Positions 1 to 64,000 of a DNA stretch of 64,000 bases are shown here, piece after piece (position 1 is the stretch's first letter; every line of letters starts with the position of its first letter). The DNA is from Anadara kagoshimensis (taxonomy: Eukaryota; Mollusca; Bivalvia; Arcoida; Arcidae): NCBI GenBank assembly GCA_021292105.1, contig CM037870.1, positions 65,432,515-65,496,514 on the forward strand, read 5' to 3'. Made by a program: the position numbers and the translations under genes. The notes beneath the pieces were generated by a model. That model was not told the origin of the DNA, did no database searches, and saw only the letters and a program-made list of their open reading frames with translations.

Positions 1-206
1 TTGACTTGCATGTAAACGTGATTCAAAATAAAAACAATTCTTCTAGGCAGACACTCTACCACCTAGGACTTTTCTCTTTTGAAGAGAAAAGTTCACAAAA
101 TCAGGACTTCCTCACTGCCTTGTGTACAAAGAGATTGATGTATTTGTTATATACTTTGCATTCTAACATGATAAACTGTCTACATGAATACTTGAATTTT
201 TTTCAG

Positions 207-1066
207 GTTCTATACCATGGTTCATTGTTGCAGAATTATTTTCCCAGAGTTCAAGACCAGCGGCCATGAGTTTAGCTGTTTTAGTTAACTGGACGGCTAA
301 TTTTACGGTTGGATTGGTTTTCCCAGAATTACAGGTATTTCCTCCCACAAGTCATTAGCCCTGTAGATACAATTATTTTGTTAGTATTTGTTTTTGTGTT
401 AAGTTATTAATGAATTTAATTGTAAATTAAAACTTATGTCTATTCACTTGCTTTTTATCACTGAGATTCTACAACTCTTGTTTATTTTGACACATAACTA
501 TTCCACACAATTCAATTCAGTGAACAAACTTTGCAATCAATATTTAAAATTAATAATTGATCTAAGACATCATGTTATGCAATATCTCATTTCATAAGTT
601 AGGAATCACCTTGTCTGTCTGTCTGTCTGTCCCAATATCGTGTTTGCTTCTTATCTTCCATATCTATGGATGGATTTTAATCAATCTTGATGTAAATATA
701 AACCATCAAGAGATGGTTGTGTCACATACCAAATTTAAGTTCATTGGTCGAGGGTCATGAGCAATTGACAAACCTATGTGGGGGGTATAAGTCAGTTTCA
801 GTGACAGTTTCAGTTCAGTTTTGAAAAAGATATGTTTATCCACTGGTAAACTCATATACATGTACTTACAATTTTATCTGTTTCAGAAATCTATCGGTGC
901 TTTTTCCTTTATACCATTTGTTGTGATGTTAGCTTTCTTTTGGTTGTTCACATACTGGAAAGTACCAGAAACAAAAGGAAAAACTATAGAACAGATTACA
1001 GCCATGTTTGTACAGGATCCGAATTCGCCATCAGTGGCATACAGTAAACTGATCAACGAAAACTGA
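207..1066 (+). CDS. GLUT-type facilitative sugar transporter (SLC2 family), 3' end, last two exons
   Basis: This is the C-terminal end of a plasma-membrane hexose transporter of the major facilitator superfamily. Exon 207-334 follows a tttttttcag acceptor and ends at a gtattt donor. It encodes [14 protein letters not shown] followed by RPAAM, the conserved GLUT stretch around TM10-TM11. Exon 887-1066 follows tttcag and encodes the last membrane helix ([17 protein letters not shown]), the classical PETKG motif, and a cytoplasmic tail ending KLINEN before TGA (1064-1066). The two exons join in phase (128 bp then 180 bp). The remaining exons lie to the left of the window. SLC2 membership is known from the motifs; class I (GLUT1-4 like) is inferred from overall similarity. 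The tail and 3' UTR run into a decayed tandem repeat. Confidence 0.93.
590..800. repeat. Dispersed repeat with TGTC microsatellite in transporter intron
   Basis: A run of TGTC units (about 610-632) is followed by text resembling the 'aatcacc(a/t)tgtc' repeat that recurs near 2048, 5352 and 63920. It sits in the last intron of the sugar transporter. No coding potential is seen. Confidence 0.5.
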
Positions 1067-1400
1067 CCATCATAATCAGTAGAAAACGCCATCCTCTGGA
1101 TCAAAATTCATTGTCATTGGAATACAGTAGACTTGGTAACTGAAACTGATTGAATACACAATATTTACCATCAGTCAAATACAGTAGACAAAAACTGATA
1201 GACCTCTAATTCCAAATTCATGATCAGTGGAATACAGCTGACTGATCAGCGAAAATTGACCAATCTCTATATCCAAATTCATGATAAGTGGAGTACAGCA
1301 GATTTATTAATGAAATCTAAACATCCTTGGATCAAAATCCACCATTAACCAAGTGTCAGTAGACATGTTAATGAAAACTGACCATTCCCTGATTTAAAGT
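1010..1400. repeat. Decayed tandem repeat spanning the transporter stop codon and 3' UTR
   Basis: About five diverged copies of a 60-75 bp unit share the words 'aatacagtagact', 'gaaaactgacca' and 'tccaaattca'. The first copy is the end of the coding exon itself, including the TGA. Later copies near 1140, 1190, 1250, 1310 and 1374 carry many substitutions. Confidence 0.6.
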
Positions 1401-1424
1401 AACAGTGTGAATTTTCACAACTGT

Positions 1425-1690
1425 TAATGAGTGCAATACTAGAATGAGATTTTACTTACCATACATAACCATAATTTGTTCAGTCAGTTTTTGACATTAC
1501 AAAGCAGTTTGGTGATAATACAAGAATGAAGTTTTAGTTAGGTCCCTTTATTTATAACCATTATTTGTTCAGTCTAATATTAGCATTACAAAGCAGTTTG
1601 GTGATAATACTAAGAATGAGATTTTATCTCCCTCAGTTCATACCACCATAGGTTGTGTCAGTGTTTTGGCATTACAAAGCAGTTTGGTGA
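1425..1690. repeat. Three-copy tandem repeat, ~88 bp unit
   Basis: The phrase 'cattacaaagcagtttggtg' occurs three times (near 1495, 1585 and 1671). Each is preceded by a diverged 'aatgagattttat...ttgttcagt' segment. It probably lies in the 3' UTR of the transporter. Confidence 0.7.
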
Positions 1691-1704
1691 TACTTAAAGG
1701 AAAA

Positions 1705-1710
1705 AATAAA
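1705..1710 (+). promoter_or_regulatory. Candidate polyadenylation signal AATAAA
   Basis: This AATAAA lies about 640 bp after the transporter stop codon, with another at about 1748. It is a plausible 3' end for that transcript, but the hexamer is common in AT-rich DNA. Confidence 0.3.
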
Positions 1711-2269
1711 AGAAATACATATATTTGGGATGTTGAAATATGATGACAATAAATGAATATGAGATGGCAAAGTCTAGGGGCATATGGGCATTAAAACAAG
1801 GTTTATTATACATGTAGTTGTGAATGCAAAAAACAACTTTTGTAAATTTGTTAAAAACAGGGCCAATGTCACATGAAAGAACAAGGTCACAGGAAAATAG
1901 TAATTATTATTAGCTTTGACACTTTTTGAAATTTTTCTGAAGAATCATGTCAATTTTATCCCTATATGAGTCCAAACTGCAAGTGAACATTTGGTATTAA
2001 TATATTTATGTGCCAGTTGTAGATACAGATTATAGATGCATGTATATAGAAATCACCATGTCTGTCTTTACATGTAAAATTGGATGAATATTGATTAAAC
2101 ATGGCTCAAATATTGTATGTAAGTGTGTAGGTTAAAGGTCAAGTGTTATTGGGACAGCAGTATTTGCAATTGGCTCTTCAGAGACAATTTTCATTTAAGT
2201 TTATAATTACAATGTATAGTTATTATACATCATTGTCTAAACTTTTATCTAAAGTATGCCACTTACATG

Positions 2270-2449
2270 TACAGTAAAACATGTTTATAATAAAACCCCA
2301 GGGACTCTTATTTTTATCTTCGCTATAAAGCGACTTCGTTATATTGTTATATAAAAAATTATATAGGGAAGCGGTTGGGCCAAAAAATTGATTTGATTCT
2401 ATCCATGTATACGTTTTAAGCGTGTTTGTTATATTCGTGTTTTACTGTA
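2270..2449. mobile_element. MITE-like element with TACAGTAAAACA termini
   Basis: The left end reads TACAGTAAAACATG and the right end CGTGTTTTACTGTA, giving inverted termini of about 14 bp around ~150 bp of non-coding sequence. The TA at each tip suggests a Tc1/mariner-type target site. Similar tips occur at 15962-16103 and 53346-53529. Confidence 0.6.
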
Positions 2450-2844
2450 TTCTTGAAAAGTAACTTGTTCAAATAAGTCTTCAAAAAGGGCACAAAATGG
2501 TTATTTTTATAATACAGTTTTACATGTAGACCTAACCAAATTTTTTTTTTCAAAATGTGTAGCACATGATTGCTTATGAAATATTTAGAAAGTTTGAGAA
2601 TCAAATCAAAACAAAACTTATAGGTATCTGTATAGATCATTCTCTATCTGATGGCCGAGTGTTTATAAATATGGACAAGTTTTAATAATGTATATAGGTA
2701 TTGTTAGTGTATCACCATATGTGTACAATTAACCAGCTCAAGACTGTAAACAACCTATATGGTACCCAACATAAGGCATACAATTTGTACTGTTGTGTTA
2801 TTATCCACATTTTATATATAGTTGAAATGGAACCTTTATTATCT

Positions 2845-2910
2845 AGTCCTCACGTGACCAGGCTATAGTCCTCATGTGACCAGGCTATAGTCCTCACATG
2901 ACCAGGCTAA
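2845..2910. repeat. Three tandem copies of a 22-bp unit
   Basis: The phrase 'gtcctcacgtgaccaggcta' is repeated three times head to tail with one or two substitutions per copy. Confidence 0.85.
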
Positions 2911-4959
2911 TCAGATCTCTGTTTTCATGATCGATATAATATATAAAAATATTAACTTGATAAAGATTATTCAAGATCTGATGGCAGAATGTTTATAAAC
3001 ATTGGTTACTCTTGAATAGGCAGCATGTGACCCATGTGTGACTGTATAATACATTCAGGCCTTCTCACAATTAATTTGTTCCATCCATTCTAATATTAAA
3101 ATTGATTTTTCAAACATTTCCATGAGATCTTCAATAACCTATATCTCTATGACATTTTTTGTTTATTTATGTATTAGGAATTCAACTAATTTTTGAAACC
3201 TTATTAGTTGGATATATGGCATTGACAGTGTTTAATATATATACCGGTATAAATATATTTTTTTTTTTTATTTATTAACATATCAGCTCCTCCAACTGAT
3301 CCATATTATTGTTTGTGCAATGGAGTTTGCCAGTGTAACACATAATCAGTACTCCTTAACGTTTGTGGTGAACGTTTTAGAAAACATTTATGTCAGAATT
3401 TCCAGGTGTAATGTCATTTTTATGGGAGAAGGTGAAATGAAGTGATTCCATCTCCAATGAAAGTAATTGTTCCATAGTAACATTATGGGTATCACGTGGT
3501 ACACTGGCAAACTCCATTTTGGCGTTCTTATGGATAAAGAATGTCAGTGTAAATATATACATTAAATTATAACTTTACATACTATTTATGTTGCTTAACT
3601 CTAACAAATTCATATTTAATATATACATGTACATTGTATTTTCATTGTGACACTTTATATGCATAAATGCAGCATTGCAATTTGTCACTATAATTATTAT
3701 ATACATTATGTATTTAGTTTGTCACTTTATTCTTATGTACTTGTCCTTCAGACAGTTTTCAATTCATTTTATTGTTTTGCGTGTATTTTAGGATGTACTA
3801 TTAATTCTGCTGTCGGTATTTTGTCAGTTTGTTGTGATTATGTTCATTATATCCTCAGGGAAATAGACATATATCTCCAAAGAGTTATTATATTAGTTAA
3901 CAAATGTATTAAAATTTTAAACACAACTTCATGCATAAGGTGTACAACTTATACGCACAACTATATTGAATATCAAGAACAACTGTTAAGGCACATATTG
4001 AATATCAAGAACAAATGTTTAGGCACATATTACTATGTCAGTGTATACCATGTATCCTGAACCTAGAACTTTGCAATTTATTAATCAAACCTTAAGAAAT
4101 CAAACATACAAGTCCATGTCAGAAACCACAATCCAAACATGAAAACTTTGTTAAGTATGTAAACTTTATCAAGGGGAGTGAGACTGTGTGCTCCAGAAGG
4201 GTAAGGGCCTCTTGTTTTGCTAGTTTCTACTGGGTCTTCAAACATCTTGGAATGGAACTGTTTGATTACTAGATATGTAAGATACAAAAAAAAATGATGA
4301 AGAAATATATAGGAATTGGACTTGCTTGTTTTAAAACAGTTATAACCAAATGATGATTTGCAATTTGAACCAAAAGCTGTTTCATATTATAAATGTGCAT
4401 TTTATATATGATCATATTTAAACTTAAATTTTATTGATATCATATATATAAGTATTGCCAATTAAGACATTTTATGGTTGGCATTTGTTCTTCAGTTTTG
4501 GTTACACAATTGTGATCAACAATTTATTTGTACATATATTTCATATTAGATTTTCACTCACAAAGTTTTTTTCCTTTTATCAGATTGATTTTCGATATGT
4601 CATCTTTTTGTGAAAAATAGCTATCGGTAATGGCTAATATATTCAGGTACTGAGAAAACAACGCCTTTTCCTGTAACATGTTGTTTATATGGCTTTCTGG
4701 GGAAAAGATGTATTTTTATCGTTTTGAGATTACTATAGTTTAACAATAAAATGGTTTTACATTCCATGTTGTCTTTGATGTTGATTTTTCTCTCACTGTA
4801 TTAGCATGATTAGACACCTTAAGTAAGTCTTACGTTTATGTTGGCACATCTTTGTATTTCACCCTGTGATGCTATTGTCAGCTAGTTCACAGTAGGAAAC
4901 ATTTGTAACCATTGATGATTGGCAGGACATATTATGTGTCTGCCTGCTTTGTACTAGCA

Positions 4960-5279
4960 CACACTGGGCGGTATTAGGTGCTAGCTCAATGAGACAGCAG
5001 TTGCAGAGGTTGTAGTCCCACTAGTTAAGTATCAGGACAGCGAATACGCCTATAGCAATGCCAGGTGAAGTAACTTGCTTAAGGTCACAACATGCTCTTG
5101 TCAGGATTCGAACCCACAACCTTTATTGCAGTCCCACCAGTCCATTGTCCTCGGACACCGAATAAGTCAACAGCTTTGTCAAATGAAGTAACTTGCTGAA
5201 GGTCACAAATTCTCTTGTCAGATTCGAACCCACAACCATTAGACCTTGAGTCAGACGCTCTACCAACTGAGCCGCATGC
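4960..5279 (-). repeat. tRNA-derived SINE with MIR/CORE-like body, partly duplicated
   Basis: On the minus strand a tRNA-like head is visible near 5222-5278. Its box A reads GGCTCAGTTGGTAGAG and its box B GGGTTCGAATC. The body downstream contains a phrase that on the plus strand reads 'gaagtaacttgc...aaggtcac', resembling the conserved core of mammalian MIR/CORE-SINEs. A second body plus box B lies at about 5060-5125, so the unit is a partial dimer. Confidence 0.7.
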
Positions 5280-5304
5280 GTAATTAAAATATTTGATTAT
5301 TATA

Positions 5305-5760
5305 CCCCCCCCCCCCCCCCCCCCCCCCGAAACTAGTTTGAGGGGATTATATTGGAATCACCGTGTCCGTCTGTCTGTCCGTGTTAAATCTTTTCCGGGC
5401 CATATCTCATAGCTGCTCAGTTTGGACGACTGTCATAAAACTTCACATGAATAATCTTTATGATCCAAAGTGTAACATGACCTTGAACCGAGGTCATATT
5501 GGAAAGGTCGCAAGCGGGAAAAGGTGTCCGGGCAATATGCCATATATGCTTTGGACGACTGTCATAAAACTTCACATGAATAATTTCCGTGGTCTAACTT
5601 TAAACCAAGGTCATATCGGAAAGGTCGCGGGGCGGGAAAATCGTGTCCGGGCCATATCTTATAGCTGCTTTGGGGGACTGCCATAAAACTTCATGGGCCA
5701 TAGGTGTGACATGACCTTGAACCAAGGTCATATCACATTAAACCTTTGTAGATGTTGGGA
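5305..5760 (+). repeat. Poly-C tract plus dispersed 'tgtccgtctgtc / ggccatatctc' repeat
   Basis: A run of about 24 C is followed by 'gaaactagtttgagggg', 'ggaatcaccgtgtccgtctg', and then about 2.5 tandem units of 115-130 bp. The units contain 'ggacgactgtcataaaactt' and 'gaaccaaggtcatat'. A decayed inverted copy lies at 59890-60150. A 107-codon open frame inside is a by-product of the repeat. Confidence 0.75.
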
Positions 5761-5869
5761 ACGGGGATATTTGGCTCTCAAGAGATAGTTCAAGTCTTAA
5801 TTGTTTTAATTCTGTTGAAGAAAAAACTTTCTGAACCCAAAACATGATCTGGAATATTTCATGCCTCGT

Positions 5870-6320
5870 TGACCAAATGATTTAAAGCGCATTTTTACTT
5901 CGCCTCTCAATGATTAGGTTCGAATCGCCCGGAGGAGATCTTTGTGCGAGAAAGTTTGTCAATTTACTTTTCATATATCATGGAGGTTCTCACCATACTC
6001 TGATTTCCTCCACCAACTCAACCACCTTGATATAGGTAAAATAATCTTGATTGGAACATAAAACGCCATTACTTCATTCCGCCGTAGTCTGGTGAGGACC
6101 CCATGGTCTTAAGCACACACATGTACAGATCACAAAACCTCTCACTGCCTAGGTTAGAATCACACTGGACTGATCCTAATTTAATAAAGTTTGTCACTTT
6201 CCTTGGCAAAGGCTGATGGGTTTTTCTCGGTACTCCGTTTTCCTCCTTCATCAGGGACATAACCCGATATGAGTGCAATACTCTTGACTTGGGCGTAAAT
6301 CGCCAATACTCCACTTCCCT
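5870..6320 (+). repeat. tRNA-derived SINE-like repeat, two body copies
   Basis: A box-B-like 'ggttcgaatcgcc' (about 5927) is followed by a body with 'agtttgtcaatt', 'ctccaccaactcaaccacc' and 'aacataaaacgccattact'. A second body copy follows at about 6140-6318. The same body recurs near 27300, 31170, 42800, 49210 and 59590, and inverted near 62560 and 63530. Confidence 0.55.
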
Positions 6321-6929
6321 TATAATTAGTCATAGGATCTATTAGAATCAGAAACGTAAAATTTAATTATAAGGCACACAACAAATAATCATACTTATCA
6401 TACCAGGTCATCTATTGTGTTGACCCATAAACAATACAACAGGTGGCGGGTGATTGATAAATATATGCAATTACTTTGTGAAATAAGTGAGATGGTTGAG
6501 GACAATCCAATAATTTTTAAACGTAATTTCGACTGTACATGTATATCAACCCTAGTGTCCGTCCAAAGTTTGGAGTTTAGTAATTAGTGCTTCCTGTATG
6601 TCTTTGTCGTGTCTTGTTTCTATCTTTAATTTATATCGTGATGTAGCCCTGGATTTATGTTTGCTGTTTCCCAGTACATATTTTATTTCAGTTGGTAACA
6701 ACATGTACTTTATTCTGGTCAATGCTTCCTTCCTCTGATAGTATTGTAAGCACATCACTAGTCATTTGTTCCAATGCTCGTCAAAAACCAGGAATTTTCT
6801 GATCATTGATCCAAATATGCGTTTGTCTCTTCTTGTCTCTTCATGTCTTTGTTTTATTTCAATTACTAGTAGTGTTGTTTCTTGCTATTGCAATGGGTTC
6901 TATTGGCTGTTGTCCAAGCCCATGTTTTA

Positions 6930-7160
6930 AAAGTGGTGGGTATATAGTGATAGGGGTGTCCGTCCGTGCGTCCGTCCGTCCTTCCGTTACACCTTAGGGT
7001 ACATATCTCTTATCCGCAACTCCTCCTAAACTCTTCAATGGATTTTCATGAAACTTTCACACAATCTTTGTGATATAATGTAGATGCGCACCTCCTATTT
7101 AAAAATTTGATCCGATGGATTTTTGGAGTGGGGGGTGGTATTGTAAGCTTGTGGCTCGCA
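6930..7160 (+). repeat. Dispersed 'gtccgtccgtcc' repeat
   Basis: A 'ggtgtccgtccgtgcgtccg' stretch is followed by 'cttatccgcaactcctccta' and 'gattttcatgaaactttcac'. This low-complexity lead plus conserved tail is typical of high-copy molluscan repeats. No protein is encoded. Confidence 0.5.
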
Positions 7161-7499
7161 GTTTTTCTAGTTCAGTTGTAAATATTTCTTCTATTCGATT
7201 AATACTATAGTACATGCATTTTGTAATTTTGTTTCGACAATGAGTTAGTAAAAGAAGTACTAATATTTATAAAGGTATAACTATCTCTATAATATTCAGT
7301 AATACTAATATAATTTATAAAGGATTCTATGCAAATTTTATCCTGTCTTTCAAAGAGGTACTTGGAAGTGCAAACATTATCGCAAATGACCAAACGCATT
7401 ATGGTAGTCTAAGGCGCCTGCTTACGGATAACAACGTCTCTCACAGCCTAAAGTAAGCATTCGTTTCGAATCTACGACCAGCTGTCGGTTGAGCCTTGA

Positions 7500-7957
7500 A
7501 GAGAAGACCCTTCGGCTTGTTAGAAATTTCTCTGCATGCCCCATGAAATCTACGATGAAATTCTTGAGAGAGTCAGAGGGAGAATCAGGAGGCAGTATAA
7601 CTGGTACAGGGAGCCGCTGGAAGAAGGTTTCCAGTTGGCAGCTACTCTCCGTCATCTTGTGTCTGACACCAATTACTCCGACATGCAGTATGGATTGAGG
7701 GTGTCTGAAAACACTTCATCTGTAGTGATCAAGAAAGTGTGTCAGGCCCTATTCGACGAGTATGCAGATGAAGTCACGACAGCCCCTTCAACCCCTGATG
7801 GATGGAGATAAATTGCTGATGGATTCTATACGCGGTGGAATTTTCCTCACTGTTTGGAAGCTATTGATGGCAAGCATGTGGTCATCAGAAAGCCTCCTCT
7901 GTCTGGCTCGCTATACTACAAGTGCGTTTTCAGTATCATCCTGTTGGCTATCCTGTT
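7500..7957 (+). pseudogene. PIF/Harbinger (HARBI1-like) transposase fragment, broken
   Basis: The main frame starts at ATG 7536 and encodes an EPLEEGFQLAATLRHL / VCQALFDEYADEV region typical of the N-terminal half of Harbinger transposases. It reaches TAA at 7809-7811. The same frame continues after the stop with DGFYTRWNFPHCLEAIDGKH and SGSLYYK, the first catalytic-Asp region (the D of AIDGKH) of the DDE nuclease. About five expected residues after LYYK are missing, and the frame then enters the 31-bp minisatellite. The rest of the catalytic domain is absent. This is a dead transposon relic; family assignment is by motif recall. Confidence 0.85.
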
Positions 7958-10900
7958 AAGTGTTAAACTTTCGACAGGTCTGTACTTTTAGTGGTAAGCT
8001 TTCTACAGGTCTGTACTTCAAGCGTTGAATTTTCGACAGGTCCGTACTTTAACTGTTAAACTTTCGACAGGTCCATACTTTAAGTGTTAAACTTTCGACA
8101 ATTCCGTACTTTAAGCGTTGAACTTTCGACAGGTTCGTACTTTAAGTGTTAAACTTTCGACAGGTCTGTACTTTCAGTGTTAAACTTTCGACAGGTCCGT
8201 ACTTCAAGCGTTGAACTTTCGACAGGTCTGTACTTCAAGCGTTGAACTTTCGACAGGTCTGTACTTTAAGCGGTAAACTTTCGACAGATCTGTACTTCAA
8301 GCGTTGAATTTTCGACAGGTCCGTACTTTAACTGTTAAACTTTCGACAGGTCTGTACTTTAAGTGTTAAACTTTCGACAGGTCCGTACTTTAAGTGTTAA
8401 ACTTTCGACAGGTCTGTACTTTAAGCGTTGAACTTTCGACAGGTCTGTACTTTAAGTGTTAAACGTTCGACAGGTCCGTACTTTAAGTGTTAAACTTTCG
8501 ACAGGTTCGTACTTTAAGTGTTAAACTTTCGACAGGTCCGTACTTTAAGTGTTAAACGTTCGACAGGTCTGTACTTTAAGTGTTATACGTTCGACAGGTC
8601 TGTACTTCAAGCGTTGAACTTTCGACAGGTCCGTACTTCAAGCGTTGAACTTTCGACAGGTCTGTACTTCAAGCGTTGAACTTTCGACAGGTCTGTACTT
8701 TAAGTGTTAAACGTTCGACAGGTCCGTACTTTTAGTGTTAAACTTTCGACAGGTTCGTACTTTAAGTGTTAAACTTTCGACAGGTCCGTACTTTAAGTGT
8801 TAAACGTTCGACAGGTCTGTACTTTAAGTGTTAAACTTTCGACAGGTCCGTACTTTAAGTGTTAAACGTTCGACAGGTCTGTACTTTAAGTGTTATACGT
8901 TCGACAGGTCCGTACTTCAAGCGTTGAACTTTCGACAGGTCCGTACTTTAAGTGTTAAACGTTCGACACTTCCGTATTTTAAGTGTTAAACTTTCGACAG
9001 GTCCGTACTTTAAGTGTTATACGTCCGACAGGTCCGTACTTTAAGTATTAAACGTTCGACAGGTCCGTACTTTAAATGTTAAACGTTCGACAGGTCTGTA
9101 CTTTAAGTGTTAAACGTTCGACAGGTTCGTACTTTAAGTGTTAAACTTTCGACAGGTCTGTACTTTAAGTGTTAAACGTTCGACAGGTCTGTACTTTAAG
9201 TGTTATACGTTCGACAGGTCTGTACTTTAAGTGTTAAACGTTCGACAGGTCCGTACTTTAAATGTTAAACGTTCGACAGGTCTGTACTTTAAGTGTTAAA
9301 CTTTCGACAGGTTCGTACTTTAAGTGTTAAACTTTCGACAGGTCTGTACTTTAAGTGTTAAACGTTCGACAGGTCTGTACTTTAAGTGTTATACGTTCGA
9401 CAGGTCTGTACTTTAAGTGTTAAACGTTCGACAGGTCCGTACTTTAAGTATCAGTATCATCCTGTTGGCTATCATGTTAAGTGTTAAACTTTCGACAGGT
9501 CTGTACTTTTAGTGGTAAGCTTTCTACAGGTCTGTACTTCAAGCGTTGAATTTTCGACAGGTCCGTACTTTAACTGTTAAACTTTCGACAGGTCCATACT
9601 TTAAGTGTTAAACTTTCGACAATTCCGTACTTTAAGCGTTGAACTTTCGACAGGTTCGTACTTTAAGTGTTAAACTTTCGACAGGTCTGTACTTTCAGTG
9701 TTAAACTTTCGACAGGTCCGTACTTCAAGCGTTGAACTTTCGACAGGTCTGTACTTCAAGCGTTGAACTTTCGACAGGTCTGTACTTTAAGCGGTAAACT
9801 TTCGACAGATCTGTACTTCAAGCGTTGAATTTTCGACAGGTCCGTACTTTAACTGTTAAACTTTCGACAGGTCTGTACTTTAAGTGTTAAACTTTCGACA
9901 GGTCCGTACTTTAAGTGTTAAACTTTCGACAGGTCTGTACTTTAAGCGTTGAACTTTCGACAGGTCTGTACTTTAAGTGTTAAACTTTCGACAGGTCCGT
10001 ACTTTAAGTGTTAAACGTTCGACAGGTCTGTACTTTAAGTGTTATACGTTCGACAGGTCTGTACTTCAAGCGTTGAACTTTCGACAGGTCCGTACTTCAA
10101 GCGTTGAACTTTCGACAGGTCTGTACTTCAAGCGTTGAACTTTCGACAGGTCTGTACTTTAAGTGTTAAACGTTCGACAGGTCCGTACTTTTAGTGTTAA
10201 ACTTTCGAAAGGTTCGTACTTTAAGTGTTAAACTTTCGACAGGTCCGTACTTTAAGTGTTAAACGTTCGACAGGTCTGTACTTTAAGTGTTAAACTTTCG
10301 ACAGGTCCGTACTTTAAGTGTTAAACGTTCGACAGGTCTGTACTTTAAGTGTTATACGTTCGACAGGTCCGTACTTCAAGCGTTGAACTTTCGACAGGTC
10401 CGTACTTTAAGTGTTAAACGTTCGACACTTCCGTATTTTAAGTGTTAAACTTTCGACAGGTCCGTACTTTAAGTGTTATACGTCCGACAGGTCCGTACTT
10501 TAAGTATTAAACGTTCGACAGGTCCGTACTTTAAATGTTAAACGTTCGACAGGTCTGTACTTTAAGTGTTAAACGTTCGACAGGTTCGTACTTTAAGTGT
10601 TAAACTTTCGACAGGTCTGTACTTTAAGTGTTAAACGTTCGACAGGTCTGTACTTTAAGTGTTATACGTTCGACAGGTCTGTACTTTAAGTGTTAAACGT
10701 TCGACAGGTCCGTACTTTAAATGTTAAACGTTCGACAGGTCTGTACTTTAAGTGTTAAACTTTCGACAGGTTCGTACTTTAAGTGTTAAACTTTCGACAG
10801 GTCTGTACTTTAAGTGTTAAACGTTCGACAGGTCTGTCCTTTAAGTGTTATACGTTCGACAGGTCTGTACTTTAAGTGTTAAACGTTCGACAGGTCCGTA

Positions 10901-12484
10901 CTTTAAGTGTTAAACTTTCGACAGGTCCGTACTTTAAGTGTTAAACTTTCGACAGGTTCGTATTTTAAGTGTTAAACTTTCGACAGGTCCGTACTTTAAG
11001 TGTTAAACGTTCGACAGGTCCGTACTTTAAGTGTTAAACGTTCGACAGGTCCGTACTTTAAGTGTTAAACTTTCGACAGGTCCGTACTTTAAGTGTTAAA
11101 CTTTCGACAGGTCTGTACTTTAAGTGTTAAACGTTCGACAGGTCCGTACTTTAAGTGTTAAACGTTCGACAGGTCCGTACTTTAAGTGTTAAACTTTCGA
11201 CAGGTCCGTACTTTAAGTGTTAAACGTTCGACAGGTCTGTACTTTAAGTGTTAAACTTTCGACAGGTCCGTACTTTAAGTGTTAAACGTTCGACAGGTCT
11301 GTACTTTAAGTGTTATACGTTCGACAGGTCCGTACTTCAAGCGTTGAACTTTCGACATGTCCGTACTTTAAGTGTTAAACTTTCGACAGGTCTGTACTTT
11401 AAGTGTTAAACTTTCGACAGGTCTGTACTTTAAGCGTTGAACTTTCGACAGGTCCGTACTTTAAGTGGAAAACTTTCGACAGGTCTGTACTTTAAGTGTT
11501 ATACGTTCGACAGGTCTGTACTTTAAGCGTTGAACTTTCGACAGGTCCGTACTTTAAGTGGTAAACTTTCGACAGGTCTGTACTTTAAGTGTTATACGTT
11601 CGACAGGTCTGTACTTTAAGTGTTATACGTTCGACAGGTCCGTACTTAAGCGTTGAACTTTCGACAGGTTCGTACTTTAAGTGGTAAACTTTCGACAGGT
11701 CTGTACTTTAAGTGTTAAACTTTCGACAGGTCCGTACTTTAAGTGTTAAACGTTCGACAGGTCCGTACTTTAAGTGTTAAACTTTCGACAGGTCTGTACT
11801 TTAAGTGTTATACGTTCGACAGGTCTGTACTTTAAGTGTTAAACTTTCGACAGGTTCGTACTTTAAGTGTTAAACGTTCGACAGGTCCGTACTTTAAGTG
11901 TTAAACTTTCGACAGGTTCGTACTTTAAGTGTTTGACTTTCGACAGGTCCGTACTTTAAGTGTTAAACGTTCAACAGGTCCGTACTTTAAGTGTTAAACT
12001 TTCGACAGGTTCGTACTTTAAGTGTTTGACTTTCGACAGGTCCGTACTTTAAGTGTTAAACGTTCAACAGGTCCGTACTTTAAGTGTTAAACGTTCAACA
12101 GGTCCGTACTTTAAGTGTTAAACTTTCGACAGGTCTGTACTTTAAGTGTTAAACTTTCGACAGGTCTGTACTTTAAGTGTTATACGTTCGACAGGTCCGT
12201 ACTTTAAGTGTTATACGTTCGACAGGTTCGTACTTTAAGCGTTGAACTTTCGACAGGTCCGTACTTTAAGTGTTAAACTTTCGACAGGTTCGTACTTTAA
12301 GTGTTAAACTTTCGACAGGTCCGTACTTTAAGTGTTAAACTTTCGACAGGTCCGTACTTTAAGTGTTAAACTTTCCACAGGTCCGTACTTTAAGTGTTAT
12401 ACGTTCGACAGGTCCGTACTTTAAGTGTTGAACTTTCGACAGGTCCGTACTTTAAGCGTTGAACTTTCCACAGGTCCGTACTGT
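7958..12484. repeat. Minisatellite: ~146 copies of a 31-bp unit with a higher-order duplication
   Basis: The unit core is TTTCGACAGGTCTGTACTTT followed by aagtgttaaac; successive cores start 31 bp apart (for example 8341 and 8372). Variants alternate tct/tcc/ttc, gttaaac/gttgaac/gttatac and ctttc/cgttc. A higher-order duplication is visible: the block starting at 7931 (cagtatcatcctgttggct) restarts at 9452 with the same order of variants, and the second copy is shorter by two units. The array has no spacers, so it is not a CRISPR. The unit matches the inverted-repeat tip of the dispersed element at 25781-26000 and elsewhere. Confidence 0.97.
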
Positions 12485-13346
12485 ATGTACACTGTAATTA
12501 GTTACCTAGTCATACTACAATATTTGTTTACACAAACTATCTGGGACATTTTTCTTTAATCAGTCAAACAATGTAAGTAAGATTACATTAACGCATGTTT
12601 AAAATAAATGTATGTTTAAACCAAGTCAACAAAGATATGGTGGTTAAGCTTGAAGGGCTATATGTAATGCATATTAAATGCAGTTGGTAGGTCAGTAAGC
12701 CGATATCGTACGTCATTTCTAGAATGTTCATGTTTTATAATAAACCCAACTTGTCACATTTTCGGTTCAACTTTTCATGTACATGCATATTATTACATAT
12801 AAATATCAGTGGCTGCAACGCTTGCATTTTTTCCAACGTACACATAAAACATAGCTAGGGTTGACATACAGTATGTATTGTATACTAGTATAATATCACA
12901 ATGTGGACATTATTAACTGTAGACTTGATAGAACTTGACTTCTGACTGCAATGACATATTGTATATTTAAATACAGAGGACAGGAACTTTTATAACTTGT
13001 CGTGTTTGAGGTAAACGTGTTACATGTAGTTAAAGGTTAGCTTGCATTTATATACATAGTAAAATGTAAAATATGGTTAAATTGCATTCATACGACAATT
13101 ACTGGAAAAGATAACACGGTTTATATTTAAATAAGGAAGTGTAAAAACAAGGTACACATAGAATCATTTTCGATCATAGGAATTAAGACCAAGTGTTTGT
13201 AAGGAAAAACTGCAACGAGAGAAAATAAATGAGAAGGAACCTTCGAAAGATCAGCTACTAGATCGATCGATTTGTCTATCTCCCCTATACCGAAGTTTAA
13301 CGTGGGCTAAAACATTTCGGGAATTCTTCAATGAGCTTTATCGATA
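12485..13346. other. Intergenic, likely promoter and 5' region of the B-box gene
   Basis: AT-rich unique-looking sequence with no open frame of note. It should contain the promoter of the gene at 13347, but no TATA or initiator stands out convincingly. Confidence 0.4.
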
Positions 13347-14886
13347 ATGGAACAAACTACAGCAACATTAAGCATGCGGGATAAATTTTGTGATTTACAC
13401 AAAGATGAAGAGATGACGTTATATTGTAAGGGATGTAAGATACTGGTATGTAATGAATGCATCTGTAATCAACACGATGGCCATCATTTTAGTCTCATTA
13501 AAATTGCCGCAAATGATCTGAGGAAATCTTCCGACTTTAGCCGAAGATGCACGAAGTGAATATTTAGAAACATTACAGAAGAAGCAAGACGAGATAACGT
13601 GTTTGACTAGCGAATTTGAAACTGCAATAGACTCGCTGGCAGAGAAAGTGAACAACAGGACGGAAGAATTAAAAGCCAAATTTGATGAACTCAGGAACCA
13701 GTTACTTGATACAATAAGCACAATGAAGGAAAATCATTTGGGTGACATTAAGAAAGTTGAAGAGACGGTGAACGTTTGTTTAGAACGTTTAAGTGGTTGT
13801 TTACATTCTTACACTGAGAAATTAGAATCTCCTTTTGACATTGAAATTGTCCAGCTTAGCATGGATCTGAATTCAGCACTTGACAGTATAAAGAAGACAA
13901 ATCTAGAAATTCCAATATTAAAGATTCCAGATTTTGTATCTGGGGATTCTAGTGAAAAAATGCTTAACAGTGTTTTTGGTTGTATCCATGACGACGATTT
14001 ACAAGATGCAAATAAAGCATCAGATTGTGAAATTCCAGAAGAAATAATTGAAAGACAATTGAATATTTCTTCATCGTTTCAGTATTGCGACTCCTCTTCT
14101 GTTCGATGTATACTTCCAAATGGTGATAATATCTGGATTGCGTCACACAATGACACAAGTATTCAATTAGTTACAAGGAGCGGTGAATTAAAAAGATCGT
14201 TTTCTCTGGATGTTAAAATCTATAATATTGATACAACATCGGATGGTAGTTTGCTTGTGGTACCAAACAGAGCACAGCAAGTATGGAAGATAGACTTAAG
14301 TGGTAACTGCTCAGATTTTATTAATATGGAACCGTTCTATCCTCTTGGCTTATATGTTTCGAGGTCTGGACATGTTTATGCCGGAATGGTTGATGGTCGG
14401 CCGTATAACGTCGATAGTGGCAACACGAGGGCGGTTTTGAGATTGTCTCCTTCTGGGTCCATCGAACAAAGATACGAGTTCGACGATAAAAAAGAACATT
14501 TATTTATTCGACCTCAGAGAATTGTCGAAAACAGCTTAGGAGATGTTATTGTACTGGACAGAACATCTCACCGAGAAGGAAGGTTAGTATGCGTTCCGCA
14601 GAATGGTAGCAGACGGTTTGTTTATAATGGAACGCAATGCAAAGAAATGCAAAACCCGTTCCACCCAGGAGATCTGTGTTGCCTTGGTAACGATAATTTA
14701 GTTGTATCCGATGGTAATAACCATATTTTACATGTTCTTAATGCTGATGGTGTACTTTTGAATTATTTGAATCCGAAAACGGACCAATATCCACCAGCAG
14801 TTTCTGCTTTGGCATTCGATTCCGAAGAACATCTGCTGATAGGAACATCTAAAGGGATGGTTTATGTGTTAGAATATACAGACTAA
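13347..14886 (+). CDS. B-box / coiled-coil / NHL-like beta-propeller protein (TRIM-like without RING), one frameshift
   Basis: A single-exon gene of about 512 residues once a frameshift is allowed. ATG 13347 opens a B-box zinc finger with ligand pattern C15, H18, C27, C30, C35, C38, H43 and H46/47. A coiled coil follows (about residues 70-150). The C-terminal half (14050-14880) has repeated propeller-like strands such as VRCILPNGDNIWIASH and DGSLLVVPNR, resembling NHL/SMP-30 propellers. The B-box frame stops at 13557-13559, whereas the rest is in the +1 frame. Dropping one base at the AAA run 13524-13526 joins them. There is no RING domain upstream, so E3 ligase activity is not expected; a scaffold or sensor role is inference. 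Intronless B-box genes are often expanded in bivalves. Confidence 0.85.
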
Positions 14887-15547
14887 ATGTGAGGATGTAT
14901 TTTGTGAGGATATTGTTGTATATACTAGTATATAAGGTATGTCATTGATAACCAGGGACTGAAAATTATATCATATTTGCAATTACGTTTGCTGCTATAT
15001 AAAATAGAAACGTACTTCAAAACTGATACACTTTTAGGTATTAGATTGTGTAATATCGAACTTCTTTTGATTTTTCCCAAAGTATAAAATATTACTTTAT
15101 AATTTGATTTTACAATTGTTATTTTTCCACCAAACATAGTATGTGAATCCTTGTGGAATTTTACACGACGTGGAAATGCCAAGGCGACGCAGGTTTGGAT
15201 CCCGTATCGGTGTCTTTATGTTTATTGGTACATGCATCGCCATGTACTTTAAGAATTTTATTGTTTAAAAACATGACCAGGCCGGGGGTGTAAACTCCAT
15301 TACTCCATTCCATTCTAGTATTAATATTGGTGTTGGGTCAAATCTTTTAATAAATTATTGTATCAAACATTTTGTTAGAATGATATTTGCAAATGGTAAA
15401 ATTCTGTATTTTGTACTTAGAAGAAATTCCCATATAAACGAATCCTATGATACAGAGGTGTAAGTATTTAAATGTGTCACAAATTCATCCCATATAATTA
15501 TTCAACCGATTCCATTGTGCATATGCAAATATTTTACATACATTTAT

Positions 15548-15775
15548 ACACTGCAGGCCTGCCGAACGTTAAACACTGAGCTAACGAAATTGAATCAAGA
15601 TATGGATAGCCGGTGACCGAAATACTGCCAAGAAATAAACAACAGCGGCTGAAAGCTTCCGGTATATAGGCACTAAACATGCTAAAGAGGGCCAAGATGA
15701 GCTATCGATTCGTCACTAATTCGTCAGCTTTGTGTTAAACTTTCAATAGGTATACATGTACATGTACATACTGTA
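15548..15775. mobile_element. Diverged copy of the 'ACAGACCTGTCGAAAG' inverted-repeat element
   Basis: The left tip 'ctgcaggcctgccgaacgtt' leads into 'aaacactgagctaacga'; the right tip reads 'tgtgttaaactttcaatagg' and ends at 'actgta'. The interior shares 'gtcgattcgtcactaattcg'-like text with the copies at 28040 and 29109. Confidence 0.6.
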
Positions 15776-15807
<32 letters not shown>

Positions 15808-15961
15808 TATTCAACTGATACCATTGTGTGCATGCACGTATTTAAGATGTCCTCAAATATAATATTAAACCATTTGCCAGTAGTGCTTGTGTTCACCTTA
15901 TCGTGTAACATTATGTGTACAAATGTATATACAACATCAGCAAATACAATCTTATTATCAA

Positions 15962-16103
15962 ATACAGTAAAGCATGCATGTGTATCCTATATTGGATTTT
16001 ATAGACAGGTGGTCTTTATATAGATGCTCTTTGTGTAAAGCGTAGGGACCTTAAATAGACAGGGGGTGTATCATATTTACATTTGTGATGTTTTATTGTA
16101 TTA
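15962..16103. mobile_element. Small inverted-repeat element, TACAGTAAA-type
   Basis: Starts ATACAGTAAAGCATGCATGTG and ends 'tgtgatgttttattgtatt', the inverted counterpart. The interior has 'gacaggtggtctttatatag', a phrase echoed near 27490, 27560 and 48600. Confidence 0.45.
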
Positions 16104-17067
16104 AACAATATAATAACACGTACCACTGCTAAAGTGACGCAACATTTGATGCGTATGTGATCTAACTAAACATAACACGCGCTCGTGCTTTATTCTGTTT
16201 GCATTACACGGCAATGGGCGTTATAGCACTATAAACGCCATATTAGACCGTTCAATGGTTACAGAAAGAATTTCTTCAATAACGCACTCAGTATATTTCC
16301 CAGTCCGGTTCAAAAGCGCTTACAAATAAACGCCATCAACTGTTCTGCGGACGATTACGCCTGTGGTGCAGATGATGTTAAAAATAGAAAGAATCTTCCT
16401 CCCTATATATCACGAAATTCGGACACAGTATTACAACACGATGTGTGATCCAGAAATTCTGCTACCGACAGAAATCATGAATTGGAGAAAACCCTGATAT
16501 ATCTTGCATGTTAACTTCATTCCGATTTTTCAATCAGAATCTCTTGAACATAAGTCCCTAAAATTTTTATTTTATTATAGAATAATACAATAATAATAAT
16601 AATAATAAATATTATTATTATTATTCAGATTTTGAAGTGTTTTTGTGATAATAATAACATAATTTTAAACGTGTGTTATATCATTTGATAGATTGTAATA
16701 TAAAACGTCTTAACAGTTATAGTTTGTTTATGTGCAAAAATGTAAAAATAATCAATAAAACATTGTCAACATACTTTTTAATCAAATCTATCGTCTTCTT
16801 ATTCTTCATTTCTAGTTGTTTCTTGTTATGATTGTCAAACTGTAAAGTCTTTTTTCCTATGCGTTTAATCCGCCATATGTACTTGTAGTGCTAGTAAATA
16901 CTAGTAGTCGGACCAATCAGTCTATTGGACCCTTATTTTAATTTTTGTATGCACAATCTCCCAACAAGACAAAATTTAAAATGGGTGTTCAGTAGCTGAT
17001 TAGTCGGACTACTATGGAAAATGTTGTCATGCAATATGTGCTGAGCATACTTAATAGACCATTAAAG

Positions 17068-17105
<38 letters not shown>

Positions 17106-17131
17106 TCCCACACACACACGCCCCGTATTTA

Positions 17132-18575
17132 TCACCCAATAACAGCATTTCGATATTTTGACATGGCTAACATAGATATTGTATATGTGTAAGGTTCTGA
17201 AGTCCAGAAGGGCCAAAAACTGGGATCATTATTGTAGCCCGGGAATACTTTGGGAACAGTTTGTCCATAACACGGTGTTTTGAACTCGTTCTCATACCAT
17301 TCTTCCTCCGGAATTCCTTGTATACCTAACGTATAGGCCATAGTTCTGAGTGTTTCTGTTCTGTTTATCTCTGTGCCGTTAAGGTACTCGTATACATTTT
17401 TCGGGTAGCACAATGGATTCGAGGACTGAAATAAATAATTTTAGCATTAAACCGCGAAATTATTAATTTTCGTGGTATCCCAATTTTCGAATAGTTTATA
17501 CATTTTTTTCAGTAACACAATCTCGATTCTTCGATAACTCCAAACATAATATCAGCATTATACCACGGACTCATTAACCTCTGGGGTGCACCAAATTTCG
17601 TGGAGACCTTTTACAACGAATCACATGTCAACGAAATGGTGTATATTACAAACTTACCATAAACGGTAATCCAATAACCACGAATTTACCATGGTTCACT
17701 GTTTTGCTTTTGGCCGCCTTTGCTTTTCCTAAGTTTATTTTTTCGGTTCTTTCTATATTCTAAAACGTTTGCGCACAGGGTAAAACATGCAATAATATTA
17801 TGTAATCGGAAGTAGCCAAAGTCATCATATGAAACACAACCGAATCAAAATCCCCACAACAAAGCGAAAACGTTGAACAATAAACATGTGGTTATCCACC
17901 ATAGATGTGAGGCTGGTTGTTCCGGAAGGGTAAGTACATGTGTGAAATCAAAATTGAGAATTAATAGAACATGGGACTATGTAACGTCAAATATATCGGG
18001 AATTCCAATTGGATACAAAGACATCATACTTATCAACAATATTGTCATGACGGTGAATAAGTATTTGTAATTTGTATTTGTAAGCAGTTTGCTGTTTTTT
18101 ATGACAAATAGAACAGAGCAAGAACAAGACAAAGATAGAACAAATATAAACCGTGTTATAGAAACTTACAATAAATCCTTTGAGTGAACCAGAGAAAAAT
18201 GCATTCCATGGTTTGAATTCACCACCAAGAGCCTGAATATCTAACCAGTTAACTCCTTGTTTGACAGTTTCAAAAACCTTAAATGGTGTATCTGTAAAAA
18301 GTCGTTTTAAGATAAAGTTGATAGTTACAAGAGAGTTTATAGTTTTTAAGCGTGATTTTAGCTTATTTATTACTTTCGTTTTTTCGTATTTTTAATTGGC
18401 TCCGTTGATTGAGTATTGTCGATCGAAATTCAGCAACAAGTAACGCTATGGAGAAGTTCATTGTTTACTTACTTTATTTGCAGTTGTTTGCTTTTGCTAT
18501 ATGTTTGACTTATTTTTCATAAATGCATTTGGCTTGCCAAATATTTCATCCCTGACATCTCAGTTTTCAACTAGA

Positions 18576-18618
<43 letters not shown>

Positions 18619-21600
18619 GCCCCCAACAAATATTTGACATTGTTACCTTGACCTTTGACACACACAACTAAATTTCCAACGCGACACATCATCTTATGTT
18701 GGTATATATTTGAGCCACGTTTGATCAAATCATTTATTCAATGATGTGAAAGTTATGGAGCGGATAAGACTTTACAGGAACAAACAGAAAAATCGAACTG
18801 CAGTTCCTAAATGCTCTCTGAAACTAAATAATATGATACAGGGTTGTCGAAAACGAAACGGAGTCGAAGCTGTTGGCCGATGGCCGAGAAGTTGCTGAGA
18901 GATTTATAGCAGTTGCCAAAAAGCTGCCGAGATATAGTTTACGAAGGGCCAAGATGATTATTATGCACTTCTTGATTATCATATGTAATGCATTTCAAAT
19001 CTAGCATGTTTGGTAAAAATGAACTTATTATTACCTTGCTCCCAAATGAGTCTATCTCTGACGTCATCATGTACAGTCCAGATGGTCATCAGTGTGTTAA
19101 TAGCCATAGCAGTGGTAAATATACGATCCTCGCCCCTCTCCTGAAAACAAAATTGTTGCACTTTTAATGAATAGTTACAAACGTATTGGTCATAGCAATA
19201 TCTAATTTATTGCAAACGATTGACGAGGTACTCAGTAAACCTTGATACATAAAACACTTACAACTAGCAATAAGCCGTTCCAATCAGGGAGTCATAATAG
19301 CCCGTTCCCAATCGGAGTCATAAAATATGCACGTTTGCCTAGCGCGCTAGTCCACACTCTAACCAGTTACTGCTAGTATCCAGTCGAATAGTTGTGTCGA
19401 CAAAATGTATAAGGAAGACTACGCTTTAAATAACTGTATTATAATCTTAACTGACGTTTTTATAAATCATTGATTGTAGCAGAGAGACTGTGATTGATTG
19501 ATTGTGTTATTGATTGATTAATTAAATAAATGGGGTTTATATCCCAATCAGGAGTATCTCACGTATATCGGGACATTTTAGCTATGAGTGAAGTAGCAGA
19601 AATCTGATTTTTGCAGTGTGCCCAGTACAATGACAGGGACGGCGAAAGAACAGTTACTTACTATGTTCCCGTCTTTAAAACCCGGACAGTATTCAAACGC
19701 AAAGATTCCAAACACAAGTTGACTAACCTAGCTACCGTAGCGACAATGCCTCTCCGGAAATGAATTATCTATTTTTTTTTTTTATTTTGAATGACATAGA
19801 CCTATTTTGTTAGACCGAAGTTCCAACGCCCAAATGCTCTTGCTACCAAATGACACAGGAAGAGAGTTTATAGAACCACGAATACATGTAACATACCACT
19901 GTTTGGTTGTTTGAATTCTTATCTCCATTACCAAGGAAATCATCCCAGTAAATTCTGTCATCTATTTCAATTTTATACGAATCAGTTATCAACTGTGTAA
20001 CTTTTCCTTTGAGAACTTGTCCAAATAAATCCTTTATTTCTTGCATGACCTGAAAAATAGTCAAAAATGCTATTTTTAAAAATGTTCATATTTGATTGAA
20101 TTGAAGTATCAACTTACGTTATACATGTAAGTCCTTATGGAAAAATAAAGCCATACAAAGTGTTTTACGCCCCAGTCAAAACCCTGGTGGAAATCAGAGT
20201 GTCCGGAGTTCCACTGACCTCTGGCAATCCAACTTAAACTAGAATTGGCTACGAGTGTGGATTCCTGTCTAGACGGTGATAGGCACTGTGAGACGTAAGA
20301 CGGCGCTTAGGTTAAAACCACTCGGTCACCGAGGCCCCCACGCCATCACCGACCTTACAACACAAAGTAAATGAATTAGGTAAACCAGTGGCGTACCGCC
20401 CTATACGCAAAAACGCAAGTGCGTACACATAAATTTGTCACAAAAAATATTTTAAAATAAAAAAAGTATAAGAGAGAGAGAGGGGGGTGCTGTGTATTCC
20501 AAATTTTCTTGAAAGGACAAACAACTCTATCAATATGTCTTCAAGATCCTGAAAATTTTTGTAACCATGCCCCCTACAACAGCCACTGCCGAGAGAAGTT
20601 TCAGTGCGCTGAAACATCTCAAGACTTATTTAAGGAGCACAATGAAAGAAGTTCGCCTTTCATCCCTTGCATTAATGCACATACATGTACATCATGAGAT
20701 GGGCGTCGACATAGAAACAGTTATTGACAATTTAACGCTTAGAAGAAGAGGAAAGTTAACTTTGAATGACCAATAAATACTAATATACACATTTGGAAAC
20801 CGTCGGCTACGATTATTAAAATAATAATGTTTAAGTTGTACAATTCAAATTAAGAATGGAAGTAACAGTGATCAAACAGGAAGAAACAGGCACACAATAA
20901 ATAAAACGCTAATACAAAATTAAAAAAATACTAATTTAGATTTCAAAAAAAAATATGCATCATCATTTGTAATCGGAGCTCAAATCTGAAATTTTTTCAA
21001 ATTATCAAACCAAAAACTTTTATCCCTTTAAATCTATGATACAAACACAGAGAACATGTGTGGTTAAACCTGGTACCCAACCTTCTACTCCCAAAGATCA
21101 GCAGGATCCGCATATTTAAAAATTGTAATTAAACTCCAATTTGTATAAAAAATTTAACACGAGAAGGTGTTGAATATCTGTCTCAAAATGCAGGAAAAGC
21201 CGTTTTGAAGCATATAGATTTCAAAATTTTCAGGGGGTGCATGCCCCCGGACCCCCTAGCGTGGTCGCGCCTTCGGCGCTCCAAGTTTGCGTACACATAT
21301 AATCAGGTCACGGTACGCCGCTGTAAACCATCGTTGTTTTCAAACTTCACGACATAGCTACAGTTCGATCTTGTCATTATAAGGTGAATGGTATTGAGGA
21401 ACCATGGAATTGCTTGGTGTTTTTCTATTGCTTCAAAATATATAAAACCAGTGGTGTTTATGTTCTAATCAGAATACCATGGTTGTTTATATTCTTAGCG
21501 ATTTACACTTACTATATAATTACAATATATAATAATATATATATATATATACAAATATGCCTCACTGAAGGATTTGTCGTGATCGAAGTGATATAAATGT

Positions 21601-24600
21601 TGGTTACAGGCCCGTAACAGCAAATTAAAAAGGGTGATCAAAATTAAAATACACAACAATTATGAAACAATAGAAAGTATAGAACACATGAACAGTTTAT
21701 GTAGAACCTTCAACAAATTAAATCAAATGGTTATCATCTGATGTTTGACTGGAGATGTTCATCTAGTCAGTCACTTTTATTTTGAATGCCGAGTTGAGTT
21801 GTAATGGGACTTTTCAATATTTGTACGTTATATTTAATATATAATATAGAACCATAATTTAGGTTTTCTTGTCATTTTCAACTTGAAACATTCAGTGCTC
21901 TCAATATTATAAATCTCACGAACATTTCATCACACTTTGCGACATCTCACTTTTTCATCCCCATGGACACAGTTTTATAAAAATTCTATATTTGTAATTA
22001 TTTAAATACATATCATGAACATATTAAGCTCATAATAAATGAAACATATTTCTCTCGTTGCATATAAACACGAAACTGTTAAAGGAAGATTATAAATGCA
22101 ATATAAACGAACATTTCAAAATCAGCACTTTATGAAAGTACAAAACCATAACTAATAGGAGCTAGCGGTTTTCTGAGAGTGCATTATAAGTCCCCATAGT
22201 GACGTATCTAGAGAAAGGTCAAACATGCCAAAGTATTGTGTTAATATAAAAAATATGCGGTGACATCGTTTGCACCTCTTTATTGAGTTTAAGTGCATGT
22301 TTCTTACATGTCTTAAAAACTGAATGAAATTTTTTGCGAAACAAGTGGTGAGATTAGTCTCTCATCTGCCCCCCCCCCTTTTTTTTTTCTACTGCTCTTG
22401 GTTAAAATTCTAACAGAGTAGGTATTTTGGAAATAATATTTTATAGATCAAAATACTTCCTTCCGTGTGTAATAAATGAAATACAAATGTATTTGTATCT
22501 AGGTAATAATAATTATATACTTAATATACTTGTATAAAGCAAAACATGGGGCTTACAAATGTGGATTTCAAAGACTTCTTTTTCAGGTTATTTTTGTAAA
22601 ATATGAAACAAAAGGATCTTAAAATAATGGTCTTTATGGGAAGTTGGCCTTTATATAGAAATGGTCTCAGTCGCTTTTACTCTATTTCAACGGACAATAA
22701 GAAATATATATGGACTCACTGGATGGATCTTTTTCTTTTTTGTATAACTTTGTATCTGTGTGTAAGTTCTGGCGACAAACCAGTAAAACTCGTACTCCGA
22801 TGGGTAGTATGTAAGTGCCAGATCTTTATGGTCTGTGAAACCTGTGTCAATTTCAAACGCAATCAGGTGAGACGTGTTTCTATAAATTTGCTGTAAAGAA
22901 AAAATATAAAAAGATAACATATATATGTATTGTTTAAACAATTACATGCATATTGACATGAAATTTTTTATAATGTACGCTATGAATAAGATTTACCAAT
23001 TCGTTAAAATGAATGTGAAGTATTCTTGACTGGAACGTGACATAAAACCTCATACATTCAACCAATCAATTTTATTTCATTCCAACTTCATTAATAAAAA
23101 AGGAAAAACATATAAATGTTTACCTGTATTTCTGGATCGTCTAGAACGGATTCCTTAAGAAGACCGGATAATATACCATTAGTTATACCATATATGGTAT
23201 TGGCGGCAACTGTACAGTCTACATTGTTAATGTTGAGTGGCATAGCCACGCCTTTATAGAAAGCTGTCCGCACTTCTTGAAGATCCTGAGCCTTTCAAAT
23301 AAAACAAAAATGCATTCTAGGTATAGAATGGAAATGCTTTTAAAAGTGGTATATACAAAAGCACTTGCAGCATTTGTGCCAAACCATTGATATTTTCCAG
23401 AAAAATGAAAATCATCAATCAGAAATTTAAAGTATTAACACCTTGTCGAATGGCTACATCTGATTCCACATGATACGCACCCGATAACGTTTGTGTGAAA
23501 CGATGTTGAATGGTGTTCGCCGCTGTAACACGATCAACCCCATTATCTTTGTGTGGGACGTTTTAGAAAATATTTACGTTCCTGGAATACCATTGTTTTA
23601 CGTAAAAACGTAAAGTGATACGTGTAAATTTGGGGATTTTTGGCTTCTTTTTTATTTTCACGTAAATTCGGGATAATAACAAGACATAACATCCGACAAA
23701 GATTAATAGTTAAAGATTTCGTTTATGGATCTCTTTTAAGAAAAGGATAATAAGAAAATGAAAATGGTGTTAAGTGCTCTTAAGAAACCTACCCATGTAG
23801 ATACTAGTGCTATGTCCTCGTTGTTCATAGATGCATTCATAAGAAACTTCCTAACATGAAAATAAGTCCTTGGATCAATGGTGTTTACCCGACTATCATT
23901 AGACATAGGTCGGTAAGCATACTTCTTTACTGCATCGAGTACTGAGGTTAAATTTGAGTTTGTTTTTGCCCATTGTGCATATGCCTCGGGAAACTTGTCT
24001 GACATTTCCTTCAAAATGCTCCCCAAACCAATATTCACGAAACTGTCGTCAAAATCTGGTGGTATCCTAAACACTGTGAGATAACCTTCTCTGAAAAGAT
24101 AATGTATGGGAGTAAGTAATTACATCAACATAATTATTACTCGTACGTGAAATTCTGATGCAGAATCACATTCGTTTAATTTTCGCGTAAATTCGTGAGA
24201 GCAACAAAACACGAAAAACAATTCTTTATTTGATTATTCGTGATTTTTCAATTACGATATAAATTAAAACGTATTTGCACTGATTGTCATCTGATCTCAA
24301 AAATATAAATGCGAGAATACCTGAAATGTCACTACTACCCAAAAACAACTGACGCGAATATTTCCCAACAGTTATTTACAGCAATCATACCTTGTACCCA
24401 ATATAAATTTGATTATATCCTCTAGTTCTGTCTGACCAAAAGCCTCCAAGATCTTTTCAATAAGGTTCCAATTTTTTCCAAAAGTAGATTCCAGAACTGC
24501 AACAAGATTCTGTGGTGTACTTTGCCAGGCATACGCTGTTCTGTTATACACCTGAGGCCAGAAATTCATGACAGAATTGACATAGTTACGATTCCTGTCC

Positions 24601-25697
24601 GTGTACATACTTATTGCTTCTAATGCTAACTGCATTTGTTTGCTGGATGGTCTCGGTGCTTTTCCATACCTAATAAATTAAATGTCAACCACAGATAAAT
24701 AAATGCTGATTAAAAACTCACCCATTTTATCTTAGAAATAAAATAATATTATTATAAGAACGAAGGCAACATTTGATATTAATTAATTATTTAATATTTT
24801 GATTGAAATAAGGTAAGGAAGTGAGGCCTAATCCTTCAGAAGGGTAGATTCTCCTGTCTAGCTGACTATACCCGCAGTGTGCATTAAAGTAAGCCAACAA
24901 ACAAAAGATTTCTTATATCAAAACATTAGCAAGTCTTAAAATTCAAATTGAAACAGGGAGAGATTATCAGCTAAAGATCGATTTGTCACATATATATATC
25001 GCTAATCTACAAATAGTGACTTCGAATAAAAGCTAAAAAAATAAATAAACGGGCAGGTTCATTTAATTAGGACACCCTCCCCGTAGGTACTGTTTGTTGT
25101 TAACAAAACTCCATAACCCATACGAAAATAAGCTAACCAACTAGGTAACAGTGATATGCACATTTCCTACAATTATGATGTTTTGCATCAATTTTCGTAA
25201 AATAGTGCCTCATAGTTTTGAACCCGGACAAGTGGCTGGATGTACGGACGAAAAGACGGAAGTTCTACTTTCATACCGGCACTTTTTCGAAAGGCGGGAG
25301 ACAAAAAGCAATAGCAGAAAATGCTGCGGAAAAAACACTGCAAATCTCGTTCTTCATACAGTAGCTTTATTATTAAATTTATACTTTACTTGTGAGCTTC
25401 TAATAAGCCTATAGTTATCCAACATGTCGCAAACATATTATTGTCAAAAACTGACATCGAGTCCCGCAACATATGCATTTTAGAATCTCCATGGAAATAC
25501 ATTTTGACGTCACTCTCGTACATCCCTTTGTCTTTGTAATATGAAAAAGGTGGGTTGGCTGTTGTTGTACTTCTCTGAACCTGCATGAGTCTTATTTGGT
25601 CTGATAAATCCTGGATGGTTTCGTCTACATCACCAGTGGCGGGTTGTAAACCCAAGCACGTTATCACAAGGAAGAAAGACGTCTTTTGAAGCCACAT
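17132..25697 (-). CDS. Secreted DxDD-motif protein, predicted alpha/alpha-toroid (terpene-cyclase-like), paralogue A
   Basis: Nine exons on the minus strand: 25390-25697, 24391-24669, 23793-24090, 23124-23291, 22720-22890, 19897-20049, 19035-19140, 18170-18291, 17132-17425. They sum to 1899 bp (632 residues), all with GT-AG borders in phase. The N-terminus (MWLQKTSFFLVITCLGL) looks like a signal peptide. Exon 3 has PPDFDDSFVNIGLG, matching the DxDD acid motif of squalene-hopene/class II terpene cyclases. Later come NNVDCTVAAN, YYPSEYEFYWFVARTY and EDRIFTTAMAINTL, which look like helices of an alpha/alpha barrel. Several N-X-S/T sites suggest glycosylation. I do not recognise a named family; the toroid fold is inference, enzymatic activity unproven. 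The neighbour at 27707-35318 is a tandem paralogue. Intron 5 holds an hAT fragment. Confidence 0.85.
17790..18070. repeat. Dispersed repeat family 'gtgaggctgg...gaagggtaag'
   Basis: Contains 'gtgaggctggttgttccgga', 'agggtaagtac' and 'gaacatgggactatgtaac', shared with 50430-50640 and in part with 57510-57690, 24812-24890 and 4085-4240. It lies in the last intron of paralogue A. Confidence 0.5.
18584..18616. repeat. Poly-A tract (33 A)
   Basis: A homopolymer in an intron of paralogue A, followed by 'ccgcccccaac'. It may be a retroposon tail, but no body was identified with confidence. Confidence 0.8.
18838..18960. mobile_element. Very decayed copy of the 'CCTGTCGAAAG' inverted-repeat element
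   Basis: 'acagggttgtcgaaaacgaa' followed by 'gttggccgatggccgagaag' and 'agggccaagatga' resembles the interior of the element at 15548-15775. No right terminus is seen. Confidence 0.3.
19480..19660 (-). repeat. SINE-like body shared with 43030-43380
   Basis: 'gggtttatatcccaatcagg', 'gctatgagtgaagtagcaga' and 'tttgcagtgtgcccag' match, with substitutions, the repeat in the FTSJ1 gene intron at 43030-43380. That copy has a tRNA-like head on the minus strand. Confidence 0.5.
20150..20345 (-). repeat. tRNA-Ser/Leu-like SINE
   Basis: On the minus strand the head reads GCCTCGGTGACCGAGTGG followed by TTTTAACCTAAGCGCC, a box A typical of long-variable-arm tRNAs. The body runs to 'tttgactggggcg'. It lies in intron 5 of paralogue A beside the hAT fragment. 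Confidence 0.55.
20380..21330 (+). mobile_element. Internally deleted hAT transposon with 8-bp flanking repeat
   Basis: Both ends carry the 8-bp direct repeat GTAAACCA (20380-20387 and 21323-21330). The tips CAGTGGCGTACCG and, inverted, CAGCGGCGTACCG are hAT-like; the CA overlaps the repeat. Inside, the frame 20567-20776 encodes TATAERSFSALKHLKTYLRS and then RLSSLALMHIH, the C-terminal hATC dimerisation segment seen in ZMYM1-type hAT transposases. The DDE part is missing, so it cannot encode an active transposase. It is inserted in intron 5 of paralogue A on the opposite strand. Confidence 0.85.
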
Positions 25698-25780
25698 TTT
25701 GTTTTCCCCTTTCTCTCTATCGAATTATTGATATTCTTCTTGTAAGTAAAAATAGTGATGATTAACTTGAATGTGACATG

Positions 25781-26000
25781 TACAATACAGACCTGTCGAA
25801 AGTTTAATAGTAGGCTAACGAATAAATGTCAAATCTCATCTCGGTCCTTCATTAGGTATATCTGGACAGAATTTTAGAAGCTGTAGTATATTTCTACGCA
25901 GCTGTTTGGCCACTAGCTATCCATATCGCAGTTGCTTGGCACCCGAGCTTTGTCCTTTTTCATTAGTTCAGCGTTAAAGTTTCGACAGGTCTATACTGTA
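25781..26000. mobile_element. 220-bp inverted-repeat element (founder family of the minisatellite unit)
   Basis: Left tip TACAATACAGACCTGTCGAA, right tip 'tttcgacaggtctatactgta' (inverted match of about 27 bp). The interior includes 'ggctaacgaataaatgtc', 'ggccactagctatccatat' and 'cattagttcagcgttaaag'. The TA at both tips fits a Tc1/mariner-type target site. It lies 84 bp upstream of the paralogue A start codon, in a position to affect its promoter. Confidence 0.85.
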
Positions 26001-26079
26001 GGTGCTACTCCAGACTGATAAATAAGTTATCTCAAACAACGATAATACTGATATGGACTTATCATGGGCTATATAGCTA

Positions 26080-26112
26080 TAGTACAGACCCGTCAGAAAA
26101 GTTTAACAACGT
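26080..26112. mobile_element. Solo terminus of the same inverted-repeat element
   Basis: 'tagtacagacccgtcagaaa' followed by 'agtttaacaacg' matches only the left tip; no interior or right tip follows. Confidence 0.5.
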
Positions 26113-27239
26113 AAAGTGATTCTCTCACTCATACATAATAAACGCCACTGTTTAATCTTTTATGTATTTTTTTTTATTTTGTCCAATAATTCATCGATAT
26201 CTCATTTAATTTGTAACAAACTAATAAATATGCAAGGAGTTAGTTACACTTACTGATAAACTTGATGCTTGATAAGGATGTTGAAATCCCTACCACAAGG
26301 TCAGAGAGATTTCAATAAATATAACCAAATATATTACTGTGCTGAACTCGCGGGTGGAAATTGTGTTAATTGCGTAAACAATTAATGTTAAATCAGGTTC
26401 TCAACAATAGTATTACAGCTGAAATATTCTTCTAGAGTGCGAGAGATTGTTTAAATATAGTGGCAGACATATGCATCTTATACCAAGCGAAACTCGTGAT
26501 CGAAAGCCGCACGTGGGTCGCATAAAGGTGTACAAATCAAATTTTAAACAAGGGCGTTACAACTGAACAAATTGTTCCAGAGTGCCGATTTCTTAAATAT
26601 GTCCTATTACAAGATTTTTATGGACAAATACTGAGTAGATAAAATCCAAAACAACAACAAAATAACAGTTCTGTTCAGCGCATGTGCATAATGTCATGTT
26701 TAGCTATATAGCATGAAATAAACGAAGAAATAACTTCATTGTGGTAGCTGGTCTCCGTCCTCAATTACATACTCAGTGGTCAATAACGCCACAATAAATC
26801 ATGTTACGGAAATACAATGCATCCGTTTGGTCCTTTGGGTATCTTTTTAACATTTTGATATAAAAAATGTTTCACAATTTTGGTCCTAGCACTACTGATA
26901 AGTTGTATTCCGAAACGGCCGTCTAGTGCTGTTAAATTATCACTGGTAAAATATGTTATTAACAGCTGAGCCGGCTTTGTAACTGTGGTAAATAGAAGAT
27001 CAAAATGTCGTATATAAATATCCAGAGGCGTTCCAAAGAGAATTTTCTATTTTGTTCGGGTACAATTGCTTTGTTACTGTTGTACCTAAAAGTTCCCAAC
27101 ACTTCCCGATGCAATGAAAAACAACCAACCACAACCTTATTTAGCATGGAGTCAGCGGCTAACTAAGCAATGTCGGTACATTCAGCAGTTATGCACTGAT
27201 TATATTGATATATGATCTATTATCTAGTCAGGTTGTAGG

Positions 27240-27430
27240 GGACTTTAGTGGCGGAGTGGTATAAAGCGCATGCTTTAGGATAACAGCGCCTCTACTGCCT
27301 GGGGTGATAGACATTAGTGATAGAAAGTTTGTCAGTTGAATTGATGAAGGTCGGTGGTATTCTCCCGGCACTTTGGTTTCCTCCATCCATAATTAACTAA
27401 CCGCGTCGATATTGACTCGGAGGTAAAACT
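27240..27430 (+). repeat. tRNA-derived SINE
   Basis: The head 'gtggcggagtggtataaagc' resembles box A of a Ser/Leu-type tRNA. The body carries 'agaaagtttgtcagttgaat', 'gaaggtcggtggtattctcc' and 'ggtttcctccatcc', shared with the copies near 5940, 31170 and 59590. Confidence 0.6.
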
Positions 27431-27694
27431 CATATACAGCCAAATATGTTTATGGAGGAAACATTTAAAAGTGACCGTTATGTACACGTGGTCCTTATAT
27501 GGAGGCTCAAATAACATCAGTTAAGAGCGATTGGAATATGTAATTTTCTTGGCCCTTATAGCAGGTGGTCCTTATATAAAGATGATATTTAAGACGGGCT
27601 TAACAATTCTCTATTTCGTTCCACTGCACTTGCCAGGGAGAATATCGAAGACGTAAAGAAGAAAACTGAATATGGAACTAGTAAAAATAATATC

Positions 27695-27700
27695 TTTATT
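27695..27700 (-). promoter_or_regulatory. Polyadenylation signal AATAAA of paralogue B
   Basis: On the minus strand AATAAA follows the TAG stop (27707-27709) by 6 bp, giving an unusually short predicted 3' UTR. Confidence 0.5.
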
Positions 27701-27706
27701 CAAAAA

Positions 27707-30700
27707 CTAGCCTATTACAGCATTATTATATTTTGATAAAGCCAACATAGATATAACATTTGTATATGGCTCAGAACTCCAAAATGGAAAGAACGACTTT
27801 TCATTATTGTAACCGTGGAACTCGGTAGGCGCAATACTTCCAAAATGAGGCTTCTTTAATTCCGATTCATACCACTGTTCGGATTCTATGCCCTGTACAC
27901 CGATAATGGTTGGGGCACGAGGTAAATGTGTCGTCTGGTTAACTTTGGTTCCATTGAAGAATTCAAATCTGTTTACTGGATACACAAAAGGAAGAGTTCC
28001 CTAAAATATTAAAGTCAAACATTGGGTGAAAACATTGAATACATTACCGACTTGTCGAAAGTTTAACACTAATCTAACGAATAAGTACCGAATTGATCAG
28101 CAGCTCGTCTTGAGCTCCTTGTCAGCTTCTCGGCCACCAATCATCCATGTCTCTGCCACTTGACAGTCGATCTTCAACTATTTTTTGTTTCCTCAGTGTT
28201 AAAGTTCCGACAAGTCTGTGCTGGACCATAAAGAACTTCAATTTAATTTTTATCATGTCTCTTTTATATTTACAGAAGGATTTTACTAACGGTGTTTATC
28301 ACCATTAAAAATTCTTTCACTTACATTCGGACTGGCATTGTAATGCTGTCATGTGCTACTTTTGAATTTTTATGAAATAATATAATTCAAAAGTAGCACA
28401 TGACAATTCATGTGCTACTTTTGAATTATATTATTTCATAAAAATTCAAAACTTTTGTTTTTACATTTCTATTGAAATAATATAATTCAAAAGTAGCACA
28501 TGACAATGCTGTAAAGAGCATCCCCGTAAAGAACTCCCAGGGCAGCTACATTCGTTCATCATTGCAACCGATCGTGTAACTCCAAACAAAGAGCTCGTTA
28601 GGATGTCCCTTTTATACGCAAAAAAACTCCGGTAACCAATGACGAAACAAGGAGCGTAAATTATTATCTCACCTTTATAAGCCAAAAGGCTCAGATGGTT
28701 GACCGTCTGTCATGCATCGTATGACGGTCGGTACGTTTTAGTAAATAATTTCCTATAAAGTTTCTGGGACAAAATTGTTTTGTATTAATTAAGGAGATAG
28801 TTAACTCGTGGCTACTAGTTGCTAAGTCTTCTAAAGCTGCTTATTTAAAACGCTTCTGGAAAGGTTAAATGAAAGTATACTTACAATCCCACCTTTTACA
28901 GAACCAGAAAAGAAGCTATTCCATGGCTTGTATCTTCCACTCGCAGAATATTTATCCAGCCAATTAGCACCTTGGCGAACGGTTTCAAATACCTTTAGGG
29001 GCGTGTCTAGAACAAATAATAAAAACATTACAATGACTTGTTCGTAGCTTTACAGACTGAAATGCTCAATTGTTGGTGGGTGAAACGATCAAATCCTTGT
29101 TGTGTGTATAATATAGACCTGTCGAAACTTTAATACTAAGCTAACGAGTTAGTGTCGAATCAGCGGCTCGTCGCGATCGCTCGTTCGTTATGTTGCGAAA
29201 GGTTGTAGTCGGCAGCTGCTACCCATCTCTTTTCAGGTTTTCGGCCACTTACCATCCATATCTCGGTCACTTTTCGTTAGCTCAGTGTTAAACTTTCGAC
29301 AAAACTGTATTGTATGCAATGCAAGTTTTTATTATTCTCATGTGGGAAGTTACTTTTTGATAAACAATTCATGACTTTGTATTTTCGTTACTTATTATTC
29401 ATAGAATTTGAAAAATAAGATATGTCACTTCCTTTTTTCAGACGACCTCGGAAGTGAGGTCAGTCATAAGCAACCAAAACAGAAAAGTCACTGCTTATTC
29501 ATCCGGTTTCTTGTACAAAATATCAAAGCTCGTGTTAAAATATCACTGTATTACAATAATTAATTTTTCTCTCACCATGTTCCCATACCAGTTTCTTTCT
29601 GCCGTCATCGCGAACTGTCCACGTTGTAAGTAAAGTATTAACAGCCATGGCGGTAGTAAAAATCCTGTCTTCACCTCTCTCCTGTAATAACATATAAACA
29701 TGAAATGATGGATAGGTCAAATGGTGTTTTCCACCCAAGTCAAAATTATTTTATTTATAGAGTCGAACAGTTCTTGGATGGTAGCGGAAAGCCAAGTGCC
29801 TAGAGAAACACCACCGACATTTGGCAAGCGAAATGACAAAATTCTCATACTAGTATCTATCGAGAGGGATTTGAGCATAGGCAGTAAAAGGTGCTGTGAT
29901 TAGTAAACGCGCTCTTTAGACCACTAAAATTTTGAACATCACTCTAAGCTTATTAACAAAAAAACATTATCATAACATCTTGTCATATTTAAGTTAAGGA
30001 AAGTCTTAAGGAATGATTGTGAAATTGGGAGACTTATCAAACAGTGTAACAACAATTTATTATCCACATGTTGCACTTACTTTCAGTTTATTGTAAAACC
30101 TGCAATTCATTAAGACTACGTGTCCATAAGAAGTCTGTCTAGGTCCATATGCCTTATATTTCAACCAAACTAACCTCTGTATAAAGGTTACGCCCACCTC
30201 CATATAAAGTCAATGTTTCTTAGATCACATGGCTGATCTTTATATAAATATACAGGGTTTCCCTGATGACAATTTACCTGTGTATTGTTTTGGCTGTCAA
30301 TGTCTGCATCTCCCAGGAAATCATCGTAATAGATCCTGTCATCTACCTCAACCTTGTAGGAATCCGTCAGTAGCTGGGTAACTCTTCCCTTCAGTACAGA
30401 TCCAAACATAGCTCTAACATCTTGCAATATCTATAACAACCATTCGATAAAATAAATACACATGTGTTTATCCATACACAGCATAAACCATCAATTGCCA
30501 TGACGCGACATTTTCTACTCGCTATAATAATAAATAAAGTGATGCAGTGATCCACAGTAAATGGTTGATTTATATCATTGGATGTTTCCATATTACCATT
30601 TTAAACTGCAAAACGGATACGTGACAACAGCCAACACAACCAAGAACTACTCCACCACTCGACTTCAAACATTGGCGAACGCGAACTAGAATAAGTCGAT

Positions 30701-33700
30701 GGCAAAACAGATAAACAAGACATTACAAAAAGACAAACACATACGAGGACTACCCAATATACCATTGCTGACATTAGACGCGCACTAGAGCAATCAAAGT
30801 AAATGTGTAGTTACAGTACTATTGGAAGGTACTCATCCATCACACTATCTACAGCAGATTATCCATTAATTAATGATCATGCTACATCAAACAACCACCA
30901 GAATTTGATAGTTGTCAAATTGTCAGCACTTACTTCTATTTGCATTGAATGAAGAAACGTCCAAAGGAACTGAAGTAAATAACACTTCCCGCTTTGATTA
31001 AAGGGCGCTATTTCAGTATATAGAATACTGACTATACTTTCTGTGTATGCATGCAAAATCCTACTTCCATTTTAAAAATCTTATTCGGAGGCGTATCGTT
31101 CTAGCCCAAAATAATGAAACTTTTCACATTCTAAAATCATTAAGCGTTAGAAAAATGTGAAAGATTTGTTAGTTCGCTTGCCGAAGGTTGGTGGCTTTCT
31201 CCGGGTACTCCGGTTTTTCTTTACCATCACAGAACTAATTACCTTGATCTGTGAAATAATCATTACTTGGGTTTAAAACACCATTACTCCACCCCTCGCT
31301 TTATTGAAATTTTGACAAATTAATTTCTCACCGGATGTATCTTTGTCGTCTGCGCATAGTGTTGTATCTGTGTGTATGTCCTTGCCACAAACCAGTAAAA
31401 TTCGTACTCTGACGGATAGTAAGTTAGAGCCAAGTCTTTTCGTCCGGTGAAATTCGTCAATATTTCAAAAGCAATTAAACTAGACGTATATTCTTATATT
31501 TGCTACAACATATCAATAAAACACGTCAATTTCTGAAAATTTGTAATCTCAAAACAAAAGAAGTTTGTCAAAGGAAAATATTGTTATATAATTATGCAAT
31601 TAATATTCCCTGGACGGAAAGACCTCCCAATTGGACCATCCACTAAAATTCCACATTCGACTGAAAAAGCATAAAAATAACGGAATCTAGTCATTTTGAA
31701 TATTTTTGTGAAAAATAATTTTTCAAAGCTTTTACATAGAATTAATTGTTAGGGTACTGGGAAAAGGAAGTTTTGTCCCTTGGCGTATTTATTTACCAAA
31801 GATATATGAAGGTTCTGATAGTTGCTTTATTGGTCATCTGAATTGGTCAGCTAACGGTAACTAAAAAGATCAGAAAAACGGTCCAAAAGGATATCGACCA
31901 AACCTTTTATCTCCACACTGATTGGAGATGTTCATCTTGTCCATCTTTAATGTGACATAATGCGTCCTTCTTTTATTATATTAATGATTTTACTAATAAT
32001 AATACTATTTTATTTTATTATAATAAAAGTATGCTGACTGACTAACTCACCACGGACTCCGGCATTGATTAGCTGACGACTCGCTCACTCAATTATAAAG
32101 TAATCACTCATTCATCCAATTATCACGCACTCACTACACTCACCTGTATTTCCGGATCGTCTAAGATATCTTCCTTCATAAGCCCAGACAAAATAGCAAC
32201 ACAACACTAGCAGCTACTCACTTATTGAATCACCACTAACTCACTACTTTGCTAACTCACCTGTATTTCCGAATCGTCTAAGATATCTTCCTTCATAAGC
32301 CCAGACAAAATAGCATTTGTTAGACCATATACAACATTAGCGGCAACTGTACAGTCCACATTGTTAATGTTAAAAGGCATATCTATTCCTTTGTAATACA
32401 ACGTTCTTACTTCATCTGTGTCCTGGACCTGATACAAAAGTATACATGTATACAGGACATACTATTCGTTATTTGAGGAACGTATCAAATCAAATACAAA
32501 CACAAAGGTCCATGTCTAAATCACAATCCTAACAGTAAACTAAAAACTGGCAAATCAAGTTAAAATTTAAACCACAGAAATTAGGTCAGATACTCTGAAT
32601 GTACACTGTAAAACAATGTTAATCGGAAAATTTTCCTGTCAGTTAATTTTCGCGAATATTGCATAGAGTTATTTTAGAGTCATCGAATGATGATTGGTTT
32701 AATTACAAGTAATAAAATTTTTATCAAAATAAAACAAACAGGATTTTCTTTCAATTTACTGAAACCAAAACAGAAGTGTTAAATTACTGACTTTGATCGG
32801 GCAGTGGAGTACACGTCCAGAGGTATGGTTTTAATACTGCTACTGCTAAGGGACCTCAACCCTTCCACTTATTTAACAGCCACGCCAGTTTTAATTCCGA
32901 ACGGGAAATCAGTGGAGTAATCGTTCAGTATTGTGGTCTTAATTTAGTACTATTAGAGGACCCTCATCAACCCCACTTGTTTTTCAACATTAGATAAAAG
33001 AGTCACCAATTTCGATTCAGATTGTAAAATTCCTGTCCTGTCATCTTAGGCTTGATAATAAAATTTTACCCAAGTTGGAACCAGAGCAATGTCTTCCCCG
33101 TTAGATGCCGAGTCTTCTAAGAATCTTCTTATATAGAAGTACGTCCTTGGATCAATGGTATTAACCCTCTGGTCTTTTGACGTAGGACGGTATGCATATC
33201 TCTTTAAAGCGTCCAATATTGAGGATATATTAGTGTTTTCTTTCTGCCACAAGGCATATGATTCTGGGAACTCGTCTGACATTTCTTTCAGTATGGTACC
33301 AAGTCCTAAGTTTACAAAAGTGTCATCGAAATCAGCCGGTATCACAAAGGCTGAACGAAACATTTCCCTGAAGTACAGATAAACGGTTTATTAGCATTTT
33401 GATGAAATAAGTAAAATTTTATCATATATTTTAATATGTGAAACACAATTCTACATTTTCATTCTACACAAGGGTTTTGTAAAACATTGTATACGTAGCT
33501 CACATGACATAATAACCTCTAAAAGGACTATAATATGTTCAATTATGTTTTACGTCGCATCAGTTAGTTTCAGCAAAATTGATATGACACAATTAATTTC
33601 CATTGATTAGGCTAAACACAATGTCATGTGTTGCTTTAGTTTTGTCATGGTATTTATGATCTAATCCTGTATCAGTGGGTATCTTTACAGTGATAGTAAA

Positions 33701-35318
33701 CCTTTTTCTGCAATGTCTATCTGTGACATTATAGACGAAATGGGATAGACACTCGGCTTAATACACTGATACCGAACCAACAAAGAAACATCTAATGCAA
33801 GGGAAAACACTTCGAACGCACGCAGTTGTAGGACGCCATGTGATTGATCGGGATAGATAGGACAGTGTTTACCAAAAAACTATTAACTTTATTCATTGAA
33901 TTTAAAAAAAAGACAAACCTTTCACTGATAAGATTTTTCGTGATATTGGCTAGTTCTCCTTGTCCTATGTTCTGAAGTAATTTATATACTTTATCCCAGT
34001 TGACGCCATATGTCAAATCAAACAAGTCCAGCAAGTTTCGTGGTGTACTTTGCCATGAGTATAACGTCCTATTGTAGACCTGTGGCCAGAATGTCATAAT
34101 AGAGTTAGCATAGTTCCTATTCTTGTCGTGGTACAAATTGATGGCTTCCACTGCTGACTTAATTTGTGATTCTGATGGCTTTGGTGCTTTACCAAATCTG
34201 GAAAGTTTAAAATATTTTGCCAATCAAATCACATGAATTAATTTATTTTCATATCTGGACGATTGGTTGGTTTAAATTGTATTGTGATATATGATAACAT
34301 TTGTAAACCTTCAAAGACATTTCTCACAGAGATTGGTTATCTTGTGAGAATATAATGTTTCCCATTCGAGGTGATACAACAAATATCCGTAAAAAGTTAT
34401 AAACATGATAATATTAATTTGGCGTTTTCACTCTGCAAATGACAGCCATCATGATAAAAGTACATGCATATAAAAAATAAAACGTTCTATTGTTTTAATA
34501 AATTATCTTGCGAATAATTTATGCTTCCGCAAATGTTTCTCCAAGATATTTGCAAAAAATATGTAAATGTAGGTTTTCGCTGTCAAAATCTTTGATTAAA
34601 TCATTGATAATCTTAAACCTTGATCAAAGCGTCTTTGATCCTATTCAAATTTTCCGCCAAAGCTTACAGAAATGAAACTCTTAGAAATACTTATAATTTT
34701 ACATTACAATTGATAGAAATTAAAATGACAAATCTTAAATCATCCAAATTCTTGGAAAATGGTCTTTATGATTAGCACTGCCTGCTTAATCTATTTAATA
34801 CCAGACTGAGTATGTTTCCCGAAAGCACTTGAAGGATGGACCTGTAGTCTTATCTGAATTTTGATCGGTTTAATCCTATCGATTGCATCAATATTGTAAG
34901 GAAAATAATTATGATGAAATACTATTTACTAACTATAGACCATCCCTAATAAAAACACAAATTACAAAAATATGCATAATAGGCCATCACGGTGACTTTG
35001 ATAAAAGATTTTATAAAATTAAAATCACCTGTATGCTTCCAACAGCCCTATAGTAATCCATGCAGTAGCAAACATATTGTTGTCAAAAATACCAAACTCC
35101 CTCCTCAAGTTGTACATTTCATAATCGCCATGGAAATATAACTTAACATCACTTTCATACAATCCTTTGTCTTTGTGCCAGAACAATGGTGGGCGTGACT
35201 CTGTTGTCTTTTTTACTTGGGCTTGTTGTATCCTTAGCGACAGATTTCCGATGGTGGCACCGAAATCTGCCGCCACATATGGGAAAAACAAAGAAACGAA
35301 AACTACAACCAGAACCAT
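27707..35318 (-). CDS. Secreted DxDD-motif protein, paralogue B, with internal stop in exon 5
   Basis: Tandem duplicate of the gene at 17132-25697. Nine exons: 35029-35318, 33919-34197, 33070-33367, 32261-32428, 31332-31502, 30278-30430, 29576-29681, 28885-29006, 27707-28000. Exons 2-9 have exactly the lengths of paralogue A; exon 1 is 18 bp shorter. The product would be 626 residues, with a signal-like start (MVLVVVFVSLFFPYVAA), PADFDDTFVNLGLG in exon 3 and NNVDCTVAAN in exon 4, where 40 of 56 residues match A by my count. Codon 3 of exon 5 is TAA (31494-31496), where A has TAT. All splice sites and the downstream frame are intact. Skipping exon 5 (171 bp) would keep the frame but remove the YYPSEYEF helix. 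It may be a recent pseudogene, a null allele or a local sequence error. Function unknown. Confidence 0.82.
28040..28224. mobile_element. Inverted-repeat element copy in paralogue B intron 8
   Basis: Left 'ccgacttgtcgaaagtttaa', right 'gttaaagttccgacaagtct'. The interior has 'ctaacgaataagtaccgaat' and 'ggccaccaatcatccatgtc', matching the 25781-26000 copy. Confidence 0.8.
28349..28511. repeat. Nested inverted repeats around 'catgtgctacttttgaatt'
   Basis: 28349-28369 pairs with 28384-28404. The longer block 28360-28401 is repeated inverted at 28410-28451 and again partly direct at 28473-28511. It is AT-rich, non-coding and located in intron 8 of paralogue B. Confidence 0.8.
29109..29314. mobile_element. 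Inverted-repeat element copy in paralogue B intron 7
   Basis: Left 'atagacctgtcgaaacttta', right 'gttaaactttcgacaaaact'. The interior has 'gctaacgagttagtgtcgaa' and 'cggccacttaccatccatat'. The TA at both tips is kept. Confidence 0.8.
31150..31310 (+). repeat. SINE body copy in paralogue B intron 5
   Basis: 'ttcgcttgccgaaggttggt', 'tccgggtactccggttt' and 'aaaacaccattactcca' match the SINE body seen at 27240-27430 and 59580-59720. No clear tRNA head is seen. Confidence 0.55.
32141..32198 (-). pseudogene. Duplicated 3' end of paralogue B exon 4 including its donor site
   Basis: 58 bp identical, apart from one base, to 32258-32315, the last coding bases of exon 4 plus the splice donor, displaced by 117 bp into the following intron. 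It lacks an acceptor and the rest of the exon. Reading through from exon 4 meets TAG almost at once (gtgagttag), so it is not a usable coding extension. Confidence 0.85.
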
Positions 35319-35747
35319 GGCGATAGGTGATATAATGCTTTGGGTCTTCTAAATGGACACGAATTGTGTAAGGTCAGATTTCAGGGACAAAGATAAGAGG
35401 TATTATAACATCATAACATGAGGTGAATTTGAGGTGCCGTGTTTTTGTTATTGACAATCAAACCCAATCCTTTCTTTTCCTTGAAGTAGTTCATGTGTTT
35501 ATTTCAATCTTCAAGTTTTCCAAGTTTTTAGTTTGCTTATAGGATTGTCATTTGATAAACGTGTGTTTGATATGTTATTAGTTCTGAAGTTGATGTTAAA
35601 GTTGACGGAGTATTGATATAGACGATCGTGTATTCGCAGGTACTTATTTTATCGGCGTGAAGCTTGCGAAACACGTGAACTTAAGACATGCGACTGTTCT
35701 GATAACTTATTATAGCCTAGCATTGCATTTAAGTATTCTTATTTTTA

Positions 35748-35794
<47 letters not shown>

Positions 35795-35873
35795 CTTGAA
35801 TAAATAAATAAATAACTACAGCAACACAGTAGCCCAGAGGGAATCTGTGACGTACCCATATGCATACGGATAG
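35319..35873. other. Upstream region of paralogue B with (ATAA)n microsatellite
   Basis: A tetranucleotide run of ATAA occupies about 35747-35817. The remaining sequence is the presumed promoter of paralogue B. The foldback element begins right after it. Confidence 0.6.
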
Positions 35874-38800
35874 TAAAACAGTAAGATAGGTAAAGTTAGC
35901 TACTAGTAACTGGCTACTAGTAGCTGGCTACTTGTAGAAGAAAAGTTAGCTACTAGTAGCCAGTTACTTGTGGAAGAAAAGTTAGCTACTAGTAGCCAGT
36001 TACTTGTTAGAAAAGTAGTTGATTATTTTGAAAAAAAATATCAACTATTTACTTCGCATAACTACCTACTAACGAATTAGATTTTATGGATCAAAACTTC
36101 CGCAAAACTACGAACAATTTCTTGTACCACGAATGTAGTACCGATATTTTTTAATGTAAATAACATTCCAGACGAGTAGCTGGGTATTTATATTTAAGAT
36201 ATTCAAAATTCAAGCATATCATGATGAAGTATATTCAATTCTGCATCCATTGATACCAAATATTCAAACATTCAAGCTTCAATACGCTCAAATACGCTTC
36301 CACAAAGGAGAGGGGGGAGTGTACGGGTAGGTTCTAATGCAATTTACATGGTTTTTCACATTCAGGACGAGTAGCTGGGTATTTATTTTTAAGATATTCA
36401 AAATTCAAGCATATCATGATGAAGTATATTCAATTCTGCATCCATTGATACCAAATAATCAAACATTTAAGCTTCAATACGCACAGATACGCTTCCACAA
36501 ACGGGACGAGGGGATGCAAAAACGGGTAGGTTCAAGTGTAATTTTCATGATTTTTCACATTCAGGACGAGTAGCTGGGTATTTATATTTAAGATATTCAA
36601 AATTCAAGCATATCATGATGAAGTATATTCAATTCTGCATCCATTGATACCAAATATTCAATCATTCAAGCTTCAATACGCTCAAATACGCTTCCACAAA
36701 GGAGAGGGGGGAGTGTACGGGTAGGTTCTAATGCAATTTACATGGTTTTTCACATTCAGGACGAGTAGCTGGGTATTTATTTTTAAGATATTCAAAATTC
36801 AAGCATATCATGATGAAGTATATTCAATTCTGCATCCATTGATACCAAATAATCAAACATTTAAGCTTCAATACGCACAGATACGCTTCCACAAACGGGA
36901 CGAGGGGATGCAAAAACGGGTAGGTTCAAGTGTAATTTTCATGATTTTTCACATTCAGGACGAGTAGCTGGGTATTTATATTTAAGATATTCAAAATTCA
37001 AGCATATCATGATGAAGTATATTCAATTCTGCATCCATTGATACCAAATATTCAAACATTCAAGCTTCAATACGCTCAAATACGCTTCCACAAAGGAGAG
37101 GGGGGAGTGTACGGGTAGGTTCTAATGCAATTTACATGGTTTTTCACATTCAGGACGAGTAGCTGGGTATTTATTTTTAAGATATTTAAAATTCAAGCAT
37201 ATCATGATGAAGTATATTCAATTCTGCATCCATTGATACCAAATAATCAAACATTTAAGCTTCAATACGCACAGATACGCTTCCACAAACGGGACGAGGG
37301 GATGCAAAAACGGGTAGGTTCAAGTGTAATTTTCATGATTTTCACATTCAGGACGAGTAGCTGGGTATTTATATTTAAGATATTCAAAATTCAAGCATAT
37401 CATGATGAAGTATATTCAATTCTGCATCCATTGATACCAAATATTCAAACATTCAAGCTTCAATACGCTCAAATACGCTTCCACAAAGGAGAGGGGGGAG
37501 TGTACGGGTAGGTTCTAATGCAATTTACATGGTTTTTCACATTCAGGACGAGTAGCTGGGTATTTATTTTTAAGATATTCAAAATTCAAGCATATCATGA
37601 TGAAGTATATTCAATTCTGCATCCATTGATACCAAATAATCAAACATTTAAGCTTCAATACGCACAGATACGCTTCCACAAACGGGACGAGGGGATGCAA
37701 AAACGGGTAGGTTCAAGTGTAATTTTCATGATTTTTCACATTCAGGACGAGTAGCTGGGTATTTATATTTAAGATATTCAAAATTCAAGCATATCATGAT
37801 GAAGTATATTCAATTCTGCATCCATTGATACCAAATATTCAAACATTCAAGCTTCAATACGCTCAAATACGCTTCCACAAAGGAGAGGGGGGAGTGTACG
37901 GGTAGGTTCTAATGCAATTTACATGGTTTTTCACATTCAGGACGAGTAGCTGGGTATTTATTTTTAAGATATTTAAAATTCAAGCATATCATGATGAAGT
38001 ATATTCAATTCTGCATCCATTGATACCAAATAATCAAACATTTAAGCTTCAATACGCACAGATACGCTTCCACAAACGGGACGAGGGGATGCAAAAACGG
38101 GTAGGTTCAAGTGTAATTTTCATGATTTTTCACATTCAGGACGAGTAGCTGGGTATTTATATTTAAGATATTCAAAATTCAAGCATATCATGATGAAGTA
38201 TATTCAATTCTACATCCATTGATACCAAATATTCAAACATTCAAGCTTCAATACTCTCAAATACGCTTCCACAAAGGAGAGGGGGGAGTGTACGGGTAGG
38301 TTCTAATGCAATTTACATGGTTTTTCACATTCAGGACGAGTAGCTGGGTATTTATTTTTAAGATATTTAAAATTCAAGCATATCATGATGAAGTATATTC
38401 AATTCTGCATCCATTGATACCAAATAATCAAACATTTAAGCTTCAATACGCACAGATACGCTTCCACAAACGGGACGAGGGGATGCAAAAACGGGTAGGT
38501 TCAAGTGTAATTTTCATGATTTTTCACATTCAGGACGAGTAGCTGGGTATTTATATTTAAGATATTCAAAATTCAAGCATATCATGATGAAGTATATTCA
38601 ATTCTGCATCCATTGATACCAAATATTCAAACATTCAAGCTTCAATACGCTCAAATATGCTTCCACAAAGGAGAGGTGGGGAGTTTACGGGTAGGTTCTA
38701 ATGCAATTTACATGGTTTTTCACATTCAGGACGAGTAGCTAGGTATTTATTTTTAAGATATTTAAAATTCAAGCATATCATGATGAAGTATATTCAATTC

Positions 38801-40796
38801 TGCATCCATTGATACCAAATAATCAAACATTTAAGCTTCAATACGCACAGATACGCTTCCACAAACGGGACGAGGGGATGCAAAAACGGGTAGGTTCAAG
38901 TGTAATTTTCATGATTTTTCGCATTCAGGACGAGTAGCTGGGTATTTATATTTAAGATATTCAAAATTCAAGCATATCATGATGAAGTATATTCAGCGTA
39001 TCTGTGCGTATTGAAGCTTAAATGTTTGATTATTTGGTATCAATGGATGCAGAATTGAATATACTTCATCATGATATGCTTGAATTTTAAATAACTTAAA
39101 AAATAAATACCCAGCTACTCGTCCTGAATGTGAAAAACCATGTAAATTGCATTAGAACCTACCCGTACACTCCCCCCTCTCCTTTGTGGAAGCGTATTTG
39201 AGCGTATTGAAGCTTGAATGTTTGAATATTTGGTATCAATGGATGCAGAATTGAATATACTTCATCATGATATGCTTGAATTTTGAATATCTTAAATATA
39301 AATACCCAGCTACTCGTCCTGAATGTGAAAAATCATGGAAATTACACTTGAACCTACCCGTTTTTGCATCCCCCCGTCCCGTTTGTGGAAGCGTATTTGA
39401 GCATATTGAAGCTTGAATGTTTGAATATTTGGTATCAATGGATGCAGAATTGAATATACTTCATCATGATATGCTTGAATTTTGAATATCTTAAATATAA
39501 ATACCCAGCTACTCGTCCTGAATGTGAAAAACCATGTAAATTGCATTAGAACCTACCCGTACACTCCCCCCTCCTTTGTGGAAGCGTATTTGAGCGTATT
39601 GAAGCTTGAATGTTTGAATATTTGGTATCAATGGATGCAGAATTGAATATACTTCATCATGATATGCTTGAATTTTGAATATCTTAAATATAAATACCCA
39701 GCTACTCGTCCTGAATGTGAAAAATCATGGAAATTACACTTGAACCTACCCGTTTTTTGCATCCCCCCGTCCCGTTTGTGGAAGCGTATTTGAGCGTATT
39801 GAAGCTTGAATGTTTGAATATTTGGTATAAATGGATGCAGAATTGAATATACTTCATCATGATATGCTTGAATTTTGAATATCTTAAATATAAATACCCA
39901 GCTACTCGTCCTGAATGTGAAAAATCATGGAAATTACACTTGAACCTACCCGTTTTTGCATCCCCCCGTCCCGTTTGTGGAAGCGTATTTGAGCATATTG
40001 AAGCTTGAATGTTTGAATATTTGGTATCAATGGATGCAGAATTGAATATACTTCATCATGATATGCTTGAATTTTGAATATCTTAAATATAAATACCCAG
40101 CTACTCGTCCTGAATGTGAAAAACCATGTAAATTGCATTAGAACCTACCCGTACACTCCCCCCTCCTTTGTGGAAGCGTATTTGAGCGTATTGAAGCTTG
40201 AATGTTTGAATATTTGGTATCAATGGATGCAGAATTGAATATACTTCATCATGATATGCTTGAATTTTGAATATCTTAAATATAAATACCCAGCTACTCG
40301 TCCTGAATGTGAAAAATCATGGAAATTACACTTGAACCTACCCGTTTTTGCATCCCCCCGTCCCGTTTGTGGAAGCGTATTTGAGCGTATTGAAGCTTGA
40401 ATGTTTGAATATTTGGTATAAATGGATGCAGAATTGAATATACTTCATCATGATATGCTTGAATTTTGAATATCTTAAATATAAATACCCAGCTACTCGT
40501 CTGGAATGTTATTTACATTAAAAAATATCGGGAGTACATTCGTGGTACAAGAAATTGTTCGTAGTTTTGCGGAAGTTTTGATCCATAAAATTTAATTCGT
40601 TAGTAGGTTGCTATGTGTAGTAAATAGATGATATTTTTTCAAAGTAATCAACTGCTTTTCTAACAAGTAACTGGCTACTAGTAGCTAACTTTTCTTCCAC
40701 AAGTAACTAGCTACTAGTAGCTAACTTTTCTTCTACAAGTAGCCAGCTACTAGTAGCCAGTTACTAGTAGCTAACTTTACCTATCTAAAACAGTAA
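35874..40796. mobile_element. Giant foldback transposon built of opposed satellite arrays
   Basis: The element 35885-40785 (4901 bp) is flanked by the exact 11-bp repeat TAAAACAGTAA (35874-35884 and 40786-40796). Its termini begin GATAGGTAAAGTTAGCTACT and are inverted copies over about 300 bp. They contain about three ~37-bp sub-repeats (agttagctactagtagcc...). Inside, about 14 direct monomers of ~197 bp (36180-38997; alternating two types, so a 394-bp dimer period) meet about 7.6 inverted monomers (38998-40500) without a spacer. No transposase is present. Long sub-repeated termini with a 9-11 bp target duplication resemble Foldback/Mutator-type elements; that placement is inference. The 78-codon open frames inside are satellite by-products. 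Confidence 0.9.
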
Positions 40797-42089
40797 CCAT
40801 TCGCGGCAAGAACTTTTAAAATATTTATTCAAGAACATCAATACACATTCCTGATTCTAATTTCAATATTAATATTAATATGTCTAACTTCTCCCTTTGT
40901 TCACAACAACCCGGTAAAAGTTTATACTCATACAAGTTTATAAAATGTACTCTATCAAAATACCCGAAATCAAAAGTTGATAACAGTCATTTGTTCAACT
41001 TTCCCAAAATTAAATGGTATATTAATTTTAATTCATTTGATTTTTTAACCGTGAAAATATGGTTAATGTACCTAAGGAATGTTGGAAGGGTTATAGACAA
41101 GTTTTAATGTCATGTATGCCACACTACAATATCGAGCAGTCTGGCTATTTAGGAAATTAAACTGATATCGACTGCCGGCATTTCATTTGCGACCTTTTTA
41201 TTTCTAGAGTTTGGTACTCTGAAAATCGGTAGTAGCTACTCTCTAGGACAACGTCGAGGGAGTTCCAGACAGTTGAGGGATTTCCAATAAGAGAGAAAAG
41301 AAAGTAAACAAGGAGCACGTTGAAAGTGGGAGTAATGTAACTGCTTTACGTTTATTTGTTATATTTAAAGTCGATCAACTGTAACAAATCTGTTTGTTTT
41401 CATTATATCCGTATGTGTTATTATTAAGAACGAATAAGTGTACAAATTGTTATTTGTGCTGGGGGGGGGGGGGGGGGGCATTTTCTAAAGGAACGGAGAA
41501 CAGCATTTCTAAATATTGCATAATTTTCACATGTTCCTTTACAGAATAAGGATCACTTGCCCTTAGGTCTAAAGACACGCATAATACATAGGTGTTGTTG
41601 GCGACAGAAATAATATTGGACCATAGAGAAGCCAAATATCAAACCCGATTTGTTCCCCAATAAATTCTAAACAAATCTGAAATTCACAGGCCCATGGATA
41701 CAACATCGCATTTTCTCTGAAATTTCAACAATTTTCTTGCAATAAAATTGCATTTTGTCATATAAAATCCAACAACATTCAGTTGAAAATGATGAGTTTG
41801 AACAGGTTACTTCTGCACAAAAATTAATTGTTCAATCTCAAGATTTTAAACAGAATTGGAATTTTCACAGACCAAAAGTTTTTCTATTTAATGTAAGGAA
41901 ATGCGATTTTGCAATAAAAGTGTTGAAATTCAAAATTCATGAAAATTTTTATTGGAAATTCTAGATTCTAGACATTTTTTACTCCATGAGAAATTTTAAG
42001 AGTCCCATCCTGTACAATATTAAAAGCTATGAAGAGGCATACTACAATTACTTGATAATATACAGTCATATTTTATTTTCAGGTGAAAG
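40797..42089. other. Intergenic and 5' region of the FTSJ1-like gene
   Basis: No recognised protein. It contains a run of about 18 G (41461-41478). A ttttattttcag acceptor ends at 42082, just before the start codon, which suggests the start codon's exon is preceded by a 5' UTR intron. Confidence 0.45.
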
Positions 42090-45000
42090 ATGGGAAAATC
42101 AAGTAAAGATAAAAGAGATGTTTACTATAGACTTGCTAAAGAAGAAGGCTGGAGAGCCAGGAGTGCATTTAAACTCTTACAAATTAATGAAGATTTTAAT
42201 TTATTTAATGGTATTTTATAACTTATCCTTAAAAAGTTTGATGGTACATATTATAATATAAGAATCACAGCATTCATTTATCTTTTTTTTGTAATTGATA
42301 TTTTTTATTGGCCAGACTTAACTAATGGATGAATGATGCCAGGGTTGGAACCTGCCCTGGGTTCATCATACTTACAAATTTTAGCCACAAAATATTTTTA
42401 ACAAAAATTTACATAATGTTTGTATATATACTAGGTATATTTAACATATACCTACTTAATATATTGTCAAATTTGGTACTTTACATTTTATATAGCATTT
42501 GGCAAATAAAGCTATTTCATGCAGTCTGGTTTTTTAAATTTGTTTTGGTATTCATTTATCAGTGTCTGTTTGCATTTTTTTTGGACCAAAGTCCACTTAT
42601 ATTGAGACATAACATAACAATGAAGTAGCAGAAAACTACATTGATCTGTGGAGTGTACTTAAATATAATAGTTGTATGGTAATGCATAGAGAGGGTTCTC
42701 TCCATTCCATGCTTATTAAGACCCCGGCAATTTGTTTTTAATAACTTTTCAAAGGTTGCCATGGTTTAATCCTACTTGTACAGACCCTAGTGTGAGAAAA
42801 TTTTTCAGTTCACTTGCTTAAGGGTGATGATTCAGACACTTGGGTCACCATCCCAGAACTAACAACCTCAATATAAGAGACAATTTTGACTGGAGCATGA
42901 AATAACACTACTCACCACTCTTTCAAAGGACTCCTCAGTGTTCATTTCTAAATTCAAAAGAACAGCGACTACTCACTTTAAGATGTCAGTACAAGACCTG
43001 ACGGGGAGAATCAATTGTCAGATTTCCCTCAAATGAACTTAGCTGCTGAAATGGTTTGCTTGGTTATAAAGGGATTTATGTCCCAGTCAAGAATATTTCA
43101 TTTATATCAAGAAGTCACCAGCTATAAGTGAAGCAGCAGAAATTTTTACCTTTGCAGTGCACTCAGAGCAATATGTAGAGAGGGTTCTTAAATTTAGCAT
43201 GCGATGGCTACTGTGACATGGGGATTTGGTTTTTAAGGTCTTCTGAAGTACCTTGTGAATCACATTTCTAAATGCTGAATGCTTGGCAAAAAAAGTCACT
43301 ACCTGACAAGGGTTTGAACCTTGACCTCCCTCCCACATAAAAGGTGAGCAGTCTACTGAGCTACCATAGTGGTTAGTCATGGTTTAAAATTTTAGCAAGT
43401 TTTTTATTGGACAAAATTTAATGAAAAGTTTGATTGTTGTATTTAGTTACCTCTAGAGATAATCTTGTGTTTTCAGGTGTGACAAAAGTGGTCGATTTAT
43501 GTGCTGCACCAGGTAGTTGGAGTCAAGTACTGTCCAAAAAACTAAGGTAAAGATATCATTATAACTGAAATTAGATGTCATTTCAAAATTGTCCACTAAA
43601 CAAACCCTATTAATGTTTTCCTAACCATGTGCATGATCATAATATGATGTCAGTTTCACATCTACTGGTACTTCATTCAAAGATTGTTCCTTCAAAGTTT
43701 CATAAAGATCTGTTTTCAAGAAACACGAGAATAGGGCCAGACAAAATTTTGGTGGAATGAAGGGAGTAAACAGTATATTTTCTCTTACTTTGATTGGAGG
43801 ACATAATACACACCCATGTTGTTAGAAGTTTTGTCTATGTTTTATCTGTATTATTTATTTATTAAAATTTTAAACTGTTGAGTTGAGGAAATTTATTATT
43901 GACATATTAACTGCCATAGCTGTTCTAGGCAAACTGAATAATTTGCATTAGCATGTTAGAACAAGTTTCTTGTAAAAGGATCTTGAAGTGGAATGATGAT
44001 ATGAAGAAAGTATTTTATTGTAAAATACTAGCCATTATGTTTTTATGTCAGTAACTTTGTGATGTCATAAATCTGTGGAAATAGAATGTTCACATAGATA
44101 GCACTGATATCTAGCTGGAAACTGTGACAATGTTGATTCATGTTGTTTTCTGTTGTTATATAAAGATTAGAATTTCATGCTTACTAAAATATTCTACTAA
44201 TAGCTACATGTTAGATTATAATTATACAGTGTACAGATTAAGAGATATGTTATTACAGTACATGTCTCAACTTTGGGCCTTAGGTACCTTGGTACCTTTC
44301 CCCATATATATACACTACAGACCAGTGAGATACAGATTAAAAGAGGTGTCACTACTGTCTCACCTATAGGGTATCATAGTATTCCTTATACAGTTGCACT
44401 ACAGACTAGTGAGACCTGTCCAGAGTTTAACACTAAGCTAACAAATTAGTGCTGAATCAGTAGGTCATCTTGACAGTTTGTTACCTACTTTTTCAATAGC
44501 TGCTATATAGGCAACTTTCTGGCCACTAGTTATACATATCTCTGCCACTCCACAGCCAACTTTCTGGCCACTAGTTATACATATCTCTGCCACTCCACAG
44601 CCAACTTTCTGGCCACTAGTTATACATATCTCTGCCACTCCACAGCCAACTTTCTGGCCACTAGTTATACATATCTCTGCCACTCCACAGCTACGTTTTG
44701 ATTCCTTTTTGTTAACTCAGTGTTAAACCTTAGACATGTCTGTACTGTAGGTAACTGGTGTTCAGTTCCTGGTGATCGGGATAAACACCTTTTAATTGTA
44801 ACTAGAAGTTACATTACAAGTCTTTATATCTAAATTGTTGTAGAGAGGAAGGTGAAAATAAAGATGGGGTAAAAATAGTAGCAGTGGATCTACAAGCCAT
44901 GGCTCCTATACCAGGTGTAATACAGATACAAGGGGACATAACTAAGGTACTACATTTACTAGTAGTGAAACAAGTCATGATAAAACTGTGAGAGATTTTT

Positions 45001-48000
45001 ATTTGCCTGTTTCTAGACAATTGTTCAGGTTTTTTTTAACTGATTGAGTTTTTGCTTATATAACATGTATAATTAGAGTTGAGTATGACTGCACTTAATT
45101 TATTTTTGTCAAATCTATTGAGTACAAACATAAAACATAACAAATTTAAAGTGTTGACAACATTACATTCAAAATTTTAAGAAATAATGATTTTGGCAGT
45201 TACTTATTTTGAAATCAGATACTATTCAAACTTTTTTCTGTACTGGATCTTTTCAATATTTGAAATTTGTATTGTACTAATCCATCATAAGACCATTAAA
45301 TCAGTTTACTGGTTTGTCTGTGAATTGTTACGTCACCTCTGTCATCTAGTACATTAAACGGTTGATGGAATGGATTAGAGTAATAGTGTTTTACAATGAA
45401 GTCAAGTGTCTTTCACTTATATCAACATGATCAAGATAGACAGTTCAAGGATGGTGTAGAAAACTGGAGAAAAGCAATGACCTTTGGAAAAGAAACTGAC
45501 AAACTTTCTCATACAAGAATCTGCTTTAAGTGGGAATTGAGTGATTTGACAAGACCACTTTGCCACCAAGAGGCAAGACCTCCATGGTGGAGTGTGGAAA
45601 TTTATTTATTGTATCATAGTGTTCACACTAAGATTTTTTCACAAGGGACCTTCTGAAAGAAAATCCTCTTAAAACGATAACATTAATAGTTTTTGCATTC
45701 ATTTATTGTCAAATATGGCCTACTAAGGCTTTAAGAATAGGACTATTTGATAAAAGAAAAGATCAATGGCGCCATGTCCCCCTCCCCTCTCTTGAAAAAC
45801 ACTACTATCTACATTACATCAAAACATTTTTTTCCAGACTTCTACAGCACATGAAATAATTGGACATTTTGAAGGAGAGCAGGCAGACTTAGTTGTGTGT
45901 GATGGGGCACCTGATGGTAAGAACCATAATAATTGATGAATCATCGGGAAATAGAATGGTAATATTAGCTCACCTGACCACAGGGCCAGTTTTGATTTCC
46001 CTGTATTCTTACATTATGATGTCTTGTGATTTTCTTTTGATTATAAAGTCACACAAAGTCACAAGGTCATGAACAATTTATGTGTGTATTTCTTGACTAT
46101 GATGTCACACTAGTTCACATGTTCATTTAGTAATTGATTTGAATTAGGGATACTCTATAATCGTCAAAATCGTTAGAATTAGTTCAGTGCTAAAATTAAT
46201 ACATTTTGTACATGAATGTTAAAACTTTGACATTATCACATTGTATTATTATTTCAGTGACTGGACTACATGATATAGATGAATATATACAGGCACAGTT
46301 ACTACTAGCTGTAAGTTAATACAATCATGTACATGTTTACGTAACAGAATATGTGACACATGGGGCAAAAATCATACTTATTGGCTATTTCAACGATTAC
46401 AAGATGTGTGTACCCAATCAATATGTATCAATTCCTGATTAAGATGATTAATGAAAGGTGCTTAAAGTTTTAATGTCATGTGTACCAATAATTTTAAAAA
46501 AATGTAGACTATTTGGATGATTATTCGATGAATTAGTGGGACTATATAATGATAATCTATTTAAATCAATACCAGTAGTTAGAAATAGGTTAGATATACA
46601 TTGTACATATTGATACAAGAAGCTGTGAAAAAATTGATATATTGGCTCTTTGAATTCCTGAAATTACCATATTTGGATTGACTCTTATACACACCAGATG
46701 CAATGAAAATGTAGCAGAAAATGACAACATGATGACTGCTGATAGAGGAATAGATCATGTTGGTATAACTTAACCTTTAAACTCTGAGTCAGATGCCTGT
46801 GGGAGTTTTGGACATCCATTTTATAAAAATAATTGGTTGAGAGACACAGATACAGAAAAAACACAATATGTAAAGTATGTTGTTGAATAAGTCATAACTT
46901 GATATCACATGGTTGAGAGTTGAAGTATTGCAGTTTAGTGCGATGTAAAAATAAATTTTGTAACATTTAATTAAAATTGCCTAATGTATACATTTATTGC
47001 CAATATATATTGAGTTGCATATGGTATCAGAACGGTAATATCACAAATTGGCAATATACTAGGTATATCATATTGTGACATGTCTGTATTGTCCCAGCCT
47101 TATTTATTTTAACATGTTTGTTATTTATTTATAGATGTTTATTTATTTTTCAGGCTTTAAATATCACCACTCATGTTCTTAAACAAGGTGGCACATTTGT
47201 AGCCAAAGTAAGTACAGTGTCTGTAATCATTGAATAGAGAGAATCACGGTTCAGTTTACCTAAACTGAATTCTGAATGAACTAGAATGAACTAGACACCT
47301 GTCTAAACTGGACTACCAGGTACTGTGTTAGAATATGCCTAGCACTATTATAATATAATAACACATTTATGTGGTAATGTAATCTGCAGAACTCCAATTG
47401 GATTCTGAATGAATACATGTTGTACTATAGGTTTATTTAGTCTCTTGAAGAAGGAACATATTACCAGCAACCATGTTAAAATCACATTCCAAAAAAAGCA
47501 ACAACTTTGAAAAACAGATAAATTTAGCTAAACACCTGAATTTCTACCAGGTAAGACATTACTCCAGAAGAGGACAACATATGAGTTGTGTTTATTTGTA
47601 GCTACCATTCTTTAAAGCAATCTTTAGTATAATACAACCATCTAGTTAATTTACATGATGCCAAAAATGGTTGTTAAATTTTGCTGTACTTTGTAAAATG
47701 TCTCAATATTTTTTTTAAATTTTCAGATATTTAGAGGAAAAGATGTGTCACTTTTATATTCACAACTCAAAGTATTTTTCCACTGGTAACAATATTTAAA
47801 CCTAGAAGTAGCAGAAACTCCAGCATTGGTAAGTATATCATTTAGAGAAAGAGAGAAATTTAATGGCATTTGTTTGTTTAATGAAAGTAGAATCTATCAG
47901 TCTGATACAAGCCTTATATAGCTGTTACATAATTGGTAGAGGGACTGAAACATTTGCAATGGCGTCTCAATGAGCTAGCACCTAAAATGTCACCTTAAGT

Positions 48001-51000
48001 TGTGCTAGTACTATGCAGACATACATCAATGTAGCCTAGTGTAATCTTGCTGACACTAACAGAACGGGGCAAATAATAAATAGCACCCATACAAACATAT
48101 GATTTACTTAGGTGTCTAATATACATATTAGTATGAAGTGACATGGTGCGAATGACAGAGATCTAGGTACAAATGCTTGCATGGTCACACCAGAGATCTT
48201 GATTATTAACTTGGATGACAATGATCATAGTCCAAATGCCTGCATGGTGAGACCAGAGACCATGATTGCTTACTCTGCATATATAAACAAATTCATTTAA
48301 GTTTAAACACATGTTCTGTGTCATTGTATAATTAATACAATATAGACTGCACATTGGCAATAAGCACGATTTACATAATACAGTAAAACCTGCTATAGCA
48401 TCCATCATCTCTATTTAAAAACAATCTACATGTACTAGTATCTATTTGGGCCATTGTTTTGATATCTCTGCTTAATAATCTAACCAAAAATCACGACAAC
48501 AGAGGTCACCTGTCTATAAAGTCTGTATTTTAATATGAAGACCACAAGGGACCTGAACAATACAATAAAACCTGTACATAAAGATGACCCATGGACCTTT
48601 TATAATTTAAATGGAAAGGTCCATGGGTCGTCTTTATATACAGGTTTTATTGTATTGTTTAGGTCCCATTTGTGTCTTCATATACAGTTTTCTGTGTGTC
48701 TTAGGTCCCATGAGTTGTATTTATATGCAGGTTTAATTGTATTTGAACAGTATTCTAATGTTAAAAGTGCTGTAATATTGTTAATGCTTGTCAATAAATA
48801 AGGTAATCTAAAAACATTTTTAAATTTTGTAGAAGCATTTGTTGTCTGCCAGAATTATTCTCCACCTCCAGGGTATATCCCAAATATGTCTAACCCACTA
48901 TTAGACCATCATTATGGTGAGTGTTTATTGTTTATAATACATAATTTATAATGTATAGGTTTTGATGTATGTCACAATATAATATAAACTGATACACTGC
49001 TTACCTTACTTGTCTAATAAAAACTTCTTAAAACAATTGGTTTCAAACACAGGCGGCACAGGCCAAGATGTTCTCAGACATACAGCTTGGATTTTGAAGT
49101 ACAAAAATGTGTCTGCTAAAACTTGATTCTTGTCCATTTTATGTTGTCATTGCTTTAGATGTGTATCAATGCCAAACTGAACACTATAGACTTGGGCGAA
49201 TCTTAGTATGACAAAGTTTATCATTTCATTTGTTGAAGGTTAGTAGTTTGCTTTGGGTACTCCAGTTTCCTGCACCATCTCTGAACGGCTTGTCTTCTTT
49301 TCAGTGATATTCTCTAGACTGAGGTGTAAAACGCCATTACTACACTTAACTCATATGTTCTATAAGCTCCTAAATGTTAAAACCCATTTTTAATGTATCT
49401 TTTATGATAATAATGATTTTTTTTACAGATGTAGATTTTAATAACTTAGAGGGCCCTAATAGAATCATAGTGCCATTTCTGGCTTGTGGAGATCTCAGTG
49501 GCTTTGATTCTGACAGAACATATCCACTTCAAGTAAGTTTAGAACAGAATCATTGTACCATTCATAGACTTTGGTGATCTTATTTGGTTTAACTGTAGGG
49601 TGTACCTTTATCATGATTGGGGACCTGGCTATATTCTTGCTAGATAAAGAGGTAATGTTTCAAGTACTTTGCCCATGGACATTGGTACTCCATCAGACAC
49701 AACACCCCTTCTCATTTGAGGGTGCAGTGTAATAATGTAAAGTATATGTTTTTTCTACACATTAGATCATGTAGGTAATATAAGGTAATCAGGCCATGGG
49801 ATGGTGTACCGAGATATGACATTTTCTCCACTACATTATCATTGAGTTGGTTTTAGTTTTTGTTTAACTGAAAAAGTGCAAGAAACAGCAATATTATGGT
49901 TATTTACATGGAATTTGTGCAAACTTTTTGGTTAAAGTTAACTTTATTTCTTTGGATTCAGCAACGAATAGTTATTGTAATAAGTCATCATGCCCCAGTT
50001 TCACAATCATTCCTTAGCTAAGATTTTTTTAACTTAAATTTAGCAATTTTTTGTAATCTCTTTTTTGGAACTACTGGTTAATATTTTTGTCAAAACTAAA
50101 TGCAAATGTTTTAATCTAGAAGTGATCAATGACACCTAAAATGTCTTTAAAATAAACAAAATTATAAAACATTGAAACTTTGCAAGATTTAAGTTAAGGA
50201 AAATCTTAGCTAAGGAATGATTGTGAAACTGGGGCCAGGATCTAATTACTATCAAAACGGGATAACTCCAATTAGCATAATTATACTTTATTGGAATACA
50301 TGTACTTGGGTCATGAAAGGATAATTGAACTTATGAGAGAAAAGTGTATGGAAATGTAATGGCCTTTAAGCTTGGTAGGCTGTATTACATGTAATAGAAA
50401 TGTCATACATACAAATGACATCAAAAACAAACAAACTGGTCCATGTCAAAATCCTAACCCAGAAAGTGAAGCAAAAACTTTGTAGCTATAGTGAGGCTGG
50501 GTGGTCCAGAAGTAGCTGTTTAACTGAGAATGAAAGGAACATGGAACTATGGGGCAACAATATATACCCAGGGTAATTTTGAATTTGGAAACAGAGACAT
50601 CAAAACTTAGACATCTTTATCCAAAATAGTCTGATGTAGGCTATAATACTTCTGGTATGCAAGCCTTTCTGATATTTTAATGTATCAAAACTGTACTATA
50701 CAAATTATCAAATAAGTACTGAATCTTGACTTCTTGTTAGCTTAATCTTGACAGTTGCTATATATCTCTTGGCAGCTTTTCAGTGAGTGGCTATCCATAT
50801 AAAGGCCAGTAGGTAGCCTTATTTTGACTCCTGTACGCAAACCCAGTTGTTAACTGTGGGCATATCTGTACTATATATATATATAATTATTAATTATATG
50901 TATGTTTTTAACCATGTTTCAGTTGAAGACTGGAGAGGAGTATGTCTATCATCCACCAACTCAAGGTCCTATTAATCCACCCTACCAGACAGCTTGTGAA

Positions 51001-51201
51001 TTAAGACGTTCAGATAAACTCTCTAAACCTTTACAACAAGGCCAAGTGGATAAAGTGAAAAATGTAAATGAACAAGGAGACTGCTCAGAACTGTCAAAAT
51101 TAACATCACAACTTGACATTGATGAAAATAAAGAATGTGGACTAGGGAATGAATCAGACATTGCTAAAAATAAGGAATGTAATCTTGGGAATATATCATG
51201 A
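42090..51201 (+). CDS. FTSJ1: tRNA 2'-O-ribose methyltransferase, FTSJ1/TRM7 family (exon 7 frameshift)
   Basis: SAM-dependent enzyme that in known family members methylates the 2'-OH of anticodon-loop positions 32/34 of cytosolic tRNAs. Ten coding exons: 42090-42210, 43477-43546, 44844-44946, 45838-45916, 46258-46310, 47154-47207, 47727-47828, 48833-48916, 49429-49532, 50923-51201, giving about 349 residues. It starts [20 protein letters not shown]. The SAM loop is [11 protein letters not shown] (47-57). The K-D-K-E catalytic set is K28, D120 (CDGAPD), K160 (FVAK) and E195; the D-K and K-E spacings (40, 35) equal those of bacterial RrmJ. Exon 7 needs one extra base at 47780/47781. As written it reaches TAA eight codons later than KVFF would predict and loses E195. 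The acidic C-terminal tail is poorly conserved. Confidence 0.95.
42790..42930 (+). repeat. SINE body copy in FTSJ1 intron 1
   Basis: 'ttcagttcacttgcttaagg', 'accatcccagaactaacaac' and 'catgaaataacactactca' match the SINE body at 59580-59720 with substitutions. Confidence 0.45.
43030..43380 (-). repeat. tRNA-derived SINE in FTSJ1 intron 1
   Basis: On the minus strand the head has box A 'tggtagctcagtagactgct' and box B 'ggttcaaaccc' (about 43300-43378). The body extends to about 43040 and is shared with 19480-19660. Confidence 0.65.
44397..44749. mobile_element. Inverted-repeat element copy with internal 45-bp expansion (x4)
   Basis: The tips are 'gagacctgtccagagtttaa' and 'gttaaaccttagacatgtct'. 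The interior 'ctttctggccactagttata...' is present in four tandem 45-bp copies (about 44513-44692), whereas other family members have one. A 72-codon minus-strand frame here is just 15-residue repeats of this unit. It lies in FTSJ1 intron 2. Confidence 0.85.
48533..48682. repeat. Long imperfect hairpin, ~68-bp arms
   Basis: 48533-48601 pairs with 48615-48682 with few mismatches around a 13-base loop. The arm text includes 'acaataaaacctgtacataa' and 'gacccatggacctttt'. A further diverged direct copy of the right arm follows to about 48745. Located in FTSJ1 intron 7. Confidence 0.85.
49170..49350 (+). repeat. SINE body copy in FTSJ1 intron 8
   Basis: 'acaaagtttatcatttcatt', 'gaaggttagtagtttgcttt', 'actccagtttcc' and 'taaaacgccattactaca' follow the order of the SINE body at 5940-6070. 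Confidence 0.45.
50430..50640. repeat. Dispersed repeat family copy in FTSJ1 intron 9
   Basis: 'tggtccatgtcaaaatccta', 'gaagcaaaaactttgtagct', 'gtgaggctgggtggtcca' and 'aggaacatggaactatgggg' match 57510-57690 and 17790-18070 in the same order. Confidence 0.55.
50690..50878. mobile_element. Decayed inverted-repeat element copy
   Basis: 'aaataagtactgaatcttga', 'gtgagtggctatccatataa' and 'gttgttaactgtgggcatat' followed by 'ctgtacta' follow the interior and right-tip order of the 44397 and 25781 copies, but are strongly diverged. Confidence 0.45.
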
Positions 51202-51228
51202 TAAAAGTTACAAAGATAATTAAAGGAA

Positions 51229-51234
51229 AATAAA
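51229..51234 (+). promoter_or_regulatory. Polyadenylation signal AATAAA of the FTSJ1-like gene
   Basis: The hexamer lies 28 bp after the TGA stop at 51199-51201, giving a short 3' UTR. Confidence 0.55.
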
Positions 51235-52625
51235 ACTACATTATTTTTGTTTCAATGCAGTGACAGATTTAGTGGGGTATATGTTTATTCTTTACGTTGC
51301 TGAAAATACATTTTTACATTAATTTATGATGTTTTTTCTCCATTTAATGCAGCTGATTGCACCAGACCGCAGTATTTTGTGCCTTTTTTTTTTTTAATTT
51401 TCCGGGATTGCATGCCCCTATAACAAACTAGAAAGTTTAAGATTTCAGATCTCATCTCATTGAATATTATTACTTCATAATATCACAAGAAGTGATTTAA
51501 ATTAGTACTTTATGTCTATAGCAAATGTTTTAATTCCATTTTCAAATTACTATCCTTTTTAATAGATAAGAAAGCTATGAACAACTGCGTCCTGAACTAT
51601 AGTAAATCTGGTCTTTACAAAAAGACATGGCTGTGGAAATTTAACAAATGCTCTGAAAAATGTTTGGTTAGCTGCCAGTTTTATTGGAGATGTTCATCTA
51701 ATCAGTCACAATTAGATATTTTATGTGTATAATAGTTGATATTACCACATGGATTGGCTTTATTTAGATGAACCTATTAATTTTTGTTGGCACTCAATTG
51801 TTTATCCGTTATGAATACAGTGTGGGTCATGACCTCTAATTATGCAATATTTTGTCAGTCAGGTGTTTCTGCTAAAATAAAACTGTGCTAACATTACCTA
51901 TTCTGTTTTCGGAGTTCATGCAAAAAGTCTGTGCCTAAAATAAAACTGCATTAATTACTTATGTTTAGAAAACTGGCTAAAATAAGTCTGCACTAATATA
52001 AAGTGGTTTACCGTATAAGAAATATATTATGATAGGAATGAAATGAATTTTTCATTTTGCTATGAAAGTATGAAAAATTTGGACAAATTGCACAGGTAAC
52101 ATAATTCACATTTAATTTCTTATAATTCAATTTTAGGAAATTTTCCAACAACAAATCAACAATTTAAACAACAATATAGCCATAGCAAGTAGCATTGTTA
52201 TGGCATAGGAACTCAAATCTCTGTGTCATCCATAATAAGATTATGTCACTGAGAGCCAATCCATGCATGCAAACCTAACAGAAAATTTAAAGATCTGACG
52301 AATCAAAATGCTCGAAACAAAAAGGAATTGAATTATTTGAATGAATTCTATGAATGAGTCAGAAATAGTAAATTGTATGAACATTGTAAGTAATTAAATT
52401 GCTAGGATAAAATAACAATTCCTGGACAAAATAACAATCTACATATTAGGCAGAGTAATTACCGGTAATCTGCCTTGCCAGAATAAAATTTGCCAGGGCT
52501 GAATTGCAATCCAAAGGGCAAAAAAATTGATTAATTAATTAATATATTAATTGTTTGCCTGTGTATATTATTATCTTTTCTGGGCAGATAAAATATATTC
52601 CTCCTTTTATGTCTTAAATACTATA

Positions 52626-52765
52626 CAATTATGGACTTTTTAGTGGTTGTATATGGTGTGATATTCACCGGAAAAATAAATATTGATCGAGGCGACAGCC
52701 GAGGTCAATATTTATTTTTCCGGTGAATATCACACCATATACAACCACTAAAAAGTCCATAACTG
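52626..52765. repeat. Perfect 56-bp inverted repeat around 'gaggcgacagccgag'
   Basis: 52631-52686 and 52705-52760 are exact reverse complements separated by an 18-base loop; pairing continues with one mismatch for about five more bases outward. The segment 'gatattcaccggaaaa' reappears alone near 53107. It is probably a foldback MITE. Confidence 0.9.
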
Positions 52766-53345
52766 TTTTATTATATAATTTAGCCACTGTGGCACTTCGG
52801 TTGACAATGTTTTCTCAAACCTTGACCAGGCAATCTAACTATTTTACCGATGTTAGATTTCCCTGTCCACCCTGGTTGATCACACTAAAATTATTCCGCA
52901 TTAGTTAGCCCAATCTGACTTTTTAAGAAAAATAAATGACATTCCAGATGAGACACAATTAAATACACACTACATTGTAAATTGATAATGCCATAACGTC
53001 AACGTTCTATGAAAAAAAAAACATAACAAGACACAATCACTTGCGTACACGTTTTAATCATTTTACGGAGAACGTCGACAAAAATCGATGACGTACACCG
53101 AATTTGATATTCACCGGAAAATCCGTGGTATATGATGTGAGATCCAATGGTCACGTGTTACCGTTTTAGCCAATCATAAAGATGGAATTTATTAATTATA
53201 TAATAAACTTCATTATATCATGGTAATATTGCAGAACAAATTGTCAGAAAAACTGGGGTAAAGAATGATAATTAGTAATTTGTTGGGTAACAATAAGAAT
53301 CGCTGACAAATTCACCAATCTGCTGGGTTAAGTAATGAGTAATAA

Positions 53346-53529
53346 TTCAGTAAAACCCCAACTCAGCACTGTCTTTTCTTCAGTCAAATGTTTGCCTTAT
53401 AAAGGGCGTTGGCAATACATCAAGGGAGACATGATAAACATGGAACAAAATGGATTTTGGGTCTTCAAAAGTATGGCGATAAGCAAGGCGACACAATTAA
53501 CCAGGGACATTATAACGAGGTTTACTGTA
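53346..53529. mobile_element. MITE-like element with CAGTAAAAC termini
   Basis: The left tip 'cagtaaaaccccaactcagc' and right tip 'cattataacgaggtttactg' (inverted: cagtaaacctcg) enclose about 150 bp. The tips resemble those of the 2270-2449 element. Confidence 0.5.
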
Positions 53530-54301
53530 TATCTTACAATATGGATAGGAATGAATACATTCGTGTGTATTTTGTGAGCTTGTTTTTAGTAAAAAAACAA
53601 TACTTGTGCTTGTATCATATTTGCAAGTCAGATATTTAACCGGACAGATTAATTATTTTGCCCGGATAGTTTCCTATTATTTGCACAGATTAACAGTTTT
53701 GTTCTTCTGTGTCCTAAAGAAGCACAGCGGTGGCATGAGAAAGTAGTTTATATCGTTTTCTAACGCGTGCTCTCACAATAATTTTTATGTGCTTACATTA
53801 AAGCTTTTACATGCTCAAGCGAAACTTATATGATCTGATAAGCGTCAGCACACAAAAGCTTTTACACAAACATTCGAAAATTACTACGTGGTCTTTCGAA
53901 AAAGTATTGCATGAACACACAGAAGCGTGTGTTCGCAATAACTCAGGAAATGAAAGTATACTATGTAATATGACGCCTACGTGCTGTCGTATAAACGGCT
54001 TCGATAAAATTGTAGAGAGAAAAATGTACGACATGTTTTCTGTACAACCACTGCCGTAACTGTTATTACCAAAGACACCATGACATTTAAAGTGATACGA
54101 AGGCCTAAATTTTAAACCTATTGTGAACATTATATAGATAAAGGTCAGCTTGTAAAACACAGATAATTATGTCTGTTATCTGCCGGTCTGTGTCACATGG
54201 CTTAAATTTCTTTAAATTTGAAATGAATTTTTCAGAAGAAAACACACACACACACAATGACAGAAACCGTTTAAAAACTTCATTCCGCTAGTACTTTCCT
54301 C

Positions 54302-54368
54302 CTTATGGTAGCAATCTTCAAGCGAATATGTGTGCCATATTCGCCTGAAGATACCTAGCTACCATAAG
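54302..54368. repeat. Short hairpin
   Basis: 'cttatggtagcaatcttcaa' pairs with the segment ending 'tgaagatacctagctaccataag' at 54368, around 'gcgaatatgtgtgccatattcgc'. There is a four-base bulge. Confidence 0.7.
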
Positions 54369-54992
54369 CATGACAGTGCTAATGTGAAATGTAGTTTTTG
54401 AACTGTTTCCATCATTATGTAATAGTTATTTGTATCTGATCTGTATATACACAGTTTTTACTTCTTGAAAGAGTAATGCAGTTTTTAATATAACAATATT
54501 TACAATGTTAAAACATCCATTTGATAACGTTCGATTTTAACAATGTTTATGAACTTGGGCAATGCAAAGGTTTACTTCGAGAGAGATTCTTTTTGTGTGA
54601 TATTGTATATAACCGTTTCAGTTTTCTTATTCAGAATATAACCCATTCATTACATAACTTGTTTTGATGGAGAATTTTTTATATTAAACATTTCGTTATT
54701 CTTTGACGATTTGAATTGACTTTTGGGTCGGTATTGCGCCATGACTCTAAAATATGTCAAGTTGCAACATACAGGTGCGATGTGTGTGTGTTTATATAGC
54801 ATTCAAGTACGACTGACTTATTTAAGAACGTCTAAAAATTGACGTGTTTTTATGATAAGATAATCATATGTCGAACGGATTATGATAATTTTGAGTGCAT
54901 GTTTGACCCACTATGACTTAAACACAGTTCCAGGGAAGGTCAGGACATTATCAGCAAAACTAGACGGTTTATAATAATTTAATACTTCGACG

Positions 54993-57900
54993 ATGGATAT
55001 ATCCAGGGAAACAGTACTTTTTGTTACTTTTTGTTTATGTGGACACGTGCTTTGTCAACGTGAGTATATCCATATTTTATAAGATTGTTACATCTTCCAA
55101 AAATTCCAGGAAAACATGTACAAATCTAGCTTGTTTTAATAAAATGACAAGTTTTTATTTTGGTAAATAGACAAGTGTCTTGATATTGATATTTCGAGAG
55201 GTTGTCTCATCTTTCAAAATTCCCGGGGCAATATGACAAACTTCTCTGGCCTGAATAAAACAATGACTTATCAACCTGGTTACATGTAGACCAATGCTAT
55301 ACCCGTATTTTACTTTGCTGTTGTTCTTAATAACAAGAGACACAAATGGGCCTGATACGCTCACCTGATAAATAATGTCTAGCTTTAATATTTAAAGCAT
55401 AAAAACTCCAATGTCAAAATCTTTACATATAGCCAAGATTTAAACAAAATTCTAGATAAATTATCATTTGCTTATCTTTGCACCTTGACCCCTAAATCCA
55501 TGACCTTATTTTATATATCAAAATGATCGTTGTATCAATACCTGCAATATTCTAAGATACATGCCTATACAACAAATTAATGGTTTTCCAGATAATTAAA
55601 AAATTCAGTAATGTTTTGCGTCTGTGACCTTAACCTATGAACCCATTATCTTATTGTATATATCAAAATGACTATTGTATCAAAACCTACAATATTCTTT
55701 TATACATGCCTGAACAAAAGGTTTATAGTTTTCCAGATAATTAACAATTTGTGTATTGTTTTACATGGATCACATTGACTTTTGAATCCATGACCTCATT
55801 CTATATATCAAAATAACCGTTGTATCAATACCTACAATACCCTCATATGCATGCCTAAACAAAAATGTTATAATTTTGCAGATAATTAATCATCGCATCT
55901 GTGACCTTCGAGCGCCCCTTCTATATATCAAAATGACCTTGACCTTTGAACCCATGGCCATCATCTATATATTAAAATAATTGTATCATAAATACCAACA
56001 TGGCATGGCAACACCATGAACAAATCTGAATTGCCACGGCGCATGAATATTCGGACCCAGTTTCATTAAAATCTGTTCAGTAGTTTCAGAGGAGAAGTCG
56101 AAAATAGGTGTTATAGGCTGCACTATGCCATCATCTCACATGATCTTTGGTCAGTACTAGTTGAGCTAAAAATGACATTTTATGTGATTGTTCCATCCTT
56201 CCAGCTTTCAGAGACAAATTGTACAATTTTGCTGGTCTCAATTTGTGAAGACCTGTTTTTTTTTTTTTTTGTAGACAAGTGCTATACCTTTATTTTACGG
56301 GATTGTTCCATCCTTCCATATTCCCGGAACAAATTGTACACACCTTGTTAGTCTGAATTAAATATAATGATGTTTGACAATCTGGTTTTATGTTGACTAG
56401 TCCTATACAGACATGTTACGAGGTTGATATCGTAAACATATTATACAAATCCTGTTGGTCCTTATAAAACATTAAAACCTAGGATTTATGTGGAGTAACT
56501 TACTAGTACTTTTCCTGTATTTTACGAGTTCAATATCTCTTCGTTTCGTGCCCTTTTGATTCTAAATATTTTGATTTCTTATGTGCTGTTTACGCTAGCT
56601 AGACCGGAGGTACAAACCCTTCCGGAGTACCTGGTCTAACTTTTCAAATGGAAATTTGCCAAGTTAAAGAAAGTTTTTGCTTTGCTTTGAGAATTGTGGT
56701 TTGGATATGGGCCGGTAATATTTGTACATGTATTTGATTCTTAATTCATAACTGATTCAAGTTCATCTTTTTAATGCAGCTGCACCGGTGTGGATAAAGT
56801 CAGCCCAGGATGATCTTAAACGGCTTCTCTCCCACAAACCAAATACAAATGTCGCTAAGAATGTCATCCTCTTTCTGGGAGACGGAATGGGGATGTCTAC
56901 TGTCACGGCCGCCAGGATATTAAAGGGACAACTTCAAGGAAATCCCGGAGAAGAAACCGTATTCGAATTTGAAAAGTTTCCACATGTTTCCCTTGCAAAG
57001 GTAAGTGACTTTGATCACGTGTAAAGTAGCCTCAGCTCAATTAATTGGCATACACGTGTACAAATATATCTCGATTAGAGCATGGCAATCATTGAATGTG
57101 GAACGTTATTAGACTGCTTAAATCTCCTGTATATTTCCGCGATCTGACTCCAGTTTCACAACCTTGGCAAAGATCTACAATAAATATTGCAATGTTTGGC
57201 AACCTTTGAATGATTTTCAAAATGAATGTCTTGGCTTAAAATTTGTGTTATTAGGGTCAGGTCTTTAGAATTAAACCCTATAGCACATTGAAACTATCTT
57301 GGATTCGCCTTTTCAGAATATGTATGTGCATGTTAAAAATCCTTCCACTTCCATACAGCTATTTTTATCCCCTTCCACAAAAGAAAGAACAAACAAGAAC
57401 GGTTTATTTGACTTTTTACAAGTACGTAACAGTTACAATACACCAGGAAGTTTTTCTCTTTGTTCACAAGCTTCTACATGTGTTATAAAGTAATTCGCTT
57501 CAGAAAAAAACAACATACTAATCAATGTCCGAATCACAACCCAGACGCAAAGTAAAAACTTTGTAACTGACAAGTCTGGTTAGACACTTGAACTTACACC
57601 AGGGAAGTGAGGCCGAATGCCCCAGAAGGGTAAGCACCTCCTGTTTAGCTAGCTACACCCGCCACGTGTGTAATCATAATCTGAAGTAAAACCTGAGAAA
57701 TTTTAAATCGCCTTAGTTTTATTTATGGGTGTGATTTTTATAGTTTGACAATCAATCTGCAGTTAAAAAGCAATAACCAATGCAAATTAGAACATGAAAC
57801 AAAACACTAAGGTACAATTAAAGTAGAACCATTACTGGAACCACTGATTATTGAACCTCTGATTTGGACAAACCTGTGATTCTATGATTGAATGGTATCC

Positions 57901-60900
57901 ATAAGTGTGGTTACAGTAAGATGGTATACAAGAGGTAAATAAACAATTTTAAAACCAATAGCAGCAACCTATTCCGTCTATGACCCCTCCGGCAACTCCG
58001 CGGATGAGCCCCTTTTTGACATGGATATCACTCGCAATATGCATTCTTAGGTTCCTGGTTTCTCCTTTGATGCTGTATGCCACATTTACAACGTCAATAC
58101 CCAGCTTATACATAGAATTCAACAGTCTACACATTAACCGACAGGCAACATGTAGACGTAAAACTCAACAATTGTGCAACAAACGGTTCGTAATGACGTA
58201 CATCTTGGCTCACTTTGAATCAGGGATGTAGTACGTGCCAAACATATTTCCTCCACTTTTTCGAAAACTATTTAACAAATACTTTTGAAACTTCACAGAA
58301 ACAAACTTGGATGGAGTAGAGTTGCCGACAATGTATCTAGGTTAGATGGTATTAATTGATCAAACACGTAGTTTGAAAAACAAAGGGGTTCCCATTTGGG
58401 TTCGTTTTGGGAATACTTTTAATTAAATGACATACAATTTTAACTATAACCATGACGTTGCAAAATGTCATGGCTCTTACCGGTCCTTACCATCACTAGA
58501 TCTTCAAAACTTATGCCTCGTGTTACGGTAGGCATTGCACGCAAAAAGAACCGAGTAAACTACAATGGCCCAGGTTTCTGCTACCTCGCTTGTAGCAGGT
58601 GTCCTCCCGATATGAGCGACATATTCTCGGCTATTTATATAAAATTCTGTGAACATTTCAGACGTACCTGATAGATAGACAGACTGCTGATTCTGCTGCC
58701 ACGGCTACGGCATTACTGTCTGGTTTTAAATCGAAGTATTATCTAGTAGGACTAGATGGTAATGGAGTCTACGCAGACTGCAGCACGGTTGAAAAGTCAA
58801 AACGGGAATCTATATTTAGATGGTCTAAAAAGGAAGGTAAGTTAAATACGTACAGGGACATAACCGATATTACAAAGGAACATAATTATTAATTAAATTA
58901 AAATCAGTGTGATGTTTATTCGAAAATCGTAGATCTAGTAAGACCAGATGGTAATTGAGTCTACAAATATTGCAGTACAGCGGAGAAGTCAAAACGGGAT
59001 TTTATATTTAAATGGTCTAAAAAGACAAGCAAAGGGACATAATCGCGAATAATAAGGCATTGCTAAGTATTTACGAAAGATGGGGACAATTATTTACAAA
59101 AAAGGGTCTTCTAGCTAAATTTATATATCTGACTTGTAAAAATAAATAAAAGCTGGTATTATTAATTCTCGACAGCGTTGTGCACAATGTCATGAGGTTT
59201 CACTAACATTATTAGGTCTCATCAGTAGCACGCACAATGACATTAGATTTGACTTTAATTTTATACTTTTAGGGAAATCGACTGGGGTTGTTACCACAAC
59301 TAGAATCACCCATGCAACTCCCGCCTCTGCCTACGCCCATACACCTCACAGAAACTGGGAAGGAGATGCCAGGATGACTAATGAATCTGTAGGATGTACA
59401 GACATAGCGTACCAACTGATACAAGACAATGACTATATCGAGGTAATGTTTTGCTAAAATTATCAGTGCTAAATGTACGTATAAGAGCTTATATACAAGA
59501 ACATGGAGCCTCGTTTGCGGACCGGTAAAAACTTGCAAATCAATGCCTCTGTAACCGTCTAGCTTCGAATTCTATCTGGGCAGTTTGAGGAAGTTTTTCA
59601 ATTCGCTTGCCGGAGGTCGTTGATTTTCTAGATACTCCATTGTCCTTCCCACCATCCAGAACTGGCAGCCCCGCTATTATAAGTGAAAGAATTTTGACTG
59701 GGACGCAAAACAATGCAAACCAACATAATATAAAACGCAAGTCAAATACAAATAGACAATTAATGCATACCCAGATCATTTATACTTTAACGATCGAGTT
59801 GTTATTGTGGAAGACCACTGGATACACACGTTATGACAAATAGATAGACACATTTTTGTAAGGCTTGAATTTAACATTATTCTATACTTTCAGATATTGT
59901 AATAGAAAAACTTGAACTGTCTCTAGAGAGTCAAATACCCCGTCCCAACATCTACAAGGTCCCGTGACCTTGATCTTCCCTATATGACACGCCGTTTGAC
60001 CATGACAATTATTCAACTGACGTTTTAAGACAGTCGTCCAAAGCAATTAAGAGATATGGCCTGGACACGATTTTACACGGACAGACAGACAGATGGACAC
60101 AGACATGGTGATTCCTAAATACCCCCTCAACTAGTGTGCAGGGGGTTTAATGACATTTGCATCTGAAAAACATGAGCTCAATAACACCCCACACAACCAA
60201 GAACACGAAACAATAGAGGATAAGACAAAACATTCAAAAAGCAAACTAAAGACTTAACACATTATGACCACTGAATATAAAATACCTGCCTTTAGATAGA
60301 CCACTGGTTGCAAAATAAGTTGTATAGTTTAGAATCCTCTTATAGTACTATAAACACAAACCATGCAACATTTACTCCAGTGCCTGCAAACACAAGTAAC
60401 ACTCGAGTGAATAATCAGTGGTGTGTTTATAGTATATTGGAGAATCATAAACTATGAAACTTATTTTGCACCTAGTGTTCCATATATAAGTAAAATAGCC
60501 TTTGCTATATGGCCATAAAAATAATTATATTTGCATGTTATATTTAATTTGAACGATCAAGTAAATCGTATAAATGAATTTATTTAATTTTTTTCTAAGG
60601 TGATACTTGGTGGTGGCAGAGCATTTTTCTTACCGAACTCAACAAAAGATCCAGAGACCAATAAGGTACATTATTGGCAGCGTCAAGATGGGTTAAATTT
60701 GATTGAGGTACGTTTTCTAAACAAAAGATCAATGGGTTTTAATAGTAAGCTGTTTTTGAAATATGTTTGTACATATTTATCTTAATGAAATACAGATGAA
60801 AGAAATTTCAAACGGGTAAAAATAAACTTATCCATGATGAAACAGCCAAAAAAGACAAGACAAAAAACTTCGCGAGTTATATACAATTTTCTTTTGAATA

Positions 60901-63848
60901 TTGGTAAAAAATCCAAAACCGATTTATTAAAACACGTTTCTGCCTAAAATGTGTTACAGTTGCGTGAAAAATATGACTATTTCTTGCAAGTGTTTTATAT
61001 GAAGCAGTTTAATACCATCAAATATAATGCGACTATCCGTTTTCTTTTGGCCAAAGTTTAGTTGTAATCAATTGACATAAAAAAGTCTTTGCTTCTTCTC
61101 TTTAAAATAAAGCGTAAGGACCAAAATTATATCATTTTATTTGGACGGAAATAAAATAAGGTGTATCGGGATTACCCGCTTGATATTAGGACTACTTGTT
61201 ATAATTTCCTGAATTTGGATCAGATGGCCAGTGGTGTGGTGGTAGTAGCGGACGTTCCCCAGCCGTTCCTCTTATGTTACAACCAGTAGTGGATAACTAA
61301 GTACATTTAAAAATTGGCTTTAGATTAACAGAAAATACAGAAAATGAATTAGCACTTTTTGTACAAGTCCATGTTAAAACCAACTATTTCTGTAGATTTT
61401 TCTAACCAAGCATTACAGTTTGGCAGTTCTAATTTTTGATTGTTTTAAGATTTTTGGGTTTAAGTATAGAAAAAATATGTAAAATCATTTTAATAAAAGT
61501 CGAAATTGACCGAATTTTTTAGGTTTAATTGTGAAACCCTAATTACCGATCGGCGATTGTAAATTGGTATTCGCGATTGCTGGCAAAAACCTACAATGTT
61601 GCAATTATATGACAATCTCGAATTTTGAAAGTTACGTCACCAACACTGAAGTGATCATCTTTACGTCTATCTCTGTCAGTGTCAACAGAGAGGGAACTTC
61701 TCATCTAAAAAATACATGTAATTATAAAATGCAGATTTTGGCAAGTGCTGACGAAAAGATAATTTTAGGTATTTATAAAAAAGTACAAATCGTTTCTCTT
61801 TTTAAATCACGTACACTTTTTATACTTTACGTACAACTAACATATTATGTATCAAGATCCGATCAGCGGCCAACATTCGTATCTGTTTTATGACATACAG
61901 ATCTAGAAGGTAGACGTTGTTTCGGAGCAAAATTGTGTGCATGGTGCGTCCATAGCTGATAATGGCAGATTCTATTTACAAATCCTTCCTTTTATTTTTA
62001 TATATCAGATGTGGAAGCTGAAGAAAGAGGAACAAGATCTCCAATACAAGTATGTATGGAACAAAGAAGGTTTTGATGCTATAGATCCTAATACAGACGA
62101 TTTTGTTCTGGGTAATATTAACACATTGTTTACAAAGTTTATAGTGTATACTGTTAGATCATTTAGATTATGAATTTAGAGTTGTTATAAGAAAAATATC
62201 ATTTAAAAAAATATTTTTACGTACTCATGACTAGACCTTAGTATTATCACACTATTTAAATGTAAAGTGGTAGGTCAAGGTGTCCACGGCATTAGACATG
62301 GTTTATAATGGCTAATGTTTGTGTACCGTTAAAACGCAAACCGAAGCTGGTATACCTACATGCAACAAAATACTATACAGGTATATTGCAATTTAAAGCA
62401 TGGTTTATTGGCGAATATAGGAAATAGTAAATGGTTTTAGAAAACCGTGAGATCAAGGGAAAGTGTAGCAGTAGAGTTTTATACCAAGTCAAATTTCATT
62501 TGTATGGAGGCGGTCGGTTATGGGATATGGTACATGGAATCATATTGCTTGAAGGAAACCACCGACTATTCCGCAAGCGAACTGACAAACTTCCTCTCAT
62601 AAAAATCCCCCGATTGTGACTTGAACCTAACAGGTTAAAGATACTGTGATCTGTTTTGATGCAGGAGATGCGATTATCACACTAGGATAGCTCTTCTTTA
62701 AGTGTCTTAGTTGGTACAGTGCTCGCTTAGTACTTGTATATTGGAGGTCGCGTTCGAATCCCGATCGAGTTACATATAAAAAATAGAGTTCTTTCATAAA
62801 GCTATCTGCGAATAGGAGTTAAAGACGCGGTATTCACCGGAAGAGGCCTTAAAGCCGATGCCCCTTGTCGCGGTAATCGTGGAACGCTAAAGATTCCTCT
62901 CTGCACATTGCCCTTAGACGGAGCGCACTCTGCAAATTAAGGTAAAATTAGATGTAACTGACGTCATGATACAAGTGAAATATTTTTAAACTCCATTCAA
63001 TTAATAGCTAAGCCCTTCATTACAAGCTTATTTATTTTATCACAATAGGATTATTTAATCCATCACACATGGATTACGAGTTGGAAAGAAACAAGGGACC
63101 AATGGGTGAACCATCTTTGGCGGAAATGACATCAAAAGCCATCAAGATTCTTCAAAAGAATGATAATGGATTCTTTCTTTTGGTTGAAGGTAAAATAGAA
63201 TAAAAAAGTTCGGTTCTTTTGATCTTGCACTATTTCTTGTTAGGCGGATCTCGATGCAATGAGGAGATCATTTATTTCAGAATACCTCACACTACCCATG
63301 TAATGGGCTTTCCCTATTTCCTAATATACGGTGTTTATTTTCATAGAACATAAACTCAAGAAAAAACTACCCTTTCTTAATTTTAACCTTGAATGTACAA
63401 AACAAAATCTTTGGTCTTTCAAATGGAATGAAATAATAGCGTTTTACGCACTAGTCATGTTTCTTTGGTTGGTGGAGAAATTGGAGTTCCTGGAGAATTC
63501 CTCCGACGAATTACTCCGACCTGCGCCAAGCGAATTGACAAAGATTCTGTAGAATAGGATAATTTTGTTGATAATCATACACGTTGTTTATTGCTATAGA
63601 CTACGTCGTTAATATACATAGTCTACAGAGAAAATGATGTTTTTTTTTACTTTTAGGCGGTAGAATTGACCACGCCCATCATGACAGTCTGGCACAGAAA
63701 GCCTTGCATGAGACCATAGCTTTCGAAGAAGCTATAAAGGCTGCTGTAGACCTTACAGATGAACGTGAAACATTGATCATAGTTACTGCTGACCATTCTC
63801 ACACCTTTACCATGGGAGGATATCCAAAACGAGGAAACGATATTCTAG
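54993..63848 (+). CDS. Alkaline phosphatase, N-terminal 392 residues (continues beyond window)
   Basis: Secreted or GPI-anchored zinc phosphomonoesterase. Eight exons in phase: 54993-55059, 56780-57000, 58662-58836, 59273-59442, 60600-60707, 62009-62111, 63049-63189, 63657-63848. The start [20 protein letters not shown] is a signal peptide. Catalytic residues visible: D57 (LGDGMG), nucleophile S107 (TADSAAT), H168 (TRITHATP), E328 (LLVEGG), D333 and H337 (RIDHAHH), D374 and H375 (TADHSH). Numbering offsets of 15 and then 17 match human placental enzyme D42/S92/H153 and E311/D316/H320/D357/H358 (from memory). No broken frame was found. In bivalves such enzymes are linked to shell and digestive tissue, but no tissue role can be read here. 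The C-terminal domain, including the last zinc histidine and any GPI signal, lies outside the window. Confidence 0.96.
55080..55370. repeat. ~120-bp repeat in phosphatase intron 1, first block
   Basis: Two diverged tandem copies share 'ttacatcttccaaaaattcc / tcatctttcaaaattccc' and 'tagacaagtg / tagaccaatgctat'. They end in 'aacaagagacacaaatgggc', followed by 'ctgatacgctcacctga', a phrase common in bivalve repeats. Related copies occur at 56190-56520. Confidence 0.55.
55480..56010. repeat. ~145-bp tandem repeat, ~3.5 copies, phosphatase intron 1
   Basis: Recurring phrases 'atatatcaaaatgaccgttg', 'tatcaatacctacaatattc', 'acatgcctaaacaaa' and 'ttttccagataatta' repeat near 55515, 55660, 55805 and 55925. 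Confidence 0.75.
56190..56520. repeat. ~120-bp repeat in phosphatase intron 1, second block
   Basis: 'gattgttccatccttccag' and 'agacaaattgtacaattttg' occur twice (about 56196 and 56302), with a third weaker copy after 56400. A run of T lies near 56256-56271. Confidence 0.6.
57510..57690. repeat. Dispersed repeat family copy in phosphatase intron 2
   Basis: 'caatgtccgaatcacaaccc', 'gcaaagtaaaaactttgtaa' and 'gtgaggccgaatgccccaga' followed by 'agggtaagcacctcctg' match 50430-50640 and 24812-24890. Confidence 0.55.
58915..59045 (+). pseudogene. Decayed duplicate of the 3' half of phosphatase exon 3 plus donor-side intron
   Basis: 'gatctagtaagaccagatgg', 'gtctacaaatattgcag', 'agtcaaaacgggat' and 'aaatggtctaaaaag' repeat the order of 58739-58860, about 185 bp downstream. 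The duplicated frame has TGA where exon 3 encodes glycine (ggtaattgag versus ggtaatggag), and no acceptor is conserved. A dead exon relic. Confidence 0.85.
59580..59720 (+). repeat. SINE body copy in phosphatase intron 4
   Basis: 'tcaattcgcttgccggaggt', 'ccaccatccagaactggcag' and 'attttgactgggacgcaaaa' give the best preserved version of the body seen at 5900, 27300, 31170 and 49210. Confidence 0.6.
59890..60150 (-). repeat. Inverted copy of the 'tgtccgtctgtc / ggccatatctc' repeat
   Basis: Read on the minus strand, 'ccccctgcacactagttgag', 'gaatcaccatgtctgtgtcc' and 'gtccaggccatatctcttaa' match 5330-5760. Located in phosphatase intron 4. Confidence 0.7.
62500..62640 (-). repeat. Inverted SINE body copy in phosphatase intron 6
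   Basis: 'accaccgactattccgcaag' followed by 'cgaactgacaaacttcctct' is the reverse complement of the SINE body words 'gtttgtcaattcgcttg' and 'ggtcggtggtt'. Confidence 0.5.
62695..62960 (+). repeat. tRNA-derived SINE in phosphatase intron 6
   Basis: The head has box A 'cttagttggtacagtgctcg' and box B 'gcgttcgaatcccgatcg', then 'agttacatataaaaaa' and a ~190-bp body. The acceptor stem is not closed, so this is not a functional tRNA. Confidence 0.6.
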
Positions 63849-63909
63849 GTAAATTGTATATTTTATTTCTTTCTTTTGTGATGTCTTTGTGCTTCCCGCA
63901 AAATAGTAA

Positions 63910-64000
63910 AGAATTATATAAGAATCACCATGTCCGCTTGACCGTTCGTCTTAAAATCATGTCGGCTCCATTAATAATTTATGCATTTCATGTCAGCAGA
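63910..64000 (+). repeat. Start of a dispersed 'aatcaccatgtccg' repeat at the window edge
   Basis: 'ataagaatcaccatgtccgc' resembles the lead of the repeat at 5330-5760 and is cut by the window end, inside the next phosphatase intron. Confidence 0.45.

What the first reader, a model, noticed from the sequence alone, without database searches (positions are those of the whole stretch)
35874..40796. Giant foldback element of opposed satellite arrays with an exact 11-bp target repeat
Termini of ~300 bp with internal sub-repeats, an 11-bp direct repeat on both flanks, and two opposed arrays of ~197-bp monomers (about 14 against 7.6) meeting without a spacer. As single-stranded DNA it could fold into a very long hairpin. 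It lacks any gene, so it must be mobilised in trans, probably by a Mutator/Foldback-like transposase. It sits 566 bp upstream of the paralogue B start codon.
Basis: partly seen in the sequence, partly recalled or inferred. Interest (0 to 1): 0.75.

Follow-up and report, generated by a model that had tools for sequence, protein, structure and literature searches.

The report
Satellite-armed foldback transposon near gene
A stretch of DNA made of two opposed blocks of a repeated unit is one copy of a family of gene-less jumping elements, and it sits in a spot next to a gene that is still empty in a sister copy of that region; it is a large new member of a kind already known from insects and worms.

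Summary
The element is 35884-40786 (4,903 bp): 279-bp terminal inverted repeats with sub-repeats, and 14.3 against 7.6 opposed ~197-bp monomers meeting without a spacer. The target duplication is 9 bp (AAAACAGTA), not 11. The exact 16-bp tip occurs 461 times in the 1.1-Gb genome (reversed control 1). Of 38 tip-to-tip copies read (92 bp to 17.1 kb), 31 have a perfect 8-10 bp duplication. A paralogous locus 350 kb away holds the empty site: one duplication copy, no element. Of 100 exact monomers listed (two contigs), 95 lie within 10 kb of a tip. The two arms of this copy carry different higher-order repeats, and copies at a shared site elsewhere differ in length (1.1 and 4.3 kb), so array change is separable from jumping. 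No transposase was recognised in any copy read. Duplication size and composite termini suggest a Mutator-type enzyme acting in trans; no autonomous partner was found. It is a non-autonomous foldback element like Tetris, Rehavkus or Tm1: a new member of a known kind, notable for its size range and for a satellite that seems to live inside a transposon.

The parts
35875..35883 (+). left target-site duplication AAAACAGTA
   Evidence: single copy with one substitution at the empty paralogous site
35884..36162 (+). left terminal inverted repeat (279 bp), tip AGATAGGTAAAGTTAGC, with subterminal 14/36-bp sub-repeats
36163..38995 (+). left array, 14.3 monomers of ~197 bp as a two-monomer (394-bp) higher-order repeat; a-a 1.0%, b-b 0.5%, a-b 9.3% divergence
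38976..39015 (.). centre junction of the two arms (at 38995), no spacer; a 25-base sequence across it occurs once in the genome (up to 2 mismatches)
38995..40509 (-). right array, 7.6 monomers; a-type identical to a left a, b-types 3.7% from left b; order differs from the left arm
40510..40786 (-). right terminal inverted repeat
40787..40795 (+). right target-site duplication AAAACAGTA

Best explanation
It is a non-autonomous foldback DNA transposon whose inverted arms are satellite arrays. SHOWN: copies with the same tips are flanked by 9-10 bp target duplications; the window insertion interrupts a site that is intact in a sister locus; copies range from a 92-bp palindrome to 17.1 kb (18.9 kb for one read only at its ends and centre); arm arrays are mostly unequal and the centre junction differs in most copies; copies at one shared, duplicated site differ in array length. 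INFERRED: a transposase encoded elsewhere, most likely of the Mutator (MULE) superfamily or its Rehavkus relative, binds the tips and moves the element by cut and paste; after insertion each arm grows or shrinks on its own by unequal exchange or replication slippage between monomers, and breaks or template switches at the hairpin centre make new junctions.
For: 461 exact 16-bp tips, reversed control 1. 38 tip-to-tip copies: perfect duplications of 8 bp in 1, 9 bp in 23, 10 bp in 7; one mismatch in 2; none in 5, one of them flanked by N; chance about 0.0003 per site. Empty site with a single duplication copy in a paralogue. Two 92-bp copies 98.9% identical (in opposite orientation) with different duplications. 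A 1.6-kb and a 17.1-kb copy on different contigs with different duplications share a centre junction with the same filler, and an 18.9-kb copy shares the filler and one side of it. L066/L077: flanks 98-99% identical (1.2 kb left, 2.0 kb right), same junction, 1,131 against 4,290 bp. Different higher-order repeats in the two arms of the window copy. 95 of 100 listed exact monomers lie within 10 kb of an exact tip, against 0.7% of those two contigs.
Against: No transposase was recognised in any copy read. None of 30 of the 76 MULE-domain loci has the tip within about 1.5 kb, and one MULE family with many equal-scoring matches has different end motifs. Of 38 TIRs whose mate in the same element was also measured, only 15 are nearest to that mate, so ends are exchanged between copies or arms evolve apart. 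A length difference at a shared site with long flanks checked rests on one pair, and there it is the subterminal repeat, not the 197-bp monomer, that differs most. 5 of 38 copies lack a recognisable duplication.
Confidence: 0.85

Rival explanations
1. The mobilising enzyme is not a MULE but another transposase with 8-10 bp duplications, the foldback form having evolved by convergence as in Galileo.
For: No partner found. Galileo, a P-superfamily element, has similar long internally repetitive TIRs (PMC3573991 abstract).
Against: Duplications are 9 bp in 23 and 10 bp in 7 of 31 perfect cases, within the 8-11 bp stated for MULEs (PMC6446971 passages) and unlike the 7-8 bp that I recall for P and hAT elements. 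Composite subterminal repeats with 9-bp duplications resemble Tm1 (PMC3169594).
Confidence: 0.25
2. Array expansion happens before or during transposition (for example by aberrant gap repair in the long inverted repeats) and large elements jump at full size; change in place is minor.
For: The 15.1- and 17.1-kb copies have both tips and duplications of 9 bp with one and no mismatch. Most centre junctions are unlike each other and that of the window is unique, as if each event made a new one.
Against: L066/L077 differ in length at one shared site. Arms of the window copy carry different higher-order repeats.
Confidence: 0.3
3. An ordinary satellite array with an inverted segment, not a transposon; the flanking repeat is coincidence.
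For: Two opposed arrays alone can come from an inversion in a satellite.
Against: Tips with duplications at 31 of 38 copies; empty site; 95 of 100 listed monomers beside tips.
Confidence: 0.02
4. The inverted half is an assembly artefact.
For: Satellites are hard to assemble; no reads could be examined.
Against: The same layout in copies on C1-C8 and C14, mostly with different junctions and with duplications matching across the whole element.
Confidence: 0.03

Closest known systems
Tetris (Drosophila virilis foldback; PMC4079207: abstract, section 10 and part 1 of section 16 read)
   Same: Non-autonomous foldback; flanking domain, then tandem ~220-bp repeats in the TIRs; 8-10 bp duplications; a MITE derivative (DAIBAM); an allelic pair differing by one repeat; satellite-like arrays up to 66 copies.
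   Different: Tetris has a middle domain and three structurally complete copies, and its authors suggest that large arrays disrupted the element; here 30 of 38 copies are at least 90% TIR and monomer, and arms of about 70 and 75 monomer lengths sit between two tips.
Rehavkus-1_TC and the Rehavkus group (passages of PMC10218199 and PMC6446971)
   Same: [quoted passage not shown] 9-bp duplications for the group.
   Different: Rehavkus elements described there have a transposase with a PHD finger; none was found here. Hosts given there are arthropods and annelids.
Tm1 (root-knot nematodes; PMC3169594: abstract and section 9 read)
   Same: Composite TIRs with 1-9 short repeats, unequal between the two ends; 9-bp duplications; MITE-like forms.
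   Different: Tm1 repeat is most often 14 bp; a copy with a Phantom-type transposase is known.
Galileo (Drosophila; PMC3573991: abstract and section 7 read)
   Same: Long TIRs, in one subfamily with expandable ~210-bp tandem repeats; exchange between copies.
   Different: P superfamily with known transposase; TIRs up to about 1.25 kb; two or three repeats.

Membership tests
Foldback elements (structural class) | Long inverted termini built of tandem repeats that make up most of the element | tested here: met
Foldback elements (structural class) | Insertion with a target-site duplication | tested here: met
   31 of 38 perfect 8-10 bp; empty site
Mutator (MULE) superfamily | 8-11 bp duplication and often long TIRs | tested here: met
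   criterion from PMC6446971 passages
Mutator (MULE) superfamily | MULE transposase encoded by the element or by a partner with the same tips | tested here: inconclusive
   76 MULE-domain matches in the genome, a lower bound; surroundings of 32 looked at: 30 loci of about 3.2 kb, L078, L110; none has the family's TIR; 44 not looked at
Rehavkus | Satellite or minisatellite in or beside the termini, 9-bp duplication | tested here: met
   criterion
Rehavkus | Transposase with PHD finger | not tested
   no coding copy found; a Rehavkus transposase was not searched for as such
Tetris | Sequence homology to Tetris TIR-FD or TIR-220 | not tested
   Tetris sequence not at hand
Galileo / P superfamily | 7-bp duplication (recalled) | tested here: not met
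   9-10 bp in 30 of 31 perfect cases
Free-standing satellite DNA | Arrays independent of a mobile element | tested here: not met
   95 of 100 listed exact monomers within 10 kb of a tip; list covers C1 and part of C2 only, of 2,606 places

The most novel reading that the evidence does not exclude
The 197-bp satellite exists only as the arms of this transposon, and the inverted architecture is itself the engine: each arm amplifies separately into its own higher-order repeat and the centre is rebuilt in nearly every copy, so one element family acts as a dispersed nursery in which satellite birth can be followed copy by copy, with centre junctions as lineage barcodes.
Probability: 0.4. Interest if true: 0.6.

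Novelty: new member of a known kind. Interest (0 to 1): 0.43.

Why it matters
How satellites arise from and spread with transposons is an open question. Here many complete copies of one family run from a 92-bp palindrome through one or a few monomers to arms of more than 70 monomer lengths, and some centre junctions let copies be placed in lineages. That makes the order of events (jump, then change of each arm) testable within one genome. The window copy is also an insertion beside one of several paralogous genes, with an empty paralogous site for comparison.

Tried and rejected
Eleven-base duplication: rejected; other copies place the tips one base further out and the duplication is 9-10 bp.

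Autonomous copy among long tip pairs: five copies of 7.3, 8.0, 8.0, 15.1 and 17.1 kb were read whole. Four are satellite throughout; L009 (8.0 kb) has a 5.0-kb non-satellite middle, and L011 (5.4 kb) a 1.4-kb one. Of frames of 75 aa or more touching these middles, 4 of 6 (L009) and 2 of 2 (L011) were scanned; no Pfam match reached its cut-off. Single 401-bp samples inside the 8.5-, 13.3- and 18.9-kb pairs are satellite. One pair 43 kb apart was not examined. Solo tips on C1 and C2: 18 read (17 over about 800 bp inward, plus L006); 9 of 18 show TIR pieces in both orientations; they were not searched for genes, except one with a gap between tip and array (L082 with L099, 6,996 bp; longest frame 104 aa, not run against Pfam). 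Three more (L001-L003) have TIR and monomers; the rest were not read.

MULE beside a copy at C5:19.395 Mb: 6.0 kb read (L078); no TIR, only an 18-bp match to a monomer (E 0.002) and one 12-base tip match with 2 mismatches; no frame of 90 aa or more. Taken as a chance neighbour.

Microhomology at centre junctions: 35 junctions (some from duplicated sites) against 600 simulated random joins, no excess (median -2 against 1; one-sided P 0.80, overlaps above -10 only).

Shared motif: the 9-mer AGTAGCTGG is in the subterminal repeats and in the monomer, and that part of the monomer is among its best conserved. By my own rough estimate a shared 9-mer has about a 1 in 5 chance, so I do not build on it.

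Two C14 hits to the filler junction with one mismatch have no TIR or monomer in the 4 kb around them and were dropped.

Sampling: 25 pairs were read by eye from the 100 places listed of 461, 20 fetched; 21 more pairs from the 100 listed of 220 places of a longer tip, 17 read whole, 3 sampled, 1 left. Contigs after C8 are unsampled except the window. Choosing exact tips at both ends favours young, intact copies, and makes opposed tips a condition of the sample, not a result.

Full report
What is there. The window lies at G000:C14:65432515-65496514 of a 1.115-Gb genome in 36 contigs. The element runs from 35884 to 40786 (4,903 bp). Both ends carry a 279-bp inverted repeat with 14- and 36-bp sub-repeats. 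Inside, 14.3 monomers of about 197 bp face 7.6 monomers in the other direction; the arrays meet at 38995 without a spacer. Two frames inside the arrays have no Pfam match at a curated cut-off.

It is one of a family. The exact tip GATAGGTAAAGTTAGC occurs 226 + 235 times, the reversed control 0 + 1; a 35-base version 105 + 115 times, control 0 + 0. I read 38 tip-to-tip copies, the window included: 20 of 25 pairs noted in the first listing and 17 of 21 further pairs. Both lists were capped at 100 places, so only C1-C8 and the window are sampled. Lengths run from 92 to 17,134 bp, median about 1.1 kb. By 14-bp flanks the 38 copies stand at 35 distinct sites, three sites being held by two copies each. 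Perfect duplications: 8 bp in 1, 9 bp in 23, 10 bp in 7; one mismatch in 2; none in 5, of which one is flanked by N. Two random points of the window match perfectly over 8-10 bp with frequency 0.000295.

Empty site. The two flanks joined with one duplication copy, used as a query, hit C14:65820368-65820567 on the minus strand across the join. That locus, about 350 kb away, is a paralogue of the region upstream of gene B: 98.5% identical over 719 bp that ends some 150 bp left of the site; a stretch across the join is 88.8% identical (285 columns, 25 gaps), the next one 90.2% (285 columns, 20 gaps); between them lies the ATAA repeat of the window, largely missing in the sister. At the site it reads GGATAGTAAAATAGTAACCATT: one copy of the duplication with one substitution, and no TIR or monomer match in the locus. 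So the element most simply arrived by a staggered insertion in the lineage of the window copy after the two loci separated; precise excision from the other copy is possible but less likely.

Structure of copies. Opposed tips were the condition of the sample. All 29 copies of 508 bp or more also carry at least part of a monomer, the 9 shorter ones none. In 30 of 38, TIR and monomer cover at least 90% of the length; the exceptions are L009 and L011 with inserts and six copies under 1 kb. Arms run from near equal (3.3 and 3.9 monomers) to 70 against 3 and 11 against 75. L077 has instead about 40 units of the subterminal repeat in one arm. One 92-base copy, folded as single-stranded DNA, forms a hairpin at -39.6 kcal/mol against a mean of -10.8 for shuffles, z -13. 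A 19-mer of the monomer occurs 2,606 times exactly, and 277 of 365 read monomers carry it. Of the 100 listed places (C1 and part of C2), 95 lie within 10 kb of an exact tip, zones that cover 0.7% of those two contigs. The satellite thus seems to live in the element, as far as sampled.

How the arrays change. In the window copy the left arm is a two-monomer higher-order repeat (a-a 1.0%, b-b 0.5%, a-b 9.3%). The right arm has a-monomers identical to a left one, but b-monomers 3.7% from the left b and closer (1.6%) to those of another element, in a different order. I read this as separate growth of the arms. Over 365 monomers the nearest neighbour is in the same arm alone in 205, tied between the two arms in 47, in the other arm alone in 24, in another element alone in 66, other ties in 23; mean distances are 5.3% in one arm, 6.5% between arms, 8.8% between elements. 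In some elements (L073, L075) the other arm is as near or nearer, so exchange between arms also occurs. L066 and L077 share flanks (98.7-99.4% over 1.2 kb on the left, where the match then stops; 98.0% over 2.0 kb on the right) and the centre junction, yet measure 1,131 and 4,290 bp: one insertion, duplicated, that then changed length. Growth is the simpler reading, since other copies have few subterminal units. The other two shared-site pairs, known by 14-bp flanks only, also differ in length (929/965 and 194/263 bp). Whether L066/L077 are a segmental duplication or two haplotypes placed apart in the assembly I cannot tell; the inference is the same.

Lineages. A 25-base sequence across the window's centre junction occurs once in the genome. 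Comparing 35 junctions and the two 92-bp copies, clear matches are C7/C4 (below), L066/L077, L016/L017, L026/L027 and the two 92-bp copies; several others match in part at 78-100%. C4:11.795 Mb (1,620 bp) and C7:9.862 Mb (17,134 bp) share a junction with a filler of about 12 bp (one base shorter in one), in opposite orientation, with different duplications; C6:13.915 Mb (18.9 kb; ends, centre and one sample read only; duplication TTAATTAAA) shares the filler and one side. The filler looks by eye like inverted monomer sequence. Two 92-bp copies are 98.9% identical at different sites. So a given form can jump, and array size differs about ten-fold among likely descendants. TIRs of one element are on average closer (2.9%) than TIRs of different elements (6.7%), but of 38 TIRs with a measured mate only 15 are nearest to it. 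That speaks for exchange between copies, or for arms that evolve apart.

Who moves it. No transposase was recognised in any copy read; frames were listed for the long copies and Pfam was run on 6 frames of the two inserts. The genome has at least 76 MULE-domain matches. In 30 of them, about 1.5 kb on each side holds no tip with up to 3 mismatches and no TIR match except one of 26 bp, E 0.015. A FLYWCH-MULE family with 10 matches of equal score has other end motifs in the one copy read: repeats of CATTACCGCGACAT in opposite orientation on the two sides. MULE origin rests on the duplication length (8-11 bp in MULEs, passages of PMC6446971) and on likeness to Tm1, Tetris and Rehavkus. I put it at about 0.6-0.7.

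Known relatives. Tetris (abstract, section 10 and part 1 of section 16 read) is the nearest in anatomy and already made the case that foldback arms seed satellites, with one allelic pair differing by one repeat. Rehavkus-1_TC has a 164-bp satellite of mostly five and eight monomers in its inverted termini (passages of PMC10218199). Tm1 and Galileo show unequal, expandable termini (abstracts and one section each). Of PMC13359780 I saw passages only; they add the view that Rehavkus belongs to the MULE superfamily. My literature searches listed no paper that I could recognise as being on this element; only titles and starts of abstracts of the top rows were seen, the species is unknown to me and Repbase could not be searched, so it may be recorded there.

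Verdict. The kind is known; the size range, the many complete copies, and the chance to separate jumping from array change make it a good system rather than a new kind.

Noticed in passing
window 7956-12482: About 146 copies of a 31-bp tandem unit (4.5 kb), a second large array in the window.
   Followed up: no
window 22715-25724 and 31327-35318, minus strand: Two paralogous genes, about 74-79% identical over matching stretches, with no Pfam family for the four frames tried; a further paralogous locus lies near C14:65.82 Mb.
   Followed up: partly
window 28347-28507, 48533-48683, 52625-52766: Short near-perfect palindromes that could be other hairpin MITEs.
   Followed up: no
L110:872-980 and 2707-2833 (C5:26.62 Mb): A FLYWCH-MULE gene with a 497-aa open frame, 10 equal-scoring matches in the genome, and several copies of CATTACCGCGACAT inverted on its two sides; may be a young MULE family with subterminal repeats.
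   Followed up: partly
C6:4236687 and C6:5090035 (L066, L077): Inverted duplicates (or misplaced haplotypes) 0.85 Mb apart in which one copy of the element has about 40 subterminal repeats and the other few.
   Followed up: yes
window 13522-14886: A 454-aa open frame with an NHL repeat match.
   Followed up: no
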